Positions 1-64,000 of a stretch of DNA of 64,000 nucleotides are shown here, one piece after another (position 1 is the first letter of the stretch; each line of letters begins with the position of its first letter). Made by a program: the position numbers and the translations under genes. The notes under the pieces are model-generated. The model made no database searches. It was not told where the DNA came from and was given only the letters and a program-made list of their open reading frames with translations. The stretch is taken from positions 124,465,642 to 124,529,641 of the forward strand of contig OX578147.1 in the NCBI GenBank assembly GCA_951213105.1, written 5' to 3'. Source of the stretch: Amaurobius ferox. Its lineage: Eukaryota > Arthropoda > Arachnida > Araneae > Amaurobiidae.

Positions 1-3
1 TAG

Positions 4-81
4 TTAGACGAAGTCCTCCGACGCACGAAGCGAGCTCCGGGGTTGACGAGTGTCAGAGAGCAAGAGGCGGCACTCATCTAG
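4..81 (+). other. GC-rich short open segment at window edge
   Basis: The first 81 bases are much richer in GC than what follows and read as 25 codons without a stop on the plus strand, ending in TAG at 79-81. The AG at 2-3 could be a splice acceptor, so this might be a last coding exon. The minus strand is also open across it. I recognise no protein family, and the segment is cut by the window edge, so it may be only a GC-rich repeat end. The rest of 82-556 is AT-rich and I see no gene in it. Confidence 0.15.
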
Positions 82-556
82 CTTTTTAAATAATTAAAAA
101 TATATTATTTTTTTAATTTTCAAATGTTTTGAGCACATGTTATATTTAAAATACACTCCCATTGCAGGCCAGAGCATTGCTGTTGTCGGCAATGGGAATG
201 CATTCCAACATTAAGAAATGTCCCCTACAGGCAGGTTCTATGATCATGAACTTGGCCATTTGTAGTTTTGTGTCGCCTGAGCTAAATTTTTGAGAAATTT
301 GAAGCCAGCTACGTGATAGGATTGAATTTTTTAGTTCCCATTGTGGCTCGCAAAGTTATGGCAGATAGCAAATTTTCTTACTGCCGTTGCAGATAATTGC
401 TATTCTATGTTGACGATTGCACAATAAGTGCGAAACCGGTCCATGGATGCTATTATATGTAATTGGAGTGTATTCCAGTTTTTGCTTGGGAACGCCTCGC
501 TCACTACAGGGCAGGTCTGTGGACATGAAGAGCACAGTGAATATGAAATGTGAAGA

Positions 557-662
557 CAGTGTTACATAAAATCGCAATTTCTCTCAGGCAGTGTTACATA
601 AAATCACACTTTCTCTCAGGCAGTGTTACATAAAATCACACTTTTTATCACACTTTCTCTCA
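557..662. repeat. 32-bp tandem repeat, 3 units
   Basis: Three units start with CAGTGTTACATAAAATC at 557, 589 and 621, giving a period of 32 bp. The last unit runs into a duplicated CACTTTCTCTCA stretch. No coding signal is seen. Confidence 0.85.
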
Positions 663-922
663 CCTCGTAAAATCTTCGTCAGTTACTACTTTTGGAAGAG
701 TCGTGTTCATCAGTGTATCACTTCCATACTTTGACATAGGCATACTCACTGAAAAGATAAATTATGATGCAGCACAACATTAAACGAAAACATTCATTAC
801 AGAAGAAAATTAGTAAAAACTCTTATAAATGATTATTGACCTTTTGCACAAATGGGTTCAAGAAGGTAAAATTAAGACAATACCTTCATAAACTTGAACA
901 GGAGAATATTATAATTAAAGTA

Positions 923-1112
923 CAGACTGGGTTTGTAAAATTGAAATTGATGAAAAGCTTGGGCTTGTAATATAGTAATTGTTGAGAAGTCTGGGAATGT
1001 AACAATGCAATTGTTGAAAAGCCTGGGTTTGTAAAAATACAATTTCTGAAAAGTCTGGGTTTGTAACATTGTAATTGTTGAAAAATCTGAATTTGTAACG
1101 ATGGAATTGTTG
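923..1112. repeat. ~32-bp tandem array (CTGGGTTTGTAA units)
   Basis: About six units carry the core CTGGGTTTGTAA, at about 927, 958, 991, 1023, 1055 and 1087, each followed by an AATTGTTGAAAAG-like tail. The homologous array in the second block is at about 20970-21170. The small open frames on the minus strand here are only translations of the repeat. Confidence 0.8.
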
Positions 1113-1437
1113 ATAGGTAAGTGTGATTATACTTGGATTCTAAAGACCTTAATAAACCAATAAATGTGATTATGTTTCAACACCGTCCGTCGAAGAATTG
1201 CATCCTAGATTATGTAATAAGTCTGATTTTATAAATAATTGATTTAAAAAGTGAGTTGTGAGTTTAATCAAATTAGACGCAGTATAAGCTCTAGTAAATT
1301 ATGTGTACGGCAATGTAGAAAAATGCCGATAACCACAGAGTTTCATGCAGATGGTTGGTTCACGGAAAAAGGCTTCCCAGGACTTAAGCAAACGTTGGAA
1401 ATTCCGCAATGAGGGATATTATCGGATCTACACCTAG

Positions 1438-1776
1438 ATGAGCGAGGGATTCAAGAATGTCGAAGAAAATGCCATCTTGTGTGTGGCGTCGCAAACAGCT
1501 CTGTGTGTAGGTCCTCTTCCAAAGAACGATAGAGATAATAAACTCAGACCTCAGAAGTTTCTTCCAAGACAACACTTGGAAGTTGTTGAATTGACAATTA
1601 TAAAATATGAGTTAATTCTGCCACAAAAATGTAAGTTAGGACGAAATAAACAAATTCACCCAGGTAGCAATCTCAAGCTTAGCTATAGTATTTATGACTT
1701 GGCTATTTCAAGCTTGACTATAGAATCTACGCATGGCTTTGTATGGCTACAGTATTTATTACGAATTATGAACTAA
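1438..1776 (+). CDS. Hypothetical 112-codon ORF, preserved in both block A copies
   Basis: This ATG-to-stop frame of 112 codons is kept intact in the second block (21495-21833). By eye the two copies differ at 11 positions: about five change an amino acid and about six are silent. That is more silent change than expected for neutral sequence, although the counts are tiny. The product has no signal peptide, membrane segment or family motif that I recognise, and part of the opposite strand is also open. It could be a remnant of a transposon gene or a chance frame. I cannot assign a function. Confidence 0.22.
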   Translation: MSEGFKNVEENAILCVASQTALCVGPLPKNDRDNKLRPQKFLPRQHLEVVELTIIKYELILPQKCKLGRNKQIHPGSNLKLSYSIYDLAISSLTIESTHGFVWLQYLLRIMN

Positions 1777-2998
1777 AAAGCTCTATTCATGAACTCAGTT
1801 TTCTACCATTGGACTCAAGCTAATTTATCTATTTGTTCATTTATATTGTGTGTTTATTGGTTTTCATATCAATTTGTTTCATATCAGTTGTTGATGTTTT
1901 AGTGGATTTTCTCATTAAACCCATAGTGCATTTTTGTGTTGAACCCTGGAGGCTTCAAAGCTGCAGGTAATTATTATTCATGTATTATATTTAGCCTGTA
2001 GATGCCAGCACCGTAGCAAAGATAATTATGTTTATTATCAGTCGGTGAATGTTAAGATCAGTGCTTCTTTCAAGCATACATCCAGGGGGAGGGAGTCAAA
2101 GCCTCCCCAGAAAAGATTAATCGTCCCTCGGAGGCATTTTATGTTAACCTAGTTTCTATTTATGTGACGGTATTTAGATATATTTATATAGGACAAATAG
2201 AAAACTTGATCTCCCTAAAATTTCATTCGCCCCCCCTCGGTCAAAAAGTCCTGAAAGAAACACTGGTTGAGGTTGCAATCGCGGTGGAAGTATCCACACG
2301 TGCTGCATTATTGAACAAAGGAAAAGTGTTCCATTAAATTACTTATGCATACATATTATTTGAAATAAATATGTTCCACTGAGATTATGTGTTAATTTGT
2401 GTAGTTGTCATTCTACAGAAAGTAATAAATCAAATCCTTCTAAATTATATTTATTACTGATCACAGAACGTCTAAGACAAGAATGAATAGAACAAAAATG
2501 AAACAAATACTGACTAATCATTTATTCGATAAGTTCTTCCAAATTAGTATTCCACCATGACTTATACAACCTTGCACTGAAACCACATAGCTAACGGGCC
2601 ATCTATCAAGCTCAAGTATCTGTTCAAAAAGTTGGGGAGGAGTTAAGTCTAACTGTAATTTGATTTAAATGCCATTTGTCTTCGTCTTCTATCGACATTC
2701 TTTTTAAGTAAAACACACTCCATGGAAAATTGGAGCACTAAAAATGTTAGAATAAGATTATGTGCTGATATTTATCATTTTAACAAATCGTTGACGTTGT
2801 GTACTAACAAATCGTTGATTTGTTAGTAAGATTTAATATTCAAATTGTTAGAAAATAATATAAATTGATCTTACGATTTTTGCTTTCTGATACTACTGTA
2901 TATAAAAAGTATTGTCTTCACAAATTTAAGATGTTGCTGGATAAGTACGTTGGATGAATTCCTAAATCCATTTCAAAAGCTTTTAAAAGAACGTGGGT

Positions 2999-3140
2999 AA
3001 CTGTAGACGTGTGTTTGTGCACACAAGAGTATGCGCATTGTGCACAAACGTGTGTATTATGTGTGTGACATTGCGCACAATTGTGTGTATTATGTGTGTG
3101 AGCACATAAGAGTATGTGCATGTGTGTGCTCCATTGCACA
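2999..3140. repeat. GT/CA-rich degenerate tandem repeat
   Basis: The stretch alternates GTGTGTATTATGTGTGTG with GCACACAAGAGTATG-like pieces in a ~36-bp degenerate pattern. The homologue is at about 23080-23222. Histidine- and cysteine-rich frames read from it on the minus strand are repeat translations and are not genes. Confidence 0.7.
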
Positions 3141-3479
3141 CAGAGTATAGAAGTAATGAAAAAGAAATAGTTAAACGAATATTGTGATACGAATACGAAA
3201 TCTCGAAAATGTACATATTGTTTTCACTTTGATAAATATTGCAAATTAAATTAAATTTTGAATACACAAGAAAGTCAAGAGGCCACACACTTTTCGTTTA
3301 TTATAGTTTAATTTTTTCTTTAATCAACAATTTCATTAAATGAAAACAATCATGCTTTAAAAAACAATTTCTTCAAGTGCAAAGAATTTTTTCGTGCACT
3401 CCCAATGATCTGACGCACCAAGAAGTTTGCACATCTATATTTGGCAGAAACGCTGATCTACATTATAAAATGCTCACAG

Positions 3480-4625
3480 TCATTAAATATTCGAATAATG
3501 CCACAGAATGGAAATGAATAATATCATAGAATGGTAACGAATAATATCACAGAATGGTAACGAATAATATAACAGAATGGTAAATACGATGCTTATATGA
3601 TCTTACGAACCAAGAAATATGTATAACTATTGTTGATACGCTGATCTATATTATAAAATGCTTATAGTAATTAAATATTCGAATAATCCCTTTGAATTGT
3701 AACGGATAATATCATAGAATGAATGGTAAATACGATTCTTATATGATTTTAAGCACCAAGAAATATGTGCAACTATGGTTGGCAGAAATACTGATCTACA
3801 TTATAAAATGCTCACAGTAATTAAATATTTGAATAATGCCACAGAATGGTAACGAATAATATCACAGAATGGTAACGAATAATATCACAGAATAGTAACG
3901 AATAATATCACAGAATGGTAACGAATAATATCACAGAATGGTAACGATAAAATATCACAGAATGGTAACGAATAATATCACAGAGTGGTAAATACGATGC
4001 TTATATGAACGCACCAAGAAATATGTATAACTATTGTTGATACGCTGATCTATATTATAAAATGCTCACAGTAATTAAATATTCAAATAATGCCTTTGAA
4101 TGGTAACGAATAATATCATAGAATGAATGGTAAATACGATTCTTATATGATCTTAAGCACCAAGAAATATGTGCAACTATGGTTGGTAGAAATGCTGATC
4201 TACATTATAAAATGCTCACAGTAATTAAATATTTGAATAATGCCACAGAATGGTAACGAATAATATCACAGAATGTTAATGAATAATATCACAGAATGGT
4301 AACGAATAATATCACAAAATGGTAAATACGATGTTTATATGATCTTACGCACCAAGAAATATGTATAACTATTGTTGATAGGAACGCTGATCTATATTAT
4401 AAAATGCTCACAGTAATTAAATATTCGAATAATGTCTTTGAATGGTAATGAATAATATCATAGAATGAATGGTAAATACGATGCTCATATGATCTTAAGC
4501 ACCAAGAAATATGTGCAACTATGGTTGACAGAAACGCTGATCTACATTATAAAATGCTCACAGTAATTAAATATTCGAATAATGCCACATAATGGTAAAG
4601 AATAATACCACAGAATGTTAAATAC
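3480..4625. repeat. 23-bp tandem array inside a higher-order repeat (copy 1)
   Basis: The basic unit is 23 bp (CACAGAATGGTAACGAATAATAT). Runs of it are interrupted by a longer module containing CACCAAGAAATATGT, GCTGATCTA and AAAATGCTCACAGTAATTAAATATTCGAATAATG elements. The module recurs near 3600, 3750, 4010, 4155, 4345 and 4495, so there are two nested periods. The block A' array is shorter by roughly 410 bp. Confidence 0.88.
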
Positions 4626-5154
4626 GATGCTTATAGACATTTTACCATGTGCAAGGTTCAGTTTGCGTAATTAAATAAGAATATTGATTTGAATGAATTC
4701 CAGATGATGGATTAATTTACTCGATAAGTAATGAACTGTACTAATTAGAGTTTAACATTAACCTAAAACCTCTTTGTAAATGTATCATCTATCAAGATCA
4801 ATACTTGCAGAATGTTGCAGGGAGAATATGGATAACAGTAATTTAATTTAAGTGATGTTCATTTGCTTTTATCTTCCTTAGATTGTTTTCTTTAGTAACA
4901 CATTTAAATCACAAAAAGAAAAAAAATATTATATATATATTTAATATACGGCAGAACGTTTCAATCATAATGAATGCAAGTGTACACGCTTCGTTTAGCT
5001 GTTTAAAAGTTGTTGTTAATTTGTTATTTGTACAAGCATGCCCAGTTATAAATAATTGCGTTTGACCCTGTTGCAGTTTTTTAATTATTGAAATTGTGAT
5101 TTTGCACATCCGTGTATAACTTTGTGTTTGTGTGCAAATCTTTATCTTCTTACT

Positions 5155-5760
5155 TATTGTAGTTTTCGAATAAAAGGGATCACAAAATTCAGGTAAATGT
5201 TGATTTCGCTTTGTTAGGAAGGGAGAATGTATGGGGAATAACTCAAATTTTCATTCTCCTATTGCAGTTTTCGAGTACAAGGGATAACAAAATTTAGGCA
5301 AATGTTGATTTCGCTTCAACAGGAATTAAGAATGCATTGGGAATAATGCAAATTTTTATCTTCCTATTGCAGTTTTCGAGTACAAGAGATAACAAAATTT
5401 AGGTAAATGTTGATTTCGCTTCATCAGGAATTAAGAATGCATTGGGAATAATGCAAATTTTCATCTTCCGATTGCAGTTTTCGAGTAAAAGGGCTCACAA
5501 AATTCAAGCAAAAGTAAATTTCGCTTTATTAGTAATTAAGAATGTATGGGGAATAATGCAAATTTTCACCTTCTTATTGCAGTTTTCAAGAAAAAAGGGT
5601 CATAAAATTCAGGTAAATGTTGATTTCGCTTCTTTTAGAATTAAGAATATATAGGAAATAATGCAAATGTTCTTCTCCTTGTTGTAGTTTTTGAGTAAAA
5701 AGGACAACAAAATTCAGACAAATGTTGATTTCGCTTCCTCAGGAATGGGAATGTATGGGG
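5155..5760. repeat. ~105-bp tandem array with splice-site-like units (copy 1)
   Basis: Six units have a period of about 105 bp, with the core TTTTCGAGTAAAAGGG at about 5163, 5267, 5373, 5479, 5583 and 5688. In most units the core is preceded by a pyrimidine tract ending in TTGCAG. About 30 nt later it is followed by CAG/GTAAATG or a close variant, so each unit has the look of a tiny exon. I see no flanking gene that these would belong to. Confidence 0.85.
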
Positions 5761-5782
5761 AATATAGGGAATAATAATGCAT

Positions 5783-6525
5783 AGGGAAAGTATTGTGATG
5801 GGTTCGAAATTTCGAATTCAAGTTTTTGACAAATGTACACGTTTTATGAATCTCTGAACTGAAATTGAACTTTTCAGGACTGAAGTCTACGTGCATATGT
5901 GTGTTTCAGTGAATTTGCTATATCTTACCAAGGAATTTATCTTATCGATTGAAATTTGGTAAGAATTTAGCAAGCAGAGCATATTTGAACAAGCAGAGCA
6001 TTATACACGAGGACAGAAATGCGGAACCCAAATTTTCAATGAATTTTAGCAAAAAATCATAAGAAATCCAAACAGTTAATCATGTTAAATAAATAATATT
6101 TTTATAAGTGATATATAATAAGAAAATGGATGAGGATTACTTCAGAACACTTGCTTTGTAGTAGAACTTGGTATGAATTGAAAGATTTTTTCAAGCCCTT
6201 TAAAATTAAGACTGACATGCTATAATTGTGATTATATGATCTATGATTTGGATTTTTGAAAATGTTTTCTTGCAAAATTTTCAAAGAAAAAAAAATTAAT
6301 TCTGGCATGGTCGGGTCTTAAGGTCGGGTTGATTTGTATTCCATTTAATTTGTTTGATTTTTACAAGTGTATATAATTTAATTTTATTTGATTAACAAAG
6401 TTACTTAAATTTTATGGTACAAGTTCTTCAACTATAAAGGATAGTTAAACTAAATATTTATTTTTATAAATATCAAAAGAATTTACCACTGGGTAAAGCA
6501 AAAGTCATGCACTGCCCACATCATA
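5783..6525 (-). mobile_element. GACTTTCC-family terminal-repeat element, diverged copy
   Basis: Read on the minus strand, the copy runs from the CTGATGTGGGCAG-type end (complement at 6503-6525) to the GAATTCGAATTT/CACAATACTTTC-type end (complement at 5783-5840). Both ends match better copies at 12006-12914 and 52643-63253. The interior is diverged and has no long open frame, so it is a non-autonomous element. Confidence 0.6.
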
Positions 6526-6834
6526 TTTTTAAAAATATTATATAAAACCACAATTTCTTTTAGCCTAAAATTAATTTCATTCTTCGTGACGAATAAAATA
6601 TCTAGATAAAAGAGTGAATAGAGAAAATGATATTTCGCTTTTATTAATAAATATTAATAGCAGAATTTAACTTTATAAGATATAATTTCAGATATTGAAT
6701 TTACTCTATAAGTAATGAGTTTATCAAATTGAGATCTAACTTTGCCTTGATACTTTTCTGAAAATGTATCATGTACCACAATTTCGAGATATAGAAAGTT
6801 GAGGAAATTAGGAAACTGCAATTAATTTCATAAG

Positions 6835-8539
6835 TCATTATTGGCTTTTGTTGGCTATCGACATTTGTTTCAGTTTATGAAAAATGTTCTGTAAAATTTG
6901 ACAAGTAAAAAAATTGGTAATAATAATTGGTAGATAAAAGTATTGGTTGAGCTAAATCTTTTGATGTATAACTAGATTAATAATAATTTATTTTATCAGA
7001 TTGCATTTGTACGCAAAGTTAAAAATTTAAATTAAATGATAGAGAATAATAAAGACTGTTCTCGAAATTTTTTGCTGTAGAATATGGTATCTCTATATAT
7101 AATTGTCTGACTGGTTTTTGTCTTTCTAAACCCCTCACTCCGTTAACTTAGAAGGCTGAATCTTTGCACATTAATAATATCAACCATCGAACAGAATTTA
7201 AAGTAGCCGGGTTTTAGATTTCCCCCTCTGGTGAGGATAAAATGGATTTTTATATAAATGTCCTTCTGAATCTTCAAGTAGCTCTCCTGTGGCTCAGAAG
7301 ACTGAATATTTGCATATTTATAGTATTATCCACCGGACCGAACCTAACGGAGCTGGATTTTCCTTATTTGCTCCTGAAGTGGACAAAGTGAGTTTTTCTG
7401 TCTTTGACATGCTATATAGTGACAGAATATTTTTCATGTCCAAAGTTAACTTTATTTTTCATGGCAGAAAAGTACTTATCTATAAATGTGAATGAAGTTA
7501 AAGATATAAATTTTTGTCTTTATTAATAAAAATTTAATAATGGTATTAATCACTTTATCAAGTTGGAATTTTAAATAATACATTTATTCAATAAATATAG
7601 AAATTTAATGAAATGATCGAGAATAATATAGTCTGTTCTCAGGATTGTTTTGCTGTAAAATATGGTATTAAAGAATATTTTCATAGTTTAAAACTAGCTT
7701 TTTTCCCATGGAGAAATAAATGTCTATATATAAACTTGTGTAAAATTAAAGAAATAAAATGTAATTTCTAATACTAAATATTTAGTGATAGTATTGATCA
7801 CTTTGTCAAGTTGAAGTTTTAAATAACGCTTTTATTCTACAAATACTGAGCTCTTCAAATTAGAATCTAACATTCCTTTGATGCCGCTCTTTAAACCTAT
7901 CATTTATCACAATCGGGAGGTACACAAGGTTGGGGGAAAAGTTTAAGCTAACTGTAATTTAATTTAAATTGTATAATTTGTCTTCGTCTTCCACCTACAT
8001 TCCTTTTTAGTTTAGAAAAGAACGTTCTTGAACATTTGAGAAAATAAAACTTTAGAATAAAACTATTTTGTCAACAGAAACTGTGCGAAAAATTATTTGA
8101 TGTTTCATTAGATGTGACTTTAGTTAGATGAATTTCGTTATCAAAGTTATAATTTATCTAATAATATTTCAGCTCTCATTTCACAATATATATTTTATGG
8201 CACCAGGCAAAGGGTATGTCTTATGCCAAGAACTATGAATGTCTATATAAGCCTTGCTTTCATTTTTTTAAAAACCCGTTATGATTAAGCATGGATTTGA
8301 TTGATTTAGATAAGATTTTAATTTATTTTGGCAGGTTAAGCTTGTACATAAGATTTAAAACTTAAATATGATTTTTTTTTCAAAATAAATATAATAGCAT
8401 TTACATATCGAATCTCTTTTGACATAGCATTGCCAGATTGGCACGGGCTAATGCTATAAAGGTACCATGTCATGCATATTGTCCATTTTACGTTTGCTAA
8501 GTACAGTGTTCGTAGTAACTTGACCACTTTATATACGTT
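6835..8539. other. Left part of single-copy segment X, no gene seen
   Basis: Segment X (6835-14983) is missing from the second duplicated copy. This part is AT-rich. It holds two related ~100-bp pieces (about 7137-7240 and 7277-7385, both with an AGAAG(A/G)CTGAAT(A/C)TTTGCA core) and a fourth copy of the ~230-bp motif seen in block A (about 7810-8020, with CTAACTGTAATTTAATTTAAA and TTTGTCTTCGTCTTC). No coding region is supported. Confidence 0.5.
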
Positions 8540-8552
8540 TCATGACAGGCTT
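8540..8552. repeat. Target-site duplication, left copy (SINE)
   Basis: TCATGACAGGCTT here matches TCATGGCAGGCTT at 8865-8877 with one mismatch. The pair brackets the SINE between them. Confidence 0.8.
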
Positions 8553-8864
8553 CTTCTTCTTCGACCCAGACCGTCCGACCTACCCGAAAATGTAAGGTAT
8601 TTGTCTGGACGACCGGGACAGTGCTACCCATTTTATACGAAATCCAGTGGGGGGGGGGCATTCAAAGAGACCATACTCTCCTTCTCCTACTACCAACCTC
8701 TCGAAGGGACTTACGGACACACACGCATGTAACATGCCCGTACTCTGCCAAAACCGCCCCCGTGTTCACGCAAAGTCTGGAATTGACTGGCCGACCTGGA
8801 AAGGACTGGAATCGGGTTGTCCAAGTGCAATATCCGCGCGTTAACCACTGGGCTGTCCCACACC
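8553..8864 (-). mobile_element. tRNA-headed SINE
   Basis: Read on the minus strand, the element starts near 8864 with a tRNA-like promoter. An A-box-like GCCCAGTGGTTAACGCG lies at about 8839-8855, and a B-box-like CCCGATTCCAG at about 8806-8816. A body of about 190 bp follows and ends in a (GAA)n tail at 8553-8561. The 13-bp flanking duplications (8540-8552 and 8865-8877) show that it inserted by target-primed retroposition, and RNA polymerase III would transcribe the source copies. The body from about 8560 to 8750 is clearly homologous to the body of the 5S-headed SINE at 60176-60557, although the heads are unrelated. The element lies directly beside a LINE 3' end. Confidence 0.8.
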
Positions 8865-8877
8865 TCATGGCAGGCTT

Positions 8878-9375
8878 ACCCTTCATATTTTTCTGGGGGG
8901 TGATGTCAGTTGTCTACACGTGGTGCCCCCTGTTCTCGCTAAACGACTGACTACTTGTCGCCTTGAAAGCAGCCCTTTCTGTATCAGTTCCTTGCATAGA
9001 GCAGTTGGCATGGCTTGCTTTAGACTTGCCACGGGTCATGATTACTTAGAGAGTCGCCTGTATCGAATGGGATTGACAGATACAGACGTCTGCCCACTTT
9101 GCGACCATGGCGTTCCCATGACTAGAGAGCACCTTAACATTTGCCCTGCTGTTCTTGACTGTTTTCCTTTATGTGTTACTGACAAGGCTTTTAGTGACTA
9201 TTTTTATCGTTCTGCTTTGAATTGGGCTGCTCGTCGACTTATGACCGCGAGATCGGAGACGGGCATAGGTTAAATAAAAAAATATTTTTCTGATATTACA
9301 ATGTCGCAATGGCGGACATGGCATCCAGGAGATGGTGTCAAGGTAATGGCCATATGGTGTCTTCCACAATGATGA
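8878..9375 (+). pseudogene. LINE 3' end (C-terminal ORF2 fragment)
   Basis: The frame at 8920-9273 encodes the typical C-terminal end of a non-LTR retrotransposon ORF2 of the Jockey/R1 kind. It has a leucine/arginine-rich stretch with the RLATGHDYLESRLYRMG motif, then a CCHC-like zinc motif (CPLC, a His and a Cys within about 17 residues), then about 30 residues to the stop. The reverse transcriptase and endonuclease are absent, so this is a 5'-truncated copy. The tail after the stop is AT-rich and ends around 9375 in GATGATCATAACAATA. Confidence 0.72.
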
Positions 9376-12005
9376 TCATAACAATACTTCTTTCATAGTA
9401 AGTAACGTTTTGTATGACACATCAACTCCAGTTATGTTTTTCCAATGTTCTATTTAAGTTCTTTTGTCAGTGTGAAAAATACAATGGAAATGGCAGTAAA
9501 ATCTCTAATCATTTTGCTTTAATTTGTAAAGGTAATTGTAATACTGTATTTATATCATCCAATATTCGTTAAATATTTTAAAATAAAGAAAATAATTATC
9601 TACTAATTATTCATTCTAACTGATACCACTATTACGTTGTGGTTCAGCGCCTCGACAGTGCATAATTGAAGCTCTCATTTGATGTTATTAATGAATATCT
9701 TTGGTTCTATATTAAGATTCCGTACCGGAGAAACCGGTGGTTAAAATTTTATCAGAGCATGAATTTCAGACGACACTGAATAATGGGAATATGTAAAGCA
9801 GGACTTTAACTTGCAACTCGGCAGAGCGAAGTTAATCTTCAACCTGAAATTGGCTAGGAAAACACCATTTATCAGAGTGCAGTCCTTCCTATATGGTGAG
9901 TGGCAAGTGACTTTTAATGGAATAGGCGTAGAAACTATTTATTGTACGATACAGTTGTCATCGATTTCTAGATACTTTCAATTTAGTTAATTTAGAACAT
10001 TTCGGGAAGATGGGATAGAATTGAATGTTCGAGATTTAGGATAAGGGATATTTACTTTTTGATTAAAATTTATAGTAACTACTCATACGAATATAAAACT
10101 GAATTCGTTAATTCATTTTATACATTGCTAAATGAAATGTAAGTAGAGAAAAACATAACTACTTCTGGGATACCTGGCGGCACTAGTTATAGACATATAT
10201 AGTATGAAATCCATGCTAAACGACCGGCCCACATATGATCCATCATTGTCTTAAGGTTCCTCTATATACGAGCTGACTCGTCAAGCATATTGAAGCCTAC
10301 CGATGCCGGAAGCGTATCCATTAGCATTAGCTCTATTCGTATTTTCACTTTAGGAAGTACTATTGAAAAAATTTTGGTGAGTGTTCTATACCGAACTACT
10401 TTAAATTACGTCATCAAATGCATGTAAAAACCAATATTTGAAGCAAGTGCTAAACCGCCATATAGAGTAACCCATATATTTACAGAAACCTTACTGGGCT
10501 TCAATATGTTTGATAAGTCAGTCTGTATTATAGGAGCACTAGAAAAGGTTTTAAGTTATTTCGCTTTCCCAGAAACGAAGAGGGAATAAAAAAATGGCTT
10601 ATAAATCGTCGGGTGTTATCGGTAATTACAGGTGTTTCAAATAATACGTGTTGCGAAATTACAAATGTCACTCCAATCTTCTACATATTTATAAAAATAT
10701 AACTCAATTGCAAATTTGTTAACGTTATCAAATGCATATAAAAATCAATATTTGAAGCAAGTGCTAAACCCACAGACGTCACATCCACCGTGATGTCATT
10801 ACTGACAGCGAGGGCCAATTACAGACCTTTAAGACCCGCTCATAAACATATAGGGTACATGGGACTAGAGATCTTGTTAAAAAGGACTTTCAATGCTGAG
10901 ATCCGCAGAAGGGTTTGCCTATCATGTATGTCTATGGCAATATCATAAGGGAGGGCAAGGGGGCACTTCTCCTCTCCCTCCCTGGACGTTCAAGATCACA
11001 TAGGTGAATATCAAGATAGTCGATGTTATACGTCTTATTTTTGGGTTTGTAAAATATATATCTAGAAAAAAGATATATGGGTGATCATGAGCACTTAGTG
11101 GAGACATAGTATATGCAGTTTTACTCCCTCATATCAATGTATACATAGATTATTGTTTTCCTGAAAATTTTCAATTTCGAAATTCTGACGGATTTTAGAC
11201 CCCCGGAACGTATTTCGAACACTTTTGGAAATATGTTCATCCCTTTGTGCTTATATGCGTGTGTATAGTACAGGAGGATGTAGCACAGTGAGACAAATCA
11301 TATTTTTCGATGTTTATAAGTGTTTACAGAAGGCTTAATGTAACCATGGATCGACAGTAATTTGATCAAGTTAATTTTGAGATAAGAATACTGCTTCTGC
11401 TTGTAATTAAATGGTTGACAGTTTTCTGTTTTTAAGTAAATAATATTAATTTACTTTTACTATCTTATGTATCGATTTATAAAATTTCAATTTATGGACA
11501 GAAACTAAACACATGGTCGAGTTTATTGTTCTATTTATACAGCTAATTATAATATGGAACATTTAGGCAAAGCTTTAAACAAACTGCTAATTTGCTGCAT
11601 TAGCAGAAAAGTGCAGAGTGAGGTTACAGTGACATATTTTCACGTAGGACAGAGCAAGAGAGTCGCAATGGGTCCTGTAATAGATTCTGGATATATGTGT
11701 CGGAATCGCTGTTTGACTCCGTATAGTTGTGACGGGTGTTCTGAAGTCGTGTGAGCCACCCAAGAATAAGAAGAACCCTTTGGTTCTTGATAAAATTCAT
11801 CTCTTATTCGGAAATGCGTGGTTGTCAAATCGGTGAGTGAAATAAAAGAAATGAAGGCGGGTTTTTAACAATAGCAGACACTGATCATGCGAAATATTTA
11901 TTCTTTGCAATCATTCTACAATCTACCAAGTTCATATCTTTTGAATGGCGAGAGGCACGTGAGCGCTCCCACTCTCCGGTGTCATCCCCCCTCATCTCGT
12001 ATTTT
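9376..12005. other. AT-rich stretch with old repeat fragments, no gene seen
   Basis: A ~230-bp segment at about 9716-9950 is related to inverted repeats at 37184-37400 and 39180-39400. A ~55-bp piece with CAATATTTGAAGCAAGTGCTAAAC occurs twice, near 10430 and 10745. A 66-codon frame at 11554-11754 is short and unrecognised. I cannot support a gene here. Confidence 0.45.
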
Positions 12006-12914
12006 TACTTTCCTTATATACATAATGTATAAAAAAAGTATTGTGACGGGGTCGAAAATTCGAATGCAAGTTTTCGACGGGAGAGCACGTTTCAAGCATC
12101 CCTCATCACGAATCAAACATTTTTCAAGTGATGTCTGTGTCAGTGAGTCTGTGGAGACGATAACTGACGAAAAAAATGGACCGATTCGAACGAAATTTGG
12201 TACAAAATCACAATCCGTGACTACTGGAAGCTTATTGTTTTTAAACATAATCGAGTGTTCAGAACCCCCCCTTAAATTGTCGAGTGAAATTTTGAAAAAA
12301 TCATCAAAAAATCAAAACCTTTAATAAAGTTACGCAAATAGACATTTTTAATGTAATTTCTTCTTAGAAAATGATTGACATAAACTTTAGAACGCTAGCA
12401 AGAACCGTTCTCGGGATATTGCACACTTTTGAAATAAATGTATCAAAAAATCCCATAAATTAAAAAAAATATATTAACTGTTGAGAAACATGTTCACTTT
12501 TCATATGTAATGTCATGCGATAAATTGGGTAATACCATTCTTGTGGATTTAGCTCGTTCCATTCATGAGAAAATATACTTTGAGTAATACTTTTGTATTT
12601 GAGTAATACTTTTGATTTATCTGCTATAAGAATAACTTATTTCTCCGTCCATAATGCTTGGCGAGATTTTGGCGTAAGAATTTGGCGTAATGTCGCCAAC
12701 TTAGCGACTTTTTGAAATGTTGCCAAATTAACGGAAATCTCGCCAAATGGATAAAAATGACACTAAATCAGTGAAAATGACGATTAATTGACGAAAATTC
12801 AATATCTTGGAAAGAATATAAATATCTACTGTAAGAATAATCGATTTTTTTTGTATTGTAAAAGTAGTAAATTCATTGCATTATATAAGGAAAGTCATGT
12901 GCTGCCCACTTCAG
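12006..12914 (-). mobile_element. GACTTTCC-family terminal-repeat element, full-length copy
   Basis: This 909-bp copy lies in minus orientation. Its right end is a hairpin built on ACTTTCCTTATATA and its complement (12006-12040). It then carries the GAATTCGAGTTTTCGAC-like segment, the GATGTCTGTGTCAGTGAG segment without an expanded CA tract, the TGCAATATCCCGAGAACG segment and CGCCAA/TTGGCG modules near 12660-12750. It ends at the CTGAAGTGGGCAGCACATGACTTTCC end (complement, 12890-12914). There is no transposase frame, so it must move using enzymes from elsewhere. Confidence 0.75.
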
Positions 12915-13545
12915 ATTTTCATATATATCTTTCTATAGACCACCCTGTTAATCAGACCACCGTAGTATATTTCTTCGAATTTTGTCTAAGAATTCAATGA
13001 CGCATAGACCTCCACGCGAATTCAATTATTTCGAGTCTTAGCCCCCTCTCGTGTTAGATGACAGATTTAATGCCTTTATTATGCCTCCCAGAACAGATTT
13101 GGTTGTGACGAAAATCTTAATAGCTTTGTTTTCGAATACGCAGCTGGGTTGCCTCTACTCGGAGGTCTATGATTTCATAAGAACCAAAATATACCTGAAA
13201 CTATTTTCTGAGATCCTTTCTGGATTTCTCATAGGCCCAACCCAAATTTGTGATTTAAAAGGGATGTTTTAATTTTGTTTTAGATCTGTTGGGATTTTTT
13301 AATCGTTATTTATTTGTTTTTATATGCATTTTCCATTATTAAGAATGAGAAATAAGCAACGTAAGACAGAACTAGGCACATTTTCTGCCTATTCTATGAA
13401 AAGTTCTTTAAAAAGATAATAGAAGATGGTGTCTCAATTATTAAAGCTGTATTTCGAAATAACCTGCAGTTTCAAAAGCTCCCCCTCTCCCCCTTATTTT
13501 CTATTATAATAATTTAATTTATTAAATTCTCCAATTCAACAGAGG
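12915..13545. other. Intervening sequence, no recognised gene
   Basis: A 73-codon frame at 13051-13272 reads through a slightly less AT-rich segment, but I recognise no family in it. The remainder is AT-rich. It may be the upstream part of the transposase relic that follows. Confidence 0.3.
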
Positions 13546-14387
13546 ATAAGTATCTTAATTTTTGACAACTACGAGAGTAGTTCATCTATTAAAGCACTTG
13601 AATTGGCAAAAGAAAATGGTGTTGTGAGAATCTCATTACTTCCACACTGTAGCAACACATTACAGTCCTTAGATATTTCTGTATTCTTTGCTTGCAAATC
13701 GTACTATAATTGAGCAATCATGGTCCAAAACACTGTCAAATGTCTCCTCTGATGATTTCTGATATAGCGGGCTGCGTTGGCATAGCGCAAGGGAAATGAT
13801 TCCAACCTTTCTGGCTTCAAAAAATGGGGAATCTTTCTATATGATAGAGATATACATCAAATAAATCAAAATAATTTATTAAATACAGATGAGAAAGGTA
13901 CAAAGGAGCCTTTATTTTCTGTTGCAACGTCGTTTTCTTAGGTCCCGTGAATTTCAGAGGATATCCAAAGGCTGAAGATAGAAAAATTAGACTCACTGAA
14001 GAAGGGACGTTAAAAGTAGGAAAAGTATCATTGCAATAGATACTGTTGAAAACGAATTTTAGGAGAAGAAAACACGAAACCTAAAAAAGTGAAAAAAAAT
14101 TGTCAAAAGTATAGAAAAAAGAATTGCAGATGGCACAATTGATGAGGTAAAAGAAAGAAAATGAGCTGATAATTCATCAGACGACATTGACGTACTGGAA
14201 ACAATCTTTCGGGTTTCAATAGTTGGATCATGAGCCAATTGAAGGAGACAATTTTATCGTAGAATTTTATGACAAACAAAAATATGTTTATGTTGGGAAG
14301 CCAGCTGATAAAGCCAGAGACATGGAAATTAATTTTTTGCTCATGTGTCAAAAGATTTTAAATGCTTTAATTTGGCCATCTGTATAA
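13546..14387 (+). pseudogene. Decayed pogo/jerky-type DDE transposase
   Basis: The frame at 13546-13713 reads as the central part of a DDE_1 (pogo/Tigger/jerky) transposase. It has a FDN catalytic-type motif, an ALELAKENGVV helix, and LLPH followed by LQSLDISVF, which matches the family pattern PPH...LQPLD. After a TGA at 13711 the frame is broken, but SDIAG and later PEFQR-like pieces continue the family order. A last open piece at 14232-14387 (EPIEGDNFIVEFY...) resembles the small C-terminal beta domain found in some of these transposases. Several frameshifts and stops make it non-functional. Terminal repeats were not identified. Confidence 0.6.
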
Positions 14388-14983
14388 GATGTTTCATATA
14401 AAAGGAGACCGAAAGAAATCATTCAAATTTTTTCACCCCCCCCCCTCTGTGAAGAAATGACACAAAGCGACCGCAATATTTTTTTTTTGTTATTTAAGTG
14501 AAATTTTAATTTAAAGCTACGATGGAAGTCTTCGATTTTTTGCACAATTTCATGCGATTGTTTCATTTTAAGCATTAAATATACTCGGAATATGTTTCAT
14601 GGTACTCCATATGCTGTTTCACTGTGCCTCATGGGGCACATCTGAGACAAAATTTTATTATTTACTAGCAGCATACTCGTTCTTCGTACGGAGTCTATAA
14701 AAAAACTTAAAATTCACCATCATGTGCAAATTCCTATAGTATAACTAACTGACATTTTTAATCAAAATATTCTGTTAAAATATTTAACACAATGCTCCTA
14801 AAAAGAAGTTCAAGAATCTCTGTTCTCGCTATGCAAAATTATTTTCAAGGACAAATCTGAAGAATAAAACATCCTGGCAACTTTTGTAAGCAAATTTACA
14901 AAAAATATGGAATTGAATCAATATATGAAATATAATAAAAGCGTTAAAATTGTATGGGACTCGCACTACTTATATACGCCAAT
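14388..14983. other. AT-rich sequence, no gene seen
   Basis: This is the right end of single-copy segment X. It includes C- and T-homopolymer runs near 14440-14490 and a segment related to the duplicated 215-bp pieces at 15000-15440. No coding signal is seen. Confidence 0.4.
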
Positions 14984-15448
14984 ATTAGTAGATTACATTC
15001 ATAAATTGAAAGTATCAATAAACCCGTAATCTTTAAACCTGAAGCCAGTAATTGATTCTAATATATGCCAAAATGAAAGTGCTAAAATTATATGGGAAGA
15101 TACCTATTCTACTTATAATGTCGTAGATTAGAAGATATGTCCGAGTGTTAGTAGAAAATTATCCGTATTTACAATATGAATCTCAAAAATCTTTGCCAAA
15201 ATAAAACAGATGACGTAATAAATTGGAAATATCAATAATCCCCGTAATCTTCATACCAGAAGGCCGTGCTTGATTCCAATATATGCCAATATATGTCAAA
15301 ATATATGCCAATATACCTGTACTACATATAGTCTGGTAGATTAGAAGGTATATCAGTGCATTTGTAGAAGATTACTCATGCAACGTACAATATACGAGTT
15401 TTAACAATTTTTGCCGCAATAAAGCAATGGCATAATAACTTGAAAATA

Positions 15449-16935
15449 TCATGGCGGAAAAAGAAATCCCAACATCAAGAAGTAGTTGTGTTAGATAAAC
15501 GAAATTTGGGAGGCTCATTTGCACATATGAAAGATGACTCATTCAAATTTCGAGCTAGACGAACAAGAGTGGCGCTGGTAGCGCTACTATGATCATGCAA
15601 ATCACGTTTGCTTTAAATAACGTATGATGTAAACTTAATGTATGATGTAAACTTAACGTATGATGCAAACTAATAACGTATTGATGTAAACTTCGTGAGC
15701 GTTATTTATCTTCCAGACTGGGCGTTGTGAGCTAGGTTTGAGTCAAGAATGCTTTTAAGGAGACGAAGAAGGCAGTATCAGCAGCTTAGTGAGTTTGAAC
15801 GAGGCCGTATAATAGGGCTACGAGAAGGTGGATTTTCTTTCCGCGATATTGCAGAAAGACTTGGCAGGGATGTATCCACTGTGCATGATTGTTGGCAGCA
15901 GTGGTCACAGGAAGGCACTGTCTCAAGAAGACCGGGGTCTGGCCGCACACGGGCCACTGCTGAGAGGGAAGACCGCCGTATTCGCCTCATGGCTGTGGCG
16001 GATCGTACTGCATCTGCAGTAGCACATAGAGCTTTTGCTGGCCTCAGAGCGACACAACGAACTGTAAGAAATCGGTTACTTGAGGGACAGCTTCGAGCCA
16101 GACGGCCTGTAGCGTTCATACCACTAACTCCGAATTACCGCCATGTGCGACGTCAGTGGTATCAAGCTAGAGCTCATTGGAGGGCAGAGTGGAGATCTGT
16201 TGCATTCTCAGGAGAGAGCCGTTTCTCTCTTTGTGTCAGTGATAGTCGTATGTTGGTAAGAAGGAGGCCAGGTGAGCGCTTGGAAGCAAGCTGTCTGCGG
16301 CGTAGACACACTGAACCTACACCAGGAGTTAAGGTCTAGGGAGCCATTTCCTATGACAGCAGGAGTACTCTCGTCGTTATTCCATGCACCTTGACAACAA
16401 ATTTTTACATCAGACTGGTGATTGAACCGGTTGTGCTGCCATTCATGAGCAGTATTCAATAGGGTGTTTTCCAACAGGATCACGCTCGTCCTTATGCCGC
16501 TACTGTCACCCAAAGTGCTCTACATTGTGTCGACTTGTTGCCTTGGCCTGCAAGATCACCAAATCTTTCTCCCATCGAGCACGCATGGAACATTATTGGA
16601 TGACAAATCCAGCGTCATTCACAACCAGCATTAACAGTTGATGATTTGACTGACCAAGTGCAACAGACATGGATTTTCATTCCACAAAATAACATACGGC
16701 ACCTGTACGACACAATGCATGCACGTTTGCATGATTGCATTCAAAATCGTGGCGACAACTGCGGTTATTAATGTACCACCATTTCACATTTGAAATGGCT
16801 CTTCTCGCGCATACCTTAACCTGTGACCTTGAAACTTTAATCAAATAAATATGTTACTTACGCAATTGCTTTGCCTAAACTTCATTTCTCTAAACTAATT
16901 TCTTCTTGGTGTTGGGATTTTATTTTCCGTCAGTG
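15449..16935 (+). mobile_element. Tc1-like transposon (copy 1)
   Basis: The element is 1487 bp and is flanked by TA dinucleotides (15447-15448 and 16936-16937). Its imperfect terminal inverted repeats include the GGCGGAAAAAGAAATCCCAAC type on the left and the complement of GTTGGGATTTTATTTTCCGTC on the right. A single transposase pseudogene fills the interior. The second copy at 26954-28440 has the same length and flanks, so it arose through the block duplication and not by transposition. Confidence 0.9.
15749..16771 (+). pseudogene. Tc1-type transposase, inactivated
   Basis: A real ATG opens a 340-codon frame of the usual Tc1 length. Residues 1-110 hold the paired helix-turn-helix DNA-binding region (FRDIAERLGRDVSTVHDCW, then the GRPR-like SRRPGSGRTR linker). 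The catalytic part follows. The first catalytic Asp of the usual SDES motif is replaced (SGESRF, near residue 155). The QQD(H/N)ARP and SPNLSPIEH motifs with the second and third acidic residues are present further on. Three in-frame stops interrupt it, at about 16337, at the CAATAG near 16458, and at a TGA near 16600. No frameshift is needed to read through. The protein is therefore dead by both nonsense and catalytic mutation. Confidence 0.9.
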
Positions 16936-17089
16936 TATTTTCATTATTCAAATCGGAAAAAGATTTAATAAAAATCGTCTACCTCATAAAACACATTGGA
17001 CTAAATCCGTTGTTAAGCGACATGATATCATTTGCTTCAATAAATTTGTGAACGAAATATCGTCTGAATGATGCTATCTCTATGGAATC

Positions 17090-17480
17090 TTCGGCGACAT
17101 TTTAAAAAATCGCCAAATTTATCACCAAGTGGGACTATAGAACTGACAGTCTCACTTGGCGACAAATTGACTAAATATCATCCCAATACTATCCACTAAC
17201 AAAACACAATTAATTTTATTTATATAGCGCAATTTTATCAATTTCAAGATATATTTATAGGTTTACAAACATTTTTATCAATTTGGTGACATTTTAAAAA
17301 TTTCCTAAATGTGTTACTAAGTAGGACGATTGGATTGACAGACAAATGCTAACGAAACATCATTTCAGTACTCTCTTCTAACAAAACAAAATAAATTTCA
17401 TTGATTTGCCATTGTTTTTATCAATTTGTTAAGATTTCCGCTAAAAAAGTTGCCAAGTTAACGATATCATGCCAAATTTG
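17090..17480. repeat. CGCCAA/TTGGCG module cluster
   Basis: Several short pieces with CGCCAAATTTATCACCAAG and CACTTGGCGACAAATTGAC are arranged as loose inverted pairs. They resemble the internal modules of the GACTTTCC family but lack its ends. The homologue is at about 28600-28990. Confidence 0.45.
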
Positions 17481-18169
17481 TAGCTCTGAATTTGCAGATC
17501 TGAATAAAACAACCTGATATCGTTTATATATACTAAATGAAAACACAAAATTGTATTAGAAGATATACCCATTCTACTCTTTTTCTGTTTCAACAAGCGG
17601 CTAAATGAATTTATTGACTAAACACAATATATGAGTTTATTAGATTTATTAGATCACAATATATGAGCTTGAAAACTCTTTGTCAAAATAAATGAAAGTG
17701 ATGTACGCAGTCCGCAATTAATATAATTAAAGGAAAAATCAAACCGTTCATTTATAAGATATATATTTTATATCCATTCATTTATTATTCAAATCGAAAA
17801 AATAAGAATAACCATTAACAAACACATTTAATTTAATTATGGTACCGAGCAACATGATATAAGACAGAATATTCCTCATAGAATTAATTCTAATAATTAA
17901 ATAACCATTTTGATATTTTAATATTTTTCATTGTTGATTAAAAGCTTATGAAAAATAAACCATGGTGATAGATTTTCCATTTAAATTCATGTTTCAAATA
18001 TTTATGGTTTCAAGCAATTCATGTTTTCAGAAAGTGACTAATTAGCGCGAAAATCTTCCACCAAACTCAGAGATAAAGTTTAGTTCACTTTCATGTTTTA
18101 AACAAACGATTTCCAACCTTTTCGTTTGGATGAAGCAAGGAGTTAGAGAGTAGAACTTATAGGAAAACG

Positions 18170-18500
18170 TTTCGTTTTTCATTAATATCTCGACATCCCC
18201 TGGTCTTAGAAACTGGAAACTTAGACTAAATTTAAGGGAGGCTATTTTAAAGCTACCCACAAAATTTCTTAAATTCGGTTAAGCCTTTCTCCCGTGATGA
18301 TAAGACAAACGAAAATTTTGTTCTTCACTAATATCTCGAGAACCACTGGCCGTAGAAACTCGAAACATGGACTAAATTTTAAGTGGGACTTAAGGCGTTT
18401 CACTAAATTTCATCAAATTCGGTTCAGCTGTTCTCCCGTGATGATGGGACAGACAGACAGACAGACATACAGATTTTCAATTTTATTTATATAGATTTTA
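18170..18500. repeat. Two-unit repeat ending in (ACAG)n
   Basis: Two related ~130-bp units (TTCATTAATATCTCGA...TTCTCCCGTGATGATAAGAC, then TTCACTAATATCTCGAG...TTCTCCCGTGATGATGGGAC) end in a short (ACAG)n run at about 18447-18470. This is a style common in arthropod transposon ends. The homologue is at about 29670-30000. The open frames here are repeat translations. Confidence 0.6.
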
Positions 18501-19529
18501 TTTTGAAAGCCTCTAATGATAATTAAATTTCTGTGTCTCAGGTGATGTTAAAAATGTATGGCATTATATATTTGTATTAAAATTTTCTTGCAGCATCAAT
18601 TTTTCTGAATTTCCTGGATTTTGTATTTTCAGTCTCGCAGTGCCCTGTCCTTCCCTATGTATGCGAAATATGAACACAATAACTAGAAATATTAATGTTC
18701 TTATCGTGATCAGATATTATGTGTGGATCCATTACGTGAAAAACTTGAAAGACGTTTTAGTAATTCCTTTGATTAGAATATAAAATTTTTCAATCTCAAG
18801 ATTTTTCTAGCATCATTCTCTGAGGAAAACAATGATAATTATCGAAATAATGGTACTATAGTATATAGCAAGGAATTAAAAATGTAAATTACACTACGGA
18901 TGCAGATCGTATCAAACTGCAAAATATCAATTTATATAAGCCAAATACATTGATTAGTATCATTAAGCTGTTGCCAACTTGATAACAGAAACCTTTAAAG
19001 AATTTTTACGAAATATTTAATAGATTAACTTTTGGGCGAAATCCGGAGAATATATATTTTTCTATTTCATTATGACAACGATTGTGGTGCAGGTAAAACT
19101 AAAAACTATAAAATACGAATGAATGAGAAGGTGAAGTGTAGAACCACAGTCCTTTTTTTTATGATAGATTTCCTCTAAAGAAAGCAGTCGGATTTAGTTA
19201 TTTGGACATAAATTAAATCCGACGAATTTGCAAAAAGTATCATCTTTAACTCGCCAATGTTCTTTAGATGAGTTAAAGTCATGCTGGTGAAAGGTGGATG
19301 CTGACCATAGAGGCAGTCAGGTTAGATTTGTGGCACACTGTAAGTACTTGGCGTCATGGATCAGATAAAATGTCACCATGTCTGCTACATGTGGCATATT
19401 ATCCTCCATCTCATTTCTTTATCGGGACGGCATTTCGTTAGTTTTAAGCAGTTGGGGGGAATTTTGCAATTGCGTTATCGTTAAATAGGTCTACATAATA
19501 TTATCTATATAATTTATAATTAGAACATT

Positions 19530-19700
19530 AATCTCACTCAGTTTAGAATGCCGATATGATCGATGGGATTTAAGTCGCTTGATCTCGATGGCCATTCCAA
19601 ACGAAGCAATGTTTCCTATTCTAAGTACTGGCTGACAATGTGAACTCGCGCATTATCGTCCATAAAAATAGCATCCGGACCCATGACCACAAGAAGTGGG
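19530..19700 (-). pseudogene. Tc1/mariner transposase relic
   Basis: Read on the minus strand, the piece contains FMDDNARVH followed by a short spacer and LEWPSRSSDLNPIDHI. These correspond to the second and third catalytic blocks of Tc1 transposases (family pattern QDNARPH, then WPARSPDLNPIEH). A stop lies between them. The rest of the gene was not recognised. The homologue in block B' is at about 31040-31215. Confidence 0.6.
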
Positions 19701-20101
19701 CACGGTTTGTTTGGGTTCTAAAAATATTGAACGATTTTCGTATAAACTGATAAAAAAATTACATACCTTTTTTATAGGTCCTGTTTGAATACTTTTAGTG
19801 TCTCTGGTTATCCACGATATTTGCAGTTGGGCACGGAGCAATTTTAATGAACTATTTTATAATACCAACGATCAAAACCAGCGATTTTTTTAAACCAGCA
19901 TCTTTCTACAGAGAAACCGCTGCTACTTATTCTATAATTTGCAAAGTTAGGAACGATTTTCGTATAAAGTGTTAAAATGATTACATAACTCTTTTATAGG
20001 TTCTATTTGAGTATTTTTAATGTCTTTGGTTATCCACGACATTTGTAAATGAGTACTGAGCAATTTCAATGAACTATTTCATAAAAATATACCCAAAACA
20101 T

Positions 20102-20576
20102 CTGATGTGGGCAGCATATGACTTTCCTTATATAATGCAATGAATTGACTACTTTTCCAGTTAAAAAAATAGATTATTTTTACAGTAGTTATTTATATTC
20201 TTTCCCAGATATTGAATTTTCGTCATTGAGTCGTCATTTCCCATGTCGTCATCATCAATGAATCGTCATTAATTTTGCGTCATTTTTATCCATTTGGCGA
20301 GTTTTTTTTTAATTTAGCAACATTTAAAAAATTCGCCAAGTTGGCGACATTTCACTAAATTCGTCGCCAAAATCTCGCCAAGCGTTATGGACGAAGAAAT
20401 AAGTTATTCTTACAGCAGATAAATGACTATTGGCGTTCAAATACAAAAGCATTACTCAAAGTATCTTTTGTCATGAATGGAACGAGCTAGATCCACGAGA
20501 ATGATGTCACCCAATTTATCGCATGGCATGGCACATGAAAAGTGAACATGTTTATCAATAGAAAATATTTTTTTTG
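20102..20576 (+). mobile_element. GACTTTCC-family element, right part missing
   Basis: The copy begins CTGATGTGGGCAGCATATGACTTTCC and runs through the CGCCAAG/TTGGCGAC modules to ATAGAAAATATTTTTTTT. It stops at about 20576, where full copies continue for another ~450 bp. The truncation coincides with the junction of the large tandem duplication. Confidence 0.75.
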
Positions 20577-20898
20577 CACATTATTCTTAAAAATTGGTAT
20601 TTATAGTTATATTAACTATCCTCAAATATATAAGTTCAGAACTTCAGCTTGGACAAGAAATATATGAAGGAACTTGAATATAGTGGCAATTGGTGTGTGC
20701 ACTTCATTTTCGACTTAGCTATTAGGCGTTTTTATACACTTTTATACACTTATTTCGTACAGTCACACCAATTGTCAAAAACTCAACAGTGACATCTCTG
20801 CAACCGGATCAGAAAATCCTTAGTAAACCAACAAATTTGGTAGGAAATGTGTTCTCTGAAAGTAAAAGAAAATATAGAACCTGTTGTAAAACCACTCT
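20577..20898. other. Junction sequence between duplicated blocks
   Basis: About 320 bp separates the truncated element from the start of block A'. It matches neither the sequence before block A nor the sequence after block B', and contains no gene that I can see. It is likely filler, or the old left flank of one copy. Confidence 0.5.
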
Positions 20899-21494
20899 AA
20901 TGGGTTCCAGAAGGTAAAATTAAGACAATACCTTGATAAACATGAACAGGAGAATATTATAATTTAAGTACAGGCTGGGTTTGTAAAATTGAAATTGATG
21001 AAAAGCTTGGGCTTGTTATATTGTACTTGTTGAGAAGTCTGGGACTGTAACAATGCAGTTGTTGAAAAGCCTGGGTTTGTAAAAATACAATTGCTGAAAA
21101 GTCTGGGTTTGTAACATTGTAATTGTTGAAAAATCTGATTTTGTAACGATGTAATTGTTGAAAAGCCTGATAGGTAAGTGAGATCATACTTGGGTTCTAA
21201 AGACCTTAATAAACCAATAAATGTGACTATGTTTCAACACCATCCGTCGAAGAATTGCATCCTAGATTATGTAATAAGTCTGATTTTATAAATAATTGAT
21301 TTAAAAAATGAGTTGTGAGTTTAATCAAATTAGACGGAGTATAAGCTCTAGTAAATTATGTGTACGGCAATGTAGAAAAATGCCGATAACCACAGAGTTT
21401 CATGCAGATGGTTGGTTCACGGAAAAAGGCTTCCCAGGACTTAAGCAAACGTTGGAAATTCCGCAATGAGGGATATTATCGGATCTACACCTAG

Positions 21495-21833
21495 ATGAGC
21501 GAGGGATTCAAGAATGTCGAAGAAAATACCATCTTGTGTGTGGCGTCGCAAACAGCTCTGTGTGTAGGTCCTCTCCCAAAGAACGATAGAGATAATAAAC
21601 TCAGGTCTCAGAAGTTTCTTCCAAGACAACACTTGGAAGTTGTTGAATTGACAATTATAAAATATGAGTTAATTCCGCCACAGCAATGTAAGTTAGGACG
21701 AAATAAACAAATCCACCCAGGTAACAATCTCAAGCTTAGCTATAGTATTTATGACTTGGCTATCTCAAGCTTGACTATAGAATCTACGCATGGCTTTGTA
21801 TGGCTACAGTATTTATTACGAATCATGAACTAA
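21495..21833 (+). CDS. Hypothetical 112-codon ORF (block A' copy)
   Basis: This is the counterpart of the frame at 1438-1776, with identical length, start and stop. By eye about five of the 11 nucleotide differences alter an amino acid. No family is recognised, and it is offered only because the frame survives in both duplicates. Confidence 0.22.
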   Translation: MSEGFKNVEENTILCVASQTALCVGPLPKNDRDNKLRSQKFLPRQHLEVVELTIIKYELIPPQQCKLGRNKQIHPGNNLKLSYSIYDLAISSLTIESTHGFVWLQYLLRIMN

Positions 21834-23559
21834 AAGGTTCTATTCATGAACTCAGTTTTCTACTATTGGACTCAAGCTAATTTATCTATTTGTTCATTTA
21901 TATTGTGTGTTTATTGGTTTTCATATCAATTTGTTTCATATCAGTTGTTGATGTTTTAGTGGATTTTCTCATTAAACCCATAGTCCATTTTTGTATTGAA
22001 CCCTGGAGGCTTCAAAGCTGCAGGTAATTATTATTCATGTATTATATTTAGCCTGTAGATGCCAGCACCGTAGCAAAGATAATTATGTTTATTATCAGTC
22101 GGTGAATGTTAAGATCAGTGCTTCTTTCAAGCACACATCCAGGGGGAGGGGGGTCAAAGCCTCCCCGGAAAAGATTAGTCGTTCCTCGGAGGCATTTTAT
22201 GTTAACCTAGTTTCTATTTATGTGACGGTATTTAGATATATTTATATAGGACAAATAGAAAACGTGATCTCCCTAAAATTTCATTCGCCCCCCCCCCTCG
22301 GCCAAAAAGTCCTGAAAGAAACACTGGTTGAGGTTGTAATCGCGGTGGTAGTATCCACACGTGCTGCATTATTGAACAAAGGAAAAGTGTTCCATTAAAT
22401 TACTTATGCATACATATTATTTGAAATAAATATGTTCCACTGAGATTATGTGTTAATTTGTGTAGTTGTCATTCTACAGAAAGTAATAAATTAAATCCTT
22501 CTAAATTATATTTATTACTGAACACAGAATGTCTAAGACAAGAATGAATAGAACAAAAATGAAACAAATACTGACTAATCATTTACTCGATAAGTTCTTC
22601 CAAATTAGCATTCCACCATGACTTATACAACTTTGCACTGAAACCACATAGCTAACGGGCCATCTATCAAGCTCAAGGCCTGTTCAAGAAGTTGGGGGGG
22701 GAGTTAAGTCTAACTGTAATTTAATTTAAATGCCATTTGTCTTCGTCTTCTATCGACATTCTTTTTAAGTAAAACACACTCCATGGAAAATTGGAGCACT
22801 AAAGATGTTAGAATAAGATTATGTGCTGATATTTATCATTTTAACAAATCGTTGACTTGTACTAATCGTTGACGTTGTGTACTAACAAATCGTTGATTTG
22901 TTAGTAAGATTTAATATTCAAATTGTTAGAAAATAATATAAATTGATCTTACGATTTTTGCTTTCTGATACTACTGTATATAAAAAGTATTGTCTTCACA
23001 AATTTAAGATGTTGCTGGAGGATAAGTACGTTTGATGAATTCCTAAATCCATTTCAAAAGCTTTTAAAAGAACGTGTGTGACTGTAGACGTGTGTTTGTG
23101 CACACAAGAGTATGCGCATTGTGCACAAACGTGTGTATTATGTGTGTGACATTGTGCACATTTGTGTGTATTATGTGTGTGAGCACATAAGAGTATGTGC
23201 ATGTGTGTGCTCCATTGCACACAGAGTATAGAAATAATGAAAAAGAAATAGTTAAACGAATATTGTGATACGAATACGAAATCTCGAAAATGTACATATT
23301 GTTTTCACTTTGATAAATATTGCAAATTAAATTGAATTTTGAATACACAAGAAAGTCAAGAGGCCACACACTCTTCGGTTATTATAGCTGAATTTTTTCT
23401 TTAATCAACAATTTCATTAAATGAAAACAATCATGCTTTAAAAAACAATTTCTTCAAGTGCAAAGAATTTTTTCGTGCACTCCCAATGATCTGACGCACC
23501 AAAAAGTGTGCGCATCTATATTTGGCAGAAACGCTGATCTACATTATAAAATGCTCACA

Positions 23560-24300
23560 GTCATTAAATATTCGAATAATGCCACAGAATGGAAATGAAT
23601 AATATCACAGAATGGCAACGAATAATATCACAGAATGGTAACGAATAATATAACAGAATGGTAAATACGATGCTTATATGAACGCACCAAGAAATATGTA
23701 TAACTATTGTTGATACGCTGATCTATATTATAAAATGCTCACAGTAATTAAATATTCAAATAATGCCTTTGAATGGTAACGAATGATATCATAGAATGAA
23801 TGGTAAATACGATTCTTATATGATCTTAAGCACCAAGAAATATGTGCAACTATGGTTGGCAGAAATGCTGATCTACATTATAAAATGCTCACAGTAATTA
23901 AATATTTGAATAATGCCACAGAATTGTAACGAATAATATCACAGAATGTTAATGAATAATATCACAGAATGGTAACGAATAATATCATAAAATGGTAAAT
24001 ACGATGCTTATATCATCTTACGCACCAAGAAATATGTATAACTCTTGTTGATAGAAACGCTGATCTATATTATAAAATGCTCACAGTAATTAAATATTCG
24101 AATAATGCCTTTGAATGGTAATGAATATCATAGAATGAATGGTAAATACGATGCTTATATGATCTTAAGCACCAAGAAATATGTGCAACTATGGTTGACA
24201 GAAACGCTGATCTACATTATAAAATGCTCACAGTAATTAAATATTCGAATAATGCCACATAATGGTAAAGAATAATACCACAGAATGTTAAATACGATGC
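23560..24300. repeat. 23-bp tandem array inside a higher-order repeat (copy 2)
   Basis: This is the same unit and module structure as 3480-4625. It is about 410 bp shorter because whole modules and runs of 23-bp units are missing. The flanks on both sides are near identical between the copies. Confidence 0.87.
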
Positions 24301-24819
24301 TTATAGACATTTTACCATGTGCAAGGTTCAGTTTGCGTAATTAAATAAGAATATTGATTTGAATGAATTCCAGATGATGGATTAATTTACTCGATAAGTA
24401 ATGAACTGTACTAATTAGAGTCTAACATTAACCTAAAACCTCTTTGTAAATGTATCATCTATCAAGATCAATACTTGCAGAATGTTGCAGGGAGAATATG
24501 GATAACAGTAAATTAATTTAAGTGATGTTCATTTGCTTTTATCTCCCTAAGATTGTTTTCTTTAGTAACACATTTAAATCACAAAAAGAAAAAAAATATT
24601 ATATATATATTTAATATACGGCAGAACGTTTCAATCATAATGAATGCAAGTGTACACGCTTCGTTTAGCTGTTTAAAAGTTGTTAATTTGTTATTTGTAC
24701 AAGCATGCCCAGTTATAAATAATTGCGTTTGACCCTGTTGCAGTTTTTTAATTATTGAAATTGTGATTTTGCACATCCGTGTATAACTTTGTGTATGTGT
24801 GCAAATCTTTATCTTCTTA

Positions 24820-25440
24820 CTTATTGTAGTTTTCGAATAAAAAATTCAGGTAAATGTTGATTTCGCTTCGTTAGGAAGGGAGAATGTATGGGGAATAACT
24901 CAAATTTTCATTCTCCTATTGCAGTTTTCGAGTACAAGGGATAACAAAATTTAGGCAAATGTTGATTTCGCTTCATCAGGAATTAAGAATGCATTGGGAA
25001 TAATGCGAATTTTCATCTTCCTATTGCAGTTTCCGAGTAAAAGGGCTCACAAAATTCAAGTAAAAGTTAATTTTGCTTCATTAGGAATCAAGAATGCATG
25101 GGGAATAATGCAAATGTTCATCTTCTTATTACAGTTTTCGAGTAAAAGGGATCACAAAATTCAAGTAAAAGTAAATTTCGCTTTATTAGTAATTAAGAAT
25201 GTATGGGGAATAATGCAAATTTTCACCTTCTTATTGCAGTTTTCAAGTAAAAAGGGTCATAAAATTCAGGTAAATGTTCATTTCGCTTCTTTAAGAATTA
25301 AGAATATATAGGAAATAATGCAAATGTTCTTCTTCCTGTTGTAGTTTTTGAGTAAAAAGGACAACAAAATTCAGACAAATGTTGATTTCGCTTCCTCAGG
25401 AATGGGAATGTATAGGGAATATAGGCAATAATAATGCATA
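24820..25440. repeat. ~105-bp tandem array with splice-site-like units (copy 2)
   Basis: Six units lie at about 24832, 24925, 25030, 25135, 25239 and 25344. The first unit has lost about 10 bp within the TTTTCGAATAAAA core. The TTGCAG and GTAAATG borders are kept in most units. Confidence 0.83.
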
Positions 25441-26180
25441 GGGAAAGTATTGTGATGGGTTTGAAATTTCGAATTCAAGTTTTTGACAAATGTACACGTT
25501 TTATGAATCTCTGAACTGAAATTGAACTTTTCAGGACTGAAGTCTACGTGCATATGTGTGTTTCAGTGAATTTGCTATATCTTACCAAGGAATTTATCTT
25601 ATCGATTGAAATTTGGTAAGAATTTAGCAAGCAGAGCATATTTGAACAAGCAGAGCATTATACACGAGGACGGAAATGCGGAACCCCCCCAAATTTTCAA
25701 TGAATTTTTGCAAAAAATCATAAGAAATCCGAACAGTTAATCATGTTAAATAAATAATATTTTTATACGTGATATATAATAAGAAAATGGATGAGGATTA
25801 CTTCAGAACACTTGCTTTGTAGTAAAACTTGGTATGAATTGAAAGATTTTTTCAAGCCCTTTAAAATTAAGACTGACATGCTATAATTGTGATTATATGA
25901 TCTATGATTCGGATTTTTGCAAATGTTTTCTTGCAAAATTTTCAAAGAAAAAAAAAATAAATTCTGGCATGAAAAGGTCGGGTTGATTTGTATTCCATTT
26001 AATTTGTTTGATTTTTACAAGTGTATATAATTTAATTTTATTTGATTAACAAAGTTACTTAAATTTTATGGTACAAGTTCTTCAACTATAAAGGATAGTT
26101 AAACTAAATATTTATTTTTATAAATATCAAAAGAATTTACCACTGGGTAAAGCAAAAGTCATGCACTGCCCACATCATAT
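25441..26180 (-). mobile_element. GACTTTCC-family element, diverged copy (block A')
   Basis: This is the counterpart of 5783-6525, with the same ends and orientation. Confidence 0.6.
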
Positions 26181-26953
26181 TTTTAAAAATATTATATAAA
26201 ACCACAATTTCTTTTAGCCTAAAATTAATTTCATTCTTCGTGACGAATAAAATATCTAGATAAAAGAGTGAATAGAGAAAATGATATTTCGCTTTTATTA
26301 ATAAATATTAATAGCAGAATTTAACTTTATAAGATATAATTTCAGATATTGAATTTACTCTATAAGTAATGAGTTTATCAAATTGAGATCTAACTTTGCC
26401 TTGATACTTTTCTGAAAATGTATCATGTACCACAATTTCGAGATATAGAAAGTTGAGGAATTTAGGAAACTGCAATTAATTTTATAAGATTAGTAGATTA
26501 CATTCATAAATTGAAAGTATCAATAAACCCGTAATCTTTAAACCTGAAGCCAGTAATTGATTCTAATATATGCCAAAATGAAAGTGCTAAAATTATATGG
26601 GAAGATACCTATTCTACTTATAATGTCGTAGATTAGAAGATATGTCCGAGTGTTAGTAGAAAATTATCCGTATTTACAATATGAATCTCAAAAATCTTTG
26701 CCAAAATAAAACAGATGACGTAATAAATTGGAAATATCAATAATCCCCGTAATCTTCATACCAGAAGGCCGTGCTTGATTCCAATATATGCCAATATATG
26801 TCAAAATATATGCCAATATACCTGTACTACATATAGTCTGGTAGATTAGAAGGTATATCAGTGCATTTGTAGAAGATTACTCATGCAACGTACAATATAC
26901 GAGTTTTAACAATTTTTGCCGCAATAAAGCAATGGCATAATAACTTGAAAATA

Positions 26954-28440
26954 TCATGGCGGAAAAAGAAATCCCAACACCAAGAAGTAGTTGTGTTAGA
27001 TAAACGAAATTTGGGAGGCTCATTTGCACATATGAAAGATGACTCATTCAAATTTCGAGCTAGACGAACAAGAGTGGCGCTGGTAGCGCTACTATGATCA
27101 TGCAAATCACGTTTGCTTTAAATAACGTATGATGTAAACTTAATGTATGATGTAAACTTAACGTATGATGCAAACTAATAACGTATTGATGTAAACTTCG
27201 TGAGCGTTATTTATCTTCCAGACTGGGCGTTGTGAGCTAGGTTTGAGTCAAGAATGCTTTTAAGGAGACGAAGAAGGCAGTATCAGCAGCTTAGTGAGTT
27301 TGAACGAGGCCGTATAATAGGGCTACGAGAAGGTGGATTTTCTTTCCGCGATATTGCAGAAAGACTTGGCAGGGATGTATCCACTGTGCATGATTGTTGG
27401 CAGCAGTGGTCACAGGAAGGCACTGTCTCAAGAAGACCGGGGTCTGGCCGCACACGGGCCACTGCTGAGAGGGAAGACCGCCGTATTCGCCTCATGGCTG
27501 TGGCGGATCGTACTGCAACTGCAGCAGCAATTAGAGCTTTTGCTGGCCCCAGAGTGACACAACGAACTGTAAGAAATCGATTACTTGAGGGACAGCTTCG
27601 AGCCAGACGACCTGTAGCGTTCATACCACTATCTCCGAATTACCGCCATGTGCAACGTCAGTGGTGTTAAGCTAGAGCTCATTGGAGGGCAGAGTGGAGA
27701 TCTGTTGTATTCTCAGGTGAGAGCCGTTTCTCTCTTTGTGTCAGTGATAGTCATATGTTGGTAAGAAGGAGGCCAGGTGAGCGCTTGGAAGCAAGCTGTC
27801 TGCGGCGTAGACACACTGAACCTACACCAGGAGTTAAGGTCTAGGGAGTCATTTCCTATGACAGCAGGAGCACTCTCGTCGTTATTTCAAGCACCTTGAC
27901 AGCAAATTTTTACATCAGACTGGTGATTGAACCGGTTGTGCTGCCATTCATGAGCAGTATTCAATAGGGTGTTTTCCAACAGGATCACGCTCGTCCTTAT
28001 ACCGCTACTGTCACCCAAAGTGCTCTACATTGTGTCGACTTGTTGCCTTGGCCTGCAAGATCACCAAATCTTTCTTCCATCGAGCACGTATGGAACATTA
28101 CTGGATGACAAATCCAGCGTCATTCACAACCAGCATCAACAGTTGATGATTTGACTGACCAAGTGCAACAGACATGGAATTCCATTCCACAAAATAACAT
28201 ACGGCACCTGTACGACACAATGTATGCACGTTTGCATGATTGCATTCAAAATCGTGGCGACAACTGCGGTTATTAATGTACCACCATTTCACATTTGAAA
28301 TGGCTCTTCTCGCGCATACCTTAACCTGTGACCTTGAAACTTTAATCAAATAAATATGTTACTTACACAATTGCTTTGCCTAAACTTCATTTCTCTAAAC
28401 TAATTTCTTCTTGGTGTTGGGATTTTATTTTCCGTCAGTG
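26954..28440 (+). mobile_element. Tc1-like transposon (copy 2)
   Basis: This 1487-bp element is flanked by TA at 26952-26953 and 28441-28442. Its terminal repeats are the same as in the copy at 15449-16935. Confidence 0.9.
27254..28276 (+). pseudogene. Tc1-type transposase, inactivated (copy 2)
   Basis: The 1023-bp frame is the same as in copy 1, including the shared SGES change and the shared downstream stops. It has one extra stop: the CAA codon after the QRQW region has become TAA (27668-27670), ending the first open part after 138 codons. The shared lesions show that the element was already dead before the block was duplicated. Confidence 0.9.
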
Positions 28441-31039
28441 TATTTTCATTATTCAAATCGGAAAAAGATTTAATAAAAATCGTCTACCTCATAAAACACA
28501 TTGGACTTAAATCCGTTGTTAAGCGACATGATATCATTTGCTTCAATAAATTTGTGAACGAAATATCGTCTGAATGATGCTATCTCTATGGAATCTTTGG
28601 AGACATTTTAAAAAATTGCCAAATTTATCACCAAGTGGGACTGTAGAACTGACAGTTTCACTTGGCGACAAATTAACTAAACATCATCCCAATACTATCC
28701 ACTAACAAAACACAATTAATTTTATTTATATAGCGCAATTTTATCATTTCAAGATATATTTATAGGTTTACAAACATTTTTATCAATTTGGTGACATTTT
28801 AAAAATTTCCTAAATGTGTAAGTAGGACGATTGGATTGACAGACAAATGCTAACGAAACATCATTTCAGTACTCTCTTCTAACAAAACAAAATAAATTTC
28901 ATTGATTTGCCATTGTTTTTATCAATTTGTTAACATTTCCGTTAAAAAAGTTGCCAAGTTAACGATATCATGCCAAATTTGTAGCTCTGAATTTGCAGAT
29001 CTGAATAAAACAACCTGATATCGTTTGTATATACTAAATGAAAACACAAAATTGTATTAGAAGATATACCCATTCTACTCTTTTTCTGTTTCAACAAGCG
29101 GCTAAATGAATTTATTGACTAAACACAATATATGAGTTTATTAGATTTATTAGATCACAATATATGAGCTTGAAAACTCTTTGTCAAAATAAATGAAAGT
29201 GATGTACGCAGTCCGCAATTAATATAATTAAAAGAAAAATCAAACCGTTCATTTATAAGATATATATTTTATATCCATTCATTTATTATTCAAATCGAAA
29301 AAATAAGAATAACCATTAACAAACACATTTAATTTAATTATGGTACCGAGCAACATGATATAAGACAGAATATTCCTCATAGAATTAATTCTAATAATTA
29401 AATAACCATTTTGATATTTTAATATTTTTCATTGTTGATTAAAAGCTTGTGAAAAATAAACCATGGTGATAGATTTTCTATTTAAATTCATGTTTCAAAT
29501 ATTTATGGTTTCAAGCAATTCATGTTTTCAGAAAGTGACTAAGTAGCGCGAAAATCTTCCACCAAACTTAGAGATAGAGTTTTAATTCCCTTTCATGTTT
29601 TAAACAAACGATTTCCAACCTTTTCGTTTGGATGAAGCAGGGAGTTAGAGAGTAGAACTTATAGGAAAACGTTTCGTTTTTCATTAATATCTCGACAACC
29701 CCTGGTCTTAGAAACTAGAAACTTAGACTAAATTTAAGTGAGGCTTTTTTAAAGCTACCCACAACATTTCTTAAATTCGGTTAAGCCGTTCTCCCGTGAT
29801 GATAAGACAAACGAAAGTTTCGTTCTTCACTAATATCTCGAGAACCACTGGCCGTAGAAACTCGAAACATGGACTAAATTTTAAGTGGGACTTAAGGCGT
29901 TTCACTAAATTTCATCAAATTCGGTTCAGCTGTTCTCCCGTGATGATGGGACAGACAGACAGACAGACATACAGATTTTCAATTTTATTTATATAGATTT
30001 TATTTTGAAAGCCTCTAATGATAATTAAATTTCTGTGTCTCAGGTGATGTTAAAAATGTATGGCATTATATATTTGTATTAAAATTTTCTTGCAGCATCA
30101 ATTTTTCTGAATTTCCTGGATTTTGTATTTTCAGTCTCGCAGTGCCCTGTCCTTCCCTATGTATGCGAAATATGAACACAATAACTAGAAATATTAATGT
30201 TCTTATCGTGATCAGATATTATGTGTGGATCCATTACGTGAAAAACTTGAAAGACGTTTTAGTAATTCCTTTGATTAGAATATAAATTTTTTCAATCTCA
30301 AGATTTTTCTAGCATCATTCTCTGAGGAAAACAATGATAATTATCGAAATAATGGTACTATAGTATATAGCAAGGAATTAAAAATGTAAATTACACTATG
30401 GATGTAGATCGTATCAAACTGCAAAATATCAATTTATATAAGCCAAATATATTGATTAGTATCATTAAGCTGTTGCCAACTTGATAACAGAAACCTTTAA
30501 AGAATTTTTACGAAATATTTAATAGATTAACTTTTGGGCGAAATCCGGAGAATATATATATTTTCCTATTTCATTATGACAACGATTGTGGTACAGGTAA
30601 AACTAAAAACTATGAAATATGAATGAATGAGAAGGTCAAGTGCAGAACCACAGTCCAGATTTTTTATGATAGATTTCCTCTAAAGAAAGCAGTCGGATTT
30701 AGTTATTTGGACATAAATTAAATCCGACGAATTTGCAAAAAGTATCATCTTTAACTCGCCAATGTTCTTTAGATGAGTTAAAGTCATGCTGGTGAAAGGT
30801 GGATGCTGACCATAGAGGCAGTCAGGTTAGATTTGTGGCACACTGTAAGTACTTGGCGTCATGGATCAGATAAAATGTCACCATGTCTGCTACATGTGGC
30901 ATATTATCCTCCATCTGATATCTTTATCAGGACGGCATTTCGTTAGTTTTAAGCAGTTGGGGGGAATTTTGCAATTGCGTTATCGTTAAATAGGTCTACA
31001 TAATATTATCTATATAATTTATAATTAGAATATTAATCT

Positions 31040-31215
31040 CACTCATTTTAGAATGCTGATATGATCGATGGGATTTAAGTCGCTTGATCTCGATGGCCAT
31101 TCCAAACGAAGCAATGTTTCCTATTCTAAGTACTGGCTGACAATGTGAACTCGCCCTTTATCGTCCATAAAAATAGCATCAGGACCCATGACCACAAGAA
31201 GTGGACACGGTTTGG
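31040..31215 (-). pseudogene. Tc1/mariner transposase relic (block B')
   Basis: This is the counterpart of 19530-19700 in the second block, with the same two catalytic blocks and further small changes. Confidence 0.58.
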
Positions 31216-32297
31216 TTGGGTTCTAAAAATATTGAACGATTTTCGTATAAACTGATAAAAAAATTACATACCTTTTTTATAGGTCCTGTTTGAATACTTT
31301 TAGTGTCTCTGGTTATCCACGATATTTGCAGTTGGGCACTGAGCAATTTTAATGAACTATTTTATAATACCAACGATCAAAACCAGCGATTATTTTAAAC
31401 CAGCGATTATTTTAAACCAGCATCTTTATACAGAAAAACCGCTGCTACTTATTCTATAATTTGCAAAGTTAGGAACGATTTTCGTTAAAGTGTTAAAATT
31501 ATTACATAACTCTTTTATAGGTCCTATTTGAATATTTTTAATGTCTTTGGTTATCAACGACATTTGTAAATGGATACTGAGCAATTCCAATGACAATTTT
31601 ATAAAAATATACCAAAAACATCTGATGTGGGCAGCACATGACTTTCCTTATATAATGCAATGAACTTACTACTTTTACAGTAAAAAATCTGATGTGGGCA
31701 GCACATGACTTTCCTTATATAATGCAATGAATTTACTACTTTTACAGTTAAAAAAATAGATTATTTTTATAGTAGTTATTTATATTCTTTCCAAGATATT
31801 GAATTTTCGTCATTGAGTCGTCATTTTCTATGTCGTCATCATCAATGAGTCGTCATTGATTTAGCGTCATTTTTATCCATTTGGCGAGTTTTTCATTAAT
31901 TTAGCAATATTTAAAAAATTCGCCAAGTTGGCGACATTTCACCAAATTCGTCGCCAAAATCTCGCCAAGCGTTATGGACGAAGAAATAAGTTATTCTTAC
32001 AGCAGATAAATGACTATTGGCGTTCAAATACAAAAGCATTACTCAAAGTATCTTTTGTTATGAATGGTGTCTTGATCCAAGGGATCAGACATGGTTTTTC
32101 TAAAAAGAATTAACCTTTTTTTAAATGGAATTACTCCCCAGAATAGGACTTCAGAAATTCACTGGTCATGGGAGAAAAAGTGTACTTTTTTTAGAGGCAT
32201 TGCTATGCTGATTTGGCCAGCAGTGGCTAAAAATAGATTGCAGGTGCTCACTACGTCAGAAAGAAACAAAATTAAATAAAGAAAAGTGGAGCGGAGA

Positions 32298-32700
32298 AGG
32301 GTCTCTTGACCAATCGCAGAGGACACTCGGACCCCCTTGTTTCTAGGCGCGAAGAGTGCGAAGATCTCCTCTCTCTCGATGCTGTACGACTCACGAACGA
32401 TGTAGCAAAATTGGTGGCTCCGTTGGTTAGGCTTCGGCCTGCTCTGCCCCAAAATGGCGCAGAGAAATTCTTCTCTCTCATGCGGAACTTATTGCTAGTA
32501 ATGTAGCAAATTTCGTGACTCCTTTGATAAGGTTTCGGCCTGCTCGGCGCAAAATGGAGCATAGAAGCTATGCTGTCTCATGATGAACTGCTTGCAAACA
32601 ATGTATCATTTTTGTGACTCCTTTGGTAAGGCTTCGGCCTGATCAGCGCAAAATGGCGCGAACGCATTTATAGTCAATGCAGATCTCGACCGGGTGAACT
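32298..32700. repeat. ~100-bp tandem repeat, about 4 units
   Basis: Units start at about 32298, 32399, 32501 and 32601. The shared core is TAAGGCTTCGGCCTGCTC followed by GCGCAAAATGGCGC. The array is GC-rich against its surroundings and could be a repeated promoter region, but that is only a guess. The frames on both strands here are repeat translations. Confidence 0.75.
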
Positions 32701-33131
32701 AGTAATGTTTAGTGAACTGGAGTGACTCGTTTACGAGAGCAATTACCACGGCATTGAACATCGACACAGAGTGCTCGAATTTTTGAAATTCATCGTTGCG
32801 GTTAAAATCAAAGAGACTCGCGTGAGGATGCTGAGGCCGCAGCTATGGAGAGCCCCGCTCTGGACGAGGGAAGGTCTAACGGTCGACGGACCAACGTGGA
32901 GGATAGATGGAAGCCGAATGAGATTTAGACGGCGAAGGAAGTGCAAAATTGGCCATGTGCCCCATTGCAAAAAACTGGAATGATACCGCCATTTGTGACT
33001 CAATGAAAAACCTCTACTATGATGGATTCCCCGTGACAAAAAAGGTTAAAAATGCACAGTGCTACAGTAAATTTGAGCTGAGAATTTGGACTCTGCAATT
33101 GCTGGTGAGTGATACTTCATTTAGCTTATAA
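32701..33131 (+). other. GC-richer stretch with an exon-like end
   Basis: This stretch follows the 100-bp repeats. A frame at 32949-33131 reads across it, and CAATTGCTG/GTGAGTG at about 33100 looks like a splice donor leading into AT-rich sequence. I recognise no protein family. It might be the first exon of a gene carried by the insertion, or chance. Confidence 0.25.
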
Positions 33132-34479
33132 AAAATGTTCGATATGATCCAAAATTTTGAATAATGGCTCTGTGAAATAATAATAATACCTTTGGAGAAA
33201 ATCGAGAAAGAGGATTTTGTGTGTGAATAGTAATTTACTTCATCTTAAATAATTAATGAGTAAAAGTAATTATATTATAAAGAATTTAGTGTATTTTTAT
33301 ATAGGAAGTAAATCTGTAAAAAAAATTAATCAGAAATATTATTGGATTCTCCAGATAAACTGAGTTGTGAATTTTATGTAAAATTGTATTATAGTGATGT
33401 ATAGATTGTTGGTATTGGAATTTTAATTAATATGAGCTAACGTGCTAATGAAATTAAGTACATAAAAAAAAATAAGATTTAACAGAATTTGGATTCAAGT
33501 AACTTTACAAATAAATAAGTGGTACCATAATTAATAAAGATATTAATGTGATTGAATAAGTAAAAAAAATAAAATGATTTATTGAAATCTGTGGGCATAT
33601 AAAAATCAAAATTATGATATAATGATGGTGAGATGAAATAACAATAATCTTCGATTTCTAGTGATAACATATGTAATTTGACAATGGCGTTTTATTAGTA
33701 TTGAGTCAACTTACTGCCTGGCGCAGACCATTCGTTAGATGTTTGGCCGTAACTTCTACGAATTATAAAATTTTAGCTTAGAGCTATTATTAGACTAATC
33801 AAAAATATTGCAATAATTAGAAATTTACATATTCAAAACACTGAGATATAGAAGTTATTGTATTATTGGGAGTATAAGTATGAAAAAGTTATTGTATTAG
33901 TGGGAAAATTATTATGAAAGTCAAATGGTATTCAAATATAAGGAAGTATTTTAAAGAAGGAATTTTTGATATGTTGAATTAACAGCGTAATTAGTAAGGG
34001 TAATAAAATTTTGTATATCCTGAACCTTCAGTTAAAATGGGCCAAATAAGCACGCTCCGCGTTGCAATTATGCAGCAATAATTGGTTTTAAGGAACTGAT
34101 CCTTCCTTATAAAATTTAATGCCACCGTGCATTTTGGGGACGTACAAGTAACCCGATCAATGAAGAAAAGAAAAAATACAATTATAAATTTGCCTTAACT
34201 TTAATTAGTGCTGAATTTTTAACAAAGTATATCCTAAAATAGTGAAGATTTACAAAATGAGAAATTTTGAATGAAATTAAGAATGAGTTACATTCATGTG
34301 CCACACAGAGTAATTATGATAAAATGAAATTTTAGATTTACAAGTTATTGTTGTATAATGAAATATGGTTATAAAGTACAAGTTATTAGTTTATATTGAT
34401 AAGTAACAATAATAATATAAGAACATATACATTGAGCCCAGAGAGGCATTTTGTTTGACATGTGTGATGAGTATATGAA
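33132..34479. other. AT-rich interior of the insertion, no gene seen
   Basis: The sequence is low-complexity and AT-rich with only short frames. A less AT-rich piece at about 34030-34170 was not recognised. Confidence 0.4.
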
Positions 34480-34481
34480 AT

Positions 34482-34524
<43 letters not shown>

Positions 34525-35874
34525 TTCAATTAACGTGGCAACTACAGATGAAATCCAGTTACAGTAGCCACACAAGAAATTAAAAAGTACAGAACATAGG
34601 ATACAAGAATACTAATTAGTAAACATATCAAGCGCATTGAAACAGGCTTTTTTAAAACAGGCAGGGGTCAAGTTAAATATATCAATATCAGCACAATAAG
34701 TATTATATAGATCAACAAATTTATAGATAGAATAGCATTTAATATAGTTGCGCTTAACAATAGTATTGTGAAAAAGAGTTTTTTTCCTGGTATTATTGAC
34801 AGGTATGTGGAATTCCAGGCAAGAAAGTAAAGTAGGGCAATCAATAGTATTATTTAAAACCTTATAATAAAACAAAAGGCAGGACCAGTTTCTTCTTTTT
34901 TTAAGAGACATTAAACTATATTTCCGTCTGAGTTCCCTTGTATGCATATCATAAGGATAATAGCCAGTCAATCTGTAATCAATAGTACGTAAAAGTTTAT
35001 TTTGCACGATTTCTATCCGTTGAGAATGTAGATTGTAAACAGGGTCCCAAATCATTGCACAATATTCCAAGATTGGTTTAACAAGAGTATTATAAATACA
35101 AATAATCGTATCAGAACTGGCAAAAACACGAGATCGTCTTAAGGTGAAACCAAGTCTTTGGTAGGCCCTTTTAATAATATTATCGATATGTCTCTGAAAG
35201 TTAAAAGTATCATCGAAAGTGACACCTAAATCAATAATATGAGTACATCGAGATAGAGATGAATTATTTAAAATATAATTGTAATTAAGAATATTATGGA
35301 TCCTAGCAATGCTCATAACATAGCATTTAGAAATATTTAAGTGAAGTTTATTTAGTACAGACCAGTTATACAGTTCATCTAGATCTCTCTGCAGCAGTTC
35401 ACAATCAGTTAATGAGTTGATTTTCATATAAAGTTTCAAATCGTCTGCAAACATAAGACATTTAGCTGTTTTAAAAATCCGGGGAATTTCATTAATAAAA
35501 ATTAAAAAAAGAAAAAGGAGTGGGCCCAGATTAGAACCCTGAGGAACACCAGAGGAATTACTGTATAGTCTAGAGTTTACACCACAGTACTTTACAGAAT
35601 ACAGTCTATCTGAAATATAAGAGTATAACCAAGTCGACAAATGAACACTAAAACCGCAAGTAATCAGTTTACGGGTTAATAACCCCAGATCGATGTGATC
35701 AAAAGCTTTACTAAAGTCAGTATAAATTACATCAAGTTGTCTCTTGGTTTTAATAGCATCAACAATGTCACTGGTAAGGCAAGCTAAATTAGTTACAGTT
35801 GATCGTCTTGGTAAGACGAGGTATGAATTTGAATTAAGCCCAAGGAAGTATTGTATACATACATAATAATTGAG
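34480..35874 (-). pseudogene. Jockey-like LINE fragment with reverse transcriptase
   Basis: On the minus strand a frame of about 420 codons is open from 35874 down to the stop at 34612. It holds, in order, the PRRSTVTNL motif, VIYTDFSKAFDHID (first catalytic Asp), the SGVPQGS motif, the FADDLKLY active site (complement at about 35440-35451), and a thumb/C-terminal region with CRTHIIDLGV-like and YCAMIWDP motifs. These are hallmarks of Jockey/CR1-group non-LTR reverse transcriptases. The endonuclease and 5' half are missing, as expected for 5' truncation during target-primed integration. After the stop come a ~90-bp 3' UTR and a (TAAA)n tail (34480-34526 as TTTA on the plus strand). Clear target duplications were not found. 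Confidence 0.85.
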
Positions 35875-36285
35875 TTAATTAAGCTATTGGTATTTGAATT
35901 CGAAAGAAGGTGTCTATGGTGCTATATAATAATAGATTAAAATTGAATTATAAAGAGAATTAATTGCCACATTAAATGAAATATTTGCACGTTATAAGAA
36001 AAGGATGATTCAATTGATTATAAAATACCTATGTTGATGTGTTAATAAAATGTGATACCCTCATTTTGAAAGAATATATTTTCTGCACAGTGTGTATTGT
36101 TTTACTTTTATCTTTTAGATATCAGAGGTAAGTGAGAAATTATTTTAGGCAGTCCACCACTATACGACAGGCCACTTTTTTAATGTTTTAATGAACTTGT
36201 CTTTTAATTGCTGACCAAGGGTCAAAGTTGAGCTTTAATATTTAATATTTCTGCCTCTTTCTCAACCTCACATTTCCTCCTGATA
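35875..36285. other. Right end of the insertion, no gene seen
   Basis: This is AT-rich sequence with no long frame. The last ~100 bp include TGACCAAGGGTCA, a short imperfect palindrome that recalls TGATCCAAGGGATCA near the other end of the insertion (about 32073-32087). Confidence 0.35.
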
Positions 36286-36705
36286 AATGGAACGAGCTAG
36301 ATCCACGAGAATGATGTCACCCAATTTATCGCATGGCATGGCACATGAAAAGTGAACATGTTTATTAATAGAAAATATTTTTTTTAAATTTTATATGACT
36401 TTTTGATAATTTTTTTTGAAAAATGTGCAATATCTCGAGAATGGTTCATGTTAGCGTTCTAAAATTTATGTCAATCGTTTTCTAATGAAAAATTACATAA
36501 GACATGTCTATTTGCGTAACTTTATTAGCGGTTTTGATTTTTTGACGAATTTCTCAAAATTTCACTCAATTTAGGGGGTTCTGAACATTCGATTGCGTAT
36601 AAAAGCAATAGGCTTCCAGTGTTTACGGATTGTGATTTTTTTACCAAATTTCGTTCGAATCGGTTTATTCGTTCGTCAGTTATCGTCTCCAAAGACTCAC
36701 TGACA

Positions 36706-36788
36706 CACACACACATATTTTCACACACACACATATTTTCACACACACACACACACACATACTTTCACACACACACACACACACACAA

Positions 36789-36825
<37 letters not shown>

Positions 36826-36835
36826 TACACACACA
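36706..36835. repeat. (CA)n microsatellite in a GACTTTCC copy
   Basis: CA dinucleotide runs interrupted by TATTTTCA and CAAACG lie between ACTCACTGAC and AGACATC. The copies at 63062-63122 and 41145-41175 have CA runs of other lengths at the same place, and the copy at 12006-12914 has none. Confidence 0.9.
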
Positions 36836-37183
36836 GACATCACTACAAAAATGTTCGATTCGTGATCAGGGATGCTTGAAACGTGCTCTCCCGTCGAAAA
36901 CTCGAATTCGAATTTTCGACCCCGTCACAATACTTTCCTTATACATTATGTATATAAGGAAAGTAACCAGCGATTTTGTTTAAACCAGCATCTTTCTACA
37001 GAGGAACCGCTTCTACTTATTCCATAATTTGCAAAGTCAGGAAAGGCAATGATGCAAAGGGGGCTCACAAAAATAAGATTTATCACATTTCCCTCTAAAT
37101 TATTGATCCACCACTGCTCATACCACATCCTAAATAAAATTCCAAACTTCTATTCCATAAGATCCCATTTTTGAGAAACGGTG

Positions 37184-37400
37184 GTTAGCATTTTATCAAC
37201 TAGGCGTACATTTCTGGCACTGAGTAATGGGAATATTTAAATAAGGAGTTCGGTTTTAGTTCCAAACTCGAGAGAGTGGAGAACTGAGTTGCTCTTCAAC
37301 TTGTAATCAAATCTGAAAAGTACAATTTATCAGGGTCAAGTTCCTTCTGCGGCTTTTAATCTAATAGACGTAGAAACTATTTATCATCCGCATTAAACGA
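37184..37400 (+). repeat. Left arm of a ~2.2-kb inverted-repeat structure
   Basis: The arm carries GAGTAATGGGAATAT, CAATTTATCAG and AATAGACGTAGAAAC. The same blocks occur in reverse complement at about 39180-39400, and in direct orientation at about 9716-9950. Confidence 0.6.
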
Positions 37401-37582
37401 CATTGATGCGATTCATTTCCGAAATTCAGGCCTTAGCTCGGATAACTCAAGACTTGGAATAAAGTTGAATACGTGGATTTAAAATTTAGGTTTATAAATC
37501 AGTACAACGATGCGTGAGAAAATTAGAATGCTCGCGGTTTAACGTTTTCCGCGCATTTTATGCTAGTTACTTTTATACATTC

Positions 37583-38240
37583 ATAGTATAATATTTTGAG
37601 AAAGTATTGCAAAGATTCAAAAATTCGAATTCGAGTTACCAAAGGAAGAGCACGTGTTAAACATTCTTGAACTCGAATTCGAGTTTCCACCAGAAGAGCA
37701 TGATTTAAGCATTCCTGAACTCGAATTCGAGTTTCCTACGGAAGAGCACGTTTTAGACATTCCTGAACTGGAATTCGAGTTTCTAACGGAAGAGCACGTT
37801 TTAGACATTCTTGAACTCGAATTCGAGTTTCCACCGGAAGAGCACGTTTCAGGCATTCCTGAACTCGAATCGAACGTTATTGAAAGGATGTCTGTGTACG
37901 TATGTTAGTGAGTATATGTATGTTAGTGTGCTTGAATGAATGCTGATGTGTCTGTGTGTGTGTATGCTAGTTTGTGTGTCCGTGAGTCAGTGAATGCGAT
38001 ATTTCACGAACGAATGGAGCGTTTCAAACATAATACAGTACTATTGTTACAATCAGTGAATACTGGTAAGTTATAGATTTTAAACGCTGTCGAATGTTTG
38101 GAAGTCTCCCCTTTCCGAATTTGGAATGAATGTTTGAAAAAAATCATTAAAATTTCGAGATCTTCAATAACGATAAACAAATAATCATGTCGAACGTAAT
38201 TTTTCATTAGGAAACGGTCGATTATAGATATCTTAGATAT
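37583..38240 (-). mobile_element. GACTTTCC-family element, rearranged copy
   Basis: From the left it shows AGAAAGTATTGC, AATTCGAATTCGAG, the 48-bp array, a GATGTCTGTGTACG segment with GT-rich expansion and AACGAATGGAGCGTTTC. It then follows the family order loosely to about 38240. The far end of the element is not found. Confidence 0.5.
37622..37875. repeat. 48-bp tandem array, about 5 units
   Basis: Units with AACTCGAATTCGAGTTTCC recur at 37622, 37670, 37718, 37766 and 37814, exactly 48 bp apart, with a partial unit at 37861. The unit corresponds to the segment of the GACTTTCC family around GAATTCGAGTTTTCGAC and GGAGAGCACGTTTCAAGCAT. Because 48 is a multiple of three, the array reads open on both strands and gives acidic 16-residue repeats. 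I do not regard these as a gene. Confidence 0.88.
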
Positions 38241-38870
38241 TAACTGATTTGGATGTAGCATCAAATTCCAGAGGGAAAAAGAGGACCCACAAAGGATTTT
38301 CACTTCGGGTTCTAAAAATGTCGTTTCCGATTAAAAAATTTACATTTTCTTTGAAACATGTATTACTTGGAATCTGCTACAAATATATACAGCTTATATG
38401 TGACTTATGAATTCAGTATCAAATTACGGAGGAGCATGTGGAGTTCACTAAGGATTTCCACTTCTGGTTCTTTTTTATCTTTCAGTTTAAAAAAGATTGA
38501 AAAATATATTTATCAAGATTAGCTGTAGAGCTTAGATGATGTCTGATGTGAATTTACGATTAAATTTCAGACGAAAGTTCACTAAAACGAACTTCTCAAG
38601 ATTTGCAAGATTTGGTACAAATAGAAATTAGGTGATGACTGATATGGATTCAGCTCAAAATTCCAAAGAGGAGGGGTGCATTAATTAAGGATCTCTACTT
38701 ATGATTTCCCCTCTTCCTATTCAAAAATTTTCCTTGAAACATCTATATCTCAGGATTAGTTTTAGATGATGACTGATATGGATTCAGCATCAAATTCCAG
38801 TAGGTATTAGGGGTTTTACTAAGGATTTCCATTTTCGCTTCTGGAGATGTCACGTCCGGTTTCCCAACAA
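38226..38870. repeat. Degenerate tandem repeat, about 5 units
   Basis: Units carry GATGACTGATATGGATTCAGC, CAAATTCCAGAGG and CACTAAGGATTTCCACTT. They lie near 38240, 38405, 38535, 38635 and 38765, with uneven spacing (about 100-165 bp) and much divergence. Confidence 0.65.
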
Positions 38871-39179
38871 TTCTTTATGACTGTACGAAATAAGTATGCA
38901 ATGGAGAATTAAAACGTTTAATAGTCATGTCATAAATGATGTGCACATACCGCTTTAAACCATATAAAGATTCCTTTATAAATTTCTTGTTTACATTTAT
39001 ATCATAACAAATAACAAAATACATCCACATACCAAATTCTAATCATGGATCTTCAGAATTTCATTTTTCACGTATGGTGTAACTTATCTAAGTATAATAG
39101 TGTACCTTATCTTGATAATAGTGTAACTTATCCTGATTAACCCTATTAATAGTGCAACTTATCCTGATATGGATGTGGA

Positions 39180-39400
39180 ATAGAAATTGGTTCTACGTCT
39201 ATTAAATTAAATTCCAGTAAGCGTTTACCAAAGAGGAATGCGATGCTGATAAATGAAATTTTGTAGATCGATTTCAGGGTTTAGATTAACTCCTATCCGC
39301 CAGAGCTACCAGTCTTAATTTGCATATTCCCATGGTTAAGTGGCAGGAATTTAAGTCTATCTGATAAAACTTCGCAGCTGAATGCCGAAATGAATTTAAA
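39180..39400 (-). repeat. Right arm of a ~2.2-kb inverted-repeat structure
   Basis: This is the reverse complement of the arm at 37184-37400, with matches at ATATTCCCAT, CTGATAAAT and TCTACGTCTATTA. Together the arms enclose the rearranged GACTTTCC copy and the 38226-38870 array. Confidence 0.6.
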
Positions 39401-39462
39401 GTTAAGTTTATAGAGTGTTCGCTTTAAAGGGTATTGAGTAATTTGTATGTAAGATTGGTGAG

Positions 39463-39738
39463 TAACTGAATAAAAGTAACGACATCATATTAATGATTAC
39501 TTTTCGTGTAGCTGAGTAAAAGTAACGGCATCATATTAATGATTACTTTTCTTCTAACTAAGTAAAAGTAACGGCATCATATTAATGATTACTTTTCTTG
39601 TAACTGAGTAAAAGTAACGCCATCATATTAATGATTACTTTTCTTGTCACTGAGTAAAAGTAACGGCATCATATTAATGATTACTTGTGTAGTAACTGAG
39701 TAAAAGTAACGACATCATATTAATGATTACTTTTTCGT
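39463..39738. repeat. 46-bp tandem array, 6 units
   Basis: Six units of TAACTGAGTAAAAGTAACGG plus CATCATATTAATGATTAC start at 39463, 39509, 39555, 39601, 39647 and 39693, exactly 46 bp apart. They are nearly identical. No coding signal is seen. Confidence 0.93.
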
Positions 39739-39771
39739 AATGGAGGCCTGCACTTGTTACATTAAAACAAT

Positions 39772-41305
39772 CTGATGTGGCCAGCACATGACTTTTCCTA
39801 TACAAAGCAAGGAATTTACTTCTTTCACAGTGAAGAAAATGATGTATAAAAACTACGGCACAATGTTTTAACTTTGAATTGTATATTTGACGATTTTTCG
39901 GATGACAACATGTAAAACTATTTCATAATTCCCAATAAACTTATATTTCGCGCAACTTTAAATAAACAATCATCAATATGAATAGCATCCTCAATAAGCG
40001 ATATAGTCCATATATTAAAATATTTTAATAATTAATTCATCAATTAGGGGTCATTTTCATTAATTTAGCGTCATTTTTGCAATTTTGACGATATTTTCGT
40101 CAATCTGGGACTAAATACCGCCAAGTTGGCTATACTTTGCTAAATTATTCGCTAAGTTCGCCAAATGCATCACCAAGTGCTACAGACAAACGGAGAGAAA
40201 AGCATTTTTTATATACTGGAAGGTATGTCCGTCATATGACGGACATCAGAAATGGCGAAACATTACTTCCCATTTGGTGTTATTTTTATCAATTTATTGA
40301 CAATTTTGTCACTTTGTCAACATTTAAAATAGTCGCCAAGTTGGCGACGCCACGCTAAATTTCTTGCCAAGCGTTACGAACGGACGGAGAAATGGGTTAT
40401 TCTTATAAACTCATATTTATTAATTGATATTTAGCGCAACTTTAAATTGATAATTATCAAAATTGATAGCAACCTCAATAAGCAAAAGAATCCATATATT
40501 AAAATATTTTAATAATTGGTTCATCAATTTAGTGTTATTTTCGTTAATTTACTGTCATTTTTGCAATTTTGATCACATGTTTGTCACTCTGGGGCGAATT
40601 ATCGTTATGTCGGTGATATTACGCCTAATTAGTCGCCAAGTTCTTCAGCTTGATAGTCAAATTTTTTATACATAGATGACTATTGGTCAAAATATAAAAC
40701 TATTACTCAAAGTATCTTGTCTCGTGAATGGAACAAATTTGATCCACCGGCAAGATGTTAGCAAATTTTTCACATAATATCACATATGAAAAGTGAGCAT
40801 ATTTCCTAATAGTTAATACTTTTCAATTTTATGTAATTTTTGGATAAATTTATTTAAAAAATATGCAATATCTCGAGAACGGTTCATACTAGCGTTCTAA
40901 AGTTTGTCATTCGTTTTCTAATAATATCTACATAAGAAATGGTCATTTATGTAACATTATTGACGGATCTGACTTTTTAATGTTTTATTTTTTAAAATTT
41001 CAATCGAAGATTTAGGGGTCTTCTGAGCATTCGATTGCGTTTAAAACCAATAGGGTTCCCATATTCACAGATTGTAATATTTGCACCAAATTTCGTTCAA
41101 AACTCTCCATTTAATCGTGAGACATCACATCCACAGACTCACGGACGCACACTCATACACTCACATACACACAGACATTACCTCAAAAACGTTCGATTCG
41201 AGTTCAGAGATGTTTCAAACGCGCTTTTTCGTCGAAAACTCGAATTCAAATTTTAGACTCCGTCACAGCATTTCACATATACATTAAATTACGTATATGA
41301 AAAAG
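39772..41305 (+). mobile_element. GACTTTCC-family element, expanded copy
   Basis: The copy runs from CTGATGTGGCCAGCACATGAC to the GACTCCGTCACAGCATTTCACATATAC end. At 1.5 kb it is longer than other copies because the CGCCAAG/TTGGCGAC module region is repeated inside (about 40020-40440 and 40445-40690). It contains the palindrome GTCGCCAAGTTGGCGAC at 40332-40348. There is no transposase frame. Confidence 0.7.
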
Positions 41306-41553
41306 TATAATGTAAGTAGCAGTATGAATGTACGATGTAGGCAGCATATGACTGTTCCTAACAGATTCGTGTTTATATATATTTTCCTCTTTATGTATTA
41401 CACAATACATTAAGTTAATCTTTTTTGTACTAAATTACATGTAAAAATAATACGTATTGAAAATTACAACTAATTTGCTGTTTCAAAACATTTTTATTTT
41501 CATCGGGCGACTTAGCGCATTTTAAATCCTCGCCAGCTTGCAGACAAAAAAAT

Positions 41554-42390
41554 CTGATGTGGGCAGCACATGACTTCCCTTATATAAGGCAATGAATTTA
41601 CTACTTTTACAGTGAAAAAATGATGCATATGATCCGTGGTGCTGTGTTTATAACGTTGAATTTGGCGTTTATCCGGATGACAACATGTAAAAATATTTTG
41701 AAGTATCCAATTAACTTATATTTCACTCAACTCTAAATTAACAATTAACAATATTGATAGTATCCTCAAAAAGCAATATATCTATGTATTAAAATATTTT
41801 AAAAATTTATTCATCAATTTGGCGTCATTTTCATTAACTAGGCATAATTCATGTGATTTGACGATATTTTCGTCAATTTTGAGCGAATACTCGGCAAGAG
41901 GGCAATATGTTGCTAGATTATTCACCGAGTTCGCCAAATGTATCGTCAAGAGTTACAGACAAAGTGAGAGAAGAGTATTTCTTCTATACTAGAAGGTATG
42001 CCCGTTGTATGATGGAATTCAAGATTTGCATAACATTATTTTCCTTTTGGTGACATTTTTTTTATCACTTTTGCGACATTTTCGTTAATTTGACAATATT
42101 AAAAAAGTCGCCAAGTTGGCGACATACTGCTAAATTGGTCACAAAATATTTTGCCAAGAGTTACGGACGGACGGAGAAATGGGTTATTCTCATAATCGAT
42201 TCTTATGCTCTTTCCAAGATATTGAATTTTTATCAAGAAGTCGTCCTTTTCATTGATTTAACGTCAATCTTATCAATTTGGCGACATTTCCCTCAGTTTG
42301 GCGTCATTTAAAATGACACCAAGTTGGCGATATTCTACTAAATTCGTCGCCAAAATTTCGTCAAGCGTTATGGACGGAGAAATTTAGCAG
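41554..42390 (+). mobile_element. GACTTTCC-family element, right part missing
   Basis: It starts CTGATGTGGGCAGCACATGAC and has two rounds of the CGCCAA module (about 41820-42000 and 42040-42190, then 42260-42385). The palindrome GTCGCCAAGTTGGCGAC is at 42107-42123. The copy ends at GGACGGAGAAATT without the CA segment or the right hairpin. Confidence 0.7.
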
Positions 42391-43948
42391 GTATTTTTAT
42401 TTTTCTGTGTATATTTGAAAGTTAAAAAAGAGCTAAATAATAATATAAGAACTAAAATTATATTTTACTAAAAGAATCCAATAATTATTTTATAGTTATT
42501 TATATTTTTTGTGCTTCTTTGAAAGTAAGAATTACTCGTATAAAGTAACATTGGGGAAAAACTAGAATAATACTCAAAATTTTCAATCCAATCAATTTTT
42601 TCAATCCAATCAATTTCCCTCAAAATTTTCAATCAATCCAATCCAATCAAACAAAATATTTTTCTATGTTTCTTTGCAAACATTTTTTGTGCCTTTTTAG
42701 TGCCTTTTTGTAACATTTTTCTGTGCTTTGTAACAGTTTCGTCTGTCTTTGTAAAATGATTTTGATTACTTAGTTTATTTTTTCATCGCATATCAAAATT
42801 CATTTTCATTGCATATCAAAATTCATTTTCATCGCATATCAAAATTCATTATCATCGCATATCAAAATTCATTTTCATCAATCGTTAATTGAACTAATGA
42901 ATAGTTCATGGACAAAGCTGATACAAGCGGTTTTGTGACTTATTTGTGCTATAAGCAAGTTCTTTATTTGTAACAACTGATAATATGTAACTAAGGTAAA
43001 AATGAAAAACAACTTCAATATTGTATTAATAAAATTTGTAAATTGTATTAATTTTAAATAAACAACAAATTTTATGCAGTCAGGGTTCATCTTGGCTCAA
43101 AGGATAACAAAGCCCTGATTTTTGCAATAATTATTTTATATTGTCAAAATACCTATTTTATATATTTCAGTCACTGTATATACATTTTCAATCGTGTTCA
43201 ATTAATATGTTCATATATGTTCAATCACTTCACACTTTACTATCGGGAAAATAATGCAACTGTTATTTTCATTAAAACAATGATTTTGGATGGGCTTTTA
43301 TACATGTGTACGAATAAAATAGTCAACGTGTTGTTGCAGATATATTAATGGGATGGTAAAAGTTTGAGAATAGGTATAAAATACGTAATAAATGAGTGCA
43401 ATAACGAAGTTCTCAAACATCTTCTTGTATTGCCATTTTATATATCTTTTGCTGTAAAGCGTCATTTCTTGTTGGTCCATAGAGAAACGCAATAAACGGT
43501 ACTTTACGGCAAGGTCCGTAGAATATTATATATATATTAACCTTGGCTTTACGGTACTTTGTGTTTTATTGTACTTTGCGATTTACTATATGATATGCTT
43601 TACTGTACTTTGTACTTTACTGTAATTTATGATTTACTGTATATTATGCTTTACTGTACTTTGTGCTTTACTGTGCTTTTGCGTTTACTACTGTACTTTG
43701 CGATTTGTTGTGCATTATGTTTTACTGTACTTAATACTCAGTTTGGAATTTTGGAGACCATATATATGTTATTGCTATTATTTTATAGTTTAATCATCTA
43801 CAATTAAAATTAGAAAAATATGCATTTCTATAATCGACACTTCTATAATATATAGTTTTATATAATTTTATGTCACGAAACCTTCAGACCTAGTGTACCC
43901 AGTCGGAAGTTCATTATAACTGACATAATGGAATCAAAATCTACTTAC
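42391..43948. other. Probable dlg1 intron sequence with short repeats
   Basis: The stretch contains AATCCAATCAATT repeats (about 42590-42650), a 23-bp tandem repeat with CATCGCATATCAAAATTC (about 42783-42880, five units) and a degenerate ~17-bp array of TTTACTGTACTTTG (about 43550-43740). It lies immediately downstream, on the minus strand, of a dlg1 exon. No further exon was recognised. Confidence 0.5.
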
Positions 43949-44120
43949 TAGGCGACGAAGCATCTTCTATATACGAAGGCGGTGATGAGGCAGAGTGATT
44001 GGCGAAAAATTCAGGCGGGCACCTCGTTTTGGCGACTGTCAGCACAACTCTGTCAGACGTAGCCTTTAGAGTTGCAACAGCCTCCTCGTGGGAAACATTT
44101 TCTAGATTGACATCTCCAAC
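43949..44120 (-). CDS. dlg1: dlg1 exon: end of PDZ2 and following linker
   Basis: This 172-bp minus-strand exon lies between the acceptor TTTATATAAATAG/GTT (AG at 44122-44121) and the donor CCTA/GTAAGT (GT at 43948-43947). It starts in phase 0 and ends in phase 1. It encodes LENVSHEEAVATLKATSDRV and then VLTVAK, the second alpha helix (with the class I PDZ histidine at exon residue 11) and the last strand of PDZ2. A Ser/Pro-rich linker ending SYIEDASSP follows. It continues exactly the exon at 47282-47488: that exon ends DKLLA and this one opens with the expected Val. Discs large is a membrane-associated guanylate kinase scaffold that binds C-terminal tails of channels and adhesion proteins at junctions and synapses. 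This short exon is easy to miss because no long frame marks it. Confidence 0.93.
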
Positions 44121-44809
44121 CTATTTATATAAAAATATAAATTACTTGCAAATAAAAAATAAAAATTATAAAAATTCGTTTAAAAATCGGTTGCTTCTAA
44201 CGTAGAGTTTCGAGAATGCGTTAGAAAGTTGACGCCAAAGAGAAGCTGACGCCAAATGTCAGAAAAAGTAGCGTCAAATATTACAAGCATGCTGAGCAAC
44301 AGACCGACAAACAATGCCAAACTGTGTATATATTAGGTCAATTATTGATTTTGGAATAATATGAAGACCTGGTCTCAGACGTGCATTTTCTCCTCTTTAA
44401 GCGCTTATTAAAATTAATGTAATTTTAATCTTAACAATAATATGTGTGAATAAATAATATTTTTTTTTTAAAGTTAAAAATGTGGAATTTAATGTGCGGT
44501 GTTTTAATTAATGATTATATTTTAGGAACTCGTACAAAGGGGTATAGGTAATGGTTGGTTTTTGTGGCCACGATGTAATGTGCGAATACTCGATTTACGA
44601 CCACGTTAATTTTGGGGTTTTTACAAATTATGCGCTTAATGTTTAGCTTCTTCTCTTTTTATTACACCACAATTTTCACTAAACAATAAACGTTTTTCGG
44701 ATTATGTTACTCCAGTGCAACAACAAGAATAAATGGTCATTTTCTCGCTTCTTGCTCTACAGAGTCAAATCGACTATTAGGTGCAAAAAATGTTAAAAAA
44801 CAAGAAATC

Positions 44810-45250
44810 GGTCCACCAATTCTGGTTGCTGCTCTGGCAGCATGATTCTAAACATTTCGAAGTTTGAACAGATGGACGTTACCAAATTGTTCAAGAAATT
44901 AAAGCGATGATCAGTTTTACACAGCGAATATGTTTAATCAAGTTTTCAATGTTTAAATTTTTTATTTAAAGGAAAAAATCTTTATAAATAGTTAAAAACT
45001 GTAAGCTTTAAAAATACAGATAAAAATACAGACAAAACATCCATCCACCGATTCTGGCAGCATTATAGTAAACATTTCGAAGTTTGAACAAATGGACGTT
45101 ACTAAATTGTTTAAGAGATTAAAGTGATAATCAGTTTTACATAGTGAATATGTTTAACAAAGTTTTCAATGTTTAATTTTTATTTAGAGGAAAATATGTC
45201 TCTAAATAGTTAAAAACAATAAATTTTAAAAAATACAGATAAAAAATGCA
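44810..45250. repeat. 220-bp tandem duplication in a dlg1 intron
   Basis: Two units with AACATTTCGAAGTTTGAACA (44851 and 45071) are 220 bp apart and match over most of their length, including TCAGTTTTACA and AAGTTTTCAATGTTTAA. No coding signal is seen. Confidence 0.8.
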
Positions 45251-45609
45251 AAAGTATTATTTGATAAACTAAAATAACTGACATAAATCATGGTATTTTG
45301 GCATTTATTACCCCAAGATCTCGGGATAAATTTTTTGAGCGGTATCTCAAAATTCAGGATTCCAGTACTACAGTCTTTAGTTCTAATATGACTTCTTAAG
45401 AGGTGAATAAATTATATGTACTTTCACATTTTTATTGAAATTTGTAATTTTAGTTCAAATAATTATATTCACCTATTAGTTCAAATAGATTTTTTCATCT
45501 ATTATTTTCATCTATATTTAAAATTTGTATTGCAGTAGTTATTTTCACCTATGTTTAGTTCTAATAGTTATTTTCATCTATTTTTGAAACATGTTTTTTA
45601 ATTAAAATA

Positions 45610-47105
45610 CGCTGGTGTCCAAAAATTAAGCATAATCAATATAAATCTGAATATTTGTCGAACCAATACTCAGAATGGAACGAAACTTGATATACGGGTG
45701 TAATAGAGTAATGCAAGTGCAATAACAGTAAAACAAAATTAAAAAAAAAATTTATGTAGAAATAAGTCATTAAAAAATAAGGTGTCAAAATGTGACTTTT
45801 TTCGTAGGACAAAAATACTGTAGCGCTGGTACGTAAGTATTAATAGAGGGTGTTGATAGCTCTTTCAACCACGTACGCGTCACATCGGTTTTTCATGCTT
45901 TCTATGAGTTTATCCATGAGTAAACGCAAAAAGTCCCACTTCTGAAGTAGAGTTGTTTTCAGTTCCGGAATGGTTGATTGGATGCAATTCGTCTCCCTAG
46001 TACATCCCACTGATGCTCAATGGGATTCATATCCAAAGACTTTAATGGCTACAGCATTCACTGGATATCGCCACTTTGAATACAATCATCGATCAGATGA
46101 GAGTGGTGTGGGCGCGCTTTTCATCCAGGAATGCGAATTGTGAAAAAGCTAAGTATAACGTTCTCGTATGTCGTCTTTGTATCAGACAGTACCTCTGTCA
46201 AAGACGTGAAGCTCTGTGCCCCCGCTCAGCATTGTGCCTGCTCATACTAAAATTCCAACATCTCCAAAGTAATCCCTTTTTGTGATGTTAAGGCGATGGT
46301 TATGTGTTCCCCGTGCTCAAGATATAGTGGTGAGACCAAAATCAGTTTGTAAACTGAAATTAGACTCATCAGTAGAGAACACATTGTGCTACTGATTGAG
46401 AGTGTAGTTACGATGTTCCTAAATTCACTATAACTGCAAAAGCCTGTGTGCAGGATTGGGCGGAAGACAGATTGTAGGACGTCTGATAAACAGTACAGTT
46501 TCTTGAGCTTCCTGTTAATAGTTTGACTAAAAACAGTTGCTTCTGTGATGGCTGTCAGCGTCAGCTAGCTCTCCAGAGTGTTGCCATAGAGACATCATCC
46601 TGTGACGTCCTGCAGTTAATGCCAGCTATCCATCCTGTCGAGGGATTATAACTTTTAGACGACATTGTACTACCTGATCACCAATGTCTTCTCCGTTTGG
46701 AACACTCTCAACAGTGTTGATATTACACATTGTGGCGCAGTTATTGTTCTGGACTCTTCTGCCTATGTCTATCCTAATTCAACAATTCCGATTACTTTAC
46801 CCTTAAAAAAGGTTAACTTGAAGTATTTATACCATAATCAGTTCCTTCTAAACAACAACAATAACACTAGTTTTACGCTGATTGTAAAAGACTGGAATAA
46901 CACATGCACCGTATGGTCAACCGTAGGGAGTTACGATATGAACATCTTATTTGCGCATATATCGTCCACTGATAAAATTTGAATTGGTAAAGAGATTGCC
47001 CAACGTTAGTGGATAATATATATGCAAATTTTTGCTGTTTTGTTTGCGTTTACTCCTTTCTTTGTGTATTTTACTAGTTATGCTTCACTTTTGGACACTA
47101 GTGCG
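45610..47105 (-). mobile_element. Tc1/mariner-like element in a dlg1 intron
   Basis: The element is 1496 bp and is flanked by TA at 45608-45609 and 47106-47107. Its terminal inverted repeats are GTGTCCAAAAATTAAGCATAA on the left and, in complement, GTGTCCAAAAGTGAAGCATAA on the right. It lies between the two dlg1 exons and ends 177 bp from the PDZ exon. Confidence 0.85.
45850..46700 (-). pseudogene. Tc1-type transposase, heavily decayed
   Basis: Read on the minus strand, pieces of a Tc1 transposase follow in order. There is a TVFSQTINRKLK helix-turn-helix part and a VFSTDESNFSLQTD catalytic block with the first Asp kept. A FLDEKRAHTT stretch corresponds to the second block, and a C-terminal ENNSTSEVGLF-like region follows. 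Many stops and frameshifts separate the pieces. It is a dead relic from a different lineage than the Tc1 element at 15449-16935. Confidence 0.75.
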
Positions 47106-47281
47106 TAATTAAAATATGTTTTTCGATTCTACAGTTAACTTTTTAGTTCATTTCTCCTAATTTCTATAACGCAGTTGCTTAAAATATAAAAACCGAACAG
47201 CATAATGCTTGAAAAATATTCTTAATTACCCGCATCACAATACAGGCATTACGCTGCCTTCAATAATGCACCACCACTCAC

Positions 47282-47488
47282 CGCCAGCAGCTTATCTCCC
47301 ACTTGCAGTCTCCTGTCCACGTAGGCTGCTCCCCCTTCCATGACCTTCGTGATGTAGATCCCATCGTCGCCTGGAACGTGCTGATTGCCTACGCCTCCGG
47401 CTATGCTGAAGCCTAGGCCCTTGTTACCCTTTATGAGCTCAATTTCTAGAATCCTTTGGGGCTGGTGCATACGGATTCGCTTCACGAC
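47282..47488 (-). CDS. dlg1: dlg1 exon: first two thirds of PDZ2
   Basis: This minus-strand exon is 207 bp (69 codons, phase 0 at both ends). It lies between the acceptor ATTTCCTCCAG/GTCGTG (AG at 47490-47489) and the donor CTGGCG/GTGAGT (GT at 47281-47280). It encodes VVKRIRMHQ, then ILEIELIKG and the carboxylate-binding loop GLGFSIAGG (exon residues 24-32). [15 protein letters not shown] and EGGAA...[10 protein letters not shown] follow. This matches the second PDZ domain of discs large (DLG/PSD-95) proteins closely. DGRL is the usual form in these proteins, whereas this copy has DRRL. A 3.16-kb intron with a dead Tc1 element separates it from the exon at 43949-44120, and a 260-bp satellite begins about 110 bp upstream of the acceptor. 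Confidence 0.95.
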
Positions 47489-47598
47489 CTGGAGGAAATA
47501 ATGAGTTAAATAAATATTAAGAAAAGCAATTGAGCATGAAAATGTAATGTTATTTGAAGAATAGAAGAGGATCATTGCGCACATATACATTAGTTTCT

Positions 47599-50500
47599 AC
47601 GAAGTACTAGTAAGAGTTGTGGTATTTTAAAAATGTTTTCTGCAACTGGTGGTCGTAGAGGTCATATCCGGCCCGTGAATTAATTTCAATGGCCCGCAAA
47701 CCAGAGCCGTAACTAGAGACGAAACTCAAAAGGGGCTGGTGTGAAATTCAAGGGGGGGGGGGAATCAACAATCTTGAAGAAGGGGCTCACCAAAATAGTT
47801 AATCCTTAGCATTTATTAAATAGTTACTATTATATATTATACGAAGTACTAGTAAGAGTTGTGGTATTTTAAAAATGTTTTCTGCAACTGGTGGTCGTAG
47901 AGGACATATCCGGCCCGTGAATTAATTTCAATAGCCCGCAATTAATTTCAATGGCCGCAAACCAGAGCCGTAGCTAGAGACGAAACTCGAAAGGGGCTGG
48001 TGCGAAATTCAAGGGGGGGGGATCAACAATCTTGAAGAAGGGGCTCACCAAAATAGTTAATCCTTAGCATTTATTAAATAGTTACTATTATATATTATAC
48101 GAAGTACTAGTAAGAGTTGTGGTATTTTAAAAATGTTTTCTGCAACTGGTGGTTGTAGAGGACATATCCGGCCCGTGAATTAATTTCAATAGCCCGCAAT
48201 TAATTTCAATGGCCGCAAACCAGAGCCGTAGCTAGAGACGAAACTCAAAAGGGGCTGGTGTGAAATTCAAGGGGGGGGGGAATCAACAATCTTGAAGAAG
48301 GGGCTCACCAAAATAGTTAATCCTTAGCATTTATTAAATAGTTACTATTATATATTATACGAAGTACTAGTAAGAGTTGTGGTATTTTAAAAATGTTTTC
48401 TGCAACTGGTGGTCGTAGAGGACATATCCGGCCCGTGAATTAATTTCAATAGCCCGCAATTAATTTCAATGGCCGCAAACCAGAGCCGTAGCTAGAGACG
48501 AAACTCGAAAGGGGCTGGTGCGAAATTCAAGGGGGGGGGGATCAACAATCTTGAAGAAGGGGCTCACCAAAATAGTTAATCCTTAGCATTTATTAAATAG
48601 TTACTATTATATATTATACGAAGTACTAGTAAGAGTTGTGGTATTTTAAAAATGTTTTCTGCAACTGGTGGTCGTAGAGGACATATCCGGCCCGTGAATT
48701 AATTTCAATAGCCCGCAATTAATTTCAATGGCCGCAAACCAGAGCCGTAGCTAGAGACGAAACTCGAAAGGGGCTGGTGCGAAATTCTAGGGGGGGGGGA
48801 TCAACAATCTTGAAGAAGGGGCTCACCAAAATAGTTAATCCTTAGCATTTATTAAATAGTTACTATTATATATTATACGAAGTACTAGTAAGAGTTGTGG
48901 TATTTTAAAAATGTTTTCTGCAACTGGTGGTCGTAGAGGACATATCCGGCCCGTGAATTAATTTCAATAGCCCGCAATTAATTTCAATGGCCGCAAACCA
49001 GAGCCGTAGCTAGAGACGAAACTCGAAAGGGGCTGGTGCGAAATTCAAGGGGGGGGGATCAACAATCTTGAAGAAGGGGCTCACCAAAATAGTTAATCCT
49101 TAGCATTTATTAAATAGTTACTATTATATATTATACGAAGTACTAGTAAGAGTTGTGGTATTTTAAAAATGTTTTCTGCAACTGGTGGTCGTAGAGGACA
49201 TATCCGGCCCGTGAATTAATTTCAATAGCCCGCAATTAATTTCAATGGCCGCAAACCAGAGCCGTAGCTAGAGACGAAACTCGAAAGGGGCTGGTGCGAA
49301 ATTCAAGGGGGGGGGGATCAACAATCTTGAAGAAGGGGCTCACCAAAATAGTTAATCCTTAGCATTTATTAAATAGTTACTATTATATATTATACGAAGT
49401 ACTAGTAAGAGTTTATAAAATATTTTAAAAATGTTTTCTGCAACTGGTGGTCGTAGAGGACATATCCGGCCCGTGAATTAATTTCAATAGCCCGCAATTA
49501 ATTTCAATGGCCGCAAACCAGAGCCGTAGCTAGAGACGAAACTCAAAAGGGGCTGGTGTGAAATTCAAGGGGGGGGGGAATCAACAATCTTGAAGAAGGG
49601 GCTCACCAAAATAGTTAATCCTTAGCATTTATTAAATAGTTACTATTATATATTATACGAAGTACTAGTAAGAGTTGTGGTATTTTAAAAATGTTTTCTG
49701 CAACTGGTGGTCGTAGAGGACATATCCGGCCCGTGAATTAATTTCAATAGCCCGCAATTAATTTCAATGGCCGCAAACCAGAGCCGTAGCTAGAGACGAA
49801 ACTCGAAAGGGGCTGGTGCGAAATTCAAGGGGGGGGGATCAACAATCTTGAAGAAGGGGCTCACCAAAATAGTTAATCCTTAGCATTTATTAAATAGTTA
49901 CTATTATATATTATACGAAGTACTAGTAAGAGTTGTGGTATTTTAAAAATGTTTTCTGCAACTGGTGGTCGTAGAGGACATATCCGGCCCGTGAATTAAT
50001 TTCAATAGCCCGCAATTAATTTCAATGGCCGCAAACCAGAGCCGTAGCTAGAGACGAAACTCGAAAGGGGCTGGTGCGAAATTCAAGGGGGGGGGGATCA
50101 ACAATCTTGAAGAAGGGGTTCACCAAAATAGTTAATCCTTAGCATTTATTAAATAGTTACTATTATATATTATACGAAGTACTAGTAAGAGTTGTGGTAT
50201 TTTAAAAATGTTTTCTGCAACTGGTGGTCGTAGAGGACATATCCGGCCCGTGAATTAATTTCAATAGCCCGCAATTAATTTCAATGGCCGCAAACCAGAG
50301 CCGTAGCTAGAGACGAAACTCAAAAGGGGCTGGTGTGAAATTCAAGGGGGGGGGGGGAATCAACAATCTTGAAGAAGGGGCTCACCAAAATAGTTAATCC
50401 TTAGCATTTATTAAATAGTTACTATTATATATTATACGAAGTACTAGTAAGAGTTGTGGTATTTTAAAAATGTTTTCTGCAACTGGTGGTTGTAGAGGAC

Positions 50501-50690
50501 ATATCCGGCCCGTGAATTAATTTCAATGGCCCGCAATTAATTTCAATGGCCGCAAACCAGAGCCGTAGCTAGAGACGAAACTCAAAAGGGGCTGGTGCGA
50601 AATTCAAGGGGGGGGGGGTCAACAAACTTGAAAAAGGTGCTTACCAAAATAGTTAACCATTAGCATTTATTAAATAGTTACTATTATATA
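47599..50690. repeat. 260-bp satellite array, 12 units, with G-runs
   Basis: Units begin ACGAAGTACTAGTAAGAG at 47599, 47841, 48099, 48359, 48618, 48877, 49135, 49394, 49657, 49915, 50174 and 50436. Lengths are 242-263 bp, mostly 258-260, and identity is very high. Each unit carries AAGGGGCTGG and a run of roughly 8-13 G within about 20 bp. Two unit types can be told apart by CTCAAAAGGGGCTGGTGTG (A) and CTCGAAAGGGGCTGGTGCG (B). The order is A B A B B B B A B B A and a mixed last unit. The array lies in the dlg1 intron directly upstream of the PDZ2 exon. Confidence 0.96.
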
Positions 50691-52642
50691 TTTTAATCCT
50701 TATAAGTTATTAACAAATAATTGCATATTTATATTTGTAAGCTAAGAGTTGATTAGGAAAATTCATATAGCTACTATACATCAATATTAACATATAATAA
50801 TTACAATTAATTTTGATATAAGCATTAACTATTAGCAAAACTGTTAATTAACCGAAGAAAATTTCTGAAAGTTATTAAAAGTTAACGCTTAATATTAACT
50901 TTTAACTATTTATCAGTTGATTTTGACTCTAAAATGTATAACAGTGAAACCTGCAATAATGCAAAAGTATCCAAATACTATTGTCTTAATATTTAAATAT
51001 TTTTAAATTAAATATGTAAATAAATTGATCATCACTATCATTACAAATTCAGCTAAAATGTGTAAAATTTAAAACAAAGTAGCTTATAAAAATATATCAA
51101 AGAAACTTTTTATACAAAATTTGGGTGAAATGTCGGATGAAATTTCATAGCACTACAAAATATTTAATATTTTTATTACATCATTATATATATATTTTTT
51201 TCATATTTATACGTAAGGGGGCTTAGCCCCCTTTGGTCCCCTCCTTGGCTATGCCCTTGCCGCAAATCTTGAATACTCTTCATACATATATAGGTTACCA
51301 GAAACACTGGTGTTGCCCTTGGATGATGCTTAAATCAAACTAGCGAGGTACAAAATGTGAAATTTTGTTGCCATAGATCTGCTCATAATTAAGATTGACA
51401 AACCAATAGAAGAAAATGTAAAGTATGTTTCCGGTGTTGTGTGCGATTTTTTTACAGACAGACTCAAATATGTATTTCAATTCACTTTGTACCCTGAATA
51501 TATGTTAGGTAAAAAAATATAAATAAAAAAAAGCATTCTCTGAACAATAATTTTAATCATTTGGAGCAACGATGCCAATTTTGCGAAATATTTTTGTAAA
51601 ATTTGAAAAAGAAAAGGAAAAAGTTACTTAAAAATGGATCCTGGAATGCAGAAGTCCAGTTGAGCCACACTGTAGTTAATGTTTAGTATAATTTTATCTT
51701 TGCAGGAATTTGTTCAAGTACATTATTAAAGCATTTTTACTTTCTAATACTATGCAATATAGTATATAGAATGCATTGTTTTCACAAAAATGTTTAGTAT
51801 AATGTTATCTTAGAAATTTTTAATTTATTCTTAAAAATTCATTCTTAAGAAATTGCTTGGTAGATGTTTGATATTTTGTCTACGATAGATTATTTATATT
51901 TATTCTTAAAATTTTTTAGTATAATGTTATCTTTGCAGGTTTTTGTTCAAATGCATTATTAAAACAATTTTACTTTCTAATACTATGTAATATAGTATAG
52001 AACGTATTGTTTTCACGAACATTTTTGAATTCGAGACTTTGATGCCAATATATGTTTTAGGACCTCCTGAACACGTTTTGACTATTTTCGGAGTGATGTT
52101 TGCCTGTCGATTTCTCGTGTGTGCGATAGCTGCCACAAATATTAATGGATTTTCACAAAACTTTATATTCCGCTTTGTTATTAAAACTCTAGAATTAGAT
52201 AGAATATTTTTAACTCGAACGAACACTTCGACTATATATATTTTTTAACATGGCGGCATAGGATAAAATTTGACATACCCATGCATAAAAGGGTTTATTT
52301 ATGGCTCAATGATAACAAGATTTAAGAGTTTCAATCGCTCTTGTGAAAAATAGCGACGATACATATATTTTTTTGTTCGTAACATCATTAGCCCTCTTGG
52401 GGGGGGGGGGGGAGTTACGCCGCGGAGGGTACATTGTCAAGTATGGTATCAATCGAAAAATTGTAAGCCCTTTAAAGTGAAGGGTGAGACGCTATAGTTG
52501 TAATTATTTGGAGTAACGATATCAATTTTTCAAAAATTTTCTTGTAAATTTTGGAAAAAAAAAATTCTGGTATGAGAAAGTCGAGCTGAACCACACTTCA
52601 GTTAATTCTATTATATATCATAGCGATTGAATGAAAATAAAT
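50691..52642. other. Probable dlg1 intron with repeat ends, no gene seen
   Basis: The stretch holds a perfect-arm hairpin (AAGGGGGCT T AGCCCCCTT, 51215-51233) inside GGGGCTTAGCCCCCTTTGG, a typical transposon-end sequence. Two copies of a ~140-bp repeat follow (about 51541-51685 and 52480-52605, each with AACGAT, CAATTTT and CCACACT.CAGTTAAT). Homologues of this repeat lie near 63446-63600 and 6205-6310. A run of 14 G is at 52399-52412. The frames around 51927-52248 are short and unrecognised. Confidence 0.5.
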
Positions 52643-53596
52643 CTGATGTGGACAACCCATGACTTTTCTTATATAATGCAATGAATTTACTACTTTTACA
52701 GTAAAAAAAATAGGGTTTTCTTATAGTAGATACTTATATTCTTTACATGATATTGAATTTTCGACAATTAGTCGTCATTTTCATTGATTGAGCGTCATTT
52801 TAATCCATTTGGCGAGATTTTCGTTAATTTGACAACATTTCAAAAAGTCGCCAAGTTGGCGACATTCCGCCAAATTCGTCGCCAAGCTTTACTGATGGAG
52901 AAATAAGTTATTCTTATAGCAGATAAATGACTATTGGCGTTCAAATACAATATTACTCAAAGTATCTTCTTTCCTGAATGGAACGATCTAGTTCCACGAG
53001 AATGATATTGTTGGGTTGCTTTAGTATTTAGGTAATTTGGAGATTTGAAAATTTACTTTTATTTCTTTTTCCCTGGCTCAATATTCTTAATTTGGTAATA
53101 TTTAAATAATATTTATTGGCTTTTCATTTATTCTTTAATTAGAATATTTTTAATCATCTAAATTAATTTTCTTTATAATATTCTTAGTTAAAAATGTTCC
53201 ATTCCTTAAATTAATATTACTTTTGATTTGTAAATTTTAAAAATTATTTATTTATTTGATTCCCCTTAAAATTCCCTTTAATTTGATGTCTCATTTTCCC
53301 ATTTTGGTTAGAAATTCCGTTTGTTCTACAGTTTCAAGTTATTTCCATGTCTCACTGCAATTCAAAAATTTCAGTTGCGGCCATTTTCGGAATTTTGTTT
53401 CGCGGGCCCTTTACTGCGATTAAGCCGCCACCTAAGCGTTTTTCGCGCCTCTTTAGAATTCGGGATTTTTTTTAATTGGTTCGCGTTTTTACGGATCGTC
53501 TGCTCTCGGAATTATGAGTATTATTTTGGCAATTCTAATTTCGGTAAGCGAATTTTAATTGCTGCCGTTTATCTAAACTCGCCCTTTTGCCGCAAG

Positions 53597-53625
53597 TATA
53601 AATACGCGCGTAGAACTTTTCAGTT
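53597..53625 (+). promoter_or_regulatory. LTR core promoter: TATA box and initiator
   Basis: TATAAATA lies at 53597-53604. The arthropod-type initiator TCAGTT starts at 53620, with its A at 53622, 25 nt from the first T of the TATA box. The same pair recurs in the 3' LTR at about 61764-61790. Confidence 0.7.
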
Positions 53626-54436
53626 TGAGTTTTTTGTTGAAATCCTTCGTTGTGCGTTAGCGCGAGAAGCGCGTTGTTTTTTTTTCGAATGGAACTTATG
53701 TTCCACGCGAGTTTTTTTAATGGAACGTTAAGTTCCTCGCGTTATTCTTTTTTTTCATTAGTTGTTTTAATTTAAATTATGCATTTTTCAAGCTTTTTCG
53801 CGTAATTCGCGACGTAACTCTCCAGAAAAGTGTATGGTGAAATTCCTTTTGCGAGTTATGTGAATGAAGCGTCTGACGATGACGTCCGAGTTTTGAGAAA
53901 ATCCTAGCGTTCCAGATGTGGTTGTTAGGCCTCTGCTGATGTTTTTCAAAAGTGCTGAATCCTTTCCTGACTAAAGTTTGTTGAGATCCTGATCCCAAGA
54001 AAACCAGTTTTTTCCAAAATCTGTGCTGCTCCAATGATTGGAACTTTCCCCCTTGTCTGGCGGCCCATCCGGGTGAATACTGATGTTTTATTTAAACCCT
54101 TAATTTCTTTAATTCTGAATATGATTTCTCAATATTTTTGAAATGCATTTAACTAAAATTTATTCTGTAAAATTAAAATTCTAAACTTCATTCTGAGAGC
54201 AAATTTCTAAACCTTCATAATTTTTAAGAGCCTGGGTTAAATTCTAAAATTCTTTAAATTTAATATTTTGTTAATGATTTTTGATGAAATTTAAATAGAT
54301 TGTTTTGAGTAAAGTTTTTATGCTAATTCCTTAATTTTAACTAAGTTGATAAAATTCTAAAATTCTAATGTTAATTCTTTCTGAGTTGCCTGCCTGTGAG
54401 CAATGTTTTTGTATTTGTTAATTTGAAGTACAATTT

Positions 54437-54442
54437 AATAAA
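54437..54442 (+). terminator. LTR polyadenylation signal
   Basis: AATAAA lies about 57 nt before the LTR end. The copy in the 3' LTR, at about 62605, would serve the genomic transcript. Confidence 0.6.
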
Positions 54443-54506
54443 CTAATTTTCTTAAAACTAAATATTATGTCTTCATTTATCTATCTGTTAAACACAACAG
54501 TAGTTT

Positions 54507-54522
54507 TGGTGCCGTGTACCAG
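54507..54522 (+). other. Primer-binding site, tRNA-His type
   Basis: TGGTGCCGTGTACCAG starts 7 nt after the LTR. Its first 10 bases complement the 3' end CACGGCACCA of eukaryotic tRNA-His, whose acceptor stem starts GCCGUGA. With one bulged T the match continues through ACCAG in the insect form of that tRNA. The tRNA sequence is recalled and was not looked up. Confidence 0.65.
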
Positions 54523-54589
54523 TCTAGAAATTGCTCTCATGTTTTATAATATTTATTAGTAGTATTAAACTTTCAATTGTATTGCAATT

Positions 54590-56032
54590 ATGGATGATAT
54601 TAGAGAAAGTAACTGTATGTATGTTTCTGTATTTGGGTCAGATGAAACTGGAGATGGCTCTAAAGATAAGCCTTTTGAAACTTTATTATATGCTATGTTC
54701 TTTGTTGGTAAAGAGCCATTTCCTTCATTTCTTACAAATTCAAATGATGGTAAAGATTGGGATTTAATTCCCAGAAGTCAGGTTGCTAGTACCAAGAAAA
54801 CTTGGTTATCCTTATTGGAAAGAAATTTACCTTCTAAAATAAACATTGAGGCAACCTCTGATAATGTAAATTCTGTTGGTAACAAAAATATTGATTCAAA
54901 TGTTAATAGTAAACAATATGACTCAAATGAACAGGGATTAAAAATAGATTCTTCTAAATGTAATGTAATGAGTAATTTTAAAACAGTCTCTTCAATAGGA
55001 GACTTTTTAGATTCAATCCCAGTATTTTCAGGAGAGGAATCTGGCCTCCCATTGGAGGATTACATAGATAGAATTAAAATGTTAGCTGACCATGCAAATT
55101 GGTCAGAGTCAGACAAGGTCTTAGTTTTAAAGTTAAAACTGTCAGGCATAGCTGCAAGATTTATTAGAGATAATCCTAAGTTAAAAGAAGAGAAATCTTT
55201 CTCTCAAATTCTTAAAGCTTTACGCGACAGATTTTCCTCAATAGAATGTTTACACAGTAACTTGAGAGCATTTCTGCAGAGTTATCAGAGACCAAATGAA
55301 TCTGTGCGTCAGTTTGCTGCTAGAGTTGAGGCTTCCTCATACAAAACTGTTTCACCTGGCTTACTAAATGACAGAGTGGCAAACCAGCAAAGACTTGATG
55401 TCTTGTGCTCGGTTTTCATTGAAGGCTTGAAGCCTCATTTCAAACGGCTAATCCTACCTCAAAACCACAAGAGTTTTGACTCTGCAAAAAGGCATGCTGT
55501 GGCGGAGGAAGAGGTGTGGAGCAAGCAACATGGGGATGATCCCCAATATGTTATGAGTCTTGGAGAGTCTGAAAATAAGCAGCTCCATGATGAGCTTAAG
55601 AGAAATAAAATGGAGGTAGAGAACCTCACTAAAAGGCTTGCTGAGTTGCAAACTCAGATTAACACCAAACCACAGCTGCCTCAAACTAGAGTGACAAAGG
55701 ATAGCCGAAGGTGTTTTTCATGTGGTCTATTAGGTCACATAAGTGTGGATTGTAGGAAATTTCCTCAATCACACAGGTTCAACAGAAATTCTGGGTCTCT
55801 GCCTACTCGAATGTATCAACAACCTTTTTCTTTTCCACAACCTACACAAAACTATCCATATGGTTTTCCACAACAAATGCAAGGATTTCAACAACCTACT
55901 CAATTTTTTTACCATCAGCCAAATCAAAACTTTCAGCCTGACATTAATGAAACTAAACCTAAAATGAGTTACAACACTTTTTATACACCTAGGAGTGATA
56001 AAAATGACAGTGAAAAACAGAATTTAAACTAA
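54590..56032 (+). CDS. gag: Gag with an N-terminal AsnRS-like domain
   Basis: This intact 480-residue frame starts at the first ATG after the primer site. Residues 8-75 look like the N-terminal appended domain of eukaryotic cytosolic asparaginyl-tRNA synthetase: YVS (11-13), GSDETGDG (16-23), KDKPF (25-29), VGKEPFP (39-45), a Trp at 57, SQ (63-64) and a KKTW end (69-72). A variable Asn/Ser-rich linker follows to about 125. Residues 130-300 are a typical Gypsy capsid region with ALRDRFS and RQFAARVEA motifs. A predicted coiled coil (about 325-355) precedes a single CCHC zinc knuckle (CFSCGLLGHISVDC, about 375-388). The last 90 residues are rich in Gln, Pro and Phe. Gag builds the particle and packages RNA. 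The stop at 56030 directly follows a slippery heptamer, so Gag-Pol would be made by -1 frameshifting. Confidence 0.95.
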   Translation: MDDIRESNCMYVSVFGSDETGDGSKDKPFETLLYAMFFVGKEPFPSFLTNSNDGKDWDLIPRSQVASTKKTWLSLLERNLPSKINIEATSDNVNSVGNKNIDSNVNSKQYDSNEQGLKIDSSKCNVMSNFKTVSSIGDFLDSIPVFSGEESGLPLEDYIDRIKMLADHANWSESDKVLVLKLKLSGIAARFIRDNPKLKEEKSFSQILKALRDRFSSIECLHSNLRAFLQSYQRPNESVRQFAARVEASSYKTVSPGLLNDRVANQQRLDVLCSVFIEGLKPHFKRLILPQNHKSFDSAKRHAVAEEEVWSKQHGDDPQYVMSLGESENKQLHDELKRNKMEVENLTKRLAELQTQINTKPQLPQTRVTKDSRRCFSCGLLGHISVDCRKFPQSHRFNRNSGSLPTRMYQQPFSFPQPTQNYPYGFPQQMQGFQQPTQFFYHQPNQNFQPDINETKPKMSYNTFYTPRSDKNDSEKQNLN

Positions 56033-59000
56033 GTAAGGGTGAAGGGAGTTTTCACTCCAACTTACCTTCTGAAGCCCTTGGGGTGTTACCTGTGGTGCAA
56101 AATTCAAATTTGATTTCATTACGGAATTTGTCTCTACCAGTGATTTCTGGTATGATAAATAATGTTGATATTCCTATACTTATTGATTCTGGTGCTTCTA
56201 TTAATGTGTTGTTTACAAATGTATTATCTCATTTAAATATACCTGACAGTCAATTAACAAAGTGTAATATAAATTTAAAGGGCATCTCTAGTGATATTAT
56301 AAAAGTTTCCAGGAAATTAAATATTAATTTACATTTAAATAACAAAATATTTAATGTTGATTTTTATATTATGGACTGTGATTCTTGTAATTATTCAGCA
56401 ATACTTGGTGTGAAATTTTTAAAGGGTTATAAGATGTCAATAGATTTTAGTAATAATGTTTTATACAATAATATTGTAACTGTGCCTTTTGCAATTAAGG
56501 ATGAATCTGTACCATTTTTATTATCTGATACAACTCAATTCTTTAATAATTATGAAATTAACAGAGAAAATACTTTGAATTCTGAAAAATATAGGGATAA
56601 TTTGTGCTATGCACTTAGGAAATACACAATTCCTCCTCTATCGGAGGCTTTCATACAAGTAAAATTAAAAGAGATTGTTAAATTTAATTCACCTACTGTG
56701 ATGATTGAGCCTTTAAACAACAGTAAAATTCTGGTCGCTAGATCAGTAAATAATGTATCTAGATCTAATATATATAATGTAAAAGTATTGAATTTGTCAA
56801 CTGATGAGTTGCACATAAATAAGCATTCAAATTTAGCAAAAATTGCTCCTATCACAGTAGTATCTTCTTTTTCAGTTAACAATATTACTGAGTCAAGTGC
56901 AGAGAGTGGTGATAATTTTGATGTTTGGGGAGGAAATTTTGATCTTTCACACTTAGACTATAATGAAAAAAGACAAATAGAGAGTTTAATTAATGATTAT
57001 AAACATATTTTTGCTAATTCTATTCCAGATTTAAAGGGGTGTGATACAGTTTTTCATAACATTAACTTAAAAGATGATATTCCTGTTAAACAAAAACCTT
57101 ATAGAGTTCCTTATCATGTAAGAGATGAATTAGATAGACAAATTAATGAGCTTCTTGAAAATGACATTATACAAGAAAGTGATTCACCATTCTCCGCACC
57201 TGTACTGTTTGTTAAAAAGGCAGATGGAACATTAAGATTAGTAACAGATTTTAGAAAATTAAATGATAAAACTATTGATGATATTTTTCCACTGCCAAAT
57301 ATCACTGAATTGATTGATAGTTTAAATGGTGCGAAATATTTTTCTACATTAGACTTAACATCAGGATTTTATCAAATGAAATTGCACCCAGACGACACAC
57401 ACAAATGTGGCTTTTCTACACCTTTTGGCCACTATGAATGGAAAAGAGTCCCTTTCGGTTTGAAAAATGCCCCCAGCTCCTTTCAACGACTTATGTCCAT
57501 CGTCCTAGCTAAGCTTTCCCCTTTACAAATTTCTATTTACATAGATGATATTGTTATTGCATCTAGAACCTTTGAGGAACACTTAATGAAATTAAAGGTA
57601 GTATTTGATAGATTAGCTCAACATAAATTATGTTTAAAGCCAAGTAAATGCAATTTTTTTAAATCTTCAATAAATTATTTGGGTTTTCAAGTTTCTGAAG
57701 GTATTGTCCAGCCTGACCCCTCAAATTTAAAAACTGTTAAAAATTTTCAAATACCCACCTCTAAAAAACAAATTCGCCAATTTTTAGGATTAACTGGCTT
57801 CTACAGAAAATTTATTGAAAATTACTCCTTAAAAGCTCTTCCCTTAACTAATTTAACTAAGCAAAATATTAAATTCTCTTGGACCCCTGAAGCAGAAAAT
57901 TCTTATCAAACCTTAAAATCCGAATTACTTAAAGAACCCATTTTACATCTCCCTGATTTTTCAAAACCGTTTTCGGTATGTACCGATGCATCAAATTTTG
58001 CTCTAGGAGCAGTTCTCTGTCAAGAAGGAAAGGATGGATTTTTGCACCCTATTGCTTATGCTAGTAAAAAACTAAAAGATGCAGAAATAAACTATAGCAC
58101 AGTCGAGAAAGAGACTTTAGGAGTTGTCTGGGCAACATCCTATTTTAAGCAATACCTTTTGGGAAAACATTTTACTGTTTATTGTGATCAGGCCTCCCTT
58201 TCAAATGTTTTAAAATTAAAAGACCCCACTTCTAGGATAGCACGATGGATAATGTCCATGACCCAGTTTAATTACAAAATTATTCATAAACCTGGTCGCC
58301 TAAATTTAACAGCTGATTATCTATCTAGATGTGTAAATAATGTAAACGTAAACACTATAGACTTGGATGTTGATACAAACCTTCTTTTAAGAGTACGTAA
58401 TTCTCAAAATTCTGACCCTAATTGTATAAGAATTGGCTCATGCTTAGATAAAAATATTGACCCATTCCCTAAAAATTTAATGTTTTTCTTAAAAGATGAT
58501 GTATTATATTGTACTAATAGGAAACCTAAATTAAAATATCAAAGAAAAGAGCGTATTGTTGTTCCACAAAATTTGATCTCTGATATTCTAAATTATTGTC
58601 ATGATTCGATCACTGCAGGACATGGTGGTTTTAGAAGGACTTTGAGGAAAATTCAGCAACACTTTTATTGGCCTAGGATGTATGTTCAAATTTTAAATTA
58701 TGTTAAGAGTTGTCCTGATTGTTTACAGAAAAGAGGATTTAAACAAAAACAAAAAGCTCCTTTACAGAGGTTTCCAAATTCTACTTACCCTATGGAAAGA
58801 ATAGCTATGGATTGTATTGGCCCCATGCCTCTAACTTACTCTGGCAATAAGTACATACTGGTAATTACAGACTATTTTACTCGTTGGCCAGAAGCTTATG
58901 CTATCCCCAATATTAAATCTGAAACTATTTTAAATTGTTTAGAAAACTTCTTTTCTCTTCATGGTGTGCCAAAACACATTATCACTGACAAAGGATCTAA

Positions 59001-59742
59001 TTTCATTTCGAATGCTGCCATGAAGTTGTATGAAAAATTAGGTATTGAAAAACATACCACTACTAGCTATCACCCACAATCGGATGGAGTCTGCGAGCGT
59101 TTAAACAGTAAAATAATTAACACACTTAGTCATTTAGTGTCTGAAACACAAGAGGATTGGGATCGACATTTATCTTTTGCCTTGCTGGCCCACCGAACTT
59201 CAATCCATTCCTCGACTGGTGAGTCTCCAGCTAATCTTCTCTATGGTAGAGAATTAATTTTGCCACATCATCTTCTTTTTAATTTAAATGAACAAAATTT
59301 TACCACTGTTAGTGATTATAGTCAGGATTTGGCAATTCGTATGAAAAAATCTTTTGAAATAGTGAAGAAGAACTTACTTAAAGCAGCTAAAACACAAGAG
59401 ACATACAGAAATAAGTCTGCTGTTATAAAAGATATAAAAGTTGGAGATTTAGTATATTTATACATTCCTGTTTTTCCAAGGGGACATTGTAAGAAACTCT
59501 CCAAACTTAATAAAGGTCCTTTTAAAGTTATACAAAAAACATCTAATGTAAACTTTAAAATTCAACATGTAAATGACACACGAAATATTCAGTTGGTGCA
59601 CATTGACAGATTAACAAAAATTCCAGAAAGAGATTCTGTGTTCTTTTCTTGTGCACAATCTGATAATTCAGCAAGTAATACATCTCATGAGAATGATATA
59701 ATTCCAACACAAAGATATAATTTACGACAAAGGAAAAACTAG
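56014..59742 (+). CDS. pol: Pol polyprotein (PR-RT-RH-INT)
   Basis: The frame is open from 56014, in the -1 frame relative to gag and overlapping its end, so pol has no start codon of its own that need be used. Counting residues from 56083: the aspartic protease motif IDSGA has its Asp at 35. Reverse transcriptase has its first Asp at 424 (TLDLTSGF) and YIDD at 486-489. RNase H has its first Asp at 635 (CTDAS). Integrase has an HHCC zinc region from His 840 and catalytic residues Asp 910, Asp 969 and Glu 1005, giving D,D(35)E. A GPF motif lies near 1143, and no chromodomain follows. All catalytic residues are present and no stop or frameshift is seen, so the enzyme set looks functional. Confidence 0.97.
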   Translation, partial: KTEFKLSKGEGSFHSNLPSEALGVLPVVQNSNLISLRNLSLPVISGMINNVDIPILIDSGASINVLFTNVLSHLNIPDSQLTKCNINLKGISSDIIKVSRKLNINLHLNNKIFNVDFYIMDCDSCNYSAILGVKFLKGYKMSIDFSNNVLYNNIVTVPFAIKDESVPFLLSDTTQFFNNYEINRENTLNSEKYRDNLCYALRKYTIPPLSEAFIQVKLKEIVKFNSPTVMIEPLNNSKILVARSVNNVSRSNIYNVKVLNLSTDELHINKHSNLAKIAPITVVSSFSVNNITESSAESGDNFDVWGGNFDLSHLDYNEKRQIESLINDYKHIFANSIPDLKGCDTVFHNINLKDDIPVKQKPYRVPYHVRDELDRQINELLENDIIQESDSPFSAPVLFVKKADGTLRLVTDFRKLNDKTIDDIFPLPNITELIDSLNGAKYFSTLDLTSGFYQMKLHPDDTHKCGFSTPFGHYEWKRVPFGLKNAPSSFQRLMSIVLAKLSPLQISIYIDDIVIASRTFEEHLMKLKVVFDRLAQHKLCLKPSKCNFFKSSINYLGFQVSEGIVQPDPSNLKTVKNFQIPTSKKQIRQFLGLTGFYRKFIENYSLKALPLTNLTKQNIKFSWTPEAENSYQTLKSELLKEPILHLPDFSKPFSVCTDASNFALGAVLCQEGKDGFLHPIAYASKKLKDAEINYSTVEKETLGVVWATSYFKQYLLGKHFTVYCDQASLSNVLKLKDPTSRIARWIMSMTQFNYKIIHKPGRLNLTADYLSRCVNNVNVNTIDLDVDTNLLLRVRNSQNSDPNCIRIGSCLDKNIDPFPKNLMFFLKDDVLYCTNRKPKLKYQRKERIVVPQNLISDILNYCHDSITAGHGGFRRTLRKIQQHFYWPRMYVQILNYVKSCPDCLQKRGFKQKQKAPLQRFPNSTYPMERIAMDCIGPMPLTYSGNKYILVITDYFTRWPEAYAIPNIKSETILNCLENFFSLHGVPKHIITDKGSNFISNAAMKLYEKLGIEKHTTTSYHPQSDGVCERLNSKIINTLSHLVSETQEDWDRHLSFALLAHRTSIHSSTGESPANLLYGRELILPHHLLFNLNEQNFTTVSDYSQDLAIRMKKSFEIVKKNLLKAAKTQETYRNKSAVIKDIKVGDLVYLYIPVFPRGHCKKLSKLNKGPFKVIQKTSNVNFKIQHVNDTRNIQLVHIDRLTKIPERDSVFFSCAQSDNSASNTSHENDIIPTQRYNLRQRKN
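56023..56065 (+). promoter_or_regulatory. -1 ribosomal frameshift signal between gag and pol
   Basis: The heptamer T TTA AAC (56023-56029), in the gag frame, immediately precedes the gag TAA. After a 7-nt spacer, GGGTGAA (56037-56043) can pair with TTCACTC (56051-56057), with one G-U pair and a 7-nt loop. GTAA (56033-56036) and TTAC (56062-56065) could extend the stem. Slippage by -1 here enters the pol frame. Confidence 0.85.
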
Positions 59743-60175
59743 AATGACATTTTTTTTTATTTTATTGTTGCGCAACATAATTTTTTTTAAGTGTATAATT
59801 TTTATATGTGTGTATTTGTTATTGATACATTGCAGAATGCTGCAAACTGGATTTAATTGATGTTGATTTAAGATAAAATTTGTTGCTATTGATATTGCAG
59901 ATTACTGCAGGATTTAGAGAATGATTGAGAAAAGATTAATTTGGATTATATGAATTGATTATATTTATATTGATAGAGATATATAGTTACTTATTTATTG
60001 TTATTGAGAGTGCAGATTTATGCAAATATTTGATTAGGTGGTCCATGACGTAAGTTCTGATCACATATGTTGATATTTTTTGGTATATATTTGTTGTCGT
60101 TAAAAGTATTAGAGTTCTGCAAAGATAAAAGTGGCAGTGTATATTAGATAACTGCAGATGCAGATGATGTTATGT

Positions 60176-60557
60176 TGTTGTTGAGACCCAGACCGTCCGA
60201 CCTACCAGAAAGGTGTAAGGTAACTGTATGGACGGCCGGGAAGTGCCACCCAATTTAGACCGGAACCCAGTGGGGGAGGCATCCACAGGGACCGTACCCT
60301 CCTTCCCCTACCACCAACCTCTCGGAAGGACTTACGGACCCACATGTTTAACGTGATCGTACTCCGCATGAACACGGCGGCATTTGTGGTAGCGTGCAAA
60401 TCTAGCGCGCAAACCACGGGGATACCGCACCCGAGATGGCCAACAGCACGCGGTGTTCCGAGGTGGTCACCCACCAAGTACTATCCGCGCCCGATGCTGC
60501 TTGACTTCGGTGATCTAACGAGAACCGGTGTTTTCAGCACGGTACGGCCGTTGGCCT
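60176..60557 (-). mobile_element. 5S-rRNA-derived SINE inside the Gypsy element
   Basis: On the minus strand the element starts at 60557 with a 5S rRNA-like head (to about 60439) and continues into a body. It ends in a (CAA)n tail at 60176-60186. Target duplications CAGATGATGTTATGT are perfect over 15 bp (60161-60175 and 60558-60572). The body from about 60367 to 60183 is homologous to the body of the tRNA-headed SINE at 8553-8864. This structure fits the SINE3 class, transcribed by RNA polymerase III from the internal 5S promoter. It lies in Gypsy sequence between pol and the 3' LTR, so it inserted after that element. Confidence 0.9.
60439..60555 (-). pseudogene. 5S rRNA-like SINE head
   Basis: The minus strand begins GCCAACGGCCGTACC and includes CCGGTTCTCGTTAGATCACC, AAGCAGCATCGGGCGCGG, TAGTACTTGGTGGGTGACC and GGAACACCGCGTGCTGTTGGC. 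This follows animal 5S rRNA from end to end over 117 nt with scattered changes. The internal control region is well kept. It is a SINE promoter, and no functional rRNA gene is implied. Confidence 0.9.
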
Positions 60558-61161
60558 CAGATGATGTTATGTGTAGTTCTGAATGGACATGAATAGATAC
60601 TTGTGTCTTTGAAATTTTAGTATATTATTGTTACTTATTGATAATAATTGTTATTGTGTCAATTGTCATTTGACACTTCTATTGAAATTTTATTTATTTT
60701 ATACAACTTATGTACATTGTTTTATTTTTTTAGATCACTCTATTTACACATTTTTTTTTTCTCTTTCCAACTGGTATTTATATTTTGTAGTGGAAGTGAG
60801 AGTTGTTTCTCATTGGTTATTCAAGGTACCTTTTCAAAATTCAATGTTTCGATTCTTTGAAAACTATTTGGCTGGTCCAATGTTTTCTTAAAAATTTATT
60901 TTTATTTATAGCTAATGAGAATCAATGTCAAATCCTCTACCTTTACTTTTGTCTACACAAATTTAGTGATCTGATGTACAAAAATTTATTCACTGTTATA
61001 TAATTATTGTTTTAGTTTATAGTTTGTTAACAAATTGCTTATTCCGAAATAGAGGTTGAATTCGGATAAAAATTGTTATACTTAAATTGGTAACTTCTGA
61101 TAGATATTTTATTTTATTATCAAAAATTTTTCATTTTTCAAATGAAAAATTTTTGGGGGAT

Positions 61162-61175
61162 AGGTGGAAGGAATG
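61162..61175 (+). other. Polypurine tract
   Basis: The purine-rich AGGTGGAAGGAATG directly abuts the 3' LTR. It is the expected primer site for plus-strand synthesis. Confidence 0.75.
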
Positions 61176-62667
61176 TGTTGGGTTGCTTTAGTATTTAGGT
61201 AATTTGGAGATTTGAAAATTTACTTTTATTTCTTTTTCCCTGGCTCAATATTCTTAATTTGGTAATATTTAAATAATATTTATTGGCTTTTCATTTATTC
61301 TTTAATTAGAATATTTTTAATCATCTAAATTAATTTTCTTTATAATATTCTTAGTTAAAAATGTTCCATTCCTTAAATTAATATTACTTTTGATTTGTAA
61401 ATTTTAAAAATTATTTATTTATTTGATTCCCCTTAAAATTCCCTTTAATTTGATGTCTCATTTTCCCATTTTGGTTAGAAATTCCGTTTGTTCTACAGTT
61501 TCAAGTTATTTCCATGTCTCACTGCAATTCAAAAATTTCAGTTGCGGCCATTTTCGGAATTTTGTTTCGCGGGCCCTTTACTGCGATTAAGCCGCCACCT
61601 AAGCGTTTTTCGCGCCTCTTTAGAATTCGGGATTTTTTTTAATTGGTTCGCGTTTTTACGGATCGTCTGCTCTCGGAATTATGAGTATTATTTTGGCAAT
61701 TCTAATTTCGGTAAGCGAATTTTAATTGCTGCCGTTTATCTAAACTCGCCCTTTTGCCGCAAGTATAAATACGCGCGTAGAACTTTTCAGTTTGAGTTTT
61801 TTGTTGAAATCCTTCGTTGTGCGTTAGCGCGAGAAGCGCGTTGTTTTTTTTTTCGAATGGAACTTATGTTCCACGCGAGTTTTTTTAATGGAACGTTAAG
61901 TTCCTCGCGTTATTCTTTTTTTTCATTAGTTGTTTTAATTTAAATTATGCATTTTTCAAGCTTTTTCGCGTAATTCGCGACGTAACTCTCCAGAAAAGTG
62001 TATGGTGAAATTCCTTTTGCGAGTTATGTGAATGAAGCGTCTGACGATGACGTCCGAGTTTTGAGAAAATCCTAGCGTTCCAGATGTGGTTGTTAGGCCT
62101 CTGCTGATGTTTTTCAAAAGTGCTGAATCCTTTCCTGACTAAAGTTTGTTGAGATCCTGATCCCAAGAAAACCAGTTTTTTCCAAAATCTGTGCTGCTCC
62201 AATGATTGGAACTTTCCCCCTTGTCTGGCGGCCCATCCGGGTGAATACTGATGTTTTATTTAAACCCTTAATTTCTTTAATTCTGAATATGATTTCTCAA
62301 TATTTTTGAAATGCATTTAACTAAAATTTATTCTGTAAAATTAAAATTCTAAACTTCATTCTGATAGCAAATTTCTAAACCTTCATAATTTTTAAGAGCC
62401 TGGGTTAAATTCTAAAATTCTTTAAATTTAATATTTTGTTAATGATTTTTGATGAAATTTAAATAGATTGTTTTGAGTAAAGTTTTTATGCTAATTCCTT
62501 AATTTTAACTAAGTTGATAAAATTCTAAAATTCTAATGTTAATTCTTTCTGAGTTGCCTGCCTGTGAGCAGTGTTTTTGTATTTGTTAATTTGAAGTACA
62601 ATTTAATAAACTAATTTTCTTAAAACTAAATATTATGTCTTCATTTATCTATCTGTTAAACACAACA
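61176..62667 (+). repeat. 3' LTR
   Basis: The LTR is 1492 bp with the same borders as the 5' LTR. Differences seen are G/T (at 54197 in the 5' copy), A/G (at 54403) and one extra T in the run before CGAATGG. It is followed by the target duplication ATAT. Confidence 0.95.
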
Positions 62668-63061
62668 ATATCACCCAATTTATCGCATGGTATTACATAG
62701 GAAAAGTGATCATGTTTCTCAATAGGAAATATTTTTTTTTTATATGACTTTTTGATAATTTTTTTGAAAAATGTGCAATATCTCGAGAACGGTTCATGAT
62801 AGCGTTCTTAAATTTATGTTAATAGTTTTCTAATGAAACATTACATAAGAAATGTCTATTTGCGTAACTTTATTAGCGGTTTTAATTTTTTGTCGATTTT
62901 TTCAAAATTTCACTCGAAAATTTAGGGGGATTCTGAACATTCGATTACGTTTAAAAACAATAGGCTTCCAGTGTTTACGGATTGTGATTTTTGTACCAAA
63001 TTTCGTTCAAATCGGTCCATTCGTTCGTCAGTTATCGTCTCCACAGACTCACTGACATACC

Positions 63062-63080
63062 CACACACACACACATATGC

Positions 63081-63122
<42 letters not shown>
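63062..63122. repeat. (CA)n microsatellite in a GACTTTCC copy
   Basis: A CA run with one TATG and one GCACACGC interruption lies between ACTCACTGACATACC and AGACATCC, at the same place in the element as the run at 36706-36835. Confidence 0.9.
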
Positions 63123-63127
<5 letters not shown>

Positions 63128-63253
63128 TCCCTTCAACGATGTTTGATTCGTAATCAGGGATGCTTGAAACGTACTTTCCCGTCGAAAACTCGAATTCGAA
63201 TTTTCGACCCCGTCATAATACTTTCCTTATACATTATGTATATAAGGAAAGTA

Positions 63254-64000
63254 AAAATGACAAATAAAAGCAAAAACATAGTTGTTTAAAGTGCATCTTT
63301 TAATAATTTGCATAAATTACTTAAATGTCTGGGAAATGTATGTATTAAAATATATGTGATTTAAATGCATGAAACAACATACCAGTTGGACTTTCTAGCT
63401 ACTTCGGTTCTCAAGTTTTTCCCGAACGAGTACATTCCCATGGCGGGTGAAGGGTAACACTCTATAATTGCAACTATTTGGGCCAACGATATCGATTTTT
63501 CAAAAGTTTTCTTATAAAAATTAAGAGAGAGAGAGAAAAAACTATTTAGAAATAGTTTCTGGTATGAGAAGGTCGAGTGGAGTTACACTCCAGTTAATTT
63601 TTTTCAACAACTAATACGAATGTTAAAGCCTTCAATTTGTTACACTTAGAAAATTACGACTTTGATTTGAAGTTAACAAAATTTCAAAATCAATAGCATG
63701 ATTTCATTTCAGAAAATGTTACGCAAGGGTTTAAAGACAAACATATTCAGGTAAATTCATTTTTAAAATGTGTTACCCAGAGAAAAAGAAAACAGTGTTA
63801 ACAAGTTGCTTGGGAAATTCTCAATGGTAACAATAAATTTGCGAAGGAGACTTCATATGTTGCAAATTACGTATACAAGTCATTTCTGATTGAATTATTA
63901 AGCAATGATTGAACTATTGAGCATTTGATTGAACTATTAAGCATGAGTGTATTTCCTGAAAAGAATTTTAATAAAAATATTGGTTGTTATTGGGCGATTA
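63254..64000. other. Window end: AT-rich sequence with an old repeat
   Basis: At about 63446-63600 there is a copy of the repeat seen at 51541-51685 and 52480-52605 (CAACGATATCGATTTTTCAAAA and GGTATGAGAAGGTCGAG). The remainder is AT-rich and I see no gene. Confidence 0.5.

Follow-up and report, generated by a model that had tools for sequence, protein, structure and literature searches.

The Gag protein of an LTR retrotransposon in the genome of the spider Amaurobius ferox opens with motifs that recall the N-terminal domain of asparaginyl-tRNA synthetase (AsnRS), which raises the question of whether the element has captured part of a tRNA synthetase and, if so, by which route, how long ago and to what use. 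We analysed a stretch of 64,000 nt (assembly GCA_951213105.1, contig OX578147.1, positions 124,465,642 to 124,529,641, forward strand), hereafter the window; its own numbering is used below, and coordinates elsewhere in the genome carry a prefix such as C24.

The retrotransposon and its surroundings

The element is intact and very young and belongs to the Ty3/gypsy group, as judged by two TG...CA LTRs, a short target-site duplication and the order protease, RT, RNase H and integrase. It lies on the plus strand between two copies of the duplicated target site ATAT (53005-53008 and 62668-62671), with a 1491-bp 5' LTR (TGTTG...CAACA, 53009-54499) and a 3' LTR with the same ends (61176-62667). A very young age had been proposed in an earlier, sequence-only reading of this DNA and is borne out by the LTRs, which differ from each other by only two substitutions and one one-base indel. 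Between them follow a primer-binding site (TGGTGCCGTGTACCAG, 54507-54522) that fits a host tRNA-like 3' end, a Gag open reading frame of 480 aa (54590-56032), a pol open frame with Pfam matches to protease, RT, RNase H and integrase (56014-59742) and a purine-rich stretch, found by eye 5' of the 3' LTR and presumed to be the polypurine tract (61154-61173). Gag itself consists of an AsnRS N-terminal (UNE-N / AsnRS_N) domain identified by profile matches (residues 1-80, 54590-54829), a fast-evolving linker at the place where the lysine-rich helix of AsnRS would be expected to continue (residues 81-140, 54830-55009), a capsid of PNMA / Retrotrans_gag type (residues 141-300, 55010-55489) and a CCHC zinc knuckle (residues 374-390, 55709-55759). 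The description of the rest of Gag as an ordinary capsid and zinc knuckle thus broadly holds: PNMA matched above its Pfam cut-off (E 4.8e-8), whereas both Retrotrans_gag (E 0.002) and zf-CCHC (E 0.0017; 18.8 bits, cut-off 20.8) stayed under theirs. NCBIfam gave a single match to Gag, far below its cut-off, and scans of viral contigs with the whole Gag, the N-terminal domain and RT found no relatives. A -1 frameshift between gag and pol is likely, since pol is in the -1 frame relative to gag, the candidate slippery heptamer TTTAAAC (56023-56029) stands immediately before the gag stop and a stem-loop follows it; the stem-loop is no more stable than those of shuffled sequences (z-score -0.67) and the heptamer is not commoner in the window than in shuffles.

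Several further features of the window were recorded. Between pol and the 3' LTR, a 5S rRNA-like stretch (60438-60555, minus strand, 101.8 bits) and a GC-rich companion together form an insertion (60161-60572) flanked by a 15-bp duplication, CAGATGATGTTATGT. All three of the other copies that were examined lack this insertion, the site being diverged in one of them. The insertion appears to be a 5S-derived SINE that integrated into the window copy or its recent source. The LTRs of the window copy are spaced 8167 bp apart compared with a spacing of ~7.8 kb in tandem copies elsewhere in the genome, a difference of about the size of the insertion. Outside the element, a tandem array (48012-50695) holds ten copies of a ~260-bp repeat, nine of them at least 91% identical to the reference copy and one 70%, with an 87-nt subrepeat that starts with a run of G. 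A minus-strand open reading frame (47249-47590) appears to resemble a PDZ domain of a discs-large-type protein, and the window may lie within introns of such a gene. Two pairs of open reading frames that begin at 1438 and 21495 and at 2983 and 23064 are near duplicates with a common offset of ~20.1 kb, which suggests a duplicated block (1438-3288 / 21495-23369). Two nearly identical frames (15749-16339 and 27254-27670), presumably resembling a Tc1/mariner transposase, differ in length and have an offset other than that of the block.

Homology of the Gag N-terminus to AsnRS

The first 80 residues of Gag contain the motifs MDDIRESNCMYVSVFGSDETGDGSKDKPFETLLYAMFFVGKEPFPS...W...SQ..STKKTW, and the sequence-only reading had claimed that Gag starts with an AsnRS-like domain. 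Profile and sequence searches confirm this. The Pfam family AsnRS_N (PF20917) matched Gag residues 24-78 with 34.6 bits (curated cut-off 27, E 2.5e-8), and a phmmer search of PDB sequences aligned residues 11-72 with the N-terminal domain structure of human AsnRS, 4zya, at E 2.3e-14. Four of the eight rows returned by phmmer were AsnRS (4zya, 8tc8 at E 6.1e-13 and two other N-terminal domains at E 0.0081 and 0.022) and the other four, which were not, had E values above 1. When the window sequence was combined with 20 fetched copies, selected for diversity and for the absence of a stop in the stretch, the resulting 21-row profile improved the match to 4zya to E 3.6e-17 and placed four AsnRS entries on top, with the next row at E 0.057. 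Each of the 21 rows also matched PF20917 when scanned singly (E <= 0.01), and the GKEPFP motif, the Trp that follows it, SQ and KK.W are invariant across all of them and common to human and host AsnRS. The span of 54590-54815 originally assigned to the domain is correct, with the aligned core itself at residues 10-73 (54617-54808).

Two outcomes would have spoken against homology, namely the lack of a profile match or an equally good match by ordinary Gag N-termini, and neither was found: PF20917 matches the window Gag, whereas, at E values up to 1, it matched none of eight shuffled versions of residues 1-80 and neither of two related Gags, and three further related N-terminal pieces matched no Pfam family. 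Chance similarity is ruled out by the E values to 4zya, the 21 PF20917 matches in 21 rows and the shuffle controls, and we consider the wider notion that the resemblance arose by chance or convergence vanishingly improbable in the face of a curated Pfam match and a profile that ranks the four AsnRS entries first. The match covers profile positions 1-55 of 91 only and does not take in the lysine-rich C-terminal half; judged from these alignments, what Gag carries is a partial domain homologous to AsnRS_N in which the continuation of the lysine-rich helix is unrecognisable. In Pfam scans of Gag and Pol, the class II catalytic domain was absent, as was the anticodon-binding domain. AlphaFold2 models of the domain alone and from the 21-row alignment had a mean pLDDT below 50, and a fold search with one of them gave no match at E < 0.001 and no AsnRS among the 50 matches listed. 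Overall, Pfam, PDB, genome-copy and host-gene comparisons strongly support the proposed capture of an AsnRS accessory domain, and we hold its reality to be nearly certain.

Related Gags of the same genome begin differently. Of the stretches upstream of 14 other gypsy capsid matches (L112-L114, L119-L129), 11 gave a readable N-terminus (L114, L128 and L129 had no readable gag start); by eye these 11 fall into about three families, with nine in one family. All 11 N-termini are short and basic, with 11-13 K/R and 0-2 D/E in approximately the first 60 residues ahead of the capsid, and this tail is probably disordered. By eye none of the 11 contains AsnRS-like motifs, and none of the five scanned matched AsnRS_N. 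The window Gag, by comparison, has 142 residues ahead of the capsid, 15 of them basic and 21 acidic. Either the basic tail was replaced or the AsnRS domain was added to a different N-terminus; the relatives, with capsids 37% (L112) and 35% (L113) identical to that of the window Gag, are too distant to tell.

Genomic copies, the host gene and the capture

In the 3.56-Gb genome the Gag domain is present in no fewer than 150 copies. With Gag residues 1-100 as the query, 442 candidates were obtained, and all 150 of those scored match at 95-100% identity, one with an internal stop. Searches with the AsnRS_N profile and the gypsy capsid yielded 403 and 2024 candidates, respectively, with 150 scored in each case, and given these scored fractions further element families carrying the domain may exist. 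In 63 of the 70 copies fetched (the window copy included), the gag frame is 480 or 481 codons long. The domain is still recognisable in diverged copies that are 69-90% identical to the window domain and in all 31 copies from the profile search, two of which have a stop inside, although these were found through the domain itself. With up to two mismatches, a pattern containing the primer site was found at 391 places, some of which are not the element, and at 15 in the reversed control. An assembly artefact is ruled out by the fused domain being present at 150 or more places, mostly within long open frames, and the fusion has been carried through a large family with both old and very young copies. 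Evenly spaced tandem copies of the gag domain, ~7.8 kb apart, were seen at C19:62637349-62661000, C10:105485823-105501666 and C9:122008546-122024461, as expected of elements that share LTRs after recombination.

Genome-wide, the highest AsnRS_N score, 68.2 bits, falls outside the element, on an exon at C24:62263792. Three exons there encode the domain (C24:62254398-62254477, C24:62259576-62259641 and C24:62263792-62263974; the first coding exon of the gene is not among them), and the two phase-0 introns between them, 5098 and 4150 nt long, have GT...AG ends. On the same strand and in profile order, matches to the class II synthetase catalytic domain follow at 62288662, 62294255 and 62312191 (C24:62288662-62312307), the second interrupted by a single in-frame stop; on this basis we take the locus for the host AsnRS gene. 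Comparison with this gene, as advised by the sequence-only reading, substantiated the relationship: 33 of 64 aligned positions are identical, and in the alignment Gag runs across both host exon joins without interruption. The similarity breaks off partway through the third exon rather than at its boundary. Capture from spliced AsnRS mRNA explains both the unbroken joins and the end point, and we consider this route very probable; the donor could alternatively have been an AsnRS gene that itself lacked these introns. In the mechanism that we propose, a Ty3/gypsy element would long ago have taken up the 5' part of a spliced AsnRS mRNA, likely by template switching onto a co-packaged mRNA, and the captured piece would now serve as the N-terminal domain of Gag.

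The divergence between Gag and host AsnRS, 33 of 64 positions being identical, leads us to infer that the capture took place well before the present copies arose. Gag and human AsnRS share 28 of 57 positions, and host and human AsnRS 36 of 63; the segment before GSD is one residue shorter in both Gag and host AsnRS than in the human enzyme. Similarity to AsnRS was scored for 100 of 101 copies, including that of the window (one that did not cover residues 1-74 was dropped), and the 35 rows printed of these 100 have 31-35 identities to host AsnRS, over 64 positions in 34 of them. Older copies are not closer to host AsnRS: the score falls slightly with divergence (Spearman 0.44 with identity to the window, uncorrected for relatedness). 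The score against human AsnRS is higher in diverged copies (Spearman -0.48, likewise uncorrected), which would fit a more AsnRS-like ancestor; the same rise counts against the explanation that we prefer overall (see below), in that distance from AsnRS is not uniformly greater in old copies.

Constraint, possible function and known systems

We compared substitution patterns along Gag in two samples, both consisting of copies selected via the AsnRS domain itself, so that its nonsynonymous change is biased downwards. Going along Gag from residues 1-80 through the linker, the capsid and residues 301-370 to the C-terminus, pN/pS took the values 0.18, 0.58, 0.27, 0.18 and 0.49 in 57 distinct intact gags; seven of 70 copies had been left out because their gag frame ends at a codon other than 480 or 481. 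Among 10 intact gags from several subfamilies (nine of 12 copies plus the window; L073, L103 and L075 were dropped for early stops), mean pairwise dN/dS was 0.34, 1.21, 0.12, 0.24 and 0.58 for the same regions, the pooled C-terminal value being inflated by L091, which is diverged at its C-terminal end. In copies chosen through it, the domain thus appears to be under a constraint that is stronger than that on the linker and weaker than that on the capsid. The call for an estimate of selection across genomic copies is answered to that extent by the dN/dS values of domain and linker, and the assertion that the domain is in current use gains strong support from intact frames together with apparent constraint.

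These results bear on the idea that the domain has no specific function, being a leftover of the capture that the element tolerates as a soluble spacer. Its weaker constraint relative to the capsid and a choice of copies that inflates apparent constraint are both in favour of this idea, whereas a dN/dS far below that of the neighbouring linker and the persistence of a recognisable domain in the profile-fetched copies are against it, and we judge it quite improbable. A role in selecting the primer tRNA or in packaging genomic RNA had been suggested from the sequence, and the KK.W motif retained in all 21 aligned rows is in its favour. The evidence otherwise runs against such a role: residues 1-80 are net acidic (9 K/R and 13 D/E), the 15 residues from SQ on contain two K/R in Gag compared with five in host AsnRS, and related Gags carry basic tails in the domain's place. 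Furthermore, the primer site fits a repeated host tRNA-like 3' end, ...CTGGTCACGGCA followed by CCA (10 nt, an extra base and then 5 nt), which we take to be that of tRNA-His, and not the ...CCGGGGGCG-CCA of tRNA-Asn. Of four tRNA-Asn genes read, three have CCGGGGGCG at their end and the other has CCGGGGGC with a T after it. The primer site predicted from CCGGGGGCG agrees with that of the element at six of the first seven positions and at none beyond; tRNA-Asn is therefore ruled out as primer by the primer-binding site. When a full-length tRNA complement of the primer site was sought with up to two mismatches allowed, there were 391 matching places, of which the top one has a single mismatch and most of the 100 listed are the element itself. 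An RNA- or tRNA-binding module is, overall, an unlikely account of the domain.

A protein-interaction role is favoured by the net-acidic domain, the fewer basic residues after SQ and a primer site that is not that of tRNA-Asn, and we advance it tentatively, at a little under even likelihood. At the matrix position of Gag, a folded net-acidic domain would serve chiefly as a protein-protein module rather than for binding RNA or tRNA, and would scaffold the particle or dock Gag to a partner of host AsnRS or to the translation machinery. The whole of our preferred explanation, an old capture via spliced mRNA followed by use as a protein-interaction domain at the matrix position, seems to us evenly poised between right and wrong; modelling and fold search brought it no structural confirmation, the domain is constrained less than the capsid, and the choice of copies lowers its apparent nonsynonymous change. 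A related possibility, which we regard as doubtful but worth keeping in view, is that the domain imitates host AsnRS as a decoy and binds an AsnRS partner, and so gains access to a compartment or escapes a restriction factor. Retention of the GKEPFP...W..SQ..KK.W signature despite otherwise large divergence would fit mimicry, although structural constraint alone could retain the same residues. According to one report, AsnRS of Drosophila binds Salvador through an unmapped domain and human UNE-N is reported to interact with CCR3 (PMC7014954), cases that show only that AsnRS can have protein partners. Returning to the protein-interaction explanation, its most specific form, in which Gag would use the domain to place itself in the host synthetase or translation machinery as the element's own adapter to capsid assembly, is a rather unlikely one; if true, the element would itself encode a function for which retroviruses bring in a synthetase of the host.

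The role of UNE-N is still unsettled for the human enzyme itself according to one paper, which calls it a domain of unknown function, without an expected direct part in charging, and mammalian-specific (PMC7424529); the AsnRS domain exons in the arthropod genome analysed here would contradict the last of these statements. Another paper calls UNE-N eukaryote-specific and says that it may help to anchor AsnRS on tRNA (PMC12513289). The element offers a natural separation of UNE-N from its enzyme, in which the residues conserved in Gag show what the domain is capable of without tRNA charging, and it is a clear example of a Gag whose N-terminus has a cellular source. As an observation in its own right, this genome shows a strong amplification of tRNA-Asn genes or of sequences copied from them: a tRNA-Asn arm pattern was found at 579 places with up to three mismatches and at none in the reversed control, with clusters at C2:55963495-56028491 (where the spacing is often near 270-340 bp) and C20:75862213-75907247, and ARAGORN identified all four of the pattern loci fetched as tRNA-Asn.

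Compared with known systems, residues 10-73 of Gag are homologous to UNE-N / AsnRS_N of eukaryotic cytosolic AsnRS and share with it the N-terminal position and the same motifs in the same order at near-equal spacing; unlike in the synthetase, this version is fused to a capsid, its lysine-rich continuation is unrecognisable, and catalytic and anticodon-binding domains were not found. With Ty3/gypsy (Metaviridae) the element has in common its LTRs, the 4-bp target-site duplication, a Gag with capsid and CCHC and the PR-RT-RH-IN order, whereas the 11 related Gags of the same genome have a basic tail in place of the AsnRS domain. HIV-1 Gag associates with host LysRS, a class IIb synthetase that remains a protein distinct from Gag and is recruited for the tRNA that belongs to it. 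In both systems Gag is thereby linked to a class IIb tRNA synthetase; in the spider element, by contrast, the synthetase part is encoded within Gag, and priming appears to rely on a tRNA other than that of the synthetase. The capture of host mRNA by retroelements is already known: crocodilian endogenous retroviruses have captured KIT-ligand mRNA without loss of a viral domain and nectin3 mRNA at the cost of env (PMC4299795). A tRNA-synthetase accessory domain fused to Gag is not described in the titles and abstract openings listed by literature searches of one open-licence library. Like the crocodilian viruses, the spider element would have taken up a host mRNA and kept it as a reading frame, but here a single domain is joined in frame to the N-terminal end of Gag, and the element belongs to the gypsy group.
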